64,000 bases of DNA from Bacteroidales bacterium (lineage in GTDB: Bacteria; Bacteroidota; Bacteroidia; Bacteroidales; UBA10428), in the NCBI GenBank assembly GCA_016938235.1, contig JAFGVA010000109.1:1-64000 (forward strand), in the 5' to 3' direction. Position numbers and translations under genes: made by a program. Under the pieces are notes generated by a model that ran no database searches, was not told the DNA's origin, and saw only the letters and a program-made list of their open reading frames with translations. Below are positions 1 through 64,000 of the stretch, piece after piece; the stretch's first letter is position 1; every line of letters begins with the position of its first letter.

Positions 1-103
1 ATATTTCAGCGGACATACTATATGATAAAGAAGTAAAGTTTTGTTATGTCGTTTTAGTAGATGCTCACTCATTCTACTAAATTACGCCTTTTCAAAGCGT
101 CAT

Positions 104-154
104 GAAAACCTTTAGGTTTTCAAACTTTCCTCTATACCCCGAGGCAGAGCCTCG
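104..154. repeat. two short hairpins upstream of the collagen-like gene
   Basis: Positions 104-121 form a perfect 7-bp stem (GAAAACC, loop TTTA, GGTTTTC). Positions 140-154 form a 6-bp stem (CGAGGC, AGA, GCCTCG). No open frame fits here. Paired hairpins of this kind are common in intergenic Bacteroidota repeats, so this may be a dispersed repeat or the terminator zone of a gene lying left of the window. No poly-T tract follows either hairpin, so a terminator role is weak. The rest of bases 1-229 shows nothing else I can support. Confidence 0.4.
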
Positions 155-229
155 AGGAATTCTTTAGATTAACATACTCATATTTGGCATTATTCTTGAT
201 ATTATTATACTGTATATAAACCTTTAACC

Positions 230-1654
230 ATGTTGCAAATCAAAGCTTTAAGTTTGATTGTTCTAATTGGTCTGACGAGCAATTCCGGTTATTCAAAATT
301 TGTCAGGAGTTATAGGCATATACGGCCAAAAAAAATCGAAAACATTGTAGTAAGATATGATCCGAATGTATTAAGAATTCCCGGAAACTCGTTCCAGATT
401 GGAGTAACTACCGTACTTGAAAATGGAGCCATTGCCAATACTAAGGGTTACCTTAGTGGTAAAACAAATTGGAGGAATTTTAAAATTGAAGTTGAAGGGG
501 GTTGCTTTTTGTTTGGAAAAATCAGGATTCATAAAACAGATGAATATACAAAAGACAGGTTTCTGATTGTAAAAGTTTATTCACGAAAAGCAAAAACCCT
601 GCTTAAGGTTCAGAAAATTGCACTGAATTATGAAACGAGCTTGGATATTGCCTTGAAACCCGGCTATAGAAAAGCACCCGGCAATTATATTGAGTATGCA
701 ATTGTGAAATATTACGACAATGAATCAACCGAGATCATCAAATTAAGAAGGCTCAATGAACTTACTGATGAATATATAGCTACGATAAGCGGAGCAAGAA
801 TCTGGCGAAATAAAATAATTATCAATGAAGATCCCTTTTCAATAATTAATCACACAGTAAGAATTGAGCTGGCTTTTAAAAAGGCACCTATGATATCAAC
901 CAGAAAAGAGATTGTTATGGATTACAAGGACAATTACCGGAAAAGCGTATATGCTTCATCTGGTTTTAGCGGAAATGCTGGTTGTAGCGGAAGCACTGGT
1001 TCGGCGGGTTGTTGCGGATCAAGAGGTGGAAATGGTGAAAATGGCAAACATGGTTACAATGGATATTGCCTTGATGTTTTTGCCGATATTTTCTTTGACA
1101 CCATGATTCATGAACAACTTATGTATGTTGAAATCTCATACATGAATGGTTCTTTAATCTCGCGTTATTTAGTTAACACAGACGGTGGTTCAATAAAAAT
1201 AAACTCTTGTGGAGGCGATGGTGGCGACGGAGGTAATGGGGGTTGCGGCGGTGATGGTGGTAAAGGAAATGACGGTGACTGGTATACCTATGAAAAACGT
1301 ATTAATGACAGTACGGTTGTAACCATCGATGAGCAAAAACCAGGCGGAAAGGGTGGTAATGGTGGTCGAGGTGGTGATGGTGGACATGGCGGCAACGGTG
1401 GTAATGGTGGCGATGTATTTGTTCACTATACTCCCTGTTGCGAATCTTATCTGCATTTATTAAACGCATACAGCATTGCCGGAGACAGTGGCGACGGCGG
1501 ACTTGGTGGTTCAGGAGGCAGCGGTGGATCGGGCGGTTCTGGTAATCCTGCCGGAAGTTCCGGATCAAACGGAGATTCCGGATATTGGGGCAGCGATGGA
1601 TATAATGGCTATTCCGGAGAGGTAGAATATATAATGGTTTATGCTGAAAACTAA
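230..1654 (+). CDS. secreted collagen-like glycine-rich protein
   Basis: A 474-residue protein with a hydrophobic N-terminal signal sequence (about residues 1-22). Residues 25-235 form a non-repetitive, probably beta-rich region of unknown family. The second half has four Gly-rich blocks, near residues 245-280, 326-352, 372-396 and 423-465. These are built of GxxGxxG and GGxGGx triplets like collagen-like bacterial proteins, with several Cys (CSG, CCG, CGG) that could cross-link. No T9SS C-terminal domain or anchor is visible, so it is probably periplasmic or surface-exposed by an unknown route. It converges with hypB and their ends overlap by 4 bp. Antisense frames across the Gly blocks are shadows of the biased codons. 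Family and role are unknown; a structural or adhesive role is inference. Confidence 0.75.
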   Translation: MLQIKALSLIVLIGLTSNSGYSKFVRSYRHIRPKKIENIVVRYDPNVLRIPGNSFQIGVTTVLENGAIANTKGYLSGKTNWRNFKIEVEGGCFLFGKIRIHKTDEYTKDRFLIVKVYSRKAKTLLKVQKIALNYETSLDIALKPGYRKAPGNYIEYAIVKYYDNESTEIIKLRRLNELTDEYIATISGARIWRNKIIINEDPFSIINHTVRIELAFKKAPMISTRKEIVMDYKDNYRKSVYASSGFSGNAGCSGSTGSAGCCGSRGGNGENGKHGYNGYCLDVFADIFFDTMIHEQLMYVEISYMNGSLISRYLVNTDGGSIKINSCGGDGGDGGNGGCGGDGGKGNDGDWYTYEKRINDSTVVTIDEQKPGGKGGNGGRGGDGGHGGNGGNGGDVFVHYTPCCESYLHLLNAYSIAGDSGDGGLGGSGGSGGSGGSGNPAGSSGSNGDSGYWGSDGYNGYSGEVEYIMVYAEN

Positions 1655-2439
1655 ACACTAATCCATTTCAAAACTTCCGCGAGACCAAGTTTCTTAGTAG
1701 CTGAAACTTCTAAAAAATCAAGGTGGTGATTAATTCTTAATGCATTCTCTTTAAACTGCTGAACATTAAAACTGACATAGGGCAGAAGGTCTGTTTTGCT
1801 AATTATACAAAGCTGCGAAGTTTCAAACATATTTGGATACTTCAGCGGTTTATCGTCACCCTCGGTAACACTTACAATTACTATTCTTGACCTTTCGCCT
1901 AAATCAAACAATGCAGGACAAACCAGATTTCCTACATTCTCGATAAAAAGGAGTGAATTTTCTGCCGGAGCCAGACTTTTCACAGCCTGGTTTACCATTT
2001 CTGCATCGAGATGACAACCATTACCTGTATTAATCTGGATAGCAGCTGCCCCAGCGTTCTCAATACGTTGCGCATCGTTAAGCGTTTGTTGATCGCCCTC
2101 AATTACATAAATTCCATTTTTTGTGTCCGAAGCTTTTATAAGTACCTCCAACAGGGTGGTTTTGCCACTTCCCGGAGAGCTGACAAGATTAAATGCCCTG
2201 ATATTTTTTGCTTGAAAATAGCCACGGTTTCTTTCCGCAACAAGTTTATTCTGATTTAAAACTGTTGTACCCAGTTCTATTGTTTCTGCATGACCATGCG
2301 AATGTTCATTTCCATGGCCATGTCCGTGGCCATGACTATGTCCTTCTTTTTCCTCAACTTTGATTTGATTCCCGTTTTCTTTAGGACTGGAAATCGTAAA
2401 CCCCTGTTTGGGATCTGAGCATTCGCAAGTATCACACAT
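1651..2439 (-). CDS. hypB: hydrogenase nickel incorporation GTPase HypB
   Basis: A 262-residue GTPase that powers nickel insertion into the [NiFe] hydrogenase large subunit together with HypA. It starts MCDTCECSDP, the N-terminal Cys motif of HypB (C2, C5, C7), then has a His-rich stretch of HG/HSH repeats at about residues 34-52 that should store or chelate nickel. The G-domain has the P-loop SSPGSGKTT near residue 88, followed by the HypB-typical VIEGDQQT and NTGNGCHLD segments and ISKTDLLP for guanine recognition. It is the last gene of the minus-strand hyp group, separated from hypA by 312 bp that contain a dispersed repeat. Target enzyme: HoxH in this window. Confidence 0.96.
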   Translation of the reverse strand: MCDTCECSDPKQGFTISSPKENGNQIKVEEKEGHSHGHGHGHGNEHSHGHAETIELGTTVLNQNKLVAERNRGYFQAKNIRAFNLVSSPGSGKTTLLEVLIKASDTKNGIYVIEGDQQTLNDAQRIENAGAAAIQINTGNGCHLDAEMVNQAVKSLAPAENSLLFIENVGNLVCPALFDLGERSRIVIVSVTEGDDKPLKYPNMFETSQLCIISKTDLLPYVSFNVQQFKENALRINHHLDFLEVSATKKLGLAEVLKWISV

Positions 2440-2598
2440 AGCTGAAAATGATTTGGTTTATATCTCTAAATATAGTTAAAATGAAACAAGAGTACAAGGG
2501 CTTTACGATCAGGAATGAATAATATTAACAGGAGTCAGGAGAAAGAAGATAGTGATAAGAGGTAAATTTAGGGAATCTGGAACTTTATTATTTACTTA

Positions 2599-2715
2599 TT
2601 GGCGGAGTTTTTTCGTAACTCGTTGATTTTCATATTGACTCTGCTCGATGTGAGGGTCAGTTCGAGCGGAGTCGGAAACTAGTTCTTCAGTTAGTTACAT
2701 ATTTAATTCCGCCAA
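2599..2715. repeat. dispersed intergenic repeat, copy 1 (about 117 bp)
   Basis: The element is bounded by an 8-bp terminal inverted repeat: TTGGCGGA at 2599-2606 and TCCGCCAA at 2708-2715. Inside lies a core with GGTCAGTTCGAGCGGAGTCG. A diverged copy in the opposite orientation lies at 16426-16543. By eye the two share most positions after reverse complementing one. No reading frame crosses it. The remainder of the 2440-2751 gap shows nothing else. Elements with this kind of CGAGCGnAGTCG core are common in Bacteroidota genomes; mobility is unproven. Confidence 0.75.
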
Positions 2716-2751
2716 CGAGTTTATTATTTATTATCCATTTTACACTCTAAA

Positions 2752-3093
2752 TCACTCTACTTCCAATCTTCGAACATTAAATTCCCTGCCCGATATGATG
2801 TCTTTATATATTCCCTGACAATGAGGACAAACAGAGAAAAAGTCGTTCAATTCAAATTCATTCTTACAAGTAAGACAAATTGCTTTTCCTTTAATCCGGT
2901 GCCTGATAATTTTTGCGTTTTTTAGTGCAGGATGATTCATGAGAGATTTCAAGGCCATATCAAGTGCCGGAACCTCAACTCCTGATAATTCTCCAATATC
3001 AAGTTCAATTCGGTTAACCTGTTTTTTGCCTGCATTCCTGAGTGAATCCAAAACAATATCAATAATTTCTGAGGCTAATGAAAATTCGTGCAT
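2752..3093 (-). CDS. hypA: hydrogenase nickel incorporation protein HypA
   Basis: A 113-residue nickel metallochaperone that binds Ni(II) through its N-terminal MHE motif (MHEFSLASEI) and has a structural zinc site. The zinc ligands are two CxxC pairs, CLTC near residue 73 and CPHC near residue 90. It delivers nickel to the hydrogenase large subunit with HypB. Length is normal for the family. It lies 15 bp downstream of hypE on the same strand, so it is probably co-transcribed with hypFCDE. Confidence 0.95.
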   Translation of the reverse strand: MHEFSLASEIIDIVLDSLRNAGKKQVNRIELDIGELSGVEVPALDMALKSLMNHPALKNAKIIRHRIKGKAICLTCKNEFELNDFFSVCPHCQGIYKDIISGREFNVRRLEVE

Positions 3094-3108
3094 AAGTACA
3101 AAACTTGT

Positions 3109-4125
3109 TTAGCAGATTCTGGGTAACATCTCCCCAGCCAGCATGTCAACAATGCGCGTTCCGCCAATAACCGAGTTCATAATTACTCTGCCGGGAGCAC
3201 GTTTGTTTATTTCTCCGACAATTTCAGCTTTTTTACCAAATTCGCAAGATTTAATTTGTTCCAGAATTGCTTCTGCTGTTTCACTCTCAACAATAATTAC
3301 TACTTTACCTTCATTTGCAAGATATAGCGGATCGTAACCAAATATTTCACATACACCTTCAACCTCGCATCGAACCGGAATTTTATTTTCAAAGAGTTCT
3401 ATTCCCAACTCACTATCAGCACATATTTCGTTAAGTACTGTTGCTAATCCACCCCTTGTAACATCGCGCATAAAACTTATTTTTCCGGGAAAATTTGTAT
3501 AAAGCGGAAGTATGAGTTTGTTAAGTGGTGCTACATCCGATAATACCTCACGCTCAAAACTAATGCTACTCCGGGCTGAAAGAACTGCCATGGCATGATC
3601 CCCCAGGCAGCCCGACACTATTACTTTATCTCCTGCTCTAAGCTTTGGGGTTTTCCAGAGTTTTGATTCCGATTCAATCGCATCTCCGATTCCTGCTGTA
3701 TTAATAAATATTTTATCGCATTGTCCTTTTTTAACCACCTTGGTGTCTCCGGTTATTATTTCTACACCAGCTTTCCTGGCTTCATCAGCCATTGAGGCAA
3801 CAATTTTAACCAGATCATCAATCAGAAAACCTTCTTCTATAATAAATCCGGCACTTAAATACTTAGGAACAGCTCCGGATACCAACAAATCATTCACAGT
3901 TCCGCTTACTGCCAGTTTACCAATATCACCTCCCGGGAAAAAAATCGGATCAATAACATACGAATCCGTCGTAAAAGCAGTAAAAGCAGATGTTTTTATT
4001 ACTGATGCATCGTTTAAAACAGACAAAGATTTGTTCGAAAAATGCCTGACAAAAATACGTTGTATAAGCTGATGAGATAGCTTTCCTCCTGCTCCATGAC
4101 CCATTAATATTTTCTGATTTGACAT
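3109..4125 (-). CDS. hypE: hydrogenase maturation protein HypE
   Basis: A PurM-like ATPase that dehydrates the carbamoyl group received from HypF on its C-terminal Cys to thiocyanate, supplying the CN ligands of the [NiFe] site. The protein begins MSNQKILMGHGAGGK and ends MLPRIC; the terminal PRI-C is the essential HypE tail. A longer frame is open to 4209, but its extra 28 residues would overlap hypD and have no family counterpart, so I chose 4125 (339 residues). The gap to hypD is 22 bp. It acts with HypC, HypD and HypF, all encoded alongside. Confidence 0.95.
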   Translation of the reverse strand: MSNQKILMGHGAGGKLSHQLIQRIFVRHFSNKSLSVLNDASVIKTSAFTAFTTDSYVIDPIFFPGGDIGKLAVSGTVNDLLVSGAVPKYLSAGFIIEEGFLIDDLVKIVASMADEARKAGVEIITGDTKVVKKGQCDKIFINTAGIGDAIESESKLWKTPKLRAGDKVIVSGCLGDHAMAVLSARSSISFEREVLSDVAPLNKLILPLYTNFPGKISFMRDVTRGGLATVLNEICADSELGIELFENKIPVRCEVEGVCEIFGYDPLYLANEGKVVIIVESETAEAILEQIKSCEFGKKAEIVGEINKRAPGRVIMNSVIGGTRIVDMLAGEMLPRIC

Positions 4126-4147
4126 ACTGATAATAATTATCTTTAAG

Positions 4148-5227
4148 CTAAAAATTATACCTGTAATATGCTGCACATGTACCCTCCGAAGAAACCATGC
4201 ATGCCCCAATGGGATTTTCAGGAACGCATATCTTTCCGAATAATTTGCAGTCTTGCGGCTTATTTTTACCGCTGAGAATATTACCGCAAAGACATCCTTT
4301 TGGTTCAGGAACCTCTTTTACTTCCAGTTCAAATTGAAGTTCTGCATTATACCGGCTAAATTCATCTTTTAATTTAAGCCCGCTATCCGGCACATTACCA
4401 ATACCTCTCCAACCGGTATTGCATGTTTCAAAAACACTTTCAACCAGTTTTTGAGCTTTAAGGTTCCCTTTGTAGTTTACAGCCCTTTTGTATTGAATGT
4501 CAACGGATGGTTTTCCCTTTTCCTGTTGCTCAACCAGCATTAGCAGAGACTGAAGAATATCCAGGGGTTCAAATCCTGAGATTACAACAGAAATATTGAA
4601 ATCGACTGATAGCTTGTCATAAATTCTGGAGCCGGCAATTGTACTAACATGCCCTGGCCCAATATAGCCGTTAATATCAGCCCCGCCTTTAATTAAAGCT
4701 TCCATAGCAGGAGGCATGATTTTATGTGCTGAAAGAATAAAAAAGTTTTGCAATTGTCTGACCTTAGCATTCAACACAGCAACAGCGGTTGAAGGGGTTG
4801 TTGTCTCAAAACCAATACCAGGGAAAACTACTTTCTTTTGTGGATTTTCTTCAGCAATTTTTAATGCTTCAAGTGTTGAATAAATTATTCGTACATCAGC
4901 GCCAGAGGACTTTTCCTGGTCGAGACTTGAAGCTGTACCCGGCACGCGTATTAAATCTCCGTAAGTTGTAATGATTACCTCTTTCTTTTTGCTTAAAAGA
5001 ATGGCTTTATCAATAAACGAACGTTCTGTAACGCAAACCGGACATCCCGGACCTGATAAAAGCTCTATATTGGGTGGCAACATTTTATGAATACCAAATT
5101 TTCGGATAGCCATGGTATGACCTCCACAAACCTCCATGAAACGAACCGGTTTTCTTGAAATCCTTATAATTTCATTAATCAGATTCGAGGCTAACTTATT
5201 ATCACGGTATTCTTCAAGGTACTTCAT
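4148..5227 (-). CDS. hypD: hydrogenase maturation protein HypD
   Basis: A 359-residue [4Fe-4S] scaffold protein on which, with HypC, the Fe(CN)2CO unit is assembled. Signature motifs are CGGHTMAIRKFG near residue 39, SGPGCPVCVTE near residue 58, and a C-terminal Cys group (CLCG, DCKLFGKIC, GACMV, GTCAAY) that binds the cluster. The start codon overlaps the stop of hypC by 4 bp, indicating translational coupling. Length is typical. Confidence 0.96.
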   Translation of the reverse strand: MKYLEEYRDNKLASNLINEIIRISRKPVRFMEVCGGHTMAIRKFGIHKMLPPNIELLSGPGCPVCVTERSFIDKAILLSKKKEVIITTYGDLIRVPGTASSLDQEKSSGADVRIIYSTLEALKIAEENPQKKVVFPGIGFETTTPSTAVAVLNAKVRQLQNFFILSAHKIMPPAMEALIKGGADINGYIGPGHVSTIAGSRIYDKLSVDFNISVVISGFEPLDILQSLLMLVEQQEKGKPSVDIQYKRAVNYKGNLKAQKLVESVFETCNTGWRGIGNVPDSGLKLKDEFSRYNAELQFELEVKEVPEPKGCLCGNILSGKNKPQDCKLFGKICVPENPIGACMVSSEGTCAAYYRYNF

Positions 5228-5454
5228 GTGACATCATCAGGATTATCAGTAAGTTGTTTAATCATTTCCAGCATTTTAATTGCTTCGTCCTCATTCACTT
5301 TTTCAAGTGCAAATCCTGTATGAACAAGCACATAATCTCCCAACTTTACATCTTCAACCAGCTGAAGCCCAACGTCGATAATACTACCGCCAACCGAAGC
5401 TTTTGCCATATCGTTGTTTATTTCAATTATTTTAGCCGGTACACTTAAACACAT
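5224..5454 (-). CDS. hypC: hydrogenase assembly chaperone HypC
   Basis: A 76-residue HypC/HybG/HupF family protein. It begins MCLSVPAKI; Cys2 after the initiator Met is the residue that binds the iron precursor and later the HoxH large subunit. The rest is the small OB-like barrel (GDYVLVHTGFALEKV) typical of HypC. It overlaps hypF by 10 bp and hypD by 4 bp. Because only one HypC-type gene is present, it probably serves both HypD binding and HoxH chaperoning. Confidence 0.96.
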   Translation of the reverse strand: MCLSVPAKIIEINNDMAKASVGGSIIDVGLQLVEDVKLGDYVLVHTGFALEKVNEDEAIKMLEMIKQLTDNPDDVT

Positions 5455-7724
5455 TTTTCGAGTTGTTTTGCGGCAACAACCAATTGTCCGAGTGCTATTC
5501 CACCGTCATTACAAGGAATTAGTTGCGGCAGATAGGTTGTAAAACCATTATTTTCCATTAAATCTACTATTTTTTTCGTTAAATATTTATTCTGAAAGGT
5601 TCCTCCTGATAAAACCACTTTCTTTATTCCGGTTTCATGATGAAGCTTCAAGACTGATCTGAATACCACCTGCACAACCGTATTATGAAACTTAGCGGCT
5701 ATTACAGATACCGGTATTTTTGATTCGATTAAATCCTGAACAATCTGTCTTATTACAGGACTCCAGGATACTACATCTTCAAATTCAATACTGTAAAAAT
5801 CATTCACGTGCTCAGCAGCAATGTTTTCAAGCAAAATAGGTGCTTCTGCATGATAGGTAGCATGTGTACAAATTCCAAGAATAGCTGAAACAGCATCAAA
5901 AAGTCGACCTGCACTGCAGGAAAGAGGCATTTTTACTTTTTTTTCAATTCCTTCCAGAACCATTTTCAGCTTATTTTTTCCAATGAGCCTCAGAAAAGGT
6001 AACCCAAACGGTGTGCCCTCTGAAAAAGCCTCAGAAATATAGGCCACAGCACTTCTCCAGGGTTCATATGAAACTTTGTCCCCACCCGGAACAGGAACAT
6101 ATTGAAAATGAACTTTCCTTTCGTAATTCTCAAGATCAGCAACCATTATTTCGCTGCCCCAGATTTTATTGTCGTCGCCATATCCTGTTCCATCATAAGC
6201 TATTCCAATAACCGGCTCATCCAGACCATGCTCTGCCATGCAGGCCGCAATATGAGCATGATGGTGCTGAACCTGTATTATCGTCCCCCCCAGCTTCCTG
6301 GCAAAATTGCCGGACAAATAATCGGGGTGCATATCGCATGCAATTGCCTTGGGCGAAAACCTGAAAAGATTCTTGAAACGCGCATAACTTTCTTCATAAA
6401 ACTGCATGGTTTCAAAATTCTTCAAATCTCCAATATACTGGCTAAGAATTGCCTGTTTTCCCTTACCCATGCAAAAAGCATTGCTCAGTTCAGGACCAGC
6501 AGCAAAGATGCCTTCAACCTCAAAATTTAACAAAACTGGGATTGGAACATACCCCCTTGCCCTGCGAATAATTTGCATCCCCTTAGGGCTTAATTGTACC
6601 ACAGAATCATCAACCCTGTTTAAAATATTTCTGTTATGAAGCAATATTGGTATTTGGTGTTTTTTAAAAATTTTAACAGCTTGTTCATTACTAATTATAA
6701 TTGGACAATCGCTAAAATTAGCACTTGTCATTACCAAAATATCGTGTTTTATGTTTTTAAATAACTGATGATGAAACGGCAGATAAGGTAGAAATATTCC
6801 AAGGGTCTTCAGTCCACGGTTTATGTCTGAAGGAAATTTATTAGAAAGCTTTTGTTTAATCAATAATACAGGGCAGGCCAAAGAACTTAACAGTACCTCC
6901 TCTGCCTCATTTAATTCTACATATTTTTTTGCTGTTGCTATGTCTTTAACCATCAAAGCAAATGGTTTACTGTCACGCAATTTTATTTCCCTTAGCTTTT
7001 TAAGTGCCTTCTCATCGAATGGATTACATGCCAGGTGAAAGCCTCCCAATCCCTTCATAGCAATTACCTGTGATTCCGACAATGCCTTGTTCAGCGCCAA
7101 TAATATTTTATGAAGTTTCTCGTTTGTTTCTCCATTCAGTATTAAAGAATAGGAAGGACCGCAATTATTACATGCCACAGGTTGAGCATGAAACCTTCTG
7201 TCAGTGATATTCTTGTATTCGGCAGCACAAACAGGACACATTTCGAAATCCTTCATACTTGTATTTTGTCTGTCATAAGGAAGGCTTTCGATAATCGAAA
7301 AGCGAGGACCGCAATTGGTGCAATTGGTAAAAGGATAATCAATTCTATGTTCCTGCTCATTCATATCGCGAATACAACCTTCGCAAACAGCAATATCAGG
7401 ACTGATTAATGTAACCGAATCATCAATGGATACTGATTCAACAATAGAAAAATCAGTATATACAGGCTTCCAGATTTCTGATCTTTTAAACGAAATTATT
7501 TGCGATGATTCAGGAGCTTTGAGGGGCAGTTCAGTTATAAAAGATTCAATATCTGCATTCCAACCCTGAAGATGAATAATTACCCCGTTATTCTGATTAT
7601 AAACTTCTCCGGTAAGTCGATGAAGCTTAGCCAATTTATAAATAAAGGGCCGAAAACCAACACCCTGGATTAAACCTGTGAGTTCAAGAACTGTTGTAAG
7701 AATATTCTCATTGGTTTTAGGCAT
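5445..7724 (-). CDS. hypF: carbamoyltransferase HypF
   Basis: A 759-residue enzyme that makes a carbamoyl adenylate from carbamoyl phosphate and ATP and passes the carbamoyl group to the HypE C-terminal Cys. The domain order is canonical: acylphosphatase-like (residues about 10-95, GLIQGVGFRPFIYKLA), two zinc-finger Cys4 motifs (about 115-195, CEGC, CTNCGPRFS, CPVC, CNNCGPSY), YrdC-like (about 205-395), and a Kae1/HypF C-terminal domain with the metal motif HHHAHIAACMAEHG near residue 485. It is the first gene of the minus-strand hyp operon and is divergent from rex across about 119 bp. Confidence 0.96.
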   Translation of the reverse strand: MPKTNENILTTVLELTGLIQGVGFRPFIYKLAKLHRLTGEVYNQNNGVIIHLQGWNADIESFITELPLKAPESSQIISFKRSEIWKPVYTDFSIVESVSIDDSVTLISPDIAVCEGCIRDMNEQEHRIDYPFTNCTNCGPRFSIIESLPYDRQNTSMKDFEMCPVCAAEYKNITDRRFHAQPVACNNCGPSYSLILNGETNEKLHKILLALNKALSESQVIAMKGLGGFHLACNPFDEKALKKLREIKLRDSKPFALMVKDIATAKKYVELNEAEEVLLSSLACPVLLIKQKLSNKFPSDINRGLKTLGIFLPYLPFHHQLFKNIKHDILVMTSANFSDCPIIISNEQAVKIFKKHQIPILLHNRNILNRVDDSVVQLSPKGMQIIRRARGYVPIPVLLNFEVEGIFAAGPELSNAFCMGKGKQAILSQYIGDLKNFETMQFYEESYARFKNLFRFSPKAIACDMHPDYLSGNFARKLGGTIIQVQHHHAHIAACMAEHGLDEPVIGIAYDGTGYGDDNKIWGSEIMVADLENYERKVHFQYVPVPGGDKVSYEPWRSAVAYISEAFSEGTPFGLPFLRLIGKNKLKMVLEGIEKKVKMPLSCSAGRLFDAVSAILGICTHATYHAEAPILLENIAAEHVNDFYSIEFEDVVSWSPVIRQIVQDLIESKIPVSVIAAKFHNTVVQVVFRSVLKLHHETGIKKVVLSGGTFQNKYLTKKIVDLMENNGFTTYLPQLIPCNDGGIALGQLVVAAKQLEKCV

Positions 7725-7843
7725 TGCTTAGAGAATGAGATGAAGAATTCAGATTGAATTTCTAAATTAATCTACTTTGCCGGACTTCCTTACTTTCTAC
7801 CTGAATTTTTATCATTAATTGTATATTTACAACTGTAACATCA

Positions 7844-8473
7844 GTGGAAACAGTGAAAGTAAAAGATCTTCCTCCAAGAACCGTGGAACGTTTAAGCAAG
7901 TACAGGCGTTTACTAAGCAAATACAGCATAGACGAAAAGAATTTTATTTACTCTCATGATTTAGCACGCCTGCTTAATTTAACCCCGGTACAGGTAAGAA
8001 GAGATCTTATGCTTATAGGAGTTTCTGGCAATCACCGGCGTGGATATAATGTAAAAGAACTTATTGATCACATTAGCAAAATAATTGATACCGAAAACGG
8101 ACATAATCTGGCAATTGTAGGAATGGGTAACCTTGGCAGAGCTGTTACTGCTTTTATCAGAAAAAATGAAACAAAAATGAACATTGTAGCCGGCTTTGAT
8201 ATAGATTCTGAGAAAACGGGCAAAGAAATAGCCGGAGTTAATTGTTATCATGTTCAGAAAATACAGGACAAAATAAAAGAACTGGAAATTGATATCGCAA
8301 TTCTCACCACATCTCCCGATGCAACAACAGAAATTATTCAGTTGCTTATTCAGAATGGAATAAAAGGCATATTAAATTTCACCTCTGTACACCTTGACAT
8401 TCCAAAAAATATCTATCTGAAAAATTACGATATCATAACATCGTTGGAAGAAATAGGTTTTTTTATAAAATAA
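7844..8473 (+). CDS. rex: redox-sensing transcriptional repressor Rex (copy 1)
   Basis: A 209-residue Rex repressor that senses the NADH/NAD+ ratio. It has an N-terminal winged helix (LARLLNLTPVQVRRDL, about residues 42-57) and a Rossmann domain with the GxGxxG loop AIVGMGNLGRAV near residue 90. The start is GTG at 7844; the Rex core begins 10 residues later at LPPRTVERLSKYR. A TATATTTA (7/8 match to TAnnTTTG) lies at 7822-7829. It is divergent from hypF and convergent with ald. A second rex (52952-53581) differs clearly in sequence. Likely targets are the palindromes described near 9.85, 16.6, 23.6 and 52.9 kb. Confidence 0.93.
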   Translation: METVKVKDLPPRTVERLSKYRRLLSKYSIDEKNFIYSHDLARLLNLTPVQVRRDLMLIGVSGNHRRGYNVKELIDHISKIIDTENGHNLAIVGMGNLGRAVTAFIRKNETKMNIVAGFDIDSEKTGKEIAGVNCYHVQKIQDKIKELEIDIAILTTSPDATTEIIQLLIQNGIKGILNFTSVHLDIPKNIYLKNYDIITSLEEIGFFIK

Positions 8474-8475
8474 AA

Positions 8476-8504
8476 GAGCCGTTCAGGTTAAACCCAAACG
8501 GCTC
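8476..8504 (-). terminator. rho-independent terminator of ald, shared with rex
   Basis: An 8-bp perfect stem GAGCCGTT / AACGGCTC with a 13-nt loop lies between the converging rex and ald genes. Read on the minus strand, the stem is followed by CTTTTATTTTA, a usable U-run, so it best terminates ald. On the plus strand no U-run follows, although the hairpin may still help rex. Confidence 0.8.
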
Positions 8505-8526
8505 GTGAACAATAGGTTCATAATAT

Positions 8527-9639
8527 CTATAAAAGAGAACTTAATTCAACATAATTCATATTAAAAGCCTTCGCCACATTTTCATAAGTACAATGCCCCT
8601 TATATAGGTTTACTCCCCTATAAATATCAGGCGACTGCTTGCATGCTTCTTCCAATCCCATTTCAGCAATCATCAATCCATAAGGCAAAGTTGTGCTTGT
8701 AAGTGCTTTTGTAGAACTCAAGGCAACAGCTCCTGGCATATTGGCTACTCCATAATGAACCACATCATCAATAACATAAACCGGATTGTCATGGGTAGTT
8801 GGTTTTATGGTTTCTACACACCCCCCCTGATCAACTGCAACATCAACAATTACTGATCCTTTTTTCATCAGTTTCAGATGTTCTCTGTTAACTAAAGTTG
8901 GAGCCTTTGCTCCCGGAAGAAGCACTGCACCAATAACCAGGTCACTTTCCTTTAACACACTCTCAATATTTGCATCGGTACTATATAAAGTAGTAATTCT
9001 CGAACCAAAAATATCATCAAGATAAGACAGCCTGTCGGCATCAATGTCTAGAATAGTGACGTCTGCTCCCATCCCTGCAGCTATTTTGCAGGCATTGGTT
9101 CCAACAATACCTCCCCCAATTATGGCTACTTTTCCTCTGGCAACACCTGGCACACCGCCAAGCAAAACACCCCGACCACCAAAAGTTTTTTCAAGGTATT
9201 TTGCACCTTCCTGAACAGATAAGCGACCGGCTATTTCGCTCATAGGCTTCAAACACGGAAGCTGACCATCTGCCTTTTCAATGGTTTCGTAGGCTACTCC
9301 TTTAATTTTTCTCGCCATTAGAGCTTCTGTAAGCCTTTTGTCAGCAGCTAAATGAAGGTATGTATAAAGAATTTGGTTTTCTTTAAATAAGGGATACTCT
9401 TCCGGAAGTGGCTCCTTTACCTTAACAATCATTTCACTTCTTGAAAAAATATCCTCTCTGCCAGCCATCATTTCGGCTCCTGCCTGCCTGTAACTTTCAT
9501 CTTCAAATCCGGCATTAGTACCGGCATTGGATTGAATTAACACATGGTGTCCGCGCATTACATATGATTTAACATCAGAGGGTGTCAAACCAACTCTGTA
9601 TTCATGAGTCTTAATTTCCTTTACACAACCAATTATCAT
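8527..9639 (-). CDS. ald: alanine dehydrogenase
   Basis: A 370-residue NAD-dependent L-alanine dehydrogenase (pyruvate + NH4+ + NADH to alanine). It begins MIIGCVKEIKTHEYRVGLTP, the AlaDH/PNT N-terminal signature, and has the NAD loop VAIIGGGIVGTNA near residue 170 and the C-terminal NMPGAVALSSTKALT segment. No transhydrogenase membrane part follows, so it is the soluble dehydrogenase. It sits between rex and hox and is divergent from hoxF. Forming alanine would be another way to re-oxidise NADH during fermentation (inference from context). Confidence 0.95.
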   Translation of the reverse strand: MIIGCVKEIKTHEYRVGLTPSDVKSYVMRGHHVLIQSNAGTNAGFEDESYRQAGAEMMAGREDIFSRSEMIVKVKEPLPEEYPLFKENQILYTYLHLAADKRLTEALMARKIKGVAYETIEKADGQLPCLKPMSEIAGRLSVQEGAKYLEKTFGGRGVLLGGVPGVARGKVAIIGGGIVGTNACKIAAGMGADVTILDIDADRLSYLDDIFGSRITTLYSTDANIESVLKESDLVIGAVLLPGAKAPTLVNREHLKLMKKGSVIVDVAVDQGGCVETIKPTTHDNPVYVIDDVVHYGVANMPGAVALSSTKALTSTTLPYGLMIAEMGLEEACKQSPDIYRGVNLYKGHCTYENVAKAFNMNYVELSSLL

Positions 9640-9791
9640 ATCTGTTAAATTATTAAGTTTCTAAATATTTAATAAAAAAATGAAATTATTCGTTTAATGT
9701 TTATGATATTCATCAGAGCTACAGATAGTTTTTTGTATGATTTAAATCAGTGCTTTCTCATAGAAACCTGATTAGTTAAGCAACTGAATTA

Positions 9792-9823
9792 TTTGAACTT
9801 ATTCTAAATTATTAATACCCTTG
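9792..9823 (+). promoter_or_regulatory. candidate hox operon promoter
   Basis: TTTG at 9792-9795 is followed after 20 nt by TACCCTTG at 9816-9823, a 7/8 match to the Bacteroidota -7 box TAnnTTTG with normal spacing. Transcription would begin near 9830, placing the Rex-like palindrome at 9853-9870 just downstream as a roadblock site. Confidence 0.45.
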
Positions 9824-9852
9824 CGTTATAATCATTAAAATCCTATTTTTAT

Positions 9853-9870
9853 TTGTGAACTAATTAACAA
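9853..9870. promoter_or_regulatory. Rex-type operator upstream of hoxF
   Basis: TTGTGAACTAATTAACAA matches the Rex consensus TTGTnAA-N4-TTnACAA at every defined position; only the fifth base pair of the palindrome is asymmetric (G against T). It ends 26 bp before the hoxF start. Two rex genes in the window make the assignment plausible; binding is inferred. Confidence 0.75.
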
Positions 9871-9896
9871 ATAACTCTCACCTAAATTGCCGCACT

Positions 9897-11699
9897 ATGA
9901 AAAGCTTCACTCAAAAAGCTATTGATAAATATGGAGGCAACAAAACCCGTTTGATGGATATTTTGATTGCGATTCAATCGGAGTTCGGCCATATTTCAAG
10001 AGAAAGTGTTTCTCAGATAGCAACAGAGCTTCACATGTCAGAGGTAGATGTGGAGCAGACTATTTCTTTCTATCATTTCTTTACTCTCGAAAAAACAGGT
10101 AAATATTCAATTTATCTCAACAACAGTGTTGTTGCTAATATGATGGGCCGTGAGGAGGTTGCAAAAGCTTTCGAACAAGAAGCCGGAATTAAGTTTGGCC
10201 ATATTACACCCGATGGATTAATAGGTCTTTACGAAACATCTTGCATCGGCATGAACGATCAGGAACCGGCAGCCATAATAAACAACCAGGTGTTTACCAA
10301 ATTAACACCCTTCCGTGTAAAAGAAATTGTTCGTGATATTAAAGATGGTAAAGATGTTAACGATATGTTTTCGGCATCGTATGGCGACGGAGCCAACAGG
10401 AATGTATTGGTACGTTCAGTAGTAACAAACAATATCCGAAAGATAGGCCCCATACTCGATCCTGAATATAAAGTCGGTGAGGCTATAAAAAAAATAATCA
10501 AACTCAAACCAGAGGAAGTTATACATGAAATAAAAAACTCAAACATACGTGGACGGGGTGGAGCCGGATTCCCTACCGGCTTGAAGTGGGAATTCTGCCG
10601 GAATGCCCAGGGCGATAAAAGATATATTTTTTGTAATGCTGATGAAGGAGAACCCGGTACCTTTAAAGATCGGGTAATCCTTACTGAGTTACCCCGATTG
10701 TTATTTGAGGGTATGGTAGTTGCGGGTTATGCTGTAGGTGCCGAAGAAGGAATTTTATATATCAGATACGAATATAAATACCTGGAAGAATATCTTGAAA
10801 ATATACTTCAGGCTGCCCGCGACAAGAACTATCTTGGTAACGATATATTAGGTAAAAAAGGGTTCAATTTCGATATCAGGGTGCAATTTGGTGCAGGCGC
10901 CTATGTTTGCGGCGAAGAATCTGCGTTAATTGAATCTGCTGAAGGTAAACGGGGTGAACCAAGGGACAGACCACCTTTCCCGGTTGAAAAAGGTTATCTC
11001 AACCAACCTACAGTTGTAAACAATGTAGAAACCCTATGTGCAGTAGTTAAGGTTATTCTTCATGGCGGAGAATGGTATCGTTCCTTTGGAACATCTGAAT
11101 CTACCGGAACAAAACTACTGAGCGTGTCTGGCGACTGCAAGTATGCAGGCGTTTATGAAGTTGCCTGGGGATTCTCCGTAAATGATATTCTTGACATGGT
11201 TGGAGCAAATCCTAAAAAGATTATTGCCGTGCAGGTTGGCGGCCCTTCAGGTTCTCTGATTGCACAAAATGAATTTTCAAGAATACTGGGATATGAGGAC
11301 CTTGCCACCGGTGGATCTCTTATTATATTCGATAATACACATGATTTACTTACTGAAGTGGTACTGAATTTTACCGAATTTTTCATCGATGAATCATGTG
11401 GAAGTTGCTCAACCTGTCGCATTCTGCCTACCATTCTGAAAAACAAACTTGAGAAAATCCTGAATGCCCGTGGGGTAATGAAGGACATTGATGACATGGA
11501 AGAGTGGGGACAAATTCTGAAAGCCAGCAGATGCGGTCTTGGACAAACAGCAGCTAACCCTATTCTTACATCAATTAAGAACTTCAGACACCTTTACGAA
11601 GAAAAAATCCAGAAAAGTAAAGATTATGATACAGGATTCGATTTATCGAAAGCAGTTTTTGAAGCTTGTGAAGTAACACACCGGTTACCTAACATTTAA
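9897..11699 (+). CDS. hoxF: NAD-linked [NiFe] hydrogenase diaphorase subunit HoxF (HoxE-F fusion type)
   Basis: A 600-residue diaphorase subunit that moves electrons between NAD(H) and the hydrogenase module. Residues 1-150 form a NuoE/HoxE-like domain and residues 165-600 the NuoF part, with the FMN loop RGRGGAGFPTGLKWEF (about 218-233), the NAD segment near 330-350, and a [4Fe-4S] site at C501, C504, C507 and C546. The NuoE-like domain keeps only one Cys (C116 in SCIGMNDQEPA) of the four 2Fe-2S ligands, as in the soluble hydrogenase HoxF of Cupriavidus necator, so it probably carries no cluster. First gene of hoxFUYHW; 11 bp precede hoxU. Preceded by a Rex-type operator. Confidence 0.94.
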   Translation: MKSFTQKAIDKYGGNKTRLMDILIAIQSEFGHISRESVSQIATELHMSEVDVEQTISFYHFFTLEKTGKYSIYLNNSVVANMMGREEVAKAFEQEAGIKFGHITPDGLIGLYETSCIGMNDQEPAAIINNQVFTKLTPFRVKEIVRDIKDGKDVNDMFSASYGDGANRNVLVRSVVTNNIRKIGPILDPEYKVGEAIKKIIKLKPEEVIHEIKNSNIRGRGGAGFPTGLKWEFCRNAQGDKRYIFCNADEGEPGTFKDRVILTELPRLLFEGMVVAGYAVGAEEGILYIRYEYKYLEEYLENILQAARDKNYLGNDILGKKGFNFDIRVQFGAGAYVCGEESALIESAEGKRGEPRDRPPFPVEKGYLNQPTVVNNVETLCAVVKVILHGGEWYRSFGTSESTGTKLLSVSGDCKYAGVYEVAWGFSVNDILDMVGANPKKIIAVQVGGPSGSLIAQNEFSRILGYEDLATGGSLIIFDNTHDLLTEVVLNFTEFFIDESCGSCSTCRILPTILKNKLEKILNARGVMKDIDDMEEWGQILKASRCGLGQTAANPILTSIKNFRHLYEEKIQKSKDYDTGFDLSKAVFEACEVTHRLPNI

Positions 11700-11710
11700 A
11701 CATCCAGCTT

Positions 11711-12424
11711 ATGAACCAAATAGTAAGATTTACCATAGACGGTAGTGAATGTATGGCCGAAAAAGGACAATATCTTGTTGATGCGGCTAAAGAAAATGGT
11801 ATTTATATACCCACATTGTGTAATTACACCGGTATTAAACCAAAAGGAAGTTGCAGGGTATGCACAGTTAAAGTCAACGGACGATTAATGACTGCATGTA
11901 CCACCCCGGTTTCGGAAAACATGGATGTTCAAAATCACATTCCGGAAATAGATGAACTAAGAAAAAAAATCATCGAACTTTTCTTTGTTGAGGGGAACCA
12001 CTTCTGCCCGGCCTGTGAAAAAGGCGGGAATTGTGAACTCCAGGCTTTGGCATACAGGTATAAAATTATGGCTCCCAGGTATCCGTTTGCATTTCCGCAA
12101 CGAGAAATCGACGCTACAAATCCGAAGTTGATAAAAGACCAGAACAGGTGTATTTTATGTAAGCGATGCATTCGTGGTATTCAGGATGAAAAAGGCCGAA
12201 CCATTTTCGCTTATAGGAAAAGAAGCAGCAGAGTTGAAATTGGTATTGACCATAAACTCGGGAAAGAACTTAGCGATGAAACGGCTATGAAAGCTATGGA
12301 TATCTGTCCGGTAGGAGCCTTGCTTGTTCGCGAAAAAGGGTTCGACATTCCAATAGGAGAACGCAAATACGATAAAGCACCTATTGGAAGCGATATTGAA
12401 GAACATAATGTCTCATCAAAATAA
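11711..12424 (+). CDS. hoxU: NAD-linked [NiFe] hydrogenase subunit HoxU
   Basis: A 237-residue NuoG-N-terminal-like electron wire joining HoxF to HoxY. Residues 1-75 are a plant-type [2Fe-2S] ferredoxin domain (C37, C48, C51, C63). A His-Cys3 [4Fe-4S] site follows (H97, C99, C102, C108), then a [4Fe-4S] site starting at C147, C150 and C153 with its fourth ligand in CPVGALL near residue 199. Length matches short HoxU proteins of group 3d enzymes rather than full NuoG. Twelve bp separate it from hoxY. Confidence 0.94.
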   Translation: MNQIVRFTIDGSECMAEKGQYLVDAAKENGIYIPTLCNYTGIKPKGSCRVCTVKVNGRLMTACTTPVSENMDVQNHIPEIDELRKKIIELFFVEGNHFCPACEKGGNCELQALAYRYKIMAPRYPFAFPQREIDATNPKLIKDQNRCILCKRCIRGIQDEKGRTIFAYRKRSSRVEIGIDHKLGKELSDETAMKAMDICPVGALLVREKGFDIPIGERKYDKAPIGSDIEEHNVSSK

Positions 12425-12436
12425 AACCATATCATA

Positions 12437-12988
12437 ATGAGTAAACCAATAGTTGCAACTACATCGCTCGCAGGATGCTTCGGATGTCACATGTCTGTTC
12501 TTGATATTGATGAGCGAATACTGGATTTAATTCACCTGGTTGAATTCGACAAATCACCCATTAATGATATAAAACATTTCACACGAAAATGCGACATTGG
12601 CCTTATCGAAGGAGGATGCTGCAACAGTGAAAATGTGCATGTGCTGAAAGATTTCAGAGAAAACTGCAAAATACTGATTTCTGTAGGTGAATGTGCCATC
12701 ATGGGCGGATTGCCAGCCATGAGAAACGGAATACCAATCAGAGAATGCCTTGAAGAAGCATACCTGAATGGCCCTTCCGTAAAAGAAAGTAACCAGATAA
12801 AAATAATTCCGAACGATCCTGAATTACCCATAATGCTTGACAAAGTTTATCCTTGTCATGAAGTAGTAAAAATTGATTATCATCTTCCAGGCTGCCCGCC
12901 AAGAGCCGATTTAATCTGGGATGCCCTCGTGGCCCTGATCACCGGAGATGAATTAAAACTACCTTATGAAGTAATTAAGTACGACTAA
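12437..12988 (+). CDS. hoxY: [NiFe] hydrogenase small subunit HoxY
   Basis: A 183-residue small subunit carrying the single proximal [4Fe-4S] cluster next to the active site. Motifs are LAGCFGCHMS (C14, C17), EGGCCNSENVH near residue 57, GECAIMGG near residue 88, and the closing LPGCPPRAD near residue 150. There is no Tat signal or C-terminal extension, as expected for a cytoplasmic group 3d enzyme. Confidence 0.94.
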   Translation: MSKPIVATTSLAGCFGCHMSVLDIDERILDLIHLVEFDKSPINDIKHFTRKCDIGLIEGGCCNSENVHVLKDFRENCKILISVGECAIMGGLPAMRNGIPIRECLEEAYLNGPSVKESNQIKIIPNDPELPIMLDKVYPCHEVVKIDYHLPGCPPRADLIWDALVALITGDELKLPYEVIKYD

Positions 12989-13000
12989 AAAGAGAATCAA

Positions 13001-14455
13001 ATGGGACAAAAAATCACAATAGAACCAGTAACCCGGGTCGAAGGGCACGGAAAAGTTACAATTCATATCGACAATGATGGCAAAGTCAATCAAACAAGAT
13101 TACATATTGTTGAATTCAGGGGATTTGAAAGATTTGTTCAAGGAAGACCCTACTGGGAAGCTCCTGTACTGGTACAACGGCTCTGTGGCATTTGCCCTGT
13201 TAGTCACCACCTCGCTGCTGCAAAAGCACTCGACGTAATTGTTGGGGCAGGCACCGGGCAAGGCCTAACACCAACAGGGGAGAAAATGCGTCGGCTTATG
13301 CATTACGGACAGATCTTTCAATCGCACTCACTCCATTTCTTCCATCTTGCATCTCCCGATCTGCTCTTTGGAATTGACAGCAATCCATTAACAAGGAATA
13401 TTATAGGTGTTGCCCTGGCTAATAAAGATTTGGCAGTACAAGGTGTTATGATGCGTAAATTTGGACAAGAAATTATTGAAGCAACAGCCGGAAAGAAAAT
13501 TCATGGAACCGGTGCAATACCAGGAGGGATAAACAAGCATCTCTCTGCAGGAGATAAAGAAAAATTCCTGAATGGGAAAGACCCCATGAATATTGACAAT
13601 ATGATAAGCTGGGCGCAGGATGCACTGGAATTCTTCAAAGACTATCATACCAAGAACAAAGCAATTATTGACCAGTTTATTGACTTTCCATCCAGTTACC
13701 TGAGCCTGGTTAGAAAAGACGGAGCACTTGACCTGTATCATGGAGTTTTAAGAGCTGTTGATACCGATGGTAAGATAATTTTGCATGATGTGGATTATCA
13801 AAACTACCTGAAGTACATCGATGAAGAAGTGCGCTCATGGAGTTATATGAAATTTCCCTATTTGAAAGAAATGGGAAAATCGGCAGGATGGTACACAGTG
13901 GGCCCGCTGGCCAGGATGAACACAGCTGAGTTTATTGATACACCTCTGGCTCAAAAAGAATTTGAATTATTTAAATCCTACAATAACGGCAAACCTTCGA
14001 ATAAGCCTATGCACATGCACTGGGCAAGATTAATAGAAATCTTACATTCGGCCGAAAAAATGAAAGAATTGCTGAATGACAATGATTTACTTGAAGGTGA
14101 GCTGGTAACCAAAGGCACCAAGAAAAACGAAGGAATTGGACTGATTGAAGCACCAAGGGGAACACTGTTCCACCATTATAAAATAAATGATTCTGACCAA
14201 ATCACCATGTGTAACCTGATTGTTTCAACAACAAACAACAACCAGCCAATGAATGAGGCTGTAAACCAGGTTGCAGTGCGGGAAATGAACGATCAGAAAG
14301 AAATTTCGGAAGGTATGATGAACGCGGTCGAAGTTGCCATACGTGCTTATGATCCCTGTTTAAGCTGTGCTACACATGCTCTCGGACAAATGCCCCTGGA
14401 AATAACACTGGTAGATCATAAAAATAAAATTATCGATAAGAAACGTAATCGATAA
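13001..14455 (+). CDS. hoxH: [NiFe] hydrogenase large subunit HoxH
   Basis: A 484-residue catalytic subunit holding the NiFe(CN)2CO site. The four Cys ligands are present in LCGICPVSHH (C62, C65) and DPCLSCATH (C453, C456). After His459 a 25-residue C-terminal peptide remains, which must be cut by the HoxW protease to close the site. This, the motif pattern and the hoxFUYH order place it in group 3d, the bidirectional NAD(P)-linked hydrogenases. Nickel insertion would use the hyp genes at 1.6-7.7 kb. Its stop overlaps the hoxW start by 1 bp (TAATG). Confidence 0.96.
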   Translation: MGQKITIEPVTRVEGHGKVTIHIDNDGKVNQTRLHIVEFRGFERFVQGRPYWEAPVLVQRLCGICPVSHHLAAAKALDVIVGAGTGQGLTPTGEKMRRLMHYGQIFQSHSLHFFHLASPDLLFGIDSNPLTRNIIGVALANKDLAVQGVMMRKFGQEIIEATAGKKIHGTGAIPGGINKHLSAGDKEKFLNGKDPMNIDNMISWAQDALEFFKDYHTKNKAIIDQFIDFPSSYLSLVRKDGALDLYHGVLRAVDTDGKIILHDVDYQNYLKYIDEEVRSWSYMKFPYLKEMGKSAGWYTVGPLARMNTAEFIDTPLAQKEFELFKSYNNGKPSNKPMHMHWARLIEILHSAEKMKELLNDNDLLEGELVTKGTKKNEGIGLIEAPRGTLFHHYKINDSDQITMCNLIVSTTNNNQPMNEAVNQVAVREMNDQKEISEGMMNAVEVAIRAYDPCLSCATHALGQMPLEITLVDHKNKIIDKKRNR

Positions 14456-14919
14456 TGAAAAAAATACTTGTGTATGGCTATGGAAACCCAGGTCGTCAGG
14501 ATGATGGTCTGGGTGTTCTTTTAGCTGAGAAAATTGGTGACTGGGCAAAAAAAAATAACTATGCCCGGATACATACAGACACCAACTATCAGCTTAACAT
14601 CGAAGATGCATACGAGCTTAATAATTACAATGCAGTAATTTTCGCAGATGCTTCAGTTGAAGAAATAGATACTTTTCTGTTTGAACCATTAAAACCTGAT
14701 TTTAAAACAAATTTCTCGATGCACTCCGTTTCTCCAGCGTTTATACTGGGCTTATGCCAGGAAATGTATAAAGATTTCCCCGACACCTTTTTGTTGCACA
14801 TTAAAGGCTTCGAATGGGAATTTATGGAAGAAATATCAGAAAAAGCTGTCAAAAATCTGGATCTTGCATTGGAATTTCTTACTGCTTTTTTAGAAAGTTT
14901 ACTTAAAAAAAATAGTTGA
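14455..14919 (+). CDS. hoxW: hydrogenase maturation protease HoxW
   Basis: A 154-residue HyaD/HoxW-type endopeptidase that removes the HoxH C-terminal peptide once nickel is bound. It starts with the family signature MKKILVYGYGNPGRQDDGLG, whose Asp (near residue 16) is a metal-sensing ligand; another acidic ligand is in IFADAS near residue 65, and the conserved His near residue 85 is in FSMHSVSP. It is translationally coupled to hoxH and ends the operon. Confidence 0.92.
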   Translation: MKKILVYGYGNPGRQDDGLGVLLAEKIGDWAKKNNYARIHTDTNYQLNIEDAYELNNYNAVIFADASVEEIDTFLFEPLKPDFKTNFSMHSVSPAFILGLCQEMYKDFPDTFLLHIKGFEWEFMEEISEKAVKNLDLALEFLTAFLESLLKKNS

Positions 14920-14930
14920 TTGCTTTATTA

Positions 14931-14964
14931 ATAAAGTTATTTGTAAGAATATATATAACTTTAT
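14931..14964. promoter_or_regulatory. 10-bp inverted repeat between hoxW and a response regulator
   Basis: ATAAAGTTAT (14931-14940) and ATAACTTTAT (14955-14964) are perfect inverted copies separated by 14 nt. The repeat is AT-only apart from one G/C pair per arm and lacks a U-run, so it is more like an operator or a weak hairpin than a strong terminator. Which gene it serves is unclear. Confidence 0.35.
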
Positions 14965-15013
14965 AACTTGCAATGTTAAAGGATATTTTTTACCTTAAAA
15001 TAAAAATCTGAAA

Positions 15014-15397
15014 ATGACCATACCAAACTGGGCCGAAAAAACCATTCTAATTGTTGAAGATGATGAAATTAGTATGGAATTCCTGGTCGAACTACTGTAT
15101 CCTACAAATGCAAAAGTATTAAGCGCTAAAGATGGGCAGGGAGCAATAGATGCATGCCTGAAAAATAAAGATATTGATATGGTACTTATGGACATAAGAC
15201 TTCCGGTAATTAATGGTCGGGAAGCTATGCAGGAGATTAAAAAACATAACCCAAATTTAGTGGTAATAGCCCAAACAGCATTTGCAATGTCTGGAGATAA
15301 AGAAAAATATCTCGAATCCGGCTTCGATGATTATGTATCAAAACCCATTATAATGGAAGAAATAATCGAGAAAATTTCAAGGTTTTTCGATAAATAA
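15014..15397 (+). CDS. single-domain (CheY-like) response regulator
   Basis: A 127-residue stand-alone receiver domain. Acidic pocket residues are in IVEDDE (about 15-17), the phospho-acceptor Asp is D60 in VLMDIRLP, the conserved Thr is in IAQTAFAMSG near residue 88 and the Lys is K110 in DDYVSKP. There is no output domain. It lies 94 bp after hoxW and 74 bp before a lipoprotein gene. A cognate kinase is not obvious in the window. The family is common in Bacteroidota phosphorelays; its partner is unknown. Confidence 0.9.
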   Translation: MTIPNWAEKTILIVEDDEISMEFLVELLYPTNAKVLSAKDGQGAIDACLKNKDIDMVLMDIRLPVINGREAMQEIKKHNPNLVVIAQTAFAMSGDKEKYLESGFDDYVSKPIIMEEIIEKISRFFDK

Positions 15398-15471
15398 ATA
15401 TTTCTTTGTGCTTGGATATCTTAAAAAAACATTACAAACAGATTATCAATTATAATTAAACGAAAATTACA

Positions 15472-16353
15472 ATGAAAGTCAGGTTTATATTTTTTCTGGT
15501 AATAACTTTATCATTTGCTGCCTGTAAAAAAGGAACACAGGAAACCAGTATTGTTGATCTTGATAGTATTGATATTAGTGATAAAGGAAAACAATTAAGT
15601 GCATTAGATACAATTGGCACCGGTATTCCCATTTTTTACAACATGTATTTATCCGTTGAACTATCATCGCTATTTGAAACTGCAGGTGCAGTTTACTCAA
15701 GTGAGTTACTTAATCCATCAGATAAGGTATCAAACTACACAACCAGCTATAAAAAAGCTATGAATCTGGGTGTTTACGCTGTTGACTTAAGCTATTCCAG
15801 GGTATTCGACCAATTTGAAATTGCCGGAAAATATTTTTCATCTATGCAGATATTATCTGAACAACTTGGAATTCCTCAAAATTTCTTTGAATCAACCGCA
15901 CAACGTTTCGAGCGAAATATGACAAACAAAGACTCATTGATATCAATTGCCAATGAAGTATATTACGAAACTGAAGAATATTTAAAGGATAATGAACGTT
16001 TTGCAACTGCTTCTGTAATTATTCTGGGAGGCTGGGTTGAAGCAATTTTTATTGCAACAAATGTTGTTAATGAAAGTAAGAATCCCGATGTAATTGAAAG
16101 ACTGGTTGAACAAAAATACTCGTTGAATAACCTTATCTCAATGTTAATAGATTATTCCGACAACGAAGTTGTTAATGAGTACATTACTCGTCTAAAAGAC
16201 CTTAAAACTGTTTTTGAAGCAACAAGCATTGAAATTCCGACTGATTTCGTACCCGATTCACCAGAAGGCAAAAAACTCATTGAAAAGTGGTTGGTAGACA
16301 TTAAGCCACTTCAGAATGAAATAACAAAAATAAGAACCGAAATTACCGATTAG
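15472..16353 (+). CDS. predicted lipoprotein of unknown function
   Basis: A 293-residue protein with a lipoprotein signal, MKVRFIFFLVITLSFAAC, with Cys18 after a lipobox-like SFAA. The mature part is mostly helical in appearance, with several acidic runs, and ends with a coiled-coil-like segment (PLQNEITKIRTEITD). I do not recognise a catalytic motif. It follows the CheY-like regulator by 74 bp on the same strand and is closed by a strong terminator. A role near signalling or the envelope is only guesswork. Confidence 0.8.
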   Translation: MKVRFIFFLVITLSFAACKKGTQETSIVDLDSIDISDKGKQLSALDTIGTGIPIFYNMYLSVELSSLFETAGAVYSSELLNPSDKVSNYTTSYKKAMNLGVYAVDLSYSRVFDQFEIAGKYFSSMQILSEQLGIPQNFFESTAQRFERNMTNKDSLISIANEVYYETEEYLKDNERFATASVIILGGWVEAIFIATNVVNESKNPDVIERLVEQKYSLNNLISMLIDYSDNEVVNEYITRLKDLKTVFEATSIEIPTDFVPDSPEGKKLIEKWLVDIKPLQNEITKIRTEITD

Positions 16354-16373
16354 AAAATAAAATATTTTGACAT

Positions 16374-16402
16374 AGCCCCGAAAATTTCGGGGCTTTTTTT
16401 TG
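16374..16402 (+). terminator. rho-independent terminator
   Basis: A 10-bp stem AGCCCCGAAA / TTTCGGGGCT with a one-base loop (the true loop is probably larger) is followed by a run of eight T at 16394-16401. It terminates the response-regulator/lipoprotein unit. This is the strongest terminator in the first 20 kb. Confidence 0.92.
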
Positions 16403-16425
16403 TTTAATTCTGACTTTCTGCCCTT

Positions 16426-16543
16426 TTGGCGGAATTAAGCATGAAACTAGCTGAAGAACAAGTTCCCGACTTCGCTCGAACTGACCGTCACATCAAGCGG
16501 AGTTGAGATGAGAATCAACGAGTTACAAAAAATCTTTGCCGAC
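16426..16543. repeat. dispersed intergenic repeat, copy 2 (inverted relative to copy 1)
   Basis: Read on the minus strand this segment matches 2599-2715 along its whole length, including AACTCGTTGAT, GGTCAGTTCGAGCG and the TTCAGCTAGTT / TTCAGTTAGTT region. The left terminal repeat TTGGCGGA (16426-16433) is intact; the right end is degraded to TTTGCCGAC. It sits between a terminator and the promoter of the hydrogenase maturation operon. The remaining bases up to 16673 hold the promoter described separately. Confidence 0.75.
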
Positions 16544-16564
16544 ACCTTAACTTTCTGTATTTAA

Positions 16565-16603
16565 TTGCGTTTAAATTAAAATCAAGTGTTATTTTTGTAA
16601 CAA
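16565..16603 (+). promoter_or_regulatory. promoter with overlapping Rex-like operator for the TM1266-hydG-hydE operon
   Basis: TTG at 16565-16567, a 22-nt spacer, then a perfect -7 box TATTTTTG at 16590-16597. The palindrome GTGTTATTTTTGTAACAA at 16586-16603 covers the -7 box and differs from TTGTTAT-N4-ATAACAA at two positions. A repressor bound here would block RNA polymerase directly. The operon start codon is 70 bp downstream. Confidence 0.65.
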
Positions 16604-16673
16604 TTATTCTGAGCGGAAGATTACATCAACCGTAAAGAAGCATAAATATTCTGATCCTTAAGATTTTATACTG

Positions 16674-16931
16674 ATGGAAAAGAGAATTGGAGCCGCCATT
16701 ATTTTAATTGAAAACAAGGAAAACATCGATACAATGAATCACATTTTATCGATGAATTCAGGCATTATCCTCGCCCGGCAGGGCATTCCCCTCAGAGATA
16801 AAAGAATTAGTGTTATTAACCTTATTGTTGAAGGCACAAATGATCAGATTAATGCTTTAACCGGTAGAATCGGCCGCTTAGATGGTGTACAAGTAAAATC
16901 GGTGTTCACACAATTTAAGGACTTAAAGTAA
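16674..16931 (+). CDS. TM1266-type iron-only hydrogenase system regulator
   Basis: An 85-residue ACT-like/NikR-C-like small protein of the TM1266 family, which is found almost exclusively next to HydE/HydG/HydF genes and is thought to be a regulator. It begins MEKRIGAAIILIENKENI and ends LDGVQVKSVFTQFKDLK. There is no DNA-binding domain, so it may act through a partner. It is the first gene of the maturation operon, 2 bp before hydG. Confidence 0.88.
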   Translation: MEKRIGAAIILIENKENIDTMNHILSMNSGIILARQGIPLRDKRISVINLIVEGTNDQINALTGRIGRLDGVQVKSVFTQFKDLK

Positions 16932-16933
16932 AT

Positions 16934-18361
16934 TTGATGATTTTTAAACCAGAAAAGTATGGGATTGATGACAAACCCATGCAATCATTTATTGATCCGG
17001 AAGAGATTTGGAGCTTTATTTCAAATGCAAAAACTGACAGAGAAACAATCAGGAGCATTATTGCTAAATCGCTTGATAAACAAAGACTTTCTTTAGAAGA
17101 AACAGCAGTGCTTGTACAGGTAACTGATCCCGAAATGATTGAAGAAATTAAGGAAGGGGCACGCCTGTTAAAAGAAAAAGTATATGGAAATCGTATCGTA
17201 CTATTTGCTCCCTTATATGTAGGTAGTTTATGCACTAACGACTGCCAGTATTGTGGTTTCAGAACTTCAAACAAAAAAGCCGAACGCAGTACACTTAACA
17301 GAGAACAACTTGTTAGTGAAGTTGAAGCCCTTGAAGACACTGGACAAAAGCGATTAATACTTGTATTTGGGGAACATCCAAAATACAGTGCCGATTTTAT
17401 TGCTGAAGCCACCAAAACAGTTTACAGCGTAAAAAAAGGAAACGGAGAAATACGCAGAACAAACATCAACGCAGCACCTCTTGATATTGAAGGTTTTAAA
17501 AAGGTGCACGAAGCCGGAATAGGTACTTACCAGGTTTTCCAGGAAACATATCACCCGGAGACCTACAAGAAATATCATTTAAGTGGCAGAAAATCGGATT
17601 ATAATAATCGCCTGACATCGTTAGACAGGGCACAGGAAGCCGGTTTGGATGACGTTGGAATTGGCGCTTTATTCGGATTATACGACTGGCGTTTCGAAGT
17701 ACTTTCTCTGGTAAGGCATACCAATCACCTCGAAGCTTGCTATAATGTTGGCCCACACACCATTTCTTTTCCACGCATTCAGGATGCCTCAGATATAAAT
17801 ATCGACACCAAATACCTGGTCAGCGATGAAGAATTTACCAGAATAATTGCAATACTGAGGCTTGCCGTGCCATATACAGGACTTATTTTAACAGCCAGAG
17901 AAAAAGCAAGTATCAGGAAAGAAGTTATGCGGTTTGGTGTTTCTCAAATCGACGGAGGTACAAAAATTGAGATTGGAGCCTATGCTGATAAAAAGAACAA
18001 CCAGGAAATAGATAAAGAACAATTCAGAATAAATGACGACAGGGCATTAAGCGAGGTTATTGACGAGCTGCTTTCAGAAGACTATCTTCCCTCATTTTGT
18101 ACAGCTTGTTACCGGCTTGGAAGAACCGGCGAACATTTTATGGAGTTCTCTGTTCCGGGATTTATTAAACGTTTTTGTTCCCCGAATGCGATATTAACTC
18201 TGGCCGAATACCTCGAAGACTATGCTCCTGTGCATGTTTTTGATAAGGGATGGCAAATGATAGAAAAAAATCTTAATACCCTGAACGGTGAAACAAATGT
18301 TAAAGAAATAAAAAACCGGCTTGAAAGAATTAAGCAAGGAGAACGGGACATCTATTTCTAA
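16934..18361 (+). CDS. hydG: [FeFe] hydrogenase maturase HydG (radical SAM tyrosine lyase)
   Basis: A 475-residue radical SAM enzyme that cleaves tyrosine to deliver Fe(CO)2(CN) units for the H-cluster. The SAM cluster motif is CTNDCQYC (C100, C104, C107). The HydG-specific C-terminal CxxC...C auxiliary cluster motif is present (FCTAC near residues 395-399, RFC near 421). Residue 10-60 and barrel features match HydG rather than ThiH because of this dangler motif. It is followed 12 bp later by hydE; hydF is not present in the window. Confidence 0.95.
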   Translation: MMIFKPEKYGIDDKPMQSFIDPEEIWSFISNAKTDRETIRSIIAKSLDKQRLSLEETAVLVQVTDPEMIEEIKEGARLLKEKVYGNRIVLFAPLYVGSLCTNDCQYCGFRTSNKKAERSTLNREQLVSEVEALEDTGQKRLILVFGEHPKYSADFIAEATKTVYSVKKGNGEIRRTNINAAPLDIEGFKKVHEAGIGTYQVFQETYHPETYKKYHLSGRKSDYNNRLTSLDRAQEAGLDDVGIGALFGLYDWRFEVLSLVRHTNHLEACYNVGPHTISFPRIQDASDINIDTKYLVSDEEFTRIIAILRLAVPYTGLILTAREKASIRKEVMRFGVSQIDGGTKIEIGAYADKKNNQEIDKEQFRINDDRALSEVIDELLSEDYLPSFCTACYRLGRTGEHFMEFSVPGFIKRFCSPNAILTLAEYLEDYAPVHVFDKGWQMIEKNLNTLNGETNVKEIKNRLERIKQGERDIYF

Positions 18362-18373
18362 TATACTATAGTA

Positions 18374-19453
18374 ATGGTATCGGATATTTTAAAGAAGAAC
18401 ATACTAAACAAAGAAGATCTTGTCATACTACTTCAGGTAAATGCTGAAGAAAAGACTCTTTTATTTGAGCATGCTGCAGAAATAAAGAAAAAAACAGTTG
18501 GCAATATAGTCTACTTCAGAGGCTTAATTGAGTTTTCTAATATCTGCGCAAAAAACTGCTTTTATTGTGGCATCAGGCATGAAAACCGAAATTTTAACAG
18601 GTACAATATTGATGATGAGCATATTGTAAACTCTGCCCGATTTGCCTACGAAAATAAATTTGCATCATTGGTTCTGCAATCGGGAGAATTATCTTCCCAA
18701 AAATTTACCCGAAGAGTTACCCGCCTGCTTGAAAAGATACACAAAGAAACAAACAACGAATTAAGGCTTACTCTTTCTTGTGGAGAACAATCTGAAGAAA
18801 CATACAAAGAATGGTTTAATGCCGGAGCTCACCGTTATTTATTACGTATAGAATCATCAAATCCCGAGTTGTACATAAAACTTCATCCTAACGATAAGAA
18901 TCACAGATTTGAGAAACGCCTTGAATGTCTGAATATATTACAAAACGCAGGTTACCAGACAGGTACCGGAGTAATGATCGGGCTTCCTTTTCAAACCATG
19001 GAAGATTTGGCAAACGATCTACTGTTTATGAAAAATTATAAAATTGATATGGTAGGCATGGGGCCATATATTGAGCATAGTGATACCCCGCTTTGGAACT
19101 ACAGGCACACTCTTCTTCCGCTTGCTGAAAGATTTCAGCTATCTTTAAAAATGATTGCCCTTCTTCGGATTTTAATGCCGGAAATAAATATTGCCTCAGC
19201 AACAGCTTTGCAGGCAATCGACAAACTGGGAAGAGAAAAAGCATTGAAAGTGGGTGCTAATGTTATTATGCCAAACATAACTCCGGGGCAATACAGAAAC
19301 GACTATCATCTGTATCAGAATAAACCCTGTACCGACGATTCGGCAGAAGATTGTAAAACATGCCTGGAAGCACGAGTAGCTTTAGCCGGAAACACAATAG
19401 GTTACAGTAGCTGGGGTGACTCTAAATTCTTTCTAAACAGAAATAATATTTGA
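18374..19453 (+). CDS. hydE: [FeFe] hydrogenase maturase HydE (radical SAM)
   Basis: A 359-residue radical SAM protein of the HydE/PylB/BioB group that processes the HydG product toward the diiron subcluster. The SAM cluster motif is CAKNCFYC (C58, C62, C65), followed by GIRHENRN. A second Cys group near the C-terminus (CTDDSAEDCKTC, about 321-332) resembles auxiliary cluster ligands seen in some HydE. It ends the maturation operon; the next gene is convergent with a 4-bp gap. Confidence 0.93.
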   Translation: MVSDILKKNILNKEDLVILLQVNAEEKTLLFEHAAEIKKKTVGNIVYFRGLIEFSNICAKNCFYCGIRHENRNFNRYNIDDEHIVNSARFAYENKFASLVLQSGELSSQKFTRRVTRLLEKIHKETNNELRLTLSCGEQSEETYKEWFNAGAHRYLLRIESSNPELYIKLHPNDKNHRFEKRLECLNILQNAGYQTGTGVMIGLPFQTMEDLANDLLFMKNYKIDMVGMGPYIEHSDTPLWNYRHTLLPLAERFQLSLKMIALLRILMPEINIASATALQAIDKLGREKALKVGANVIMPNITPGQYRNDYHLYQNKPCTDDSAEDCKTCLEARVALAGNTIGYSSWGDSKFFLNRNNI

Positions 19454-19457
19454 TAAA

Positions 19458-22400
19458 TTACTTTTTCAGTTTTTTTATTTCTGCTTCAAGCTTTTTAATT
19501 TTTTCGAGGTATTGTTTTTCTTTTTCCTCACTTTGTTTTGCGATTCTGATCATTTCTTCAGAATTACGCGATGCTTCTTCTTGGGTAGCCTGCAGTTCTT
19601 CAAGGTTTTGACGCAATTCTTCCTCCTGGGCTTCAGACTCTTCGGCCAACAGCTTTTGTTCATCTAGCAGCTTTTGAGCTTTGCTTGTAGCATTTAAGGC
19701 AGTTAAAATTGAAGTAAGAGTTTCACCTGCTTTTTTAACAAAACTTATTTTAAAATCATCAATAGCTCTGAATGATAATAGTTCAAATACCCCAATAACT
19801 GACTCGTCAAGGCTAATAGGAATAAGTACAGCATGTCTTAAATAATCTTCTCCCAGACCCGATGAAAAATAAGAGTAATCTTTAGGAAGGTTATCTAATT
19901 TAATAGTTTTATTTGTTGAAAATGCGGCCCCGACATTTCCTACCTCTGTTTCAATTCTGTTTCCAATAATACGTGATTCATCCGGAGCAAAACAACCCAT
20001 AACTTCGAGGCAGGCTTCATTTTCTGAGTCCTCATTCACCAGATACATTGCTCCCTGTTCTACTTCAAGGTGCGCAACAAGATTAATAATAACCTCCTGA
20101 GCCAGTTTGTTTAGATTCTGCTTGTTGTGGCTTATTACGTCGCTTATCTGGTTCATACCCTGATTGAACCAAGCCTGTTGTCTTTCATTTTCAATTTTTT
20201 CTTCCAGCTCAGTATTTGCTTTCTGAACCTGATTTTTTTGGATCTCGACTTCCTTTAAACCTTCATTAATTCTGCTCTCAAGCATCTCTTTTTCTCGCTT
20301 AACCTTATCCTGACGTTGTGAAATATACCTGTAGGCAATAAATAAAATCAAGGCGGAGATGAGAATAATAAACCAGGTTCTTTTCCAGAATGGCGGTTTA
20401 ACAATGAGGTCTACCGATGCCCCTTCTTCATTCCAGACATCATCGGAGTTTGAGCCTCTTACTCTGAAAGTGTAGGTCCCACCTTTTAAATTTGAATACG
20501 ATACAGAACGAATTATGGCAGAGACAGTATTCCATTCCTCATCGAAACCTTCAAGCATATACTCGTAAGCATTCTTCAAAGGATTACTATAATCGAGAGC
20601 AGCAAATCGAATACCTATACTCTTGTCCTTATATGTTAAAACAATGTTTTTAGCATAAGGCACAGATACCATTTGCTCATTGCCCTTTATTCTTGTTTTA
20701 ACAAACTCCTGATTCTTATTAAGTATCGTGAAATCGGTTATTACAATTTCCGGTTTGAATGGATTATCTGCGATAGTAGCTGGATCAAAAACACTAAATC
20801 CCTCCTTGCCTCCAAAATAAAACAAGCCATCAGAACTTTCTATTGCTGCTGTATAGTTAAACTCATTACCCTGAAGACCATCGGTCTTATCGTAATTTCT
20901 AAAGGTTCGCTCATCCGGATTAAACTTTGAAATACCATTATTAGTGCTTATCCAAAGTATTCCATTGTCATCCTCAAGTATGTTATTAATTATGTTTCCA
21001 GCTAATCCGTCTGATTTTTTTATTACCTCGAATTTTCTGCTATTACGATCCATAAGGTTTAATCCATCAGCTGTACCAACCCAGAATCTGTTTTTCGAAT
21101 CCTCAAATATATCGCGTATATCGTTATTACTAATGGAGCTAATACCATCTCCCTGACCTGCAAGAAATCGTGTAAAATTATCTGCTTTACGATTGAAGCT
21201 ATGCAGACCGCCTCCCTCTGTACCAACCCACATAACTCTGTTCTTATCTTCATATATCACCTTAATATTGGGTCCGTATAATGTTGTACTATCTTCAATA
21301 TTTGAAATATAATGAGTAAAGGTTTCCGTTTTCTTATCAAACTTATCGAGGCCTACTGCTAGCAAACCTACCCAAATTTCACCATAGCTGTCCTGAAAAA
21401 TAAACCAGGGATGCATTCCAGCAATGGAAGTCGAATCATTTACATCAGGCAGGTACTGCTTAAAAATTCTGTCTTCTTTGTTGAATATGGTCAATCCGCC
21501 GTTATAGCTGCCAACATAAATATCGCCTTCAATATCCTGCATCATGTGAATGATAACGTTTGTATGCAACCAGTTTGGATTACTTAGGTCTGCTTTAAAA
21601 TGTTCAAAACTACCATCAGATTTGTTCATAAGGTTTATTCCGCCACCATCAGTTCCAATCCATATATCGCCATCTGAATCTTCCAGAATACTGGTTACAT
21701 TTTTATAACTCAGACTATTCGGATCAAATGGGTCTGGCTTGTAAGTGGTAAATTTATCATTAAATCTTCCCTGGTAATTTAATCCACCGGAATAAGTACC
21801 AATCCATAGGGTTTCTGAACGATCCAGAAATAATGAATAAATCGCATTTGTATTCAGAGATTGGGTATTTTTAATATCATAGGCTATATGTTCCATTGTG
21901 CCATGTATGCTATTAAAAACATTTAATCCGCCACCATCAATTCCTATTAATAAATTTCCAAGCCAATCTTCTGCAAACGCCATTACTGTATTTCCGGTTA
22001 TGGTAATTTCACCTTGTCCCTGACGATAGTTTTCAAAAGTGTTAGTTTTAGGATCAAAAGAATAAGCCCCTTGAGATGTTGTTCCTATCCAAACAATACC
22101 TTTTGAATCGATATACATTGTTTTTATCGCATCGTCGTTGGCTGTTTTTCTGGAATCAAAAATAAATTTCGAAAATGATTCCATTTTCCTATCATACTCC
22201 AATAGAGTTCCATTACCAGCTCCAACCCAAATGTTTTTGTCCTTATCTGAAGATAAAGCGAAATAAGACATATTAGGGAAACCTGATTTAGCTCCATTTT
22301 TAGGAGTGTAGGCTTTGATAAGGTTTAAATCAGAATCAAAAACAAACAAGCCTGCAGTTTCATCAAGAGTCCAGATTGTATTATCCGGGCCGTTTACAAT

Positions 22401-22799
22401 ACCTGCTGTATTGGTCAGTTTAACCGAATCGCCATCAACAACAACAAAACTTATATTTTTAAACTTCCCTATCTCTGGATAATATATGCTCAATCCGTTG
22501 CCAAAAGTTCCAAACCACAATCTTTTTAATGCATCTTCACAAACATATTTCACGTGATTATGCGCAAGTGATGTTGAATCGTTGGGATTGTTGTAGAATG
22601 TTTTAAAATCATAGCCATCAAAACGGTTTAGACCATTAAAAGTACCAAACCATAAAAATCCTTTTGAATCTTGAAATATGCAAGCAATATTCCCCTCAGA
22701 TAGCCCATCTTCAGGTAAAATGTATTTAAATTTATTTTCAATCGAAAATAAACTTATATGTAAAAGCAAAAAAAATAGCAGTATCGTAGCCTTCTTCAT
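19458..22799 (-). CDS. sensor protein: two-component-regulator propeller, Y_Y_Y, TM, GAF, coiled coil; no kinase
   Basis: I set the start at 22799 (MKKATILLFFLLLHISLF, a signal peptide); an upstream Met at 22853 would add 18 residues. The 1113-residue protein has 13-14 propeller repeats of the type GxxWIGTxGGLNxxN (residues about 25-690), a Y_Y_Y domain (about 735-795), one membrane segment (WFIILISALILFIAYRYI, about 805-822), a coiled coil, a GAF domain (about 880-1035) and a long charged C-terminal coiled coil ending AEIKKLKK. No histidine kinase, AraC, receiver or phosphatase domain follows, so signal output must be through a partner. It is downstream of a DUF2148 gene on the same strand. 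Confidence 0.88.
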   Translation of the reverse strand: MKKATILLFFLLLHISLFSIENKFKYILPEDGLSEGNIACIFQDSKGFLWFGTFNGLNRFDGYDFKTFYNNPNDSTSLAHNHVKYVCEDALKRLWFGTFGNGLSIYYPEIGKFKNISFVVVDGDSVKLTNTAGIVNGPDNTIWTLDETAGLFVFDSDLNLIKAYTPKNGAKSGFPNMSYFALSSDKDKNIWVGAGNGTLLEYDRKMESFSKFIFDSRKTANDDAIKTMYIDSKGIVWIGTTSQGAYSFDPKTNTFENYRQGQGEITITGNTVMAFAEDWLGNLLIGIDGGGLNVFNSIHGTMEHIAYDIKNTQSLNTNAIYSLFLDRSETLWIGTYSGGLNYQGRFNDKFTTYKPDPFDPNSLSYKNVTSILEDSDGDIWIGTDGGGINLMNKSDGSFEHFKADLSNPNWLHTNVIIHMMQDIEGDIYVGSYNGGLTIFNKEDRIFKQYLPDVNDSTSIAGMHPWFIFQDSYGEIWVGLLAVGLDKFDKKTETFTHYISNIEDSTTLYGPNIKVIYEDKNRVMWVGTEGGGLHSFNRKADNFTRFLAGQGDGISSISNNDIRDIFEDSKNRFWVGTADGLNLMDRNSRKFEVIKKSDGLAGNIINNILEDDNGILWISTNNGISKFNPDERTFRNYDKTDGLQGNEFNYTAAIESSDGLFYFGGKEGFSVFDPATIADNPFKPEIVITDFTILNKNQEFVKTRIKGNEQMVSVPYAKNIVLTYKDKSIGIRFAALDYSNPLKNAYEYMLEGFDEEWNTVSAIIRSVSYSNLKGGTYTFRVRGSNSDDVWNEEGASVDLIVKPPFWKRTWFIILISALILFIAYRYISQRQDKVKREKEMLESRINEGLKEVEIQKNQVQKANTELEEKIENERQQAWFNQGMNQISDVISHNKQNLNKLAQEVIINLVAHLEVEQGAMYLVNEDSENEACLEVMGCFAPDESRIIGNRIETEVGNVGAAFSTNKTIKLDNLPKDYSYFSSGLGEDYLRHAVLIPISLDESVIGVFELLSFRAIDDFKISFVKKAGETLTSILTALNATSKAQKLLDEQKLLAEESEAQEEELRQNLEELQATQEEASRNSEEMIRIAKQSEEKEKQYLEKIKKLEAEIKKLKK

Positions 22800-22894
22800 T
22801 TTTGGAATCTTTATTAGACTATTAAATATAGAGATTCCTGCCAACAAGTACAAGGCTATTTATCTTAAGTTGAACTATTTTTCAGAATTAATTT

Positions 22895-23428
22895 TTATTT
22901 ACGATCGAAGAAAATATTTTTCGGACCAGAGCTAAGTGGTATTCCAAAAACTATCCTCACCTCTCCGCCCAACAATTTGAGTTCTTTTGCGGCCATACCT
23001 ACTGTATACATTATTCTGTTATCTAGCCTCGAATCCATTGCTTTGCTTACTGCAGAACCAATTGCAATTCCTAAATCAATAGTATTAAAGACACATGGTT
23101 TATCCGGGTATTTACTCTTTTCAGAACAGCCGCTATATCCACATAAACCACAATATGCAAGTCCGATAGTATCTACTTTTGTTCCTATAAGAATTAAAGC
23201 ATCTGCTTCAAGAATATTTTCGGCATCGCGTTTAAATGCCGGACTTGTATTGGGTCGCTCTGCTATTTCAATCATTCTATCCGCAATCACTCTTACTTCA
23301 TTTTCATCTGCAATTAAAATTTCAAGATTATCAACTCCCTTTGCTTTGGGGGCAGTTCTTGCAGCTATCATAATTTCATTCGCTATATTTCTTACAGTAT
23401 TTTTTCGAATTTGTTGTTCTGTTTGCAT
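22895..23428 (-). CDS. DUF2148 ferredoxin-domain protein
   Basis: A 177-residue protein with the DUF2148 Cys motif YCGLCGYSGCSEK...PC (about residues 107-128), likely binding an Fe-S cluster, and flanking helices. The family often occurs near redox enzymes in anaerobes; its function is unknown. It is divergent from the large hydrogenase operon across 274 bp that contain two identical Rex-type palindromes, so it may share that control. The propeller-GAF gene follows after 95 bp. Confidence 0.85.
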   Translation of the reverse strand: MQTEQQIRKNTVRNIANEIMIAARTAPKAKGVDNLEILIADENEVRVIADRMIEIAERPNTSPAFKRDAENILEADALILIGTKVDTIGLAYCGLCGYSGCSEKSKYPDKPCVFNTIDLGIAIGSAVSKAMDSRLDNRIMYTVGMAAKELKLLGGEVRIVFGIPLSSGPKNIFFDRK

Positions 23429-23578
23429 AATCTGTTTACTTCTTTCTTACAAGTCATATTTTCACTTAACTGTTCAAAATTCTGTAATTTTTACCATTAT
23501 TTTAAAGCTCTGAGTCTTAAAAAGATTTCTAAAAAAAATTTATATCAATTCTAAATAGACCTGCAAACCGCGACAGTA

Positions 23579-23596
23579 TTGTTATTCAAATAACAT
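23579..23596. promoter_or_regulatory. Rex-type operator, site 1 of the hydrogenase operon
   Basis: TTGTTATTCAAATAACAT is nearly palindromic (TGTTATT / AATAACA arms) and fits TTGTTAT-N4-ATAACAA with a mismatch only at the outer 3' base. The first 17 bases are repeated exactly at 23638-23654. It lies 124 bp before the first gene of the operon and on the other side faces the DUF2148 gene. Confidence 0.8.
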
Positions 23597-23636
23597 AAAA
23601 TATTAAAAGCTTTACCAGTTAAGGGATTCAGGTATT

Positions 23637-23673
23637 TTTGTTATTCAAATAACAGTAATATAGCGTATCTTTG
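23637..23673 (+). promoter_or_regulatory. promoter of the hydrogenase operon with Rex-type operator site 2
   Basis: TTGTTATTCAAATAACAG (23638-23655) is the second identical palindrome, centred 59 bp from site 1. Its first bases form the putative -33 TTTG (23637-23640). A perfect -7 box TATCTTTG follows at 23666-23673; the 25-nt spacing is slightly long. The first start codon is at 23703. Two operators allow cooperative or looped repression. Confidence 0.75.
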
Positions 23674-23702
23674 TCAAAGCAAAAAAGGGAATAAAGTAAT
23701 AA

Positions 23703-24047
23703 ATGAATATTCAGGAAATTATAAATCTGGTTGATGGTGAGTCAATTTGTCTCTCCGGGGACTCTGATTTTGAAGTGAAGAGAGCATTTGCATCTGATTT
23801 AATGAGCGATGTGCTTACGCTGAATACCGAAGGCTTATTGCTTATTACCGGCTTGGCAAATATGCAGACAATAAGAACCGCCGAAATGGCTGAGATTAAA
23901 AACATTCTCTTTGTCAGAAATAAAAAGCCTGGTAAAGAAATGATTGAATTAGCGCGCGAAGAAGGTATGAATTTATTTTTATGCAAGAAATCCATGTTCT
24001 CAACATGTGGCATCTTACATCAGGCTGGCTTAAATCCGGTTTATTAA
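23703..24047 (+). CDS. DRTGG-domain protein (copy 1)
   Basis: A 114-residue protein resembling the DRTGG domain, a fold associated with phosphotransacetylase and CBS-linked regulators and thought to bind a small ligand. It is related to 25840-26178: both share the order ...SDLMSDV/SDLLSDVM..., LLITGL/WLTIQV, ILFVRNKKPGKEM/ILLVKGLKPGKET and a C-terminal 'AG' helix. It starts the operon that contains hydB-A-C. The role is unknown; a ligand-sensing function is inferred. Confidence 0.8.
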   Translation: MNIQEIINLVDGESICLSGDSDFEVKRAFASDLMSDVLTLNTEGLLLITGLANMQTIRTAEMAEIKNILFVRNKKPGKEMIELAREEGMNLFLCKKSMFSTCGILHQAGLNPVY

Positions 24048-24049
24048 AA

Positions 24050-24463
24050 ATGGAATTTGAGTACCCGATAGAAGGAGGCGATTTTACCAGGGCAGGAATG
24101 GCTTCCAGCCAGGTTAAGAAAGTTCTGAAACAATTAAACATTGCTCCAGCAATAATTAAGCGCATTGCCGTAGCAATGTACGAAGCAGAAGTTAATGTGG
24201 TAGCTCATGCATTTAAAGGGACTATGCTGGTGAATATAATGCCAGACAAGGTTTTTATAAAATTTATAGACGAAGGACCTGGCATACATGATATTGATTT
24301 AGCCATGCAGGAAGGATTCTCAACTGCTACAGAGTCCGTGCGGCAAATGGGATTTGGTGCGGGTATGGGACTGCCAAACATTAAAAAGAATGTTGATGAG
24401 CTGCAGATTTCAAGTGTGGTTAATAAAGGGACAACAGTTGAACTAACAACTTATATTAGCTAA
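24050..24463 (+). CDS. RsbW-like anti-sigma/serine kinase ATPase
   Basis: A 137-residue GHKL ATPase of the RsbW/SpoIIAB type. I chose the ATG at 24050 (MEFEYPIEGGDF), 2 bp after the previous stop; an upstream frame to 23981 would overlap that gene. The N-box is YEAEVNVVAHAF, the G1 box DEGPGI and the G2 box MGFGAGMGLPNIK. Proteins of this type phosphorylate STAS-domain antagonists in partner switching, with PP2C/SpoIIE enzymes as the opposing phosphatases. No STAS protein is in the window, but a SpoIIE phosphatase is at 49.5 kb. Confidence 0.88.
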   Translation: MEFEYPIEGGDFTRAGMASSQVKKVLKQLNIAPAIIKRIAVAMYEAEVNVVAHAFKGTMLVNIMPDKVFIKFIDEGPGIHDIDLAMQEGFSTATESVRQMGFGAGMGLPNIKKNVDELQISSVVNKGTTVELTTYIS

Positions 24464-25810
24464 ATGACTGAAAAGGTTTTTCATCACGCCTTAAAAATTC
24501 TGGAGGATGTTTGCTATGGTTGCACACATTGTATAAGAGTATGCCCTACAGATGCATTACGTGTACGATATGGAAAAGCCTATTTATTACCCGAACGTTG
24601 TATCGATTGCGGTAAGTGCATGAAAGCCTGCCCGGTAAATGCAATAATCATCGATCAGGATGACTTTAACGATATTTTTAAATACAAAATCAGAATTGCG
24701 CTTGTTTCATCCATATTAATTGGTCAGTTTCCACGTCACTATTCTTCCAGAAAAATATACAGCGGCATACTGGAACAGGGGTTTACTCATGTTTATGAAG
24801 CCGAACACGGAGCCGGAATTCTGGCTGAGGAAATAAATCAATTCATAGAAAACAATAAATCTGTAAGACCTGTAATTTCATCCTTCTGTCCAGCAATTGT
24901 AAGACTTATTCAGGTCAGATTCCCCAGTCTTGTCGAAAACATAATGCTCCTAAAAGCTCCGCTTGATTTGGCTGCCCTTTCTTTCAAAAACGAACTTTTG
25001 GAAAGGGGATATTCCGAAGATGAAATCGGAATCTTTTATGTAACACCCTGTGCCGCAAAAATTGCTGCAATTAAAAGTCCTGTAGGTGAAGAAAACTCGC
25101 CTATAAACGGAGTAATAAATATGGATCTTATATACAACAAAGTATATAGGGATCTTAAGAAAGAAACCCGGTCAACATGCATTGTTCCTGAAAAAGAGCA
25201 GCTTAAAGCAGAAGAAATGGGATGGAGTTTAACCGGTGGAGAAGCCAGAAATATTAATGGAAGGTGCTTATCGATCGACGGAATTAACAATGCAATTGAT
25301 TTTCTTGAGGGTATTGAAAACGGAACCATTACCAATTTCGATTTTATTGAAGTGAGAGCTTGTGACCAGAGTTGTGCCGGAGGAATTCTAACCTCATCGA
25401 ACCGCTTTCTTACTACCGAAAGGCTTGAGGAAAGAATTATCAAATACGAAAATGATAAAATAGAAGGCAAAATTTTTAACAATAAAACAATTGATAATCA
25501 TATCGATTTCGTAAAAGGAAAAATAAGCATAGACAAAATTGAACCCCGCTCTATCTTAAAGCTTGATGATGACATGGAGTCGGCAATGAAAAAGATGGGT
25601 AGAATACAGCGCATATTATCATTTTTACCCGGAATTGACTGTGGTGCATGCGGAACTCCATCATGTAAGACACTTGCCGAGGATATTGTTCAGGGCAGAG
25701 CCAAAACCTCTGACTGTATATTCATTCAAACATCGCTGAATGTAGCGGCAGACAAAGAAATCAGAGCAGAAAAAATTTGGGGAAAAGACCGCTTCAGAAA
25801 ACTTACCTAG
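24464..25810 (+). CDS. sensory-type [FeFe]-hydrogenase homologue (two ferredoxin clusters, H-domain, 4Fe-4S)
   Basis: A 448-residue protein with two N-terminal [4Fe-4S] motifs (C17-C20-C23-C27 and C46-C49-C52-C56), an H-cluster-type domain and a C-terminal CGACG...C cluster motif (C393, C396, C401, C418). The three H-domain loops read SSFCPA (C142), VTPCAAK (C196) and VRACDQSCAGG (C300, C304). The four cubane-ligand Cys of [FeFe] hydrogenases are therefore kept, but the proton-shuttle Cys of TSCCP is Phe and both flanking Met are lost (MPC to TPC, MAC to RAC). This resembles group C/D putative H2-sensing proteins more than catalytic HydA. It lies directly (0 bp) after the RsbW-like gene, as expected for a sensor controlling it. 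Confidence 0.85.
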   Translation: MTEKVFHHALKILEDVCYGCTHCIRVCPTDALRVRYGKAYLLPERCIDCGKCMKACPVNAIIIDQDDFNDIFKYKIRIALVSSILIGQFPRHYSSRKIYSGILEQGFTHVYEAEHGAGILAEEINQFIENNKSVRPVISSFCPAIVRLIQVRFPSLVENIMLLKAPLDLAALSFKNELLERGYSEDEIGIFYVTPCAAKIAAIKSPVGEENSPINGVINMDLIYNKVYRDLKKETRSTCIVPEKEQLKAEEMGWSLTGGEARNINGRCLSIDGINNAIDFLEGIENGTITNFDFIEVRACDQSCAGGILTSSNRFLTTERLEERIIKYENDKIEGKIFNNKTIDNHIDFVKGKISIDKIEPRSILKLDDDMESAMKKMGRIQRILSFLPGIDCGACGTPSCKTLAEDIVQGRAKTSDCIFIQTSLNVAADKEIRAEKIWGKDRFRKLT

Positions 25811-25839
25811 CGTAATTCTGAAGCCTGAAACAAAATATA

Positions 25840-26178
25840 ATGAAACTAACAGAAGTTGTAAATAAGCTGGAATTAGAGGTAATCTGTGGCGAGGACTTAC
25901 TCGAAAACACAGTTACCGGAGGCTATTGTTCCGATTTGCTAAGCGATGTTATGGGAAATGCACAAGAGGGTCAGGTATGGTTAACCATACAGGTGCATAA
26001 TAACATCATTGCAGTTGCATCATTGAAAGAGCTTTCTGCTATTTTGCTGGTTAAAGGGCTAAAACCAGGTAAGGAAACAATTGAGACTGCAATACAACAA
26101 GGAATTCCGATTCTGAGAACAAACGAAACAGCCTTTGAAATTGCCGGCAGGTTATACAACTTAATCAGGCAATCATGA
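25840..26178 (+). CDS. DRTGG-domain protein (copy 2)
   Basis: A 112-residue DRTGG-type protein paralogous to 23703-24047. Shared features are TGGYCSDLLSDVM, the central WLTIQVHNNI strand and LLVKGLKPGKETIE. It follows the sensory hydrogenase homologue by 29 bp and overlaps the PHP gene by 4 bp (ATGA). The two copies bracket the ATPase/sensor pair, suggesting a role in the same pathway. The ligand is unknown. Confidence 0.8.
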   Translation: MKLTEVVNKLELEVICGEDLLENTVTGGYCSDLLSDVMGNAQEGQVWLTIQVHNNIIAVASLKELSAILLVKGLKPGKETIETAIQQGIPILRTNETAFEIAGRLYNLIRQS

Positions 26179-26915
26179 GGTGGTTTCGTGCTGACATCCA
26201 TATCCACTCTGTGTTATCGCCCTGTGGCGATTTGGATATGAGTCCGGCACGAATCATCCATGAAGCTAAAAATAAAAAGCTCGACATAATAGGCATTACG
26301 GATCACAATTCAACAAAACATGCCGAATTAATGATGAAGCTTGGAGAAAAGGCAGGAATTAAAGTTATTCCGGGAATAGAAGTAAATACCTTGGAAGAAA
26401 TTCACTGTCTTGCGTTCTTTGAAAATATTGAGAAAACGAAAGCCTTTCAAGACTTCATCGACCAAAAGTTGGTGAAAATTGAAAATGTGCCGGATAAGTT
26501 CGGACAACAACTTTTGGTTAACGAAAAAGAAGAAATTCTTGAAGAAGAAAAATGGTGGCTTAACAGCACTATTTCTGCAACAGTTAATGAGGTTGAGGAG
26601 AAAGTCCATAAACTTGCAGGAGTATTTATTCCTGCCCATGTATTAAGGCCATCTAACGGAATCTACTCGCAAATTGGATTTATACCTCAGAATTTACTGG
26701 TTGATGCCATTGAAATATCGAGTTCCACACTGAATTCAGGGGTTTACCGCAGCAAAAAAGATTTAGAGAACTACACCATCATTACAGGTTCCGATGCTCA
26801 TTACCCACACATCGTAGGATCATCGCTTACCAAATTTTTTCTTTCTAAACCCACGCTGAATGAAATACGAATGGCCTTAAAAAACAAGGGAGGAAGAAAA
26901 ACCAGGCTGGCATGA
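26175..26915 (+). CDS. PHP-domain metal-dependent phosphoesterase-like protein
   Basis: A 246-residue protein of the PHP family (related to DNA polymerase III/X PHP domains and histidinol phosphatase). Metal ligands are visible in RADIHIHSVLSPCGD (HxH near residue 8), ITDHNST near residue 40, the EVNTLEEIHCLAF segment near residue 72 and GSDAHYPHI near residue 211. It is coupled by 4-bp ATGA overlaps to both neighbours in the hydrogenase operon. The substrate is unknown; PHP genes recur in [FeFe] hydrogenase clusters of anaerobes. Confidence 0.9.
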   Translation: MRWFRADIHIHSVLSPCGDLDMSPARIIHEAKNKKLDIIGITDHNSTKHAELMMKLGEKAGIKVIPGIEVNTLEEIHCLAFFENIEKTKAFQDFIDQKLVKIENVPDKFGQQLLVNEKEEILEEEKWWLNSTISATVNEVEEKVHKLAGVFIPAHVLRPSNGIYSQIGFIPQNLLVDAIEISSSTLNSGVYRSKKDLENYTIITGSDAHYPHIVGSSLTKFFLSKPTLNEIRMALKNKGGRKTRLA

Positions 26916-27454
26916 AAGAGATATCGCTACACATATTAGATATTGTGCAGAATTCGATTCACGCAGGTAGCTCTTCAATAGAGATAAATATCCGGGAATC
27001 AAAAATTGATGATTGTTTAAGTTTTGTTGTTTCCGATAATGGCTCAGGAATGGATAAAACTGAAATTGAAAAAATACTGGATCCCTTCTATACTTCAAAA
27101 AACAAAAAAACAGGAATGGGAATACCCTTATTAAAACAACATGCCGAAATGGCCGGTGGAAAAATTGAAATTAGTTCAGAAAAGGGCCAAGGCACAACAA
27201 TTTTAGCCCTGTTTGAATACAACAACATTGACAGACAACCCCTGGGCGATATAAAATCAACCATAACCGGTCTGATAAGAACGAACCCTGAGATTGATTT
27301 TATTTTTACCCTTCAGATCGAAAATAATCGTTTTGAGTTAGATACACAGGAAATAAAAAAAGTGCTGGAAGGTATAAAAATCAATACCCCGGAGGTGATT
27401 CGTTTTCTTGATAACAAGATAGATGAATTTCAAAATAAAAACAGAATAGAATGA
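26912..27454 (+). CDS. GHKL (histidine-kinase-type) ATPase without H-box
   Basis: A 180-residue protein consisting of an ATP-binding HATPase domain (residues 1-105: N-box ILDIVQNSIHAGS, G1 DNGSGM, G2 TGMGIPLLK) and a C-terminal domain of about 75 residues with no known motif. There is no dimerisation/phospho-acceptor His helix, so it is not a full histidine kinase. It overlaps the PHP gene by 4 bp and is the last of the six accessory genes before the hydrogenase subunits. The target is unknown. Confidence 0.87.
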   Translation: MKEISLHILDIVQNSIHAGSSSIEINIRESKIDDCLSFVVSDNGSGMDKTEIEKILDPFYTSKNKKTGMGIPLLKQHAEMAGGKIEISSEKGQGTTILALFEYNNIDRQPLGDIKSTITGLIRTNPEIDFIFTLQIENNRFELDTQEIKKVLEGIKINTPEVIRFLDNKIDEFQNKNRIE

Positions 27455-27543
27455 TTTTAAATAACTAAATATCAGTTTTTTAAACTATCGGAAATAAATA
27501 ATAAAAGTAAGAAAAAAGCTAAATTTATATAAAAGCACAGAAA

Positions 27544-27948
27544 ATGGGAAAAGTTAAAACTTTAGATGATTTAAGAAAGCTCCGCGATGAGCTCAAAAAT
27601 CAGACAAGCCTTCGCGATAAGAGCGAGCACTCCGAATCATTGGTTCAGGTAAAAGTTGCTATGGCAACTTGCTGCATTGCTTCCGGCTCAAGAGAAACCA
27701 TGAACTACCTGGCCGACGAACTCGATAAAAGAAATATCGAGGCAGTGGTTACTCAAACCGGATGTATGGGATATTGTTATGCCGAACCTACAGTAGAGAT
27801 TACCCTGCCAGGCAAGGAGCCTATTGTTTTCGGTTATGTTGACGAAAAGAAAGCCGACGAAATTATTGAGAAGTATATAAAAGGTGGGGAGTTGGTAGAA
27901 GGAATTATACCCATGAATTACCAGAATATAGACATCGATAAAAAATAA
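27544..27948 (+). CDS. small thioredoxin-like [2Fe-2S] protein (NuoE C-terminal-like)
   Basis: A 134-residue protein with the thioredoxin-like 2Fe-2S pattern: MATCCIASGSRE near residue 38 and QTGCMGYCYAEP near residue 79. Residues 1-30 are a charged helix. It starts 89 bp after the GHKL ATPase, where TAAATTTA at 27520-27527 is a 7/8 match to a -7 box, so an internal promoter is possible. It precedes hydB by 16 bp and is probably a fourth, small electron-carrier subunit of the hydrogenase, as in tetrameric enzymes of some Thermoanaerobacter-type cluster arrangements. Confidence 0.88.
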   Translation: MGKVKTLDDLRKLRDELKNQTSLRDKSEHSESLVQVKVAMATCCIASGSRETMNYLADELDKRNIEAVVTQTGCMGYCYAEPTVEITLPGKEPIVFGYVDEKKADEIIEKYIKGGELVEGIIPMNYQNIDIDKK

Positions 27949-27964
27949 CAGGAGGAATAATAAA

Positions 27965-29758
27965 ATGTCAGACTATAAAATACACTTGCTTGTTTGTGGT
28001 GGTACAGGATGCAAAGCTTCTGAAAGCGCACAGGTAGTAAGCAATCTTAAAAAAGAAATTGAAAGTCAGGGCCTAAGCGATTTCGCACAGGTGGTAACAA
28101 CCGGATGTTTTGGTTTCTGCGAAAAAGGGCCAATTGTTAAAATTATACCCGATAATACCTTTTACACGCAGGTTAAGCCTGCAGATGCAAAAGAAATTGT
28201 TGATGAACACATTGTTAAGGGAAGAAAAGTTGAACATTTACTATATGTTGATCCCGACAAAAATGAGAAAGTTTCTGATTCGAAAGGAATGAACTTTTAC
28301 AAAAAGCAAATTCGAATTGCTCTTAGAAACTGTGGTATAATTGACCCGGAAAACATTGGAGAATACATAGCACGGGATGGCTATGAAGCTCTTGGCAAAG
28401 TCCTTACCAGCATGAGCCCCGAGGAAGCAATTGATGTTGTTAAAAAATCAGGCATTCGGGGAAGAGGTGGTGCCGGTTTTCCTACCGGCTTGAAATGGGA
28501 ACTTACCCGTCAAACCCAAAGTGATGTAAAATATGTTGTTTGTAATGCTGATGAAGGCGACCCGGGAGCTTTTATGGATCGTTCAATCCTTGAAGGTGAC
28601 CCTCATTCTGTGCTTGAGGCAATGGCTATCAATGGCTATTGTACAGGTGCCGGGCATGGTCTTATTTACATCAGGGCAGAATATCCGCTTGCCATTGAAA
28701 GATTAAAAATTGCCATTAAACAAGCCCGCGAATATGGATTACTTGGCAATGATATTCTGGGTACCGGCTTTAACTTCGATGTTGAACTGAGATATGGCGC
28801 CGGAGCTTTTGTTTGCGGCGAAGAAACAGCGCTTATCCACTCCATGGAAGGCAGCCGTGGCGAACCAACTTTAAAACCACCATTCCCATCAGTTGAGGGT
28901 TATTTAAAAAAGCCTACCAATGTAAATAATGTTGAAACCTATGCCAATATCCCTGTTATATTTAACCGCGGTGCAGCTTGGTTTGCAAGCATCGGAACTG
29001 AAAAATCAAAAGGAACCAAAGTTTTCGCTTTAGCAGGTAAAGTAAATAATGTTGGACTCATTGAAGTTCCAATGGGAATTACCTTACGTGAAGTCATATT
29101 CGAAATCGGCGGTGGTATTAAAGGCGGGAAAAAATTCAAAGCGGTACAGACAGGTGGTCCTTCAGGAGGTTGTTTAACTGAAAAACATCTTGACACCCCT
29201 ATCGACTATGATAACCTTATTGCTGTTGGCTCTATGATGGGTTCGGGAGGTATGGTTGTTATGGATGAAGACGATTGTATGGTTGACGTAGCAAAATACT
29301 TCCTCGATTTTACGGTTGAAGAGTCTTGCGGAAAATGTTCTCCCTGCAGAATTGGAAACAAACGATTACACGAATTACTCGATAAACTCACCAAAGGAAA
29401 AGGTGAAAAACAAGACATTGACAGGTTAATAAATCTAAGTAATGTTATAAAAGACACCTCGCTGTGTGGGTTAGGCCAATCGTCTCCAAACCCTGTATTA
29501 GCTACAATTAGCAATTTTCGCGATGAGTACGAAGCTCATGTTTTTGACAAGAAATGTCCGGCAGGAGTTTGTAAAGATTTAATGACTTACTCTATTGTTG
29601 ATGAAAACTGTGTTGGTTGTACTGCATGCGCACGTGCCTGCCCCGTAGGAGCAATCACCGGCGAAAGAAAAGAAGTTCATTTTATTGATGCTGCATTATG
29701 CATAAAATGCGGCGCCTGTATGGAAAAATGTAAGTTTAATGCAGTAATCGTTAAATAA
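27965..29758 (+). CDS. hydB: [FeFe] hydrogenase NADH-binding subunit HydB (NuoF-like)
   Basis: A 597-residue flavoprotein subunit. Domains: N-terminal thioredoxin-like 2Fe-2S (residues 1-85, VCGGTGCKAS and TTGCFGFCEKG), NuoF core with FMN loop GIRGRGGAGFPTGLKWE near residue 163, [4Fe-4S] motif ESCGKCSPCRIG near 455 with CGLGQ near 500, and a C-terminal ferredoxin domain with two [4Fe-4S] motifs (CVGCTACARACP and CIKCGACMEKC). The C-terminal ferredoxin domain is typical of HydB in electron-bifurcating HydABC enzymes, which couple NADH and reduced ferredoxin to H2. A SD-like AGGAGG lies at 27951-27956, 8 bp before the start. Confidence 0.95.
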   Translation: MSDYKIHLLVCGGTGCKASESAQVVSNLKKEIESQGLSDFAQVVTTGCFGFCEKGPIVKIIPDNTFYTQVKPADAKEIVDEHIVKGRKVEHLLYVDPDKNEKVSDSKGMNFYKKQIRIALRNCGIIDPENIGEYIARDGYEALGKVLTSMSPEEAIDVVKKSGIRGRGGAGFPTGLKWELTRQTQSDVKYVVCNADEGDPGAFMDRSILEGDPHSVLEAMAINGYCTGAGHGLIYIRAEYPLAIERLKIAIKQAREYGLLGNDILGTGFNFDVELRYGAGAFVCGEETALIHSMEGSRGEPTLKPPFPSVEGYLKKPTNVNNVETYANIPVIFNRGAAWFASIGTEKSKGTKVFALAGKVNNVGLIEVPMGITLREVIFEIGGGIKGGKKFKAVQTGGPSGGCLTEKHLDTPIDYDNLIAVGSMMGSGGMVVMDEDDCMVDVAKYFLDFTVEESCGKCSPCRIGNKRLHELLDKLTKGKGEKQDIDRLINLSNVIKDTSLCGLGQSSPNPVLATISNFRDEYEAHVFDKKCPAGVCKDLMTYSIVDENCVGCTACARACPVGAITGERKEVHFIDAALCIKCGACMEKCKFNAVIVK

Positions 29759-29769
29759 TTCTGAAAAAC

Positions 29770-31548
29770 ATGGAAAAAGTAAAACTTAATATAGATAACA
29801 AACAAGTTGAGGTAGCCAAAGGAACCACAATTTTCAAAGCTGCCAAACAAATGGGAATTGATATTCCTGTACTCTGCTATATGCACCTTGAAGACCTGGG
29901 CATAGAGCACAAACCTGGCGGATGTCGTATTTGTGTTGTTGAAGTAGAAGGAAGAAGGAACCTTGCTCCCTCCTGCTCTACCGAAGTAGCCGAAGGAATG
30001 GTTGTTAAAACACATTCGGTGCGTGTTTTAAACGCGCGTAAAACCGTTATGGAATTAATCCTTTCCGATCACCCTAAAGATTGTCTTTCTTGTGCAAAAT
30101 CAGGAAAATGCGACCTGCAAAATATGGCAGTTAAACTCGGTATTCGCGATATTCCAAACCAGGATATCGCTGAAATGTCGACCTATCGTATGGACTTCTC
30201 TCCATCGCTGATACGTGACATGGATAAATGCATTATGTGCCGCAGGTGCGAAACCATGTGTAACGACTTTCAGACTGTTGGTGCACTTTCAGCCATTAAC
30301 CGCGGGTTCAACTCGGTGGTTGCCCCGGCATTCGAAATGGATATTGAAGATTCTACATGTACTTATTGTGGCCAATGTGTGGCAGTTTGTCCAACAGGTG
30401 CACTAACTGAAGTAGATCACACCAATCAGTTGATCGAAGACCTTGCAAATCCCGAAAAAACCGTGATCGTACAGACAGCTCCTGCAGTACGCGCCGCTTT
30501 AGGTGAAGAATTTGACATGCCTGCCGGAACTAGTGTTACGGGCCAAATGGTAACAGCCCTTCGCGAACTGGGTTTCGATTATGTTTTCGATACCGACTTT
30601 GCGGCTGACCTTACCATCATGGAAGAAGGTACAGAGTTGCTTGACAGACTTACCAAGCATTTAAATGGTGACAAATCTGTTAAACTTCCGATATTAACAT
30701 CATGTTGCCCCAGTTGGGTTAACTTTTTTGAGCAACAGTTTATTGATATGCTCGACATTCCCTCTACTGCCCGTTCTCCGCAACAAATGTTTGGTGCCAT
30801 TGCAAAAACTTACTTTGCCGATAAAATCAACGTAAAAAGAGAAAACCTGGTTGTTGTTTCTATTATGCCTTGTTTGGCAAAAAAATACGAATGCCAGCGC
30901 GATGAGTTTAAGGTTGACGGTAATCCTGATGTTGATTATTCAATTACAACCAGAGAACTTGCTTCGCTGATTAAAAGAGCCAACATTAACCTGGCCATTC
31001 TTGAAAAACAAGATTTCGATGCACCTCTGGGTGAGTCAACCGGAGCCGGAGTAATTTTTGGTGTTACCGGAGGTGTTATTGAAGCTGCTACGCGTACAGC
31101 CTACGAGTTGCATACCGGCAAAGAACTTAAAAAGGTTGACTTTGAAGAATTGCGAGGACTTGGTGGAATTAGAAAAGCCACTATAGATTTTGATGGTTTA
31201 CCTATAAAAATAGGTATTGCCCACGGGCTTGGAAATGCACGTAAATTACTTGAAGATATTCGTGCAGGGAAAAGCGAATTCCATGCAATTGAAATAATGG
31301 CTTGCCCCGGTGGATGTATCGGTGGTGGTGGTCAGCCATTACACCATGGCGATTCATCAGTTATTCAAAAACGTTTTGAAGCTATTTACGCCGAAGACAA
31401 AGGCAAAAAACTCCGTAAATCGCATGAAAATCCATATATTACAAAATTATACGAAGAGTTTTTGGGTAAACCAATGAGCGAGAAAGCTCACCATTTACTC
31501 CACACTCACTACGTAGATAAGAGTAAAAAAATTATTTACATGAAGTAA
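29770..31548 (+). CDS. hydA: [FeFe] hydrogenase catalytic subunit HydA (group A3, bifurcating type)
   Basis: A 592-residue catalytic subunit. Clusters in order: plant-type [2Fe-2S] (C36, C52, C55, C69), His-Cys3 [4Fe-4S] (H101, C105, C108, C114), and two [4Fe-4S] (C154-C164, C197-C207). The H-domain follows with intact loops TSCCPSW (C312, C313), MPCLAKKYE (C368) and MACPGGCIGGGGQP (C512, C516), then the small-subunit-like C-terminal segment (about 540-592). All catalytic residues are present, in contrast to the two sensor-like paralogues. With HydB, HydC and the small 2Fe-2S protein it forms the multimeric NAD- and ferredoxin-linked enzyme. Confidence 0.97.
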   Translation: MEKVKLNIDNKQVEVAKGTTIFKAAKQMGIDIPVLCYMHLEDLGIEHKPGGCRICVVEVEGRRNLAPSCSTEVAEGMVVKTHSVRVLNARKTVMELILSDHPKDCLSCAKSGKCDLQNMAVKLGIRDIPNQDIAEMSTYRMDFSPSLIRDMDKCIMCRRCETMCNDFQTVGALSAINRGFNSVVAPAFEMDIEDSTCTYCGQCVAVCPTGALTEVDHTNQLIEDLANPEKTVIVQTAPAVRAALGEEFDMPAGTSVTGQMVTALRELGFDYVFDTDFAADLTIMEEGTELLDRLTKHLNGDKSVKLPILTSCCPSWVNFFEQQFIDMLDIPSTARSPQQMFGAIAKTYFADKINVKRENLVVVSIMPCLAKKYECQRDEFKVDGNPDVDYSITTRELASLIKRANINLAILEKQDFDAPLGESTGAGVIFGVTGGVIEAATRTAYELHTGKELKKVDFEELRGLGGIRKATIDFDGLPIKIGIAHGLGNARKLLEDIRAGKSEFHAIEIMACPGGCIGGGGQPLHHGDSSVIQKRFEAIYAEDKGKKLRKSHENPYITKLYEEFLGKPMSEKAHHLLHTHYVDKSKKIIYMK

Positions 31549-31585
31549 AACCTGTTTTGTAATATTAATTAGAAAATTTTCGGAC

Positions 31586-32071
31586 ATGTCTAGAATAAAA
31601 TTTGAATTAAGAAAAGACCAGATTGATAAAATCAATGAAATATGCCAGTCGTTTAACAACGAAGCCGGCGAGCTGATAAATGTTCTTCATAAAGTACAGG
31701 GAACCTTTGGATACTTACCTGCCGAAGTTCAGGAAGTAGTTGCAAAAGGACTGAACATACCTGTTGCTAAGGTCTATGGTGTTGTAACATTCTACAGCTA
31801 CTTCACTATGACTCCAAAGGGTAAACACCCCATTTCTATTTGTACAGGAACAGCTTGCTATGTAAGGGGTGCAGAGAAAGTTCTTGAAGAGTTTAAAAAA
31901 GAACTCAAAGCCGAAGTTGGAGAAACAACTCCTGATGGTAAGTTCTCGATAGCCTGCCTGCGCTGTGTAGGTGCATGTGGATTAGCACCTGTAGTAATGG
32001 TTGGAGATAAAACCTACGGAAGAGTTGCACCAGAAATGGTGAAAGATATTTTAGCTGAATACGCTGACTGA
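31586..32071 (+). CDS. hydC: [FeFe] hydrogenase subunit HydC (NuoE-like)
   Basis: A 161-residue NuoE-family subunit with a helical N-terminal part (residues 1-80) and a thioredoxin-like domain with all four [2Fe-2S] ligands: CTGTACYVRG (near 92-97) and CLRCVGACG (near 133-137). It is the last gene of the operon, 37 bp after hydA, and is followed by a strong terminator. The order small-2Fe-2S, B, A, C differs from the C-B-A order of Thermotoga. Confidence 0.94.
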   Translation: MSRIKFELRKDQIDKINEICQSFNNEAGELINVLHKVQGTFGYLPAEVQEVVAKGLNIPVAKVYGVVTFYSYFTMTPKGKHPISICTGTACYVRGAEKVLEEFKKELKAEVGETTPDGKFSIACLRCVGACGLAPVVMVGDKTYGRVAPEMVKDILAEYAD

Positions 32072-32091
32072 TTTTGAGACTTAACAGATTT

Positions 32092-32130
32092 AAGGAGGTT
32101 ATGATAAATTTTTCATAGCCTCTTTTTTTT
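32092..32130 (+). terminator. rho-independent terminator of the hydBAC operon
   Basis: GAGGTTATGA (32095-32104) pairs with TCATAGCCTC (32113-32122) through nine Watson-Crick pairs and one G-T pair, with an 8-nt loop, and is followed by eight T. It begins 24 bp after the hydC stop. Confidence 0.92.
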
Positions 32131-32222
32131 ATTGATAATTTCTTTTGGAATTTGGGCGTGCTAATAACAAACTTTGTTTTAGATTTCGCACAATTAGTTA
32201 AGCCTGCGTGTTCTAAAGCCGC

Positions 32223-32915
32223 TTAAGAAGAATACTTTATCAGCCTGCGCATGTTGTGGTGAAAATCCTTAATTATTTTTTTGTGGTAATAGGGATATAT
32301 ACCATCGCGCAATTTTGAATCGCTCCTGAAATAGCTTTTATGGATGACCTCTGTTTTACCATTTTCGAGTTCAATAAACTGAATTATTTGTTTTCCCTGC
32401 GATTTATTTTCGCTTATATAACTAAATTCAATTATTTTACTTTCGGGGTCAACATTAATAATCTCAAAAGCAACGGGAATATTATAAATCCCCTTTAAAA
32501 GCTTAAGGTTTAAAAAATATACCTGACCAGTATCTATCTTGGAAAAGTCTCCTTTTGTTTCGTAAGTAAATGAATTATTATATTTCGATATAAGCAGTCC
32601 AAAGTCAACCATTCGCCCACTCCATGCATAAGTTGGATTGGCTTTTTCGTAGCATTGCCAGACTTTTGAAATATCTTCGTTTACAATGAATTGCTTTACG
32701 TGTAAATTATACGATGAAGGATCGGTACGGCTAAACCAGCTTGGTTTAATGTCTTTATAAACTTCAGGTGCATCAATGTTATTATCTGAAATAAAAGTAC
32801 GTACACTTTTATAAGCAATCAGATTCATTTCTATTGCAGACCCCACAGGCTGGGCAAACAGACCAATAGTTATTAAGCTGTAAAAAACAACAATACAATG
32901 CTTTATAACCTTCAT
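32223..32915 (-). CDS. secreted protein of unknown function, possibly START/SRPBCC-like
   Basis: A 230-residue protein with a signal peptide (MKVIKHCIVVFYSLITIGLFA, cleavage probably before QPVG). The mature region begins with a helix, then has a segment VNEDISKVWQCYEKANP and alternating strands ending with a basic helix (IKDFHHNMRRLIKYSS), a pattern reminiscent of START/polyketide-cyclase-like domains. No catalytic residues are recognisable. It is alone on the minus strand, convergent with the hydrogenase operon. Bases 32916-33083 upstream hold nothing I can name. Confidence 0.7.
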   Translation of the reverse strand: MKVIKHCIVVFYSLITIGLFAQPVGSAIEMNLIAYKSVRTFISDNNIDAPEVYKDIKPSWFSRTDPSSYNLHVKQFIVNEDISKVWQCYEKANPTYAWSGRMVDFGLLISKYNNSFTYETKGDFSKIDTGQVYFLNLKLLKGIYNIPVAFEIINVDPESKIIEFSYISENKSQGKQIIQFIELENGKTEVIHKSYFRSDSKLRDGIYPYYHKKIIKDFHHNMRRLIKYSS

Positions 32916-33083
32916 TCGGGTTACAAGATTAGGTTTTTATACAATTAAAGTGCTTTAAAAATAGCGATTTGATTTTTAATGGCAGCCAGATGCATAAAAA
33001 ATTATTACCTAAGTTTGATTTACCATTTAAATACTTTAAGTATGTTAAGTTCTTAAGTTGGTAAACTTAGACAACACATAAAC

Positions 33084-33118
33084 AAAAAACTCCAACAAAA
33101 AAAGTTCTGCCGGAGTTT
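33084..33118 (-). terminator. rho-independent terminator of metY
   Basis: On the minus strand AAACTCC pairs with GGAGTTT across an 18-nt loop and runs into a T-rich tail (plus-strand A-run at 33084-33089). It begins about 26 bp past the metY stop. Confidence 0.75.
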
Positions 33119-33143
33119 CAATTAATAATTAGTTACTAAAAGT

Positions 33144-34451
<1,308 letters not shown>

Positions 34452-34459
34452 TTAGATTC

Positions 34460-34530
34460 GAATTAATGAATGATTGAATTAATGAATGATTGAATGATTG
34501 AATGATTGAGTGATTGAGTGATTGAGTGAT
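34460..34530. repeat. tandem octamer repeat in the metY leader
   Basis: About nine copies of an 8-bp unit: GAATGATT or GAGTGATT, with two GAATTAAT variants. It lies 27-97 bp upstream of the metY start codon, inside the predicted 5' leader. Runs like this change length by slipped-strand mispairing. The unit is 8 bp, not a multiple of three, but it is outside the coding frame, so any effect would be on expression. Confidence 0.9.
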
Positions 34531-34647
34531 ATAGTAACCAAGGAAACATTTCTATATTTATTTAATTCTAAATTAGTTTATTCTGGTTTTGTTATTATTT
34601 TTTTTAAAAAATAGTTTTAATACCTTTCCTATTGCTTTTGTAGGGTT

Positions 34648-34682
34648 CAAAGATATGAAAAATCATGAAATAAAAAAACAAA
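34648..34682 (-). promoter_or_regulatory. candidate metY promoter
   Basis: On the minus strand TTTG (34682-34679), a 23-nt spacer and TATCTTTG (34655-34648, perfect TAnnTTTG) form a Bacteroidota-type promoter. Transcription would begin near 34641, giving a leader of about 208 nt that includes the octamer repeat. Confidence 0.5.
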
Positions 34683-34737
34683 AGCTATCGAAATAACATT
34701 TATCAAAGATTTATATTAGCCACTTAAACCGGAACGC

Positions 34738-35571
34738 ATGAAGATAGAACACATTGCCATTTGGTGTAAGAACCTGGAAAAGATGAAAAACTTTTATACT
34801 CAGCACCTGTATGGGAAGGCAAATAATTTGTATCGTAATTCAAAGAACTTCAGTTCCTATTTTATCAGTTTCGATTCCGGATGCAGAATTGAATTAATGC
34901 AACAGGATTCAGTAAGTACCGAATCGTATCCGGAACATACAGGATATACTCACATAGCCCTGGAAGTCGGCACTAAACAGGATGTTGATAAACTGACCAT
35001 AAAATTACGAAATGAAGGATTTGTGGTTGTTAGTGAATCAAGGAACACAGGTGACGGATATTATGAAAGTGTTATTCTGGATGCGGAAGGCAACCGTGTA
35101 GAACTTACTGCTACGGTTGAACCAAGAACAGAGATTGCAACAGAGTCAGATTTGGATGAAATCCTATTCCTGCAGAAATGCTCCTATATTTCCGAAGTTG
35201 AGATATACAATTATTACCCCATCCCTCCCATGAAGGAAACATTTGAGGAAATAAAAGAAGCTTTCAGAAAAAAAACCTTCCTGAAATTATGCCTTAATGG
35301 AAAAATAATTGGTTCGGTAAGAGCATATACCGATAACGAGACCTGCTACATTGGCAGGCTGATTGTCGACAGGAATCAACAAGGTAAAGGTTATGGAAAG
35401 AAACTCTTACAGGCAATCGAAGAGAAGTTTAACCAGGTAAAGAGGTATGAACTTTTTACAGGTGCTAAAAGCAAACGAAACCTTTCTCTATACACCAATG
35501 CCGGGTACAAAGCCTTTAAAACAGAGATGCAGGATATTATTGAGATTGTATATTTAGAGAAAATAGTATAA
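34738..35571 (+). CDS. VOC (glyoxalase-like) and GNAT acetyltransferase fusion
   Basis: A 277-residue protein with two domains. Residues 1-126 are a vicinal-oxygen-chelate fold: MKIEHIAIWCKNLEKMKNFY, metal-ligand-like H5, E53 (RIELMQQ), H72 (HTGYTHIALEV) and E121 (NRVELTA). Residues 130-277 are a GNAT domain with the acetyl-CoA loop VDRNQQGKGYGKKLL near residue 215 and the C-terminal LYTNAGYKAF. Neither substrate is known. The fusion might pair a binding or resistance domain with acetylation. It stands alone between metY and a repeat element. Confidence 0.87.
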   Translation: MKIEHIAIWCKNLEKMKNFYTQHLYGKANNLYRNSKNFSSYFISFDSGCRIELMQQDSVSTESYPEHTGYTHIALEVGTKQDVDKLTIKLRNEGFVVVSESRNTGDGYYESVILDAEGNRVELTATVEPRTEIATESDLDEILFLQKCSYISEVEIYNYYPIPPMKETFEEIKEAFRKKTFLKLCLNGKIIGSVRAYTDNETCYIGRLIVDRNQQGKGYGKKLLQAIEEKFNQVKRYELFTGAKSKRNLSLYTNAGYKAFKTEMQDIIEIVYLEKIV

Positions 35572-35585
35572 CACTATAAATCCAT

Positions 35586-35727
35586 CGTCATTCGGGCGAG
35601 GTAAGAGACCCGGGGATAACCAATCCATCGTTCATCCTCATTCGATACCTGATGCGGACTCTCCTGTCTGAAAATTAGCATCATCAGTTTGCAAACTTAG
35701 GAGATTCCCGTTTTTACGGGAATGACG
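35586..35727. repeat. 142-bp intergenic element with 8-bp inverted ends
   Basis: CGTCATTC at 35586-35593 and GAATGACG at 35720-35727 are perfect inverted ends. The right end holds a hairpin (TTCCCG, TTTTTA, CGGGAA). It has no coding frame and lies just after the VOC-GNAT gene. Elements with CGTCATTCCCG ends are widespread dispersed repeats in bacteria. The rest of the gap to 35938 is AT-rich, with TATTTTTG (-7-like) at 35926-35933. Confidence 0.6.
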
Positions 35728-35938
35728 GAATAATTACGTATGGTGGGGTAATGTGAAAGGATATTACCAGATTTTGCAATTACACCAAATACAGCTTTCA
35801 GGTTATTAAATCCACATTAATTCCAACTTAACTATTTCTAAATATCACTTCCTATAACCTTTTAAATATCTTAGGTTTACAAAAAATTGTTCATAAGATT
35901 AAAAATCATCTGCTCACATTCTTTGTATTTTTGCGATT

Positions 35939-38900
35939 GTGAAGAATTGGGCTCGTTTTATTGTTGCTTTTTGTATTGTTTCACTTTTCCAGATAGTAAG
36001 TGATTCCGGTATTTCTTATTCTCAATGTGCCGATGCAGACGGTGGCCTTTTGGTTGCTTCTGACACCAACCTTTGTAGTAATCAGGAAACAACTCTTATC
36101 TTATCTGAATACATGGGAACCATAACCTGGCAGTGGAGAAATGTGGGTGAAACTGCATGGACGGTTATTGCAGGGGCAATTGGTGATACAGTAAATGTTT
36201 CAATTTCAGGAACTGCAGATCGCGAGGTCAGGGCATACCTTGCAGGATCAGGTTGTTATGATACTTCAAATACGATAAGACTGCATTCTTCAGAGTTTGT
36301 TGAGGAACCCTCAATAGGTAATGCTACAACAACTTGTGGAGATAAGATAACGAATTTATATGCCGATTTAGCTACAAACACAAGCTACTGGAGACAAATT
36401 GCAGGTATTGGTACAACAAGTTTTTATCCTGACTCTACAGATAATGCTCCTGACAGTATTGTTGTAAGTCAAGCAGGTGAATATGTTTTTGGATGGCATA
36501 TTACTGATGGTACATGTACAAAACACGAAAACGACACAGTTATTTTTTATGAACAAAATGCAGCTGATGCTGGTGAAGATATTTTTCATTGTCTTGTAAC
36601 TCTTGGGGAATCATTCAATCTTAACGCGACTCCCAGCCTACCAAACACAACTGGATTATGGTCAGGTTCGGGTATAACAATCTTAGAACCAACAAATCCA
36701 AATTCTCCTGTACAAGGCAATCCTTCATCTTCAGTTTATAGTCTAACATGGACAGAAGAAAATGGCGATTGCATTGATGATGATATTGTTGAAGTTAATA
36801 TTGCAAGACAACCCTTAGCTATTGCAGGTATCGATGATCAAAAATGTGCATTAATTGATACTTTAGAAGCAACGCCTAGCGCATATCCGGGAAATTGGTT
36901 ATTGCTTTCAGGACCAAATTCTGTATCTTTTAATAATAGTAATAATTATAATGCCATAATTACTGCTGAAGAATATGGTGAAGACTTTGTATTTGCATGG
37001 ATTTTAACTAACAGTTTCTGCTCTGACACAGACACAGTAGTAATCGATTTCTACGAACAACCAACAACCACCGCAATAGATCCCGATTATTCCTGCGGAA
37101 CCAATGCACAACTAGTTGGCTTTACAAGCGCAAAATCAGGATCTGTAAGCCGTTCCTGGAATTTCTTTACCGGCGATGTTCCGGCTGACTTACAGAACAT
37201 TACTGCACTAACAGATTCAACTGCTAATATAGTTATAGCAACTAATTCATACGGCAACTATACCCTGTGGTGGAAAGAAGTGAATGGGGTTTGTTCCGAT
37301 AGTATAAGTGTAGACATTGACTTTTACGAACAACCTGAAGCAAACGCAGGGCCAGATACAGATAGTTGTGGCCTGGATGTTCTGCTTAATGGAAGCTCAA
37401 GTGTACAAGGTAGTGCAATTGCATGGAATAACATGTCAGGTATAAGTTATAATGATATTACAAGTCCCGGTTCTTCAGTTTCTTCTACTACCTATGGAGC
37501 CTACGAACTTATTATAACCGAAACCAATGAATCATGTACAGACCGGGATACTGTTTTAGTTAATTTTATTGAGACTCCGCAAGCAAATGCAGGACTTGAT
37601 AGCAGCATATGTGGAAGCTCATATATCCTTAATCCCGTTAGAAGTATTGATGGAACTACCTTTTCGTGGGATTTTATAAATAGAGGTCCCGACTTAGAAA
37701 TTGGTGAAGGTTCCCAGGAAAACCCCGAAATTACAGCCGAAGAATTTACTTTTTACGATATAATTCTGACCGAAACCAACCAAAGCCTTTGCTCCTCTGC
37801 TGATACCGTCAGAATTAGTTTCTTTGAAAACCCTTCACCAAATGCCGGCCTTAACGATTCGATATGTGGCACTGAATATATTCTGTCAGCCAACCGGAGT
37901 ATTTCTGGAAGTGAAATACAGTGGTTTACAATTAGTGGCATTTCTTTTAGCAGCCAAACTGTTATAAACCCAACCGCCAGCCTGAATAACAACATCTTCG
38001 ATGTATATCAATTTGTATTATCAGAAACAAATACTATTTGCAGCTTAACAGATACCATTTTCATCGAATTCGTTGAAATACCCAATGCAAATGCAGGCGA
38101 TGATATTGAAGTTTGTGGTGACACATGCAGGCTTAATGCTCAACAAACCATAAACAATACAACAACATTCTGGAGTAAAATCAATACCAATGAAACAATT
38201 GCAATTGAGGATACAACCCAAAACAATTCTTTAGCTGAAGCACGCGAATTTAAAACATACCAATTAGTCTGGAACGAAATAAACCGCTTTTGCAATTCAA
38301 CAGATACTCTACAGGTTAAATTTGATGAAATACCTCAACCCATTGCCGGTATCGATGACAGTATTTGCGGACCGGCCTATACTTTCAGTGCAACACAAAG
38401 CATTTCCGGTTCTTCATTATTCTGGACCGATGCAGATGAGTTTACACTTTCGGTCTTTGATGATGCCCATGCTTTGGATACCCGGGTTACCTCTTCTGTT
38501 TACGAGCAAAGAACATATATTTTAGAAGAAACCTATGAAATATGCTCATCAAATGATACCGTAAAAATCCGGTTTTTGGAAGTCCCAACAGCCAACGGAG
38601 GAATAGATGGCGATACCTGCGGTCTTAGCTATGAGCTAAATGCCATTCAGAGTTTAGAATTCTCAAAAGGCCAATGGAGCAGAATTACAGCAACCGACAC
38701 CATGTTAATGGATGAAGAGTTTTCTCTAATTGTTGAAACTGCTGAGCCCGGAACCGAAAAATATATGTGGGTAGAAATGCTGGAAGGATGCTCTGACACT
38801 GCAATTGTCTCCGTAAGCTATAATTATCAGCCTGTCGCCAGAATTTTTGATGCTTCAGATGCATGTGGACTTCAACAAACTATAATAGTTGAAGAATCGG

Positions 38901-40093
38901 AAGCGTTTACGGGCAACTTACATGCTGTTCAATCTACTGCCGGCATAGCACCTGGCAGCGAAACCGGAAGTTACATTCTGGAAGTAAGTGATACCGGAGA
39001 ATACAATTTAAACTGGTATGTTCAGACAACTGCCGGATGCAGCGATGATACAAGTTTTGCAATCCATTTTTATGCTGAACCTGAAATATTTGCCGGAAAC
39101 GACTCTGCTGTTTGTAATAACACAATAAGTTTCAGTTATAACTTTTCCCTGGGAACAGGCACATGGACGGCTGATGCAGGTTTTTCAGGAGACATAGAAA
39201 CATACGGCGATTCTATAGTAAGAATTGTAACAGCCAATTATAATGAATACACATACACACTTACTGCTATAAATGGTGCCTGTATTATTTCCGATAATGT
39301 AATTATTGATTTTAAAGAACCTCTGGATGCTTTTGCCGGAAACGATGACTTGATTTGTGGTCTGGAATATGCACTTTCGGCCACTGCAGAGCCAGGTAGC
39401 TGGTCGATGGTTTCCGGTACAATCATGCCTGAATTCTCTCCTGATAACCGAACCGGCAATGCGTTTATTGAGGTAAGTGAACCGGGAACATATAAACTTT
39501 TATGGACGGCTGTGGATGGACCATGTACAGATACTTCATCAATACAACTTGAGTTCGTTAAGCAACCTGTTGCAAATGCAGGAGAAGATACAACTTTAAT
39601 TAATCCTGAAACTGTATCATTAGCGGCCAACACTCCTCCAGACAATGAAACCGGATTCTGGACAAACCTTGCCGGCATAGGAACAATCTCCGATGAATCG
39701 GCAGCGAACACCCGACTCGTTAATTTTGAAAAAAGTGAAGAAGGAAAACAGCATGTATTTCTTTGGACTGTAAACAGTACCATTATGGAATCATGTTCCG
39801 GCTCCGATACTATTGAAATTACAATATACGATATTATTACCCCTCAAATAATAACTCCGAACGAAGATGGCGATAACGATGTATTATACATCAAAGGCAT
39901 TGAAAACCTAAGTCCTGTTGAAATTGTAATATTCAATCGCTGGGGAATTGAAGTCTATTACAGTTCAGATTATCAGAATGATTGGGACGGGACCAATAAA
40001 AACAGTGATTTTTTAGCAAACGATACGTATTTCTATATACTAACTCTTCCAGCCGGTGAGCAATTAAAGGATTATTTAATCATTAAAAGATAG
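35939..40093 (+). CDS. giant T9SS-exported repeat adhesin with gliding-motility-type C-terminal domain
   Basis: A 1384-residue protein starting at GTG with a signal peptide (about residues 1-29). The body is about 14 Ig/PKD-like repeats of 75-90 residues. Each has a Cys near its start (xxCGxxYxL), a second Cys before the DTV strand (ETNxxCSxxDTV) and a linker F-E-x-P-x-ANAG. The last 85 residues (ITPNEDGDND...VIFNRWGIEVY...YFYILTLPAG) are the type B gliding-motility-associated C-terminal sorting domain. It should be secreted through T9SS and kept at the surface by its PorP/SprF partner, encoded 1 bp downstream. The -7 box TATTTTTG at 35926-35933 lies only 5 bp before the GTG, so the start may be leaderless or placed slightly differently. 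Confidence 0.9.
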   Translation: MKNWARFIVAFCIVSLFQIVSDSGISYSQCADADGGLLVASDTNLCSNQETTLILSEYMGTITWQWRNVGETAWTVIAGAIGDTVNVSISGTADREVRAYLAGSGCYDTSNTIRLHSSEFVEEPSIGNATTTCGDKITNLYADLATNTSYWRQIAGIGTTSFYPDSTDNAPDSIVVSQAGEYVFGWHITDGTCTKHENDTVIFYEQNAADAGEDIFHCLVTLGESFNLNATPSLPNTTGLWSGSGITILEPTNPNSPVQGNPSSSVYSLTWTEENGDCIDDDIVEVNIARQPLAIAGIDDQKCALIDTLEATPSAYPGNWLLLSGPNSVSFNNSNNYNAIITAEEYGEDFVFAWILTNSFCSDTDTVVIDFYEQPTTTAIDPDYSCGTNAQLVGFTSAKSGSVSRSWNFFTGDVPADLQNITALTDSTANIVIATNSYGNYTLWWKEVNGVCSDSISVDIDFYEQPEANAGPDTDSCGLDVLLNGSSSVQGSAIAWNNMSGISYNDITSPGSSVSSTTYGAYELIITETNESCTDRDTVLVNFIETPQANAGLDSSICGSSYILNPVRSIDGTTFSWDFINRGPDLEIGEGSQENPEITAEEFTFYDIILTETNQSLCSSADTVRISFFENPSPNAGLNDSICGTEYILSANRSISGSEIQWFTISGISFSSQTVINPTASLNNNIFDVYQFVLSETNTICSLTDTIFIEFVEIPNANAGDDIEVCGDTCRLNAQQTINNTTTFWSKINTNETIAIEDTTQNNSLAEAREFKTYQLVWNEINRFCNSTDTLQVKFDEIPQPIAGIDDSICGPAYTFSATQSISGSSLFWTDADEFTLSVFDDAHALDTRVTSSVYEQRTYILEETYEICSSNDTVKIRFLEVPTANGGIDGDTCGLSYELNAIQSLEFSKGQWSRITATDTMLMDEEFSLIVETAEPGTEKYMWVEMLEGCSDTAIVSVSYNYQPVARIFDASDACGLQQTIIVEESEAFTGNLHAVQSTAGIAPGSETGSYILEVSDTGEYNLNWYVQTTAGCSDDTSFAIHFYAEPEIFAGNDSAVCNNTISFSYNFSLGTGTWTADAGFSGDIETYGDSIVRIVTANYNEYTYTLTAINGACIISDNVIIDFKEPLDAFAGNDDLICGLEYALSATAEPGSWSMVSGTIMPEFSPDNRTGNAFIEVSEPGTYKLLWTAVDGPCTDTSSIQLEFVKQPVANAGEDTTLINPETVSLAANTPPDNETGFWTNLAGIGTISDESAANTRLVNFEKSEEGKQHVFLWTVNSTIMESCSGSDTIEITIYDIITPQIITPNEDGDNDVLYIKGIENLSPVEIVIFNRWGIEVYYSSDYQNDWDGTNKNSDFLANDTYFYILTLPAGEQLKDYLIIKR

Positions 40094-40094
40094 T

Positions 40095-41021
40095 ATGAGA
40101 AAAATTTTTCTGCTGCATTTTGCAATAATTATTAGCACCTGCCTGGCATATCCCCAGCTCTTTCCGCTATCTGATCAATACATTACGAATGGTTTGGCAA
40201 TAAATCCGGCCTATGCGGGCAGTGAAGATGCATTAAGCTTTTATATCGGACACAGGAACCAATGGACTAAATTAAACATCAACGGGGCTCCAAAAACAAA
40301 CACTGCAGCCATACATTCACCCCTCGGAAATGAACGTATAGGCTTGGGATTACTGATAATAAATGACAATATCGGAAACTACAGCAAAACAACAATCTTA
40401 GGCAATTATGCTTATATTATTGAGATGGGCGAAGGTAGAATGTCGCTGGGAATAGGCATAGGCGTATCTGTTTATAGCTTAAACTGGCAGGATTTGGATA
40501 TGGCCGATGAAATCGACAATCTTATGCAACAGGCTGTTAATGAAAAAGAAAACAGTCCGAATTTTAGCGCCGGATTTTATTACCACGGAAAAGATTATTT
40601 CTACGGATTCTCTATTCCCCTTTTCTTCAGTAACTCATCTACATCAACCGGTAGTCTCGATTTCTCGAACGATATAGCTGATTACAATTACCATGCAGTA
40701 GGTGGATATACTTTTAAACTGGATTCGAAACTTAAACTTTTACCAACAGCACTGGCAAAATATTACTTAAATAATGGCTTTCAGGCTGATATAGGGGCTC
40801 AGCTTATTTACAACGATAAAATAAGTGCAGGAATTACATACCGATCAAAGAATGAGATTTCAACCTTACTGCAAATAGCCTTTACGCCGCAATTAAAACT
40901 TACTTATAATTACGATATCAGCACAGGTATTAAATTTCAAACTCTCGGTGGTTCTCATGAGATATCCTTAAAATTTATTCTTGATTTCAGATCCCGGGTT
41001 ATTGGCCCAAGGTTCTTTTAA
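40095..41021 (+). CDS. PorP/SprF family outer-membrane protein
   Basis: A 308-residue protein with a signal peptide and a beta-barrel pattern. It has the family N-terminal signature around QYITNGLAINPAYAGS and the strand-loop series FYIGHRNQWTKLNINGAPKT. It ends with the aromatic Phe of outer-membrane barrels (VIGPRFF). PorP/SprF proteins partner with type B T9SS cargo, and here the cargo gene ends 1 bp upstream. Confidence 0.93.
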   Translation: MRKIFLLHFAIIISTCLAYPQLFPLSDQYITNGLAINPAYAGSEDALSFYIGHRNQWTKLNINGAPKTNTAAIHSPLGNERIGLGLLIINDNIGNYSKTTILGNYAYIIEMGEGRMSLGIGIGVSVYSLNWQDLDMADEIDNLMQQAVNEKENSPNFSAGFYYHGKDYFYGFSIPLFFSNSSTSTGSLDFSNDIADYNYHAVGGYTFKLDSKLKLLPTALAKYYLNNGFQADIGAQLIYNDKISAGITYRSKNEISTLLQIAFTPQLKLTYNYDISTGIKFQTLGGSHEISLKFILDFRSRVIGPRFF

Positions 41022-41106
41022 TATCTCCATTTTTGAGCATATCTTCCTAATTCTCATTCCATAAAAGATACTTATATTTGTTGCCCAATCTCATTACAGA
41101 TTATTA

Positions 41107-43065
41107 ATGAATCGGCAACTGGCAGAAAAGTTTACATGTAAAACAAGTTCAATCACAGGTATGATTCTTTTATTGTACTTGTTCCTGCCTGTTCATAGCT
41201 ATACTCAGAATAAAAGTTTCAGTGTCGAAAAAACCAGCTTTTCATCATCAATAGCCGAAGATTTTGCACCTGTATGGTTTAATAAAGGGTTGGTATACTG
41301 CTCAAACGCCATTAACAATGCCGTTGTGAGCATTAAAAGTGAGAATGAGAATCTGTTTAACATTCTATATGTAGAACAAAAAGATTCGTCCAGCTGGAAA
41401 AGCCCTGAAATTTTTGCTGAAGAACTGACCACCATCCTGAATGAAGGTTCAGCAACTTTTACTCCAAGCGGTAAAACCATCTATTATGCCAGGAATAACA
41501 AGATTGAAGGTAAATTAAAAGATATAAATGTTCCATCAAACAAACTGGGTATTTTCTCATCGGAATTCGAAGATGGAAAATGGGATACTGCTATAGCTTT
41601 TGAATATAACAACGATAACTTTTCGCTTGGCACACCTGCTCTTTCTGCAGATGGCAACAGGTTGTATTTCGCTTCTGACTTACCTGAAGGTTATGGAGGC
41701 ACCGACATTTACTCTTGCGAACAGATAAACGGCAAATGGAGCAAGCCAAAAAACCTTGGCCCTGAAATAAATACAGCAATGAACGAATCTTACCCTTATG
41801 CCTGTCCATCTGGAAAACTTTTTTTCTCTTCGGATGGCCATAACAGCATAGGGGGTAAAGACATATTTTATTCAGTGCAAATAAACGGAAACTGGTCAAA
41901 ACCTATTCGGCTCGATACTGAAATTAACTCAAAAGCAGACGATTATGCAATAATTACTGATAAAAACTTCGAAACCGGTTACTTTTCTTCAAACCGGCGA
42001 GGCAGCTCCGATATTTTCAGTTTTAAAACCATTATACCCCAGTTTGGCTATTGCGATACAGTAAAGCCCATGAAAAAGTGCTTCAGGTTTTCTGACGAAA
42101 GGTTTACGGATACCCTTCACCTTGATCATGAATGGGATTTTGGGTTTGGCATAAAAAAGGCTGGAATAACAGTTGAACAATGCTTTGAAAAACCTGGAAA
42201 TTATTCTGCAGTTTTAACCATTATTCATAAAATTGCCGACAGTGTTTTTACCATGAAAACAAGGTATGATTTCACTGTCGACTTCCCGGGTTACTTAACA
42301 ATTGCCTGCGATAAAGCCTCGGTTGTTAATACTTCATTTGCAATAGAAACCAATGCACTCGAAATAAACAACAAGATTGAAAAAGTATTGTGGGATTTTG
42401 GGGATCGATACCATGCTCCATTAACGAAGCTTACACACAACTTTGTAAACCCCGGCACATATTTTTTTAATTTAGGTATTATTGAAGAAGAAAATGAACT
42501 CGGATTTACACCAAAGTACTGCCTGACAAAGAAAATTATTATTTATCCAGATTACCAGCAACTTGCTGTCAATGAGTTTAATTACCAAAACCCAAACGAT
42601 AATTCAAAAAAAATCATAAAGGCTTTATCTGAAGATAACAAAACTGAAATTTACCAGATTAATTGCTACCTGTTAGCTGAACTTGAATGTATGAAAAGCG
42701 ACAGCATAAGCACTATGTTAAGAAATCTCAGTTCATATGCCATACGAATCGACAACACAGGCAACCTTAAAGAGGATAGTTTCCAACATCTGGGCTTTTT
42801 CATTTCACTTCTGAAAAAAAATCCAAATCTAAAACTTGAAGTAGCTGTGCATCAAGATGGTAAGGGAAGCCCAAAAAGCAATCAACAAACCACCGAGGAG
42901 GTAGCAAAAGGAATACGTACTTATTTCCTTGCAAATGGTATCGCGCCTGAAAGCATTGCTTGTAAAGCTTATGGTGATACCCGGAACTTGCATGATAAAG
43001 CCGGGAACATATCAGATGAGTTAAACAAACGAATAGAGTTTATCTTAATAAACCAACAACAATAA
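41107..43065 (+). CDS. PD40-repeat, PKD-like, OmpA-like protein (PorE-like)
   Basis: A 652-residue exported protein. Residues 1-33 are a signal; about 55-305 are PD40/WD40-like propeller repeats (SADGNRLYFASD, SPSGKLFFSSDG, FETGYFSSNRRGSSDIF); about 320-490 are PKD-like (VLWDFGDRYHAPLTKLTHNF); about 515-652 are an OmpA-like peptidoglycan-binding domain (LKLEVAVHQDGKGS... ELNKRIEFILI). This resembles the T9SS component PorE in layout, but the OmpA part is divergent. It is the third gene of the cargo-PorP-OmpA unit, which is probably an operon. Confidence 0.85.
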   Translation: MNRQLAEKFTCKTSSITGMILLLYLFLPVHSYTQNKSFSVEKTSFSSSIAEDFAPVWFNKGLVYCSNAINNAVVSIKSENENLFNILYVEQKDSSSWKSPEIFAEELTTILNEGSATFTPSGKTIYYARNNKIEGKLKDINVPSNKLGIFSSEFEDGKWDTAIAFEYNNDNFSLGTPALSADGNRLYFASDLPEGYGGTDIYSCEQINGKWSKPKNLGPEINTAMNESYPYACPSGKLFFSSDGHNSIGGKDIFYSVQINGNWSKPIRLDTEINSKADDYAIITDKNFETGYFSSNRRGSSDIFSFKTIIPQFGYCDTVKPMKKCFRFSDERFTDTLHLDHEWDFGFGIKKAGITVEQCFEKPGNYSAVLTIIHKIADSVFTMKTRYDFTVDFPGYLTIACDKASVVNTSFAIETNALEINNKIEKVLWDFGDRYHAPLTKLTHNFVNPGTYFFNLGIIEEENELGFTPKYCLTKKIIIYPDYQQLAVNEFNYQNPNDNSKKIIKALSEDNKTEIYQINCYLLAELECMKSDSISTMLRNLSSYAIRIDNTGNLKEDSFQHLGFFISLLKKNPNLKLEVAVHQDGKGSPKSNQQTTEEVAKGIRTYFLANGIAPESIACKAYGDTRNLHDKAGNISDELNKRIEFILINQQQ

Positions 43066-43083
43066 ATTGCTCATAAATAACTG

Positions 43084-43107
43084 TATACAAACTTGAGTGT
43101 TTGTATA
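43084..43107. promoter_or_regulatory. perfect 24-bp inverted repeat
   Basis: TATACAAAC, loop TTGAGT, GTTTGTATA: a perfect 9-bp stem between the OmpA-like gene and 43136. There is no U-run, so it may be a weak terminator, an attenuator or an operator for the downstream gene. Confidence 0.5.
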
Positions 43108-43135
43108 AGAGTGTTTAACTTTAACCTCTGGAATA

Positions 43136-44110
43136 ATGGGTAAAGTGCCAAAAAAAATAATCATATTATTTCTTCTGTTTGTTTCCTGGAATGTTTATGC
43201 GCAGCCTGTACCTGCAAAAGATGAAAACATCCCTTTCCTGGTTACTTTTGGAGGTGACTCAAAATCTTCGTGGGGCGATGATGACTTCTGCCAGGTTTTC
43301 TTCTGCCTGATTCCGGAAACCTTCACAAAACCCGTATACCTGAGAATTTATGATCCCGATACAGGTGGAGAGTTTGATGAAAACAAAGGTGAATTCGATA
43401 CCAAAATAAATTTTTCGGTTTATGGAGGTAAAGATTGCTGGTCGAACGAAGATGCCCAGTCTATCGATCCCACCGGAAATTATAAAAGTGGAATACTCAT
43501 AGCCACAAAATCTTTCGGCAACGAAAGTAAATACGATAAAAGCTGGTACACCATGGGGCCATTTAATCCGATGGAAGGAGAATATGTTAAAAAATTCAAT
43601 GCCCGAATTTTTAAAATTATTGCTGAAGGAGTATCGGGCGACGATGGCAACCTTTATCGTTATTACCTAAGTACCAGCCCATCGGAAAATAAAGAAGTAG
43701 AAGGAGGAAACCTATTCACCTACGAGTATACTTTCAGACTTGCCAATAACCAGAGCCAGGTTTCTCAGATATATCCTTTTGTTGATGATAAAACCATATC
43801 GATACAGGTTTCAAATTTCGACTGGGACAACGATGGTCTCATACGGCTTATTTCAGTAGCCAAAAACGGTGTTTTATGCGATGTTTCAAATGAAAATAAC
43901 TGGATTCGACGCGAATTTCCGATTATTGAAGAAGAAAAAAACACAACAGTAGAAATACAGTTTATTAAAAATCAGAAAACACTAATAAAAAACAATAACG
44001 TAGCTATTGTTGTCAGAAATCAGTATGGCGAGACCCTCCCCTTCTTTGTTATTCCAATTGGAGGAATTCCGGTTTACTCTCCAAAAATCAAGATGGAAAG
44101 TCTAAATTAG
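43136..44110 (+). CDS. exported protein of unknown function
   Basis: A 324-residue protein with a signal peptide (MGKVPKKIIILFLLFVSWNVYA, then QPVPAKDE). It is acidic, with many beta strands and possible Ca-binding runs (DPDTGGEFDENKGEFD, NFDWDNDG). I see no known catalytic motif. It lies directly before a propeller-SpoIIE phosphatase (28 bp gap), so it may supply the ligand or partner for that sensor. Confidence 0.75.
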   Translation: MGKVPKKIIILFLLFVSWNVYAQPVPAKDENIPFLVTFGGDSKSSWGDDDFCQVFFCLIPETFTKPVYLRIYDPDTGGEFDENKGEFDTKINFSVYGGKDCWSNEDAQSIDPTGNYKSGILIATKSFGNESKYDKSWYTMGPFNPMEGEYVKKFNARIFKIIAEGVSGDDGNLYRYYLSTSPSENKEVEGGNLFTYEYTFRLANNQSQVSQIYPFVDDKTISIQVSNFDWDNDGLIRLISVAKNGVLCDVSNENNWIRREFPIIEEEKNTTVEIQFIKNQKTLIKNNNVAIVVRNQYGETLPFFVIPIGGIPVYSPKIKMESLN

Positions 44111-44138
44111 TAGCTGGAATGTATTATATTGCTGCAAA

Positions 44139-47100
44139 ATGTGTTTCCCATTTAACATAAAGCTTTTCATCGTTTTTTTAACCTTTACCTTCTGGCAGGT
44201 TGAAGCACAAAACGATTATATCATCTTTTCTCCTTCGGAACAAAAATTGTCTGAAGCCTATATTTATACCATTAACCAGGGAAATAACGGGTACCTGTGG
44301 ATTGGAACCAGTGAAGGACTTTATAACTATAATGGTTTTACTATTAATGCATTCACTGTAAAAGATTCCCTGGCTGATGATTTCGTTACATGCAGTTATA
44401 ATACATCAGACGGCATCTGGTTCGGCCACATGAATGGGAATATAAGCTTTTACAACGGCCGGTATTTCAAGCAATACAACCTGAATATTGCTGAAAAAAG
44501 CAGCATAACAAGTATTACTCAAAGTCCCGATGGAAAAGTCTGGGCAGGCACCTACCTGAGCGGCCTGATTAATTTAAGTATTCCTACCAGTAATAATGCA
44601 CCTCCACTTCAGAACGAACAGATTACCATTTCGGCTCTTGAATTTCTCAGCCAGGAAAAATTTTTGGTAGGTTCGGTAGACGGATTGCGATTTTGCAGAA
44701 TTACAGAGAAGGGTGCAATTGAAACGCTTAGGTATTTTACAGAAATACCAAGAATCAAAATTATTTCAATTGTTAAACAAAAAAGTGATTCAGGAATTTA
44801 TGTTGCCACCTCGAATGATGGCATCTATAAGCTGATAAACCGGGATAACAGCTTTACTATTAAACAAGTACTTAAAAACAATGACACGAATGCCGAAAAT
44901 ATACAAACGGTTATTGAAGACAACAAAGGTGATCTCTGGTTAGGAACATTTGGCCAGGGAATATTAAAGCTGATTTATGAGAAAGAAACCGACAGTTTTA
45001 AGCTTAATAAATTCACTCAATATCAGGGCGACAATGTAAAAACCCTGTTCGAAGACAGAGATGGGAACATTTGGGCCGGCAGTTTTGGTGCCGGTATTTC
45101 AAAAATTACTTCACAGCCATTCTCCATTAAAAATTATAGCGATTTCAAATCAGAACAAAATATAAAAGCTCTTTTCATTGACAGTAAAAATAAGTGGCTG
45201 GGGACCGAAAATGCCCTAATAAAGGTTGACATAGCAAGCGATAAAGTAATTTCAGTTTATACAAATAAGCAAGGACTCCCCAATGATGAGATAACATCAC
45301 TCTATTCAAATAACGAAAATCTTTTTATCGGCACCTTGCAAAGTGGTGTTTACATACTTCGGATTAGTGAGGAAAATATATTACCATATCCCATTCACGA
45401 AGGAATTCTTGAAAACAGTATTACCTCCATCACGGGTAAAGGAAATGAAATATGGATTGGAAGCAAGAAAGGAGTATGCAAACTAAACCTTGCTACAAGC
45501 CAAAAAAACTGGTATACAATTAATCAGGGGGGATTACCACACAATTCTGTAAACCATATTTTTATTGACTCAAAAAATAAAATATGGATTACAACAATCA
45601 GTAACACCATCTCTTGTGTAGAAAATAATACCCTTAAAAGAATTAACATACCTTCGAACCGGGGAATCGTGTCCCTGATGTCGGTAGTTGAGGATAAACA
45701 AGGTAAAATCTGGATTGGTTCGGCAGGCCAGGGAGTATTCCTGCTTCATGCCGATTCTGTATTAAACATATCGACAATGGAAGGCCTGTTCTCTGACTAT
45801 TGTTATTCGATGCTGGGTGACAGTAATGGCTACATCTGGATAGGACACCGCGGTGGAATAAGTCGGATAAACACCAGTGATTTATCAATCAAAACAATTC
45901 AAAAATATGCACATTTAAAATCCGACTTCGAATTCTATATGAACAGCACCTCTTTAGATTCAAGAGGATTAATATGGTTCGGCACCAACAAAGGGCTGGT
46001 TTGTTACAACCCGAACCTGGAAAACAGCAGCTTAAAACCACCCATTATTAATTTCACATCATTCCTGGTAAATGGTCAGGACACTGAAATCAAAGAAGAG
46101 ATTGAACTCCCGCCCGATAACTATAAACTTCAGTTTGATTTTATTGGTATAAATCTGAAGGAACCCGATCTGGTAAAATACCAGTATCGTTTAAAAGGCT
46201 TTGATAAAGACTGGTCTGATATTACCTCAAACAACTCCGTTATCTATAAAAATATAAGCGAAGGAAAATATATTTTTGAGGTTAATGCATCCAGTGGTGA
46301 TGGTATTGTTACTGTTGAGTCATCAAAAGTTTCAATAAAAATAAAAACATCGCCGTGGAAAAGTTTCTGGCCCTATATCGGAATTTTTCTGGCTGTTGCA
46401 GTTGGCATTTACCTGTTAATAAAGAGAAGAGAATACAAACACCTGGTTGAAAAGAACATACTGGAGCAGAAAGTGTTGGAACGTACCCTTGAAATACAAA
46501 GGCAGAAAGACGAGCTTGAAGCGCAGCAGCATCTAATTCAAAGCAAGAACAAAGACATTACAGACAGCCTTAAATATGCCCGGAAAATTCAATCGGCAAT
46601 TACTCCGCCCGAAGAATTACTTAATAAAATATTGCCCGATCATTTTATTATAAACCGCCCCAAAGATATTGTGAGCGGCGATTTTTGCTGGTATACTCAG
46701 GCCGACGATAAAATTATTGTGACCGTGGCTGATTGTACCGGCCATGGTGTTCCCGGAGCAATTATGAGCATACTCGGTATTAACTCACTTAACGAAATTA
46801 TAATAAACTATGGTGTTACCGAGCCGAGCAGGATTCTTGAACTGCTAAGACTTAAAGTAATAACTTCATTAAGTCAGCACAGCAAAGAAAGTCCTTCGTT
46901 TGACGGCATAAATCTTGGCCTTTGTGTAATTGATCAAAAAAACCTGACCATTCAGTTCTCGGGTGCGATAAATAACATGGTACATATTCAGAAAAAACGC
47001 CTGAACCTTATCCGTGCCGACCGGATTCCTATCGGTGTATCTGACCATGAACATAAAACTTTTACGAATAAAGAATTTCAAGGTAAAGAGGGAGACGTTA

Positions 47101-47306
47101 TTTACCTTTTTTCCGATGGTTTCAAAGACCAGTTTGGAGGTAATACTGACAAAAAATTCAGTAACCGGAAGTTTATAAACACTTTGTACCGCGTGCATGA
47201 ATTAAGCATGGACAAGCAAAGACAAGAACTGGAGAAAATATTGGATGAATGGATGGAGGGATATGAGCAGACAGATGATATAACCGTGTTAGGATTTAAA
47301 CTCTAA
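44139..47306 (+). CDS. transmembrane propeller sensor with SpoIIE/PP2C phosphatase output
   Basis: A 1055-residue protein. Signal peptide (about 1-23), periplasmic two-component-regulator propeller (about 25-630, repeats ending LWIGTSEGLYNYNG, IWIGSKKGVCKL, IWFGTNKGLVCYN), Y_Y_Y domain (about 645-725), TM segment (FWPYIGIFLAVAVGIYLLI, about 747-765), coiled coil (about 770-815), and a SpoIIE-type PP2C domain (about 825-1055; metal motifs RPKDIVSGDFCW, ADCTGHGVPGAIMS, SDGFKDQFGG, DDITVLGFKL). The receptor is in the periplasm and the phosphatase in the cytoplasm. Likely a partner-switch input; its substrate is unknown. Confidence 0.92.
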   Translation: MCFPFNIKLFIVFLTFTFWQVEAQNDYIIFSPSEQKLSEAYIYTINQGNNGYLWIGTSEGLYNYNGFTINAFTVKDSLADDFVTCSYNTSDGIWFGHMNGNISFYNGRYFKQYNLNIAEKSSITSITQSPDGKVWAGTYLSGLINLSIPTSNNAPPLQNEQITISALEFLSQEKFLVGSVDGLRFCRITEKGAIETLRYFTEIPRIKIISIVKQKSDSGIYVATSNDGIYKLINRDNSFTIKQVLKNNDTNAENIQTVIEDNKGDLWLGTFGQGILKLIYEKETDSFKLNKFTQYQGDNVKTLFEDRDGNIWAGSFGAGISKITSQPFSIKNYSDFKSEQNIKALFIDSKNKWLGTENALIKVDIASDKVISVYTNKQGLPNDEITSLYSNNENLFIGTLQSGVYILRISEENILPYPIHEGILENSITSITGKGNEIWIGSKKGVCKLNLATSQKNWYTINQGGLPHNSVNHIFIDSKNKIWITTISNTISCVENNTLKRINIPSNRGIVSLMSVVEDKQGKIWIGSAGQGVFLLHADSVLNISTMEGLFSDYCYSMLGDSNGYIWIGHRGGISRINTSDLSIKTIQKYAHLKSDFEFYMNSTSLDSRGLIWFGTNKGLVCYNPNLENSSLKPPIINFTSFLVNGQDTEIKEEIELPPDNYKLQFDFIGINLKEPDLVKYQYRLKGFDKDWSDITSNNSVIYKNISEGKYIFEVNASSGDGIVTVESSKVSIKIKTSPWKSFWPYIGIFLAVAVGIYLLIKRREYKHLVEKNILEQKVLERTLEIQRQKDELEAQQHLIQSKNKDITDSLKYARKIQSAITPPEELLNKILPDHFIINRPKDIVSGDFCWYTQADDKIIVTVADCTGHGVPGAIMSILGINSLNEIIINYGVTEPSRILELLRLKVITSLSQHSKESPSFDGINLGLCVIDQKNLTIQFSGAINNMVHIQKKRLNLIRADRIPIGVSDHEHKTFTNKEFQGKEGDVIYLFSDGFKDQFGGNTDKKFSNRKFINTLYRVHELSMDKQRQELEKILDEWMEGYEQTDDITVLGFKL

Positions 47307-47387
47307 GCATCTCAAAATAATTCTGTCTCCTGTTTCATAAGTCACGAAAACCAAGTAACTTTAATTAAAGCAATAATTTAAACTCAC

Positions 47388-48821
47388 ATGTTAAAACCAA
47401 AATACCTCCATACAAAAATTATAGCAACCATAGGCCCTGCCTGTAGCGATAAAAAAGTATTAAGCGAAATGTTCAAAGCTGGTTTAGATGTATGCCGCTT
47501 AAATTTTTCTCATGGAAAACATGAAGATCATGTCGCAGTAATCAAAACCATACGCGAACTTAATGAAGAATTAGAAACCAATGTTGCAATTCTTGCCGAT
47601 TTACAGGGGCCCAAGCTAAGAGTTGGAGAGGTGTTGAATAACGGGGTTGAATTAGTCAATGGCAGCACCCTTAAAATGGTATCTGAAGAATGTATCGGAA
47701 CAGCTGAGAAAGTATACATGAGCTATGAACCCTTACCAAAAGATGTTAAGCCGGGAGAAACAATTCTGGTTGATGATGGAAAGATAAAACTGGAGGTGAT
47801 ATCCACGAATAACAGAGATGAAGTGGTGACTAAAGTTATCAGCGGAGGTATATTATCGTCACGTAAGGGAGTAAACCTCCCAAACACAAAAGTATCATTA
47901 CCCAGTCTGACAAAAAAAGATATCGAAGATGTGAATTTTGTTTTAGAATTCGACATCGACTGGATAGCCTTATCCTTTGTTCGCACTGTAACAGATATAA
48001 TTGAATTAAAAGAAATTGTTAAAAACTCGAAGAAAAACACCAAAGTTATAGCCAAAATTGAAAAACCTGAAGCAATTAAAGAGATTGATAATATTATTGA
48101 AGTAACTGACGGGATTATGATTGCCCGTGGCGACCTGGGAGTTGAGACCCCTTTTGATGAAGTACCTATGCTTCAGAAAAAAATTGTAAATAAATGTATT
48201 ATCAACTCAAAACCGGTAATTATTGCCACACAAATGATGGAAAGCATGATTACCAATTTCAGGCCTACCCGGGCTGAAGCTACCGATGTAGCAAATGCAG
48301 TAATTGAAAGTGCCGATGCCCTGATGTTAAGTGGTGAAACATCTGTGGGCAATTACCCTATTGATGTTATTAAAAGTATGCAAAAAGTAATTCTTGCTAC
48401 AGAAGGAAACGAGTTTACCATTAATCATGATCATAAACCCAACCCAAAACTTCCAAGTTATTTGCCTGACTCAATTTGTTACAATGCCTGCAAAATGGCC
48501 GACCTTACCAAAGCTAAAGCATTAGTTGTATTTACTATTGGAGGAGCCTCGGTATATAAGCTGGTTTCGAACAGACCAAAAGCAAACATTTATGCTTTTA
48601 CACCCAACAAGCAAATTATGACCCAGCTGTCGCTATTAAGAGGTGTTCAAACATTTTATATGGAACCCGAACAACATATTAACGAAGCAATTTATCATTC
48701 AACCGAGATACTTAAAAAGTATGGATTTGTTTCAGTAAGCGATATTATTGTTTATGTTGGTGGTATTCCTATGAGACTGAGAGGCCCTATAAACACTATG
48801 AAAATAGCAATGGTTGATTAA
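47388..48821 (+). CDS. pyk: pyruvate kinase
   Basis: A 477-residue glycolytic enzyme (PEP + ADP to pyruvate + ATP). It begins KIIATIGPACSDKKVL, has LNFSHGKHEDH near residue 46, the catalytic Lys in VIAKIEKPEAI near residue 221 and the metal/PEP segment MIARGDLGVE near residue 245, plus MLSGETSVGNYP near 325. Length and domain order (A-B-A-C) are normal. TAACTTTA at about 47355 is a 7/8 match to a -7 box. Confidence 0.97.
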   Translation: MLKPKYLHTKIIATIGPACSDKKVLSEMFKAGLDVCRLNFSHGKHEDHVAVIKTIRELNEELETNVAILADLQGPKLRVGEVLNNGVELVNGSTLKMVSEECIGTAEKVYMSYEPLPKDVKPGETILVDDGKIKLEVISTNNRDEVVTKVISGGILSSRKGVNLPNTKVSLPSLTKKDIEDVNFVLEFDIDWIALSFVRTVTDIIELKEIVKNSKKNTKVIAKIEKPEAIKEIDNIIEVTDGIMIARGDLGVETPFDEVPMLQKKIVNKCIINSKPVIIATQMMESMITNFRPTRAEATDVANAVIESADALMLSGETSVGNYPIDVIKSMQKVILATEGNEFTINHDHKPNPKLPSYLPDSICYNACKMADLTKAKALVVFTIGGASVYKLVSNRPKANIYAFTPNKQIMTQLSLLRGVQTFYMEPEQHINEAIYHSTEILKKYGFVSVSDIIVYVGGIPMRLRGPINTMKIAMVD

Positions 48822-48857
48822 ACTTCGCTAATTCCCTGTCGGTTTTCCCCTATATAT

Positions 48858-48884
48858 TTTTGAGGTAAAAAACCTCAATTTTAG
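48858..48884 (+). terminator. terminator of pyk
   Basis: TGAGGT (48861-48866) pairs with ACCTCA (48872-48877) around AAAAA, extended by T-A pairs, followed by ATTTTA. The stem starts 40 bp after the pyk stop. It is a moderate rho-independent terminator. Confidence 0.6.
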
Positions 48885-48920
48885 GTATTTATACCCTTAA
48901 CCCGGGTGTGATTATCAACG

Positions 48921-49047
48921 TATATTTGTATATATAAAGTCAGATAAGAAGACAAAAAATATTATAAGAGTTTTGATGTAGGGTTTGGTTGGATTTTAGG
49001 TAGAAAAGAGGTTGCTCAAATATATTTGTCGGCCTCTTTTTCTTTTT
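48921..49047 (+). ncRNA. putative small RNA unit 1
   Basis: A perfect -7 box TATATTTG (48921-48928) is followed by TTTTGATGTAGGGTTTGG... from 48971, and then a hairpin AAAAGAGG (49004-49011) / CCTCTTTT (49033-49040) enclosing a second palindrome CAAATATATTTG, and a T-rich tail to 49047. The same leader recurs at 49432. No ORF is plausible (ATG is directly followed by TAG). Predicted transcript about 100-110 nt. Confidence 0.45.
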
Positions 49048-49177
49048 AAAATTTTTGCAGAAATGAGAGCAGAAAACCAAAAAATAAAAAATAGGAGAAA
49101 ACCTTATAACAAAATTGCATTTAATCTCGTAGAACAAAATAGTTAGATTACACAAAAAGATTTTTTTCATAAGTTTT

Positions 49178-49232
49178 TTAGGGTTAGTTTAGGGTTAGTA
49201 GAAAAGGGGTTGCTTAAGTCAACCTCTTTTTT
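49178..49232 (+). ncRNA. putative small RNA unit 2 (leader variant plus terminator)
   Basis: TTAGGGTTAGTTTAGGG... then TAGAAAAGGGGTTG / CAACCTCTTTT (49202-49230), an 11-bp stem with one G-T pair, and a T-run. The order TAGGG-N-TAGAA-hairpin is shared with units 1 and 3, but no clear -7 box is visible before it, so it may be only a degraded copy or a read-through terminator. Confidence 0.35.
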
Positions 49233-49392
49233 CGTTTAAGAGATTTAGATCAAACATTTTGGCTCTTCATTTCTTACTTTCTTGCAAAAAAATGGGAACA
49301 GATCTAAAATGTCGGTTTTTACGAGGTTTTAATTGAGGATTTTCACCGAAAAATTAGGTGTTTTTACATACATTCTTACCGTTCGGATGTAA

Positions 49393-49490
49393 TAAATTTG
49401 TATTGTAAGATTTCATCTTACGTTTATAACATTTTGATGTAGGGTTTGGTTGGATTTAGGTAGAAGGCTGCTCGCTTGAGCAGCCTTCTA
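49393..49490 (+). ncRNA. putative small RNA unit 3
   Basis: A perfect -7 box TAAATTTG (49393-49400), then TTTTGATGTAGGGTTTGG... (from 49432, nearly identical to unit 1 over about 33 nt), and then the strongest hairpin in the region: TAGAAGGCTGCTC / GAGCAGCCTTCTA (49461-49490), 13 perfect pairs with a 4-nt loop. It ends 17 bp before the convergent phosphatase gene, so the hairpin could also act as that gene's terminator on the minus strand. Confidence 0.45.
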
Positions 49491-49507
49491 TCATTTTAGG
49501 GTATTTA

Positions 49508-50692
49508 TCAGATGAAGCCCAGCTTAACTTTCTTTAAAAACTTCTCCTCAAGAATAAAGCTTATACGCTTTACAACTGTTCTTCTAATTTCAAGGTCAAT
49601 TTGCATGTTTGGATCCTGGTGAGCAATGTTAATTCTGGTTCCTACGATAAACCTTATCTCATCACTATCAAGTATAAGTTTCACTATTTCGTCGGCTGGG
49701 CCCCGCCCTAAATCAACATTATTTTTATAGGTAGTAAGTATTTTTTCGACTTTGCGCAGGGTTAGAATACCCTCGGTAAACAAATCTATTCCTTCAAGAA
49801 AAGATAAGGGAGGCAAATCGGGATCTGCAAAATCTTGTCCGTCCTGAACTTTAAGTTCCAGTTCCCGGGCCAGAATATCGCCGGTAGTAGCTCCCATTAC
49901 AATTTTCTTTCCCTCAAATTCTTTCACAAGGTTTGCAAATTCCCTGTCCTTTACCTTTTCAAACGGCGGACCGGTTGCAATAAGTAATTCGCGAGGTTCT
50001 CTGAGATATATTACTCCGCTTGTAATATCGTCTTTTGCTGCAAAACCATCGTTCCGGAAAGCGGCATTAACCAACCTGCTGGCTAATTGACGGGCAGAAA
50101 TCTGGGGTGTATTTTTCACCAAATCCAAAGCAAACCGGCCGGCATTATCCATCCCCCAACCAAAAGGAAACCTTGGCGTTCCCAAACCAGACTGGGCAAT
50201 ACCATCGGTGGCAAACACAATCCTGTCTCCTTTTTCACCCTTAAAATTGCACAATTTAAGTTTTTTACCACAGTTCCTTTCGCTCTCAAGCACAACATTC
50301 TTTCGCTTAAGGTCTATCACCTGTCGGTCTCTTATTAAAATACTTTCGGGATTATCGTATTCCAGAATAGTAATATTTCCTTCGTAATCAATATCAATAA
50401 TTGTAAATGTAGCGTAGCTCATTTTGCGTTCACTGCACTCGGGCAGTGTATTCATTATAATCTCGGCTGTTTTCGATGGCTCACGATGCTCTTTTGTGAA
50501 ATTTAATGCCATGGTAGCCGTTAAAGTAGCAAGCACACTAGCTTTTACGCCATGGCCCATTCCATCAGATAAAACAATTACAATTCGGCCTTCTTCACGA
50601 ACCTTACCGGACAGGAAAACATCACCACAGATACGCTCACCTTCGTGATTCCTCTGATGATAATCAACTTCTATAAAATATTTATCAGCCAT
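49508..50692 (-). CDS. SpoIIE/PP2C phosphatase with a conserved-looking C-terminal domain
   Basis: A 394-residue cytoplasmic protein. Residues 1-195 are a SpoIIE-type PP2C domain with metal motifs GERICGDVF (near 17), LSDGMGHGVKAS (near 41), ATDGIAQSG (near 163) and KDDITSGVIYL (near 220). Residues 228-394 form a separate domain (LLIATGPPFEKVKD, VMGATTGDILAREL, GIDLFTEGILTLRKVE, IRFIVGTRINIAHQDP) that I do not recognise as a named family. It is 17 bp after the PAS/hydrogenase-like sensor gene and is probably controlled by it. It is a natural antagonist for the RsbW-like ATPase at 24.05 kb. Confidence 0.88.
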   Translation of the reverse strand: MADKYFIEVDYHQRNHEGERICGDVFLSGKVREEGRIVIVLSDGMGHGVKASVLATLTATMALNFTKEHREPSKTAEIIMNTLPECSERKMSYATFTIIDIDYEGNITILEYDNPESILIRDRQVIDLKRKNVVLESERNCGKKLKLCNFKGEKGDRIVFATDGIAQSGLGTPRFPFGWGMDNAGRFALDLVKNTPQISARQLASRLVNAAFRNDGFAAKDDITSGVIYLREPRELLIATGPPFEKVKDREFANLVKEFEGKKIVMGATTGDILARELELKVQDGQDFADPDLPPLSFLEGIDLFTEGILTLRKVEKILTTYKNNVDLGRGPADEIVKLILDSDEIRFIVGTRINIAHQDPNMQIDLEIRRTVVKRISFILEEKFLKKVKLGFI

Positions 50693-50709
50693 TTGCTATG
50701 TCCGGAAAT

Positions 50710-52566
50710 TTATTTTTTCGAATCGTTATCGTAAATCTTAATTACTGAATTCAACATTTTTTCAATATCTGAGGCCCCTTCGCCGAGTAAAAATCCTATT
50801 TTCTGAACCATTTCAAGGTTTTTATCAATCACCTCAGAGACTCTTCGGGTAACCTCTGCTTTCTGTACCTCGGGAGCACGCATATCCCGAACAATACCAC
50901 CAGCAATATGGTTTTCACGAATTGGAAATATAGAAAGGTTTAATAATATGTTTTCATGTCTGACATCCCGGCCGTCAATAGATTCAGAGTTTTCAATTAC
51001 ATAGGAAAACAAATTACAAATATCGTCGGCAAAGAATTTATTTAAATCAGCACCAATCAATCCGGGAATTACTTCATTGATTTCTTCTGCTTCTTCGCCT
51101 AATATTGTACAAAAAGTATTGTTTGCCTTAACAATTTTCATTTTATAATCGACAAAAACAATTCCAGCTCTTAATTTCTCAAGTATAGCATCGGTAAGTT
51201 CTGAAGCCTGCAATGCTGTATCATGTTCACTCAGAACTTTCTCCTCAGTTTCATGAAGTGCCTGCCTGGTGGTGGCCAGTTTTTCATTCAGTTCCATGAG
51301 GGTTTGTGTATAGTATTTGCTATTTCGAATGGCGAAGGTAGAGCACATTTCCGGAATAACTATGCCCTTTGCCATATCAACTGCAAAATCGCGACAGGTA
51401 GTATAACCACACTGACCACAATCGGTATGTCTGTCAACTCTTCCGCCTAAAACTTTAAGAGCTTCTTCAATTTTCTCCGGTTCCGGTTCATCCAGCCTTT
51501 GATCATCGGGTTGGAATTCGCGGGAATAATCCAGGCTCTGATACTTCAAAAGATTGTCATACCATTCGGCCCTGAAAAAATTACTCAACCTTTTATTTGC
51601 ATATGTGGTTACAAGGTGCTCTTTAAAAAGCTTATTGCCCCTGCTTGTAATGCCCGGCCCGGAAAGAGAGTTTCCGTATGTTACATGAAGATTCCGATGA
51701 ATTACTTTAACATTACTCTCAAACTCATTAATCGATTCAAACATTTCTTTCTTTCCTTCAACAGAGATCACGTTTGAAGTTAAGAGGTTTTCATCGATAT
51801 CGGCGGCCTGAATAAAACCATTAATTATTGGATATAAGCTCCCTTTATAACCTATTGGATCATCAAACTCTGAAAAATCCACCAGGTTTTCGTCAATTTT
51901 CAATTCACTGAATAGCTTTCTTAATTCCGGAAAGGTTAATACCACATCTACTTTACCATCACTATTAAATTTGAGCGCTACATCTTTACTGGCAATATCT
52001 GGTCCGATGTATATAACCTTAATATTCTGACCGTATTTCATACGAACAATTTTTGCCATAGCAATCATTGGAGGGACAAACGGTGCCAGATTCCTGATAA
52101 GCTTGGGATGATATTTTTCAACGAAATTTACCACTACCGGGTCGCAGGAAGATATATAATACCTGCCTTTAAAATCGTTAAACAGACTCTGGTATTTGCT
52201 GGCAAGCACATCAACAGCAAAGGAAACCTCGTTTACATAATTAACACCAAGCGATTTAATCATCTGCACAAATTTCCGGTAATCTGTAATATCGTCGAAT
52301 TCGGCAGAAATACTCGGACTTACGATAACAACTTTTTTAAGTTTCGACTTAAGAATGTGTTTAACATCGTCGATAGAACTGCGGGAATGTATTGCCCCGG
52401 GAACACAGGCATTTACACAGTCGCCACACCCGATGCAACGATTAGATTGCACCTCGGGATATGCCTTCATCTTGCTTACCTTTATGGCCTTAACCGGGCA
52501 TATACGCACACAAGTGAAACAATTTGTACAAGTCGAATAATCTATTTTTATTAAAGCGTCCATCAA
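50710..52566 (-). CDS. PAS-containing degenerate [FeFe]-hydrogenase homologue (HydS/group C-like sensor)
   Basis: A 618-residue protein with the domain order of group C putative sensory hydrogenases: two ferredoxin [4Fe-4S] motifs (C13, C16, C19, C23; C44, C47, C50, C54), an H-domain (about 75-330), a CGQCG-type [4Fe-4S] motif (C383, C386, C391, C408), a coiled coil (about 420-455) and a PAS domain (about 457-565). The H-cluster ligands are gone: L1 is SSCDP (Asp for the cubane Cys; C141 is the only Cys in the domain), L2 is GPDIASK (Asp190 for Cys), and L3 (NLHVTYGNSLSGPG) has no Cys. It therefore cannot bind a canonical H-cluster. It lies 2 bp after the 2Fe-2S gene and just before the SpoIIE phosphatase. 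Confidence 0.88.
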   Translation of the reverse strand: MMDALIKIDYSTCTNCFTCVRICPVKAIKVSKMKAYPEVQSNRCIGCGDCVNACVPGAIHSRSSIDDVKHILKSKLKKVVIVSPSISAEFDDITDYRKFVQMIKSLGVNYVNEVSFAVDVLASKYQSLFNDFKGRYYISSCDPVVVNFVEKYHPKLIRNLAPFVPPMIAMAKIVRMKYGQNIKVIYIGPDIASKDVALKFNSDGKVDVVLTFPELRKLFSELKIDENLVDFSEFDDPIGYKGSLYPIINGFIQAADIDENLLTSNVISVEGKKEMFESINEFESNVKVIHRNLHVTYGNSLSGPGITSRGNKLFKEHLVTTYANKRLSNFFRAEWYDNLLKYQSLDYSREFQPDDQRLDEPEPEKIEEALKVLGGRVDRHTDCGQCGYTTCRDFAVDMAKGIVIPEMCSTFAIRNSKYYTQTLMELNEKLATTRQALHETEEKVLSEHDTALQASELTDAILEKLRAGIVFVDYKMKIVKANNTFCTILGEEAEEINEVIPGLIGADLNKFFADDICNLFSYVIENSESIDGRDVRHENILLNLSIFPIRENHIAGGIVRDMRAPEVQKAEVTRRVSEVIDKNLEMVQKIGFLLGEGASDIEKMLNSVIKIYDNDSKK

Positions 52567-52568
52567 TC

Positions 52569-52823
52569 TTATATCAAGTCTTTAAGTTGCTCTTCAAGTA
52601 TTATCTGGATATTCTCCTTATTTACCTGCTGAAATAATCTGCCATCAATTCTGATATTAGGCCCGTTACTGCATTCTTCAAAGCAATGGTCTCCTGAAAA
52701 CTCCACCTTATCTTCAAGATTCTTTCTTTGAATGTATTTTTGAACTATTGGAACAAGCTCTCTGTTTCCTCTTGAATAACAAGAGCTCCCAAGACATATC
52801 TTAATTAACCTTTTTTTAAGCAT
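52569..52823 (-). CDS. small thioredoxin-like [2Fe-2S] ferredoxin
   Basis: An 84-residue protein with the four NuoE-type 2Fe-2S ligands: CLGSSCYSRGN (near residues 10-15) and DHCFEECSNGPN (near 46-50). It would pass electrons to the following PAS/hydrogenase-like sensor, giving the sensor a redox input. It is divergent from rex2 across a perfect Rex palindrome and is the first gene of a three-gene minus-strand operon. Confidence 0.92.
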   Translation of the reverse strand: MLKKRLIKICLGSSCYSRGNRELVPIVQKYIQRKNLEDKVEFSGDHCFEECSNGPNIRIDGRLFQQVNKENIQIILEEQLKDLI

Positions 52824-52877
52824 GGATTTATTTTGAAATCAAGCAAAAGATAATAAAAATAAATTATGCTTGTAATA

Positions 52878-52895
52878 TTGTTATAAAAATAACAA
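52878..52895. promoter_or_regulatory. perfect Rex-type operator between rex2 and the sensor operon
   Basis: TTGTTATAAAAATAACAA is an exact 7-4-7 palindrome and the best match to the Rex consensus in the window. It lies 54 bp from the minus-strand operon start and 56 bp from the rex2 start, suiting both autoregulation and control of the sensor operon. Confidence 0.85.
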
Positions 52896-52924
52896 TTCCT
52901 CACGCAATTCTTGATCTTATTTGT

Positions 52925-52932
52925 TATTTTTG
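52925..52932 (+). promoter_or_regulatory. -7 box of rex2
   Basis: TATTTTTG is a perfect TAnnTTTG box, 19 bp before the ATG at 52952. A good -33 TTTG at normal spacing is not evident. The overlapping TTGTTAT (52921-52927) resembles a single Rex half-site. Confidence 0.5.
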
Positions 52933-52951
52933 TCTCAAGATAAAAACAAGA

Positions 52952-53581
52952 ATGAAAATTCTACCAGAAAAGACGATTGAGAGACTCAGTCAATACCGAA
53001 GAACATTAAATAACTTTTATGCCGATCATAATTCAAACAGAATTTTTTCGCATGAATTGGCTGCATTATTGAATATTACAGCAGTGCAGGTTAGAAGAGA
53101 TATAATGTTTATTGGTTACAGCTCATCGCAAAGAAAAGGTTATAACGTACAGGAACTCATTCAGGTTATCAGCCAGATAATTGATACGCACGAACCTATC
53201 AATGTTGCTGTTGTAGGTTATGGCAACCTGGGTAAAGCTATCACAACCTATTTTGTAGGAAACCGACCTAAACTTAACCTGGTAGCAGCTTTTGACATAG
53301 ACCCAAAGAAAATCGGACAGGAAACGCACAACATAAAATGCTATTCAATCGACAGGTTAAGAGAGATTCTGGTTGCAAAAGATATTACAATTGCTATTCT
53401 TACAGTACCAACACACGCTGCAAAAGACATGGCTAAGATACTGGTACAAACCGGTATCAAAGGAATATTAAACTATACCACTGTTAATCTTCATATTCCG
53501 CCAGAAATATATCTTGAAGAATATGATATGATAACATCCTTGGAAAAAGTTGCTTACTTTGTAAAAAACAAGAATCAATAA
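52952..53581 (+). CDS. rex: redox-sensing transcriptional repressor Rex (copy 2)
   Basis: A 209-residue Rex paralogue of the 7844-8473 gene: winged helix (LAALLNITAVQVRRDI, about 35-50), NAD(H) Rossmann loop AVVGYGNLGKAIT near residue 88, and the C-terminal domain-swap helix ending YDMITSLEKVAYFV. The DNA-contact motif VQVRRD is the same in both copies, so both may read the same palindrome; the ligand-binding halves differ more. It is divergent from the 2Fe-2S/PAS/phosphatase operon. Confidence 0.94.
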   Translation: MKILPEKTIERLSQYRRTLNNFYADHNSNRIFSHELAALLNITAVQVRRDIMFIGYSSSQRKGYNVQELIQVISQIIDTHEPINVAVVGYGNLGKAITTYFVGNRPKLNLVAAFDIDPKKIGQETHNIKCYSIDRLREILVAKDITIAILTVPTHAAKDMAKILVQTGIKGILNYTTVNLHIPPEIYLEEYDMITSLEKVAYFVKNKNQ

Positions 53582-53610
53582 CATGGCTCCAAGGTTATTA
53601 ACAAGGGGAT

Positions 53611-54633
53611 TTAAAATTTATATTCCTTAAACACCCTTCTTTTCCTGATAATAAAATTAAAAACCATACTGTGATTGTAGATGGTGGAAATGTTTTTCTG
53701 TGAACAAAACTTCTGAATCTGCTTTCTCTTTTTATGTGTTTTTCGAAGGTTTTTATAGAAATGCATATGAGCTCTGAAAACTGCTCCAAAAAAACCAAAA
53801 GATAATTTAAGCAGGTATACCATTGCTGATGCCCCATCCAGAATCAATCGGGACAATAAAACCGGGAACAGCTTTTCTGAAGGAAGATTTTTTTGCAACA
53901 GGAAAAGATTATTCCTGTAATTCAGGTACATTTTAAAAGGCGTATTAATTGGCAGTGTACCTCCTCCAACGTGAAAAACTTCTGAATCGGGCACTATTAC
54001 AATTCTGTGCCCCATATGCCAAAGCCTCCAGCAAAGATCAATCTCCTCCATATGAGCAAAAAAATCGGTATCAAAGCCACCCGCTTTATGAAATAATTCT
54101 GCCCTTACGAACAAGCATGCCCCTGAAGCCCAAAAGATATCTGCAATATCGTTGTATTGATTATTATCCTCTTCGACAAAACTTAAAACCCTGCCCCTGC
54201 AAAAAGGATAACCATATTTATCGATAAATCCACCGGCAGCACCGGCATATTCAAAATGCGACTTCTTGGTATAGGATTTTATCTTTGGCATTGCAGCCGC
54301 AACATCTCTGTTATTATCGAGGAATTCTAAAACCGGCTTAATCCAGTTTTCAGGAACTTCCACATCGGAATTTAGAAGTATGTAATATTCGCTGTTGACT
54401 TGTTCAAGAGCTGCGTTGTAACCTCCTGCATATCCCGAATTCGTATCGAACTCAATCAACCTGATATCAGGATATGATTCTTTCATGAACTGAATTGATG
54501 AATCGGTGGATGAATTATCGGCAACAACTATTTCGACTCCTTCGTCCTGAGAATTCGCAATAACTGATGGTAAAAATTGCCTAAGATACTTTATCCCGTT
54601 ATAGTTTAATATTACTACCGAAACTTTATTCAT
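53611..54633 (-). CDS. family 2 glycosyltransferase
   Basis: A 340-residue GT-A enzyme, similar in layout to rhamnosyltransferase-like GT2 proteins. It begins VVILNYNGIKYLRQFL, has VVADNSSTD near residue 35, LLNSDVEVPENW near 87 (DxD-like SDV), and the acceptor-side MEEIDLCWRLW (ED-like, near 193). A C-terminal hydrophobic segment (about 265-285) suggests membrane association. It overlaps the upstream acyltransferase gene by 8 bp, suggesting a shared envelope or lipid role. Confidence 0.9.
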   Translation of the reverse strand: MNKVSVVILNYNGIKYLRQFLPSVIANSQDEGVEIVVADNSSTDSSIQFMKESYPDIRLIEFDTNSGYAGGYNAALEQVNSEYYILLNSDVEVPENWIKPVLEFLDNNRDVAAAMPKIKSYTKKSHFEYAGAAGGFIDKYGYPFCRGRVLSFVEEDNNQYNDIADIFWASGACLFVRAELFHKAGGFDTDFFAHMEEIDLCWRLWHMGHRIVIVPDSEVFHVGGGTLPINTPFKMYLNYRNNLFLLQKNLPSEKLFPVLLSRLILDGASAMVYLLKLSFGFFGAVFRAHMHFYKNLRKTHKKRKQIQKFCSQKNISTIYNHSMVFNFIIRKRRVFKEYKF

Positions 54634-55531
54634 TCACTTCTTCTTGAGATTCAACGTGTTGTTCACGTTTGTGTTTCCAACGTTTGTGTGACCACAAATA
54701 TAACCCGGGTGTTCTTCGAATCTGCGCTTCAACTAAACGCGCATATCTTTCAGTTATTTCAAAATCGTTGAGTTCATTTGGTTTATCGGTAAGCAGGTGG
54801 TATTCTAATTCATAATATCCACGCTTAACCTGCTTTACATCGATGAATACCAATGCCAGATCCAATTTTTTTGCAAGCTTCTCAGGGCCTAAAATCATGG
54901 GTGTATCCTGATTTAAAAATTTTGTCCAATAATGAATCTCCCTTTTCATAGGTCGCTGATCACCAACCAGATAGACTGCAAACAGCTCCTTGTTTTTCCT
55001 TGACTCGACCAATTCTCTGAGTGTGTTTTTCATAGCCACCACCGGGCTACCATACCTGCTACGCAAATGAATCATAAACCTGTCAAACACTTTGTTTGAT
55101 AAAGGTTTATAAATACCTATTGTTCTGTATGGCAACTGAATCCAGGCACTACAGGCCCATTCCCAGTTTGCATAATGAGAACTTAAGGCAACAACATCGA
55201 TACCCCTCGCATATAAATCCTCCATCAATTCGGTATTAACAGGTTTATAGCGCTTTTTCACTTCTTCCGGATCCATAATAACCAAATGAAGCGCCTCAAA
55301 AATAGAATCGCATAAATGCAAGTAGAATCTTTTGGCAATTTTTCTGATTTCTTTTTCTGATTTTTCGGGAAATGAGTTCCTAAGATTAGTGAAAACCACT
55401 TTCCTGCGATATCGAATTACATAAAAAAGCAGTTTGCTTAAACCATAAGAAAATACAAATAAGACCGATAGTGGCAGGATTGAAATCAGCCATAATGGTG
55501 AAAGCAGTATTTTATCGCGCCAGGTCAGCAT
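54626..55531 (-). CDS. LpxL/HtrB-type lipid A acyltransferase
   Basis: A 301-residue inner-membrane acyltransferase of the late-acyl lipid A family. N-terminal membrane segment about residues 13-38; catalytic HxxNWE variant in SSHYANWEW near residue 115, which is common in Bacteroidota; VGDQRPM near 185. The C-terminus has the family LYLWSHKRWKH motif followed by a charged tail. It is the middle gene of an IMPase-acyltransferase-GT2 minus-strand group (next gene adjacent without gap). Confidence 0.9.
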   Translation of the reverse strand: MLTWRDKILLSPLWLISILPLSVLFVFSYGLSKLLFYVIRYRRKVVFTNLRNSFPEKSEKEIRKIAKRFYLHLCDSIFEALHLVIMDPEEVKKRYKPVNTELMEDLYARGIDVVALSSHYANWEWACSAWIQLPYRTIGIYKPLSNKVFDRFMIHLRSRYGSPVVAMKNTLRELVESRKNKELFAVYLVGDQRPMKREIHYWTKFLNQDTPMILGPEKLAKKLDLALVFIDVKQVKRGYYELEYHLLTDKPNELNDFEITERYARLVEAQIRRTPGLYLWSHKRWKHKREQHVESQEEVNE

Positions 55532-56329
55532 TTAATTAGTTTTCATTATTTTATTAATTACGCCCTGAAATTCATTGAAGATTCCTGAATTGGAAGCAAC
55601 TATTTCTTTTCCAAACAGATAATTATCACCACCTGCAAAATCGCTGATTTTTCCACCGGCAGCCTCAACAAGAAAAGCTCCTGCTGCAACATCCCAGGGA
55701 TTTAAATTATATTCGTAAAAACCATCGTAGCGACCACATGCAACATAGGCTAAATCGGCAGCTGCAGAACCTAACCTACGAACACCATGTGAATTATGAA
55801 AAAAGTAATCCATTGTTTCCATGAAGGCTTCCATTCTTCCAAAATCGGTATAGGGAAAACCTGTTGCTAACAAAGAATCTTTCAATAAATTATTTTCCGA
55901 CACTTTAATCTGTTTTCCGTTAAGAAAAGCAGGACTACCCTCCCAGGCATAAAAACATTCGTCGGCTGTTAATTCGTAAATAACTCCGGCAATTACTTTA
56001 TTATTATGCTGTAACCCAATGCTAATACAAAAAGGGGGAGCTCCATGAATAAAATTTGTAGTTCCGTCAATTGGATCAATAATCCATTTGTATTCTTCTT
56101 TTCCCTCTAAAGTTGTCCCTTCTTCTGCAATAAAACCCGAACCCGGTAAAATTTCCGACAGCCCTTTAATTAAGTCCTTTTCGGATGCTTTATCAACATG
56201 AGTAACAAAATCGTTTTTGCCTTTTGTTTCAACCCTGGGGCCACCAAATTTTGCCCTTTCGGCTAAAATCATCGCCCCCACTTCTTTCGAAAGTTCAACG
56301 GTGTTAAGAATAGTCTGTTCTAAATTCAT
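55532..56329 (-). CDS. inositol monophosphatase family protein
   Basis: A 265-residue Mg-dependent sugar phosphatase. Metal and catalytic motifs: GFIAEEG (E near residue 71), WIIDPIDGTTNFIHG near 84, and NPWDVAAGAFLVEAAGG near 209. Length is normal. It could act on inositol phosphate, histidinol phosphate or PAP; the sequence cannot decide. It is the first gene of the envelope group. Confidence 0.93.
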   Translation of the reverse strand: MNLEQTILNTVELSKEVGAMILAERAKFGGPRVETKGKNDFVTHVDKASEKDLIKGLSEILPGSGFIAEEGTTLEGKEEYKWIIDPIDGTTNFIHGAPPFCISIGLQHNNKVIAGVIYELTADECFYAWEGSPAFLNGKQIKVSENNLLKDSLLATGFPYTDFGRMEAFMETMDYFFHNSHGVRRLGSAAADLAYVACGRYDGFYEYNLNPWDVAAGAFLVEAAGGKISDFAGGDNYLFGKEIVASNSGIFNEFQGVINKIMKTN

Positions 56330-56379
56330 CTCTTTTTATTCTGCCAACAAAAATATAACTTTCAACTTATGGCACATAA

Positions 56380-58443
56380 TCAGCGATGATTTAATTTATC
56401 CTTATAATAATCGTAAAGCTTATACTGACTGCGGACAGACACTTTTGAATTGTTTACAACATAATCGTTATTCTGCTCAACATCAATTATTCGGGCCTTG
56501 GTATTATCTTTTTGTTGAATTTCCATCAGATCTCTGATTTCCTGCTGAATATTTTTATCATATATGGGGCAGGCAATCTCAATGCGCCTGTCAAGATTCC
56601 TGGTCATCCAGTCGGCTGAAGATATATAAAATAATTCATCGCCATTATTACAGAATATCATTATTCTCGAATGTTCAAGAAATCTGTCAACAATGCTAAT
56701 GGCCTCAATATTTTCACTCATACCAGGTACACCGGGAACCAGGGAACATACCCCACGGATATTAAGCGTGATTTTCACTCCGGCATTATTGGCAGCATAC
56801 AGTTTGTTAATGATATTCCTGTCGACCAGGTTATTAATCTTCAGAATGATGTAAGCTTTCTTCCCGGCTTTTGCATTTTTAATTTCATTGTCGATAAGTT
56901 TATAGAACCGACGTCGCATATAAAGAGGCGACGCAACAAGGTGTTTATATGTTTGATTTCTGTATGTATGTTCGAAGAATTCAAAAACCCTTTTCACTTC
57001 GTTTGTTAGTCTTGAATCGCTGGTAAACAGAATTAAGTCGGAGTAAACTTCGGCATTTCCTTCGTGGAAATTACCCGTACTGATACAGGCATAGTTTTTT
57101 CTGGCATAGCCCTCAACCCTAACAATACTAAGTAATTTAGCATGAACCTTCAGGTTGGGTATTCCGAAATAAATTGTTGCGCCAACCTCTTCGAGCTTTC
57201 TCGACCAATAAATATTTGCTTCTTCGTCAAACCTGGCTTGTAATTCGATTACCACATTTACTTTTTTACCGTTTCTGCAGGCATTCATCAAGGCATTAAT
57301 AACTTTTGAGTTTCGGGCAACACGGTAAATGGTTATCGATATTTCTTTAACATTAGGATCGATTGAAGCTTCCTGCAAAAGAGAAATAAAAACATTAAAA
57401 TCCTGGTAAGGAACATGAACCATAAAATCTTTCTGCTTCATTACGGCAAAGATGCTTTTATGTCCAATAATAGCCGGATGTGGCACTGGAGGCATCTGAC
57501 TAAACTGCAATTCGCTTCCCCCTATACTCGGAAAACTCATAAAATCCTTAAAGTTATGATATCTTCCTCCGGGTATAAGGTTGTTTTCATCATCGAGACC
57601 AACACGATCAATAATAAAATCTAAAAGATCTTTTGCAATACTGTTATCGTAAACAAACCTTACAGGTTGTCCTGTTTTTCGTCCTAATACTCCTTTCGAC
57701 ATTTTTTCCAGAAAGCTTTGCGAAACATCATTATCTAAATCCAGCTCTGCATCGCGGGTCATCTTCACTGTCCAGGCTTCGAAAGTGTCAAAATTGAATA
57801 TGGAGAAAATATCTTCAAGTGAGAACCTGATTGTATCTTCAAGAAGTATAATAAACTTGCGTGGTTCATCGGAAGGCAATTCTATAAAACGAGGCAGGTT
57901 TTCAGTTGGAATTTCAATGAGCGCGAATTCATCTTTTACCTTTTTTGCAGTACTGGAAAGTTTTATTCCCAGATAAATCGATCTGTCTTTGAGATAGGGA
58001 AATTCGTCGATGTTATGAAGCATTATCGGAGTAAGCACCGGCATTACATTTTCCCTGAAATATTTTTTCAGGAAAATTTCCTGCCCGGGATTCAGCTCTT
58101 TCTCATTTATTATAAAAATACTGTGCTTCTCAAGCTCGCCAACAATCTTATGAAAGGCCGTTTCAAACTTATTCTGAAGGTTAATTACCTTGCGCTGAAT
58201 TTTGCCCATAAGAACATGAGGTTTGATTCCCTCAACCCTTCGCTTGCCATATTGAACATCAATCATGCGTTTAATGGTAGCTACGCGTACCTTAAAAAAT
58301 TCATCAAGATTGTTGGAAAAAATACCAAGAAAACGAATACGCTCAATGAGTGGTACCATGGGATCGATAGACTCCTGCAAAACCCTGTGATTAAATGACA
58401 ACCAACTTAATTCGCGATTTATTATTCTTTGTTTTCTTGACAT
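56380..58443 (-). CDS. ppk1: polyphosphate kinase 1
   Basis: A 687-residue enzyme that polymerises the ATP gamma-phosphate to polyphosphate. N-terminal ELSWLSFNHRVLQE near residue 10 and NNLDEFFKVRVA near 43; the autophosphorylated His is in NLKVHAKLLSI near residue 430, with the second catalytic region FHEGNAEVYSDL near 462. Domain length is normal. It begins 28 bp downstream of a SixA-like gene on the same strand. Confidence 0.96.
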   Translation of the reverse strand: MSRKQRIINRELSWLSFNHRVLQESIDPMVPLIERIRFLGIFSNNLDEFFKVRVATIKRMIDVQYGKRRVEGIKPHVLMGKIQRKVINLQNKFETAFHKIVGELEKHSIFIINEKELNPGQEIFLKKYFRENVMPVLTPIMLHNIDEFPYLKDRSIYLGIKLSSTAKKVKDEFALIEIPTENLPRFIELPSDEPRKFIILLEDTIRFSLEDIFSIFNFDTFEAWTVKMTRDAELDLDNDVSQSFLEKMSKGVLGRKTGQPVRFVYDNSIAKDLLDFIIDRVGLDDENNLIPGGRYHNFKDFMSFPSIGGSELQFSQMPPVPHPAIIGHKSIFAVMKQKDFMVHVPYQDFNVFISLLQEASIDPNVKEISITIYRVARNSKVINALMNACRNGKKVNVVIELQARFDEEANIYWSRKLEEVGATIYFGIPNLKVHAKLLSIVRVEGYARKNYACISTGNFHEGNAEVYSDLILFTSDSRLTNEVKRVFEFFEHTYRNQTYKHLVASPLYMRRRFYKLIDNEIKNAKAGKKAYIILKINNLVDRNIINKLYAANNAGVKITLNIRGVCSLVPGVPGMSENIEAISIVDRFLEHSRIMIFCNNGDELFYISSADWMTRNLDRRIEIACPIYDKNIQQEIRDLMEIQQKDNTKARIIDVEQNNDYVVNNSKVSVRSQYKLYDYYKDKLNHR

Positions 58444-58471
58444 AAACTGATACGGTTTTTAAACCTTCTCT

Positions 58472-58981
58472 TTATACCAGGTTTTCGTTTTTTGGAGAAT
58501 CTATTTTGAATTCTTTGATATTTTCATGAGAAACAGAGCTCCAATCAGAAGTTTCAAACTTTAAATAGGCAACACCACAGGATATAAGTTCAAGATAGGA
58601 ACTTCCTGATAATACGGTTGCAAGTTCGGAAAAGTCAGGGTTATGTCCAAAAATCATTAGTACTTTAATGCTATTGGTCTGTTCGGCCAGTAATTTTTTA
58701 ATAACTCCTACACCACTTCCGTAAAGTCGTTCATCTATTTTAAGTTTAGAATACTTATCTTCCAGAACTCTCATAAAAATATCGGCTGTATGAAGAGCCC
58801 TGATTGCCGGAGAACTAATCATCAGATCCGGAATCTTCCTTTCGATTTTTATTCGTCGGGCCATCTCGTATGCATCACGAATGCCTTTTAATTTTAAAGG
58901 CCTATCAATGTCAGAAATGTTTTCGTAATCCCAGGATGACTTTGCATGACGTACAATGAATAATTCTTTAAAAGACGACAT
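58472..58981 (-). CDS. SixA-like histidine phosphatase
   Basis: A 169-residue histidine-phosphatase superfamily member: catalytic LFIVRHAKSSWDYEN (His near residue 12) and the second His in MIFGHNPDFSE near residue 113. Short size and RHAKSSW type match SixA rather than phosphoglycerate mutase. It may dephosphorylate phosphohistidine or a small phosphate ester. It lies 15 bp after phoH and 28 bp before ppk1, so a phosphate-related operon is plausible. Confidence 0.9.
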   Translation of the reverse strand: MSSFKELFIVRHAKSSWDYENISDIDRPLKLKGIRDAYEMARRIKIERKIPDLMISSPAIRALHTADIFMRVLEDKYSKLKIDERLYGSGVGVIKKLLAEQTNSIKVLMIFGHNPDFSELATVLSGSSYLELISCGVAYLKFETSDWSSVSHENIKEFKIDSPKNENLV

Positions 58982-58996
58982 AGATTTTATATTTTT

Positions 58997-60334
58997 TTAA
59001 AGCAGGTTACTTGCTAATTCAGCCAGGTAACTTCGTTCACCTTTTACAAGGTTTACATGAGCAAAAATATCCTGACCAAGCATTTTATCTGTAAGATACG
59101 ATAATCCGTTTGATTTTAAATCAAGATAGGGTGTATCTATCTGCTCAATATCTCCGGTGAACACCATTTTTGTGCCCTCACCTGCCCTGGTTATTATCGT
59201 TTTTATTTCGTGTGGAGTTAAGTTCTGAGCTTCATCGACAATAAAAAATGCATTCGACAAACTTCTGCCCCTGATATATGCTAAAGGCGTAATAATTAGT
59301 TTTTCCTCCTTCTGCATTTCTTCAATTTTCTGATAATCTTTACTTGTTGATTTAAACTTATTTTTAATCACATCAAGGTTATCAAAAAGAGGCTGCATAT
59401 AAGGGCCAATCTTTTCTTTTACATCTCCTGGCAAAAATCCTATGTCCCTGTTGCTTAAGGGAACAATAGGTCTTGCCAGAAAAATCTGTGCGTACTTTTG
59501 CCTTTGTTCAATAGCTGCTGCCAATGCCAGTAAAGTTTTACCTGTACCTGCTTTGCCAGTTATTGTTACAAGTTGAATTTCATCGCGCATCAAAGAGTCA
59601 ACAGCAAAGGTTTGTTCAGCATTTCGGGGGTCAATTCCATAAATCTTTTGTTTAAGCACCCTCATGAAAACATGCTGAAATGGATTGTAGTACACAATGG
59701 CACTCGACCTGCTGCCTTTAAGAATATAGTACTGATTGGGTTTTGGTAAAATATTCAGTTTGACCGAATCAATGGGAACACCCTCAACCTCCTCATATAC
59801 CTGGGTAATCAGGTTATCGTCAACGTTATCAACCTGACTTATACCTTTATAAAATTCATCAATATTCTGAACCTTGTCACTTTCATAGTCAGCCGACATT
59901 ACGCCTATCGACTTAGCTTTCATTCGAAGGTTGATGTCCTTAGTAACCAGCGTAACACTTTTATCCTTATTTTTTAAAGTTATATACTCTGCGATGGCCA
60001 GAATTCTGTGATCCGGAGTGTTTTCGGGGAATGATGCCTGTATTTGCGCAGAAAATGGTTTTCCTGTCTCAATACTTAATTTACCTAATTTTTCGCCTAG
60101 TTTAACACCACCGCTGAACAGATTATCTCCTGAAATTTTATCCAACTCACGGGTAAATTCTCGCGCATGGAAATTGATTAAATCATTTCCTTTTTTAAAT
60201 TTGTCAAGCTCTTCAAGAACAGTAATAGGAATAACTATGTCGTTTTCCTCAAAATTATAAATGCTCAAAAAATCGTGTAGTAAAACATTGGTGTCAATCA
60301 CAAATATTTTTTTCTTCTTCTTCGCCATACTCAT
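58997..60334 (-). CDS. phoH: PIN domain-PhoH ATPase
   Basis: A 445-residue PhoH2-type protein. Residues 1-170 are a PIN nuclease domain (IFVIDTNVLLHD with the first Asp near residue 13, VLEELDKFKKG near 41, LVTKDINLRMKA near 133). Residues about 230-445 are a PhoH ATPase with Walker A TGKAGTGKT near 259, Walker B FFIVDEAQNLT near 364 and MVFTGDIEQID. Such PIN-PhoH proteins act as RNA helicase/nucleases, some linked to starvation. A start two residues later (MAKKKKK) is equally likely. Confidence 0.94.
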   Translation of the reverse strand: MSMAKKKKKIFVIDTNVLLHDFLSIYNFEENDIVIPITVLEELDKFKKGNDLINFHAREFTRELDKISGDNLFSGGVKLGEKLGKLSIETGKPFSAQIQASFPENTPDHRILAIAEYITLKNKDKSVTLVTKDINLRMKAKSIGVMSADYESDKVQNIDEFYKGISQVDNVDDNLITQVYEEVEGVPIDSVKLNILPKPNQYYILKGSRSSAIVYYNPFQHVFMRVLKQKIYGIDPRNAEQTFAVDSLMRDEIQLVTITGKAGTGKTLLALAAAIEQRQKYAQIFLARPIVPLSNRDIGFLPGDVKEKIGPYMQPLFDNLDVIKNKFKSTSKDYQKIEEMQKEEKLIITPLAYIRGRSLSNAFFIVDEAQNLTPHEIKTIITRAGEGTKMVFTGDIEQIDTPYLDLKSNGLSYLTDKMLGQDIFAHVNLVKGERSYLAELASNLL

Positions 60335-60462
60335 TCAATTTTATTTTTCTGTCTGTCAATATATTGTCAAATCACCGACTAATAATATTTGCACAGGAAT
60401 TAAATATAGGAATTTTATTTGTTTTAATTTTGTTGCCCTATTAACAATATGAACAGTTTTGT

Positions 60463-60972
60463 ATGGAATTATTTGAAGCATTATTCAGTCGCAGAAGTAT
60501 AAGAAAATATTTAGAAAAAGAAATTGCTGACTCTCAGATTGAACAAATAATTGAGGCCGGTATGTTTGCACCTTCGGCAGTAAACAAACAACCCTGGCAT
60601 TTTATTGTTTTTCGGAATTCTGAAACAATAAAATCGATTATAGAAGTTCACCCCAATGCAGGAATGTTGGTAGGCGCATCGGCTGGTATTCTAATTTGTT
60701 TTGATAAGCAACTTGAACATGACCATGGATATGGACCAATTGATTGTTCCGCAGCAACACAAAATATGTTATTGGCTGCTCATGGCTTGGGAATTGGCTC
60801 TTGCTGGGTTGGTATTTATCCCAGGGAAAACCGGATTGAAGCTTTACACAAATTATTTAACCTGCCTGAACATGTTATTCCATTTGCTGTTATATCACTT
60901 GGATATTCTGAACTTGTAAAAAGCAAACCTGACAGATTTAAAAAAGACAGAATACACTACGAAAAATGGTAA
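60463..60972 (+). CDS. nitroreductase family protein
   Basis: A 169-residue FMN-dependent oxidoreductase. FMN-binding motif FSRRSIRKY near residue 9, PSAVNKQPWHFIVF near 37, and GLGIGSCWVGIYPREN near 111. The short length fits the minimal family fold. TAATTTTG at 60425-60432 is a perfect -7 box. It is divergent from phoH, alone before folC. The substrate is unknown. Confidence 0.92.
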   Translation: MELFEALFSRRSIRKYLEKEIADSQIEQIIEAGMFAPSAVNKQPWHFIVFRNSETIKSIIEVHPNAGMLVGASAGILICFDKQLEHDHGYGPIDCSAATQNMLLAAHGLGIGSCWVGIYPRENRIEALHKLFNLPEHVIPFAVISLGYSELVKSKPDRFKKDRIHYEKW

Positions 60973-61019
60973 GTGCAAAAAAATGAGCTGATTTGCAACA
61001 GGAGGCAAGTAAATTTCAA

Positions 61020-62315
61020 ATGACATACGAAGAAACATTAAACTATATGTATGAGTCGCTGCCTATGTATCAGCGCATTGGAGGTGCTGCATACAAAGCC
61101 GATCTTGAGAATGCTTATGAATTGGATAAGCTTTCGGGAACACCTCATAAATCCTTTAAAACAATACATATTGCCGGTACAAACGGGAAAGGCTCTGTAA
61201 GCCATATGCTGGCTTCTGTATTTCAACATGCAGGATACAAAACAGGCTTATATACATCGCCACACCTGCTCGATTTTCGCGAAAGAATTAAAGTTGACGG
61301 AATTCCTGTTTCTAAGGAATACGTTATTAAATACATTCAACGAAACCAGTGTTTTTATGAATTTATAAAACCTTCTTTTTTTGAAATGACAGTCTTTATG
61401 GCATTCAGTTATTTTAAAACTCAAAAAGTAGATATTGCCATCATAGAAACCGGACTTGGAGGGAGACTTGACACCACCAATATAATTTCGCCCATAGCAT
61501 CAGTAATTACAAACATTGCCCATGACCATATGCAATTTCTTGGCAAAGAATTGAAGCATATTGCAAAGGAAAAAGCCGGAATAATTAAACCGGGAATACC
61601 TGCTGTTATTGGCGAAACCGATGATATATCTTCCAGAGTGTTTGGCTCAAGGGCTTGTCTGATGGAATCTCCTGTTTATTTTGCCGACCAGGAGATTAAG
61701 TACGAGTATTCGCTCCGATCGGTTCATGATACTGTTTCTCACAGATTTTCTGTGAATGGTTCTTCGGTTGATTATGAAACTGACTTACTGGGTGCCTACC
61801 AATATAAAAACATAAGAACCTGTATAAAAGCCCTGGAAGTTACCAAAAACCTTATCCCTGTTACTGAAAATGATATAATTGAAGGACTAAAACAGGTTCG
61901 AACAACTACCGGTTTAATGGGCAGGTGGCAGGAAATGGCCTATAATCCTTTGGTGGTATGCGATATTGCTCACAATGAAGCTGGAATTCGTGAAATTGTA
62001 AATCAGCTAGAAAACTCTGCATACAAGAAACTTCATATGATTCTGGGTTTTGTGAATGATAAAGAAATCGGCAAAATACTTGAAATTCTGCCTAAAGATG
62101 CTAAATACTATTTTACCAGGGCTGATATTCCCCGTTCTGCTGATCCTTCAATGGTGGCTGACCTGGCATCGAAATGCAAACTTATTGGAAATATTTATAA
62201 CGATGTGGGCTCTGCCTATCATAATGCAATACAGTCTGCTGATGCTGAAGACCTCATATATATTGGTGGCAGCACCTTTATTGTAGCTGATTATTTAGCC
62301 CTTGAAAAAAAATAA
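61020..62315 (+). CDS. folC: folylpolyglutamate synthase / dihydrofolate synthase
   Basis: Mur-ligase-type ATP enzyme that adds glutamate to folates. I chose ATG at 61020 (MTYEETLNYMYESLPMYQRI, 431 residues), preceded 14 bp upstream by an AGGAGG at 61000-61005; an in-frame TTG at 60993 would add 9 residues. Motifs: P-loop AGTNGKGSVSH near residue 53, ETGLGGRLDTTN near 142, AHDHMQFLG near 165 and CDIAHNEAG near 313. It begins 47 bp after the nitroreductase gene on the same strand. Confidence 0.95.
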   Translation: MTYEETLNYMYESLPMYQRIGGAAYKADLENAYELDKLSGTPHKSFKTIHIAGTNGKGSVSHMLASVFQHAGYKTGLYTSPHLLDFRERIKVDGIPVSKEYVIKYIQRNQCFYEFIKPSFFEMTVFMAFSYFKTQKVDIAIIETGLGGRLDTTNIISPIASVITNIAHDHMQFLGKELKHIAKEKAGIIKPGIPAVIGETDDISSRVFGSRACLMESPVYFADQEIKYEYSLRSVHDTVSHRFSVNGSSVDYETDLLGAYQYKNIRTCIKALEVTKNLIPVTENDIIEGLKQVRTTTGLMGRWQEMAYNPLVVCDIAHNEAGIREIVNQLENSAYKKLHMILGFVNDKEIGKILEILPKDAKYYFTRADIPRSADPSMVADLASKCKLIGNIYNDVGSAYHNAIQSADAEDLIYIGGSTFIVADYLALEKK

Positions 62316-62322
62316 AAAAAGT

Positions 62323-62353
62323 TTTGTAATTCTAAAAAACACATCTATATTTG
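62323..62353 (+). promoter_or_regulatory. promoter of tRNA-Val
   Basis: TTTG at 62323-62326, a 19-nt spacer and TATATTTG at 62346-62353 is a textbook Bacteroidota promoter. Transcription should start near 62360, 25 bp before the tRNA. Confidence 0.8.
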
Positions 62354-62384
62354 CACCGCCTTTAACACAAAGGCGCATATTTTA

Positions 62385-62459
62385 GGGCGATTAGCTCAGT
62401 TGGTTCAGAGCACTTGGTTTACACCCAAGGGGTCGGGGGTTCGACTCCCTCATCGCCCA
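62385..62459 (+). tRNA. tRNA-Val (anticodon UAC)
   Basis: Acceptor stem GGGCGAT / ATCGCCC, discriminator A at 62459. The D-arm contains TAGCTCAGTTGGTTCAGAGC, the anticodon stem CTTGG / CCAAG surrounds the loop TTTACAC, giving anticodon TAC (Val, GTA codons). T-arm GGGGGTTCGACTCCC. The CCA end is not encoded, as is usual in this phylum. Confidence 0.98.
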
Positions 62460-62463
62460 CAAA

Positions 62464-62493
62464 GAAGGATGTCAGATTTGGCATCCTTTTTTT
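62464..62493 (+). terminator. rho-independent terminator of tRNA-Val
   Basis: AAGGATG / CATCCTT stem around TCAGATTTGG-type loop followed by a T-run (62487-62493), 5 bp after the tRNA end. Confidence 0.88.
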
Positions 62494-62542
62494 ATTTCAA
62501 TAAATCCCATATATTTCCACCGATTTCTAATAAAAAAACATT

Positions 62543-63283
62543 ATGATGAAAATACTATATAGTTTTCTTATTTTACTGTTGGTTCAAGCCAATGGATTAA
62601 CTCAAAGTCAAGACAAAAAGATAAAAATTTCTGATGATTTAGAATTAATTCAAATCTCTGATGATGCATATATTCATGTATCTTATACAATCTCTCCGAA
62701 ATGGGGACGCATTGGCGCTAATGGATTGTTGCTAATCGATAACAAGCAAGCCTTTCTTTTTGATTCGCCCTGGTCAGATAAACAAACAGAAGAACTGATT
62801 TCATGGGCAGAAGATTCAATGAATATTGAAATAGTTGGTTTTATACCTAACCATTGGCATGAAGACTGTATGGGTGGATTAAAGTATATTCAGGAAAAGG
62901 GTATAAATTCATATGCAAACCAGATGACTATTGAAATTGCCAAAACAAACGACTTGCCTGTTCCCGAAAATGAGTTTAAAGATTCCTTAGAATTAAAACT
63001 TGGAGAAAAACTAATCAAATGTTATTATTTTGGTGCAGCTCACTCAATGGATAATATTGTAGTCTGGATACCCTCTGAACAGATTTTGTTCCCTGCATGT
63101 ATGGTTAAGGATATGTATGCTAATAATCTGGGAAACACAGCCGATGGAGACCTGAATTCATACCCAACGACTATAACAAAAGTGATGAATAAATTTCCAA
63201 CAGCAAAGATTGTGATACCCGGACATGGTGCATATGGAGGAAAAGAGTTACTTGAACATACATTGAAATTAACCAAAAAGTAA
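62543..63283 (+). CDS. subclass B1 metallo-beta-lactamase
   Basis: A 246-residue protein with a signal peptide (about 1-20). The zinc ligands of B1 enzymes are all present: HWHEDC (H104, H106, D108, then C109), H167 in GAAHSMDN, C186 in FPACMVKD and H228 in IPGHGAYG. K189 and the NLGN loop near residue 195 match the B1 substrate-binding positions. Length fits chromosomal B1 enzymes of Bacteroidota (BlaB/IND-like layout), which hydrolyse beta-lactams including carbapenems in the periplasm. Activity and spectrum are inferred from motifs. It follows the tRNA-Val terminator. Confidence 0.88.
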   Translation: MMKILYSFLILLLVQANGLTQSQDKKIKISDDLELIQISDDAYIHVSYTISPKWGRIGANGLLLIDNKQAFLFDSPWSDKQTEELISWAEDSMNIEIVGFIPNHWHEDCMGGLKYIQEKGINSYANQMTIEIAKTNDLPVPENEFKDSLELKLGEKLIKCYYFGAAHSMDNIVVWIPSEQILFPACMVKDMYANNLGNTADGDLNSYPTTITKVMNKFPTAKIVIPGHGAYGGKELLEHTLKLTKK

Positions 63284-63316
63284 TGGATAGTTATCGCTGC
63301 AAAAAACTTAAATTAT

Positions 63317-64000
63317 ATGAACCGAATATTTATTACTGTTTTGTTTTTGGGTCTGGCAATCTCTGCTAACTCGCAAAAAAACCGGATTACCTATAATAAT
63401 CAGGATTTATTTCTGAATGGAGCCAATCTTGCCTGGATAGATTTTGCCAATGATATTGGCACAGAAAATGTGAATTTTGAACGATTTGGAAAAGTGTTCA
63501 AAGAAATACACGATTTTGGAGGTAACAGTGTACGATTGTGGTTACATACCAATGGAACCAAAACACCTGAATTTAGTAACGATACAGTAATTGGCCCGGG
63601 AACCGGTGCTATTGATGATTTAAAACAAATCCTGGATACTGCTTGTAAATACGACCTCGGTTTAATTCTTTGTTTATGGTCGTTTGATATGCTTAAGGAA
63701 GACCTTGCAGCAACTTTTCTTATACAAAACCGAAAGATACTTGAAGAAGAAGATGCTTTAAACAGTTACATTGAATATGCATTAAAACCTATGGTTGATT
63801 CAACAAAAAACCATCCGGGAATAATTGCCTGGGAAGTATTTAACGAACCGGAAGGCATGATTCCGGACGCCTTCTGGGGTGGCTGGAGTGGAGTTGGCCA
63901 TGTTGCCCGTGCCAATGTTCAGCGGGTAATAAATCGTGTTGCAGGAGCCATACACAGAATAGACACCAGTTTACAGGTAACAAGTGGTGCTCACAACATG
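63317..64000 (+). CDS. GH5-type glycoside hydrolase (partial, runs off the window)
   Basis: An open frame of 228 codons from ATG at 63317 to the window end with no stop. It has a signal peptide (MNRIFITVLFLGLAISANS) and then a TIM-barrel start: LFLNGANLAWIDFAN, GGNSVRLWLHTNG, LILCLWSFDML, and IIAWEVFNEPEG with the acid/base Glu at residue 177. The pattern fits GH5/GH-A endo-glycanases, perhaps mannanase-like; the nucleophile Glu lies beyond the window. It begins 34 bp after the metallo-beta-lactamase stop, on the same strand. Confidence 0.85.
   Translation, partial: MNRIFITVLFLGLAISANSQKNRITYNNQDLFLNGANLAWIDFANDIGTENVNFERFGKVFKEIHDFGGNSVRLWLHTNGTKTPEFSNDTVIGPGTGAIDDLKQILDTACKYDLGLILCLWSFDMLKEDLAATFLIQNRKILEEEDALNSYIEYALKPMVDSTKNHPGIIAWEVFNEPEGMIPDAFWGGWSGVGHVARANVQRVINRVAGAIHRIDTSLQVTSGAHNM

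Follow-up and report, generated by a model that had tools for sequence, protein, structure and literature searches.

The window (the whole 64,000-nucleotide stretch of DNA analysed here) carries on its reverse strand a gene for a group C-like [FeFe]-hydrogenase homologue without an H-cluster, referred to below as HydX. The open reading frame at 50710-52566 is confirmed, with the ATG at 52563 as the better start; the gene so defined (50710..52563, reverse strand) encodes 617 amino acids. HydX lies between two genes of the same orientation: the first gene of the unit, for an 84-residue thioredoxin-like [2Fe-2S] protein (52569..52823), and the next one after HydX, for a 394-residue SpoIIE-type PP2C phosphatase (49508..50692). 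A gene for the redox-sensing repressor Rex diverges from the unit (52952..53581, forward strand), and between the two arms sits TTGTTATAAAAATAACAA, an exact Rex-type palindrome TTGTTA-N6-TAACAA (52878..52895). Both partner proteins are well kept: nine Asp residues of the phosphatase in 56-57 of 57 loci, and the four cysteines of the small [2Fe-2S] protein in all 47 loci examined. In the window's family both genes adjoin HydX in 13/13 distinct loci, in agreement with the phosphatase neighbour named in the original prediction for this gene.

The layout of HydX is that of the group C sensory hydrogenases: two ferredoxin clusters, an H-domain and a C-terminal four-Cys cluster. Pfam finds Fer4 ferredoxin domains at residues 5-57, Fe_hyd_lg_C (PF02906) at residues 77-283 (E 1.9e-31) and the FeS domain PF04060 at residues 380-407 (E 1.5e-9), the latter two in 42/42 HydX proteins scanned. 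The two [4Fe-4S] ferredoxin motifs (C12-C15-C18-C22 and C43-C46-C49-C53; 52405..52530, reverse strand) and the C-terminal cluster motif (C382-C385-C390-C407; 51343..51420, reverse strand) are intact. The nearest solved proteins by sequence are HydA subunits of bifurcating hydrogenases (7p5h, E 3.9e-19), and an AlphaFold2 model built from 42 sequences (the window's and those of named loci; mean pLDDT 81.7) superposes with its first 350 residues on [FeFe] hydrogenase crystal structures (8zqd_A: Z 38.8, rmsd 2.6, 342 residues aligned). By sequence and by predicted fold HydX thus belongs to the [FeFe]-hydrogenase fold (PF02906 superfamily), and the hydrogenase-like layout originally proposed is borne out. 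The PAS domain of that proposal fares less well. A PAS-like region is present, and the model has a long helix (408-462) followed by a strand/helix pattern (467-560), but the assignment is weak: the PAS_9 match at residues 467-561 (E 3.7e-5, 24.4 bits) falls below the Pfam cut-off of 27, and at E <= 0.001 PAS_8 is matched in 9 and PAS_9 in 5 of the 42 proteins scanned. As judged from these matches, PAS would be the weakest element of the architecture.

The loops that would hold the H-cluster are another matter. In the numbering of Clostridium pasteurianum CpI, which is used here (C299, G302 and S357 appear under these numbers in PDB titles), we take the ligands to be C300, C355, C499 and C503, and K358 to hold the 2Fe unit. 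HydX of the window has none of the four ligands. Loop 1, TSCCP in its Cys-containing form, reads SSC140-D141-P, with C300 replaced by Asp and C140 at the C299 position (C140-D141-P142; 52138..52146, reverse strand). Loop 2, MPCxxKK, has become GP-D189-IASK (residues 187-193; 51985..52005, reverse strand), with D189 for C355, S192 for the K358 equivalent and K193 kept. Loop 3, ACxxxC, has become TYGNSLSGPG (residues 295-304; 51652..51681, reverse strand), in which both cysteines are gone and which is one residue shorter than in the Cys-keeping orthologues. The loss of all four H-cluster cysteines, first read off the bare loops, therefore stands on alignment, and ligands placed elsewhere in the domain, an objection foreseen for it, were not found in the window's HydX by that alignment. 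The single Cys that was said to remain in the H-domain is C140 counted from the ATG (C141 in the earlier numbering) and lies at the C299 proton-transfer position. Its reading as a leftover ligand was considered and rejected: position 299 is not a ligand site, and Cys is found there in 7/21 members of the window's family.

This loss is the property of a clade. An orthologue is found in 21/23 genomes of the window's family, and in 12/12 of those with completeness of 90% or more and contamination of no more than 5%. At the four ligand positions these 21 proteins (the window's and 20 others) keep no Cys at all; the C300 position is Asp in 21/21, the C355 position is E in 9, D in 8, N in 3 and Q in 1, and loop 3 is without ligand Cys in every one, with a Cys at the edge of the loop in five. 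No H-domain Cys is conserved among the 21. The accessory clusters, on the other hand, keep 252/252 of their cysteines (eight ferredoxin and four C-terminal, each in 21/21), as the claim that these motifs are intact had held for the window's protein; on sequence comparison the contrast between the two sets is more than chance. The 21 ligand-less proteins, chosen in scripts by their loop residues and identical to the 21 returned by the family search, form one clade with a support of 100 in the quick tree; 12 representatives do so with 100/100 in the careful tree. A conserved clade of similarly degenerate orthologues, the absence of which was to count against the original prediction, thus exists. 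The same loops recur in named loci of uncultured Bacteroidales/Bacteroidetes assemblies (Zod_Metabat, UBA10428, SZUA-471 and Ww25). That sequencing error or misalignment produced the altered loops is scarcely credible: no supporting evidence was found for it, 21 genomes agree on the loss, and so do 8 of 80 named loci in a second collection that overlaps the others, the remaining 72 keeping C300, C355 and at least the second loop-3 Cys. As to the distribution outside the order, in a search at E <= 1e-100 of 395 genomes drawn evenly from the phylum (mostly near-complete, 371 having completeness of 90% or more and contamination of no more than 5%, with thin coverage expected for uncultured anaerobes), the one genome matched was the window's own. 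One member of the window's family, G206 (8% contamination), has an additional, Cys-keeping HydX on a 4767-base contig beside HydC/HydB (G206:C53; L115, L164), and this second copy is possibly foreign.

Loss of ligands at this scale might mark a gene decaying neutrally on its way to becoming a pseudogene. The graded loss described below (all four ligands in most Cys-keeping proteins, one ligand at most in another family) would fit such a course, which is nonetheless highly improbable in the face of the invariant accessory cysteines, the conserved gene unit, the absence of in-frame stops in 21/21 orthologues of the window's family, and low dN/dS wherever it can be measured. The whole-protein values (Nei-Gojobori; rough, as several dS are near or above 1) are 0.110, 0.013 and 0.070 for pairs from f8, the second ligand-poor family, and 0.087 and 0.031 for pairs from the window's family, as compared with 0.027 and 0.033 in two Cys-keeping pairs; for two further pairs, including the window's protein with its nearest relative, saturation of the whole protein leaves no usable figure. 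For the H-domain, the same five ligand-poor pairs yield 0.162, 0.019, 0.095 and 0.102, with one saturated. The second f8 pair (0.013) still has C300. These codon comparisons show purifying selection on what are, by their predicted products, ligand-poor HydX genes. The ratio of H-domain to PAS-region divergence comes to 1.06 for the window's family, 0.995 for the Cys-keeping orthologues and 1.50 for f8; by these ratios the window's family holds its H-domain, and that of f8 is looser, its faster change fitting relaxed constraint.

The wider HydX set was assembled from 198 genomes of the order as 60 proteins of at least 400 residues, the window's included (fragments below this length, among them those of G058 and G116, were excluded); adding two families brought it to 101, and dropping one fragment without loops 1 and 2 (L146) to 100, of which 21 are the window's family, 23 are f8 and 56 are Cys-keeping. 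HydX is one clade in the quick tree (99, SH-aLRT), apart from group A and from p660, a 660-residue paralogue in the same order that is encoded next to HydA and with which HydX is joined at 98. The window's protein belongs to this clade and shares its unit with the [2Fe-2S] protein and SpoIIE. All four ligands are present in 42/56 Cys-keeping proteins; the other 14 have N, D, H or R in place of the first loop-3 Cys, and C355 is missing as well from one of them. In f8 the loop-2 ligand position is L in 20, V in 2 and I in 1, loop 3 is Cys-free in 23/23, and the C300 position is Asp in 16/23 and Cys in 7/23. The K358-equivalent Lys occurs in 4/101 HydX, three of the four in the window's family (3/21), as compared with 34/34 p660, 10/11 of a 570-residue group (Arg in the other) and 4/4 chosen group A proteins. 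Sensory hydrogenases reportedly conserve the H-cluster cysteines together with the residues that hold the 2Fe unit (PMC10055695). Since the equivalent of K358 is so rare, HydX as a whole looks, from its sequences, unfit for an ordinary 2Fe site. Because this Lys is seldom present even where the cysteines are kept, H2 chemistry may have been lost before the ligands were. The description of the window's protein as a former H2 sensor perhaps places the change at the wrong point. We know of no purified HydX. Variation is also seen at neighbouring sites: in the first ferredoxin motif, 10/56 Cys-keeping HydX (e.g., L221 and L223) have another residue, often Ser in the named loci, for the second Cys, which is kept in 44/44 ligand-poor HydX. 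p660 keeps C300 and C355 in 34/34; its loop 3, in most cases LCCEGC, has one residue fewer than that of group A and an extra adjacent Cys, and its position 299 is Asp in 32/34 (e.g., L056, 9680-11677).

How often the ligands were lost is less simple than it first appeared. Free trees separate the window's family from f8, and the two are joined in 0/200 bootstrap trees of the careful tree. AU tests fail to reject a single clade of the two (p 0.76, the joined tree having the better likelihood, and p 0.353), and both families have a loop 3 that is one residue shorter. A first reading of two independent ligand losses was accordingly withdrawn for loops 2 and 3. Position 300 requires at least three Cys/Asp changes on both free trees. 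The recurrence of Asp at this position, its fixation as D141 in the window's family, and the new conservation of G297 (21/21) and N298 (20/21) at the ligand sites (other newly fixed positions include S82, E315 and R331) could be taken to mean that D141, D/E/N/Q189 and N298 stand in for the cysteines as ligands of a cluster or a mononuclear metal. We consider such a site improbable: position 189 varies within the window's family and is aliphatic in f8, the window's family offers no conserved H-domain Cys, and in the AlphaFold2 model helix 142-151 begins right after D141, which suggests that Asp here is an ordinary helix N-cap, enough to explain its recurrence.

The surroundings of the unit differ between families. 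In the Cys-keeping loci the [2Fe-2S]-HydX-SpoIIE unit usually faces a second arm, which in the reference locus L056 (Pfam assignments; other loci were labelled by BLAST to L056) comprises HydC (a thioredoxin-like [2Fe-2S] subunit), a Nuo51-like HydB, HydA, p660, a response regulator, a receiver-kinase hybrid and Rex. Among Cys-keeping loci whose upstream sequence is at least 1500 bases long, the labelled gene encountered first on the divergent side is HydC in 83/102 and Rex in 2, none being found in 17; SpoIIE is adjacent to HydX in 94/109 and the [2Fe-2S] gene in 83/111 (105/111 and 89/113 by a looser overlap rule; the collections overlap), and the 660-residue gene is within reach in 19/19 loci with long flanks. 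In f8 SpoIIE is adjacent in 7/8 and the [2Fe-2S] gene in 6/8 (8 and 8 by the looser rule), and the first divergent gene is HydC in 6/8, Rex in one and none in one. In the window's family 11/11 distinct loci have Rex as their first labelled gene on that side; no HydC, HydB or HydA was found opposite the unit, and a search of the 23 genomes at E <= 1e-20 found no p660 protein. The simplest history of this arrangement is that the whole stretch separating the unit from Rex was deleted. Loss of the arm is not needed for loss of the ligands, since f8 mostly keeps HydC opposite. The frequent pairing with hydC in Cys-keeping loci is the argument for HydX as an electron-transfer subunit, a wire or docking part of a hydrogenase or of an NADH-linked complex. 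That role has a low probability: in the window's family it is the hydrogenase genes that are missing opposite the unit and the phosphatase, a signalling part, that stays.

The palindrome between the arms agrees with the Rex motif given for Thermoanaerobacter ethanolicus (PMC5886521). Across the whole window, the Rex pattern with up to two mismatches occurs 10 times against 12.3 expected; it is not enriched, and the palindrome takes its meaning solely from its intergenic place and from the comparison across loci. In Cys-keeping loci the intergenic palindrome is exact in 35/92 and within one mismatch in 72/92, as compared with 0.84 expected from single-base shuffles (a weaker control than dinucleotide shuffles). 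It is exact in 2/7 f8 loci, within one mismatch in 3/7, and exact in 3/11 distinct loci of the window's family, the window included. The divergent region is thus probably under Rex in much of the order, to judge from this motif; in the window's family the exact site is gone from most loci. The absent hydCBA-kinase arm, the divergent rex gene and the palindrome all go beyond what the original prediction had to draw on. Elsewhere in the window, at 9853-9870, TTGTGAACTAATTAACAA is the sole mismatch-free match to TTGTNAANNNNTTNACAA and may, by its letters, be a further Rex site.

The genome of the window still has hydrogenase genes: five other PF02906 genes, HydF, HydG and a [NiFe] large subunit. 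Four of the five other PF02906 genes keep all loop cysteines and the fifth (L001) has Ser at C300; within this genome full ligand loss is therefore specific to HydX. The L001 protein is a HydA with the loop 1 sequence TSCSPGW, in which the C299 position is Cys (L001 1306-3075, G000:C17), and the same loop is seen at L070 2-1357 and L071 296-2080. A hydrogenase island occupies positions 13001-32071 of the window, with the [NiFe] large subunit (13001-14455, PF00374), HydG (16976-18358), a radical SAM protein resembling HydE (18374-19453; PF04055 match only), a 448-residue PF02906 protein with Cys loops (24464-25810) and a HydABC-like operon (27544-32071, of which HydA alone was scanned). HydF is over the cut-off in 15/23 genomes of the window's family and in 114/198 of the order. 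Among 12 genomes picked by eye that have HydX and no HydF over the cut-off, 8 encode a PF02906 protein with E <= 1e-93, which marks a full hydrogenase, and HydG is also absent from 9 of the same 12, so that assembly gaps would account for the pattern as well. A distant HydX match at G071:C109:14966-16801 was flagged for one in-frame TGA.

Two described systems come close to HydX. TmHydS, of group C (PMC10055695), resembles it in its N-terminal ferredoxin clusters, H-domain, C-terminal four-Cys cluster and PAS domain (the last weakly matched in HydX); unlike the sensory enzymes as characterized there, the window's protein has 0/4 H-cluster cysteines and is without the K358 equivalent. In the hfsABCD operon of Thermoanaerobacterium, the PAS-hydrogenase HfsB is encoded in one operon with a serine phosphatase-like protein, HfsC (PMC11837493), and a Rex site is predicted upstream (PMC5886521). 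The likeness is one of description: HfsB is described as an [FeFe] hydrogenase, whereas HydX of the window has no ligands, and the HydX unit contains a [2Fe-2S] thioredoxin-like protein. p660 shares the ferredoxin, H-domain and PF04060 parts with HydX; unlike HydX, the one p660 protein that was scanned (L056) has no PAS match and ends in a histidine kinase (HisKA and HATPase_c). Among eukaryotic proteins, Nar1/NARF (IOP1) have a hydrogenase-like domain without hydrogen chemistry, keep the cubane cysteines and work in Fe-S assembly. For HydX, the phosphatase neighbourhood argues against such an assembly role. A full-text literature search returned no title or abstract opening that describes a sensory-hydrogenase family without H-cluster ligands, which is a weak negative because most subscription journals lie outside the scope of such a search.

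With the hydrogenase fold (by sequence and model), the loss of four ligands, the twelve cluster cysteines, purifying selection and fixed partners established, HydX is probably a former group C-like sensor that has become an H-cluster-less Fe-S signalling scaffold controlling a phosphatase, with the redox state of ferredoxin/NADH rather than H2 as its likely input. In such a device the two N-terminal clusters would read the electrons or the redox state of ferredoxin or of the small [2Fe-2S] partner; the H-domain, as a rigid relay, and the C-terminal cluster would pass the change on to the long helix and the PAS-like region, and these would switch the SpoIIE phosphatase, the output. The likely input would be the ferredoxin/NADH redox state of the cell, beside Rex, an NADH sensor. 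Redox sensing is what we infer for HydX, and several observations count against it: the weak PAS call, the faster H-domain of f8, the exact Rex palindrome in so few loci of the window's family, the Cys-keeping copy carried by G206 within the ligand-less family and, from a biochemical side, the behaviour of TamHydS, a group D protein. A signalling role had been proposed for the C-terminal cluster, and the group D test spoke against its redox state as the signal: the cluster of TamHydS stayed oxidised under H2, and its authors doubt redox signalling (PMC13104023). The purely redox-sensing function of the original prediction has, then, an alternative: the three clusters may have a structural role, with the PAS-like region sensing a small ligand or a partner protein and the H-domain merely holding the parts together. 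TamHydS lends itself to this reading as well, one of its N-terminal clusters being critical for structural integrity and its C-terminal cluster indifferent to H2 (PMC13104023), as does the modelled mixed strand/helix region with long helices after the C-terminal cluster. We think it unlikely; twelve invariant cluster cysteines and a [2Fe-2S] neighbour that keeps all four of its own suggest electron flow.

The preferred reading of HydX as an electron-carrier sensor lends itself to extension, more tentatively, to the entire family, which may represent a series in which an H2 sensor was dismantled in order while its phosphatase chain was kept and its input became electron-carrier redox. The 2Fe site would have gone first, then one cubane ligand in some lineages, then, in two families, loops 2 and 3 and finally C300; in the window's family the unit would have come to share an intergenic region with rex after deletion of the hydrogenase arm. 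p660, the Cys-complete hydrogenase-kinase sister, would be the branch that still senses H2.

The practical consequence is a warning for annotation: a match to Fe_hyd_lg_C in a sensor-like protein is no proof of hydrogen sensing, and the loop cysteines should be checked. In the ligand-less family, oxidation of H2 at an H-cluster is unlikely to be what is signalled. A family that has shed the ligands and kept its other parts separates, by nature, the two halves of the sensory hydrogenases.
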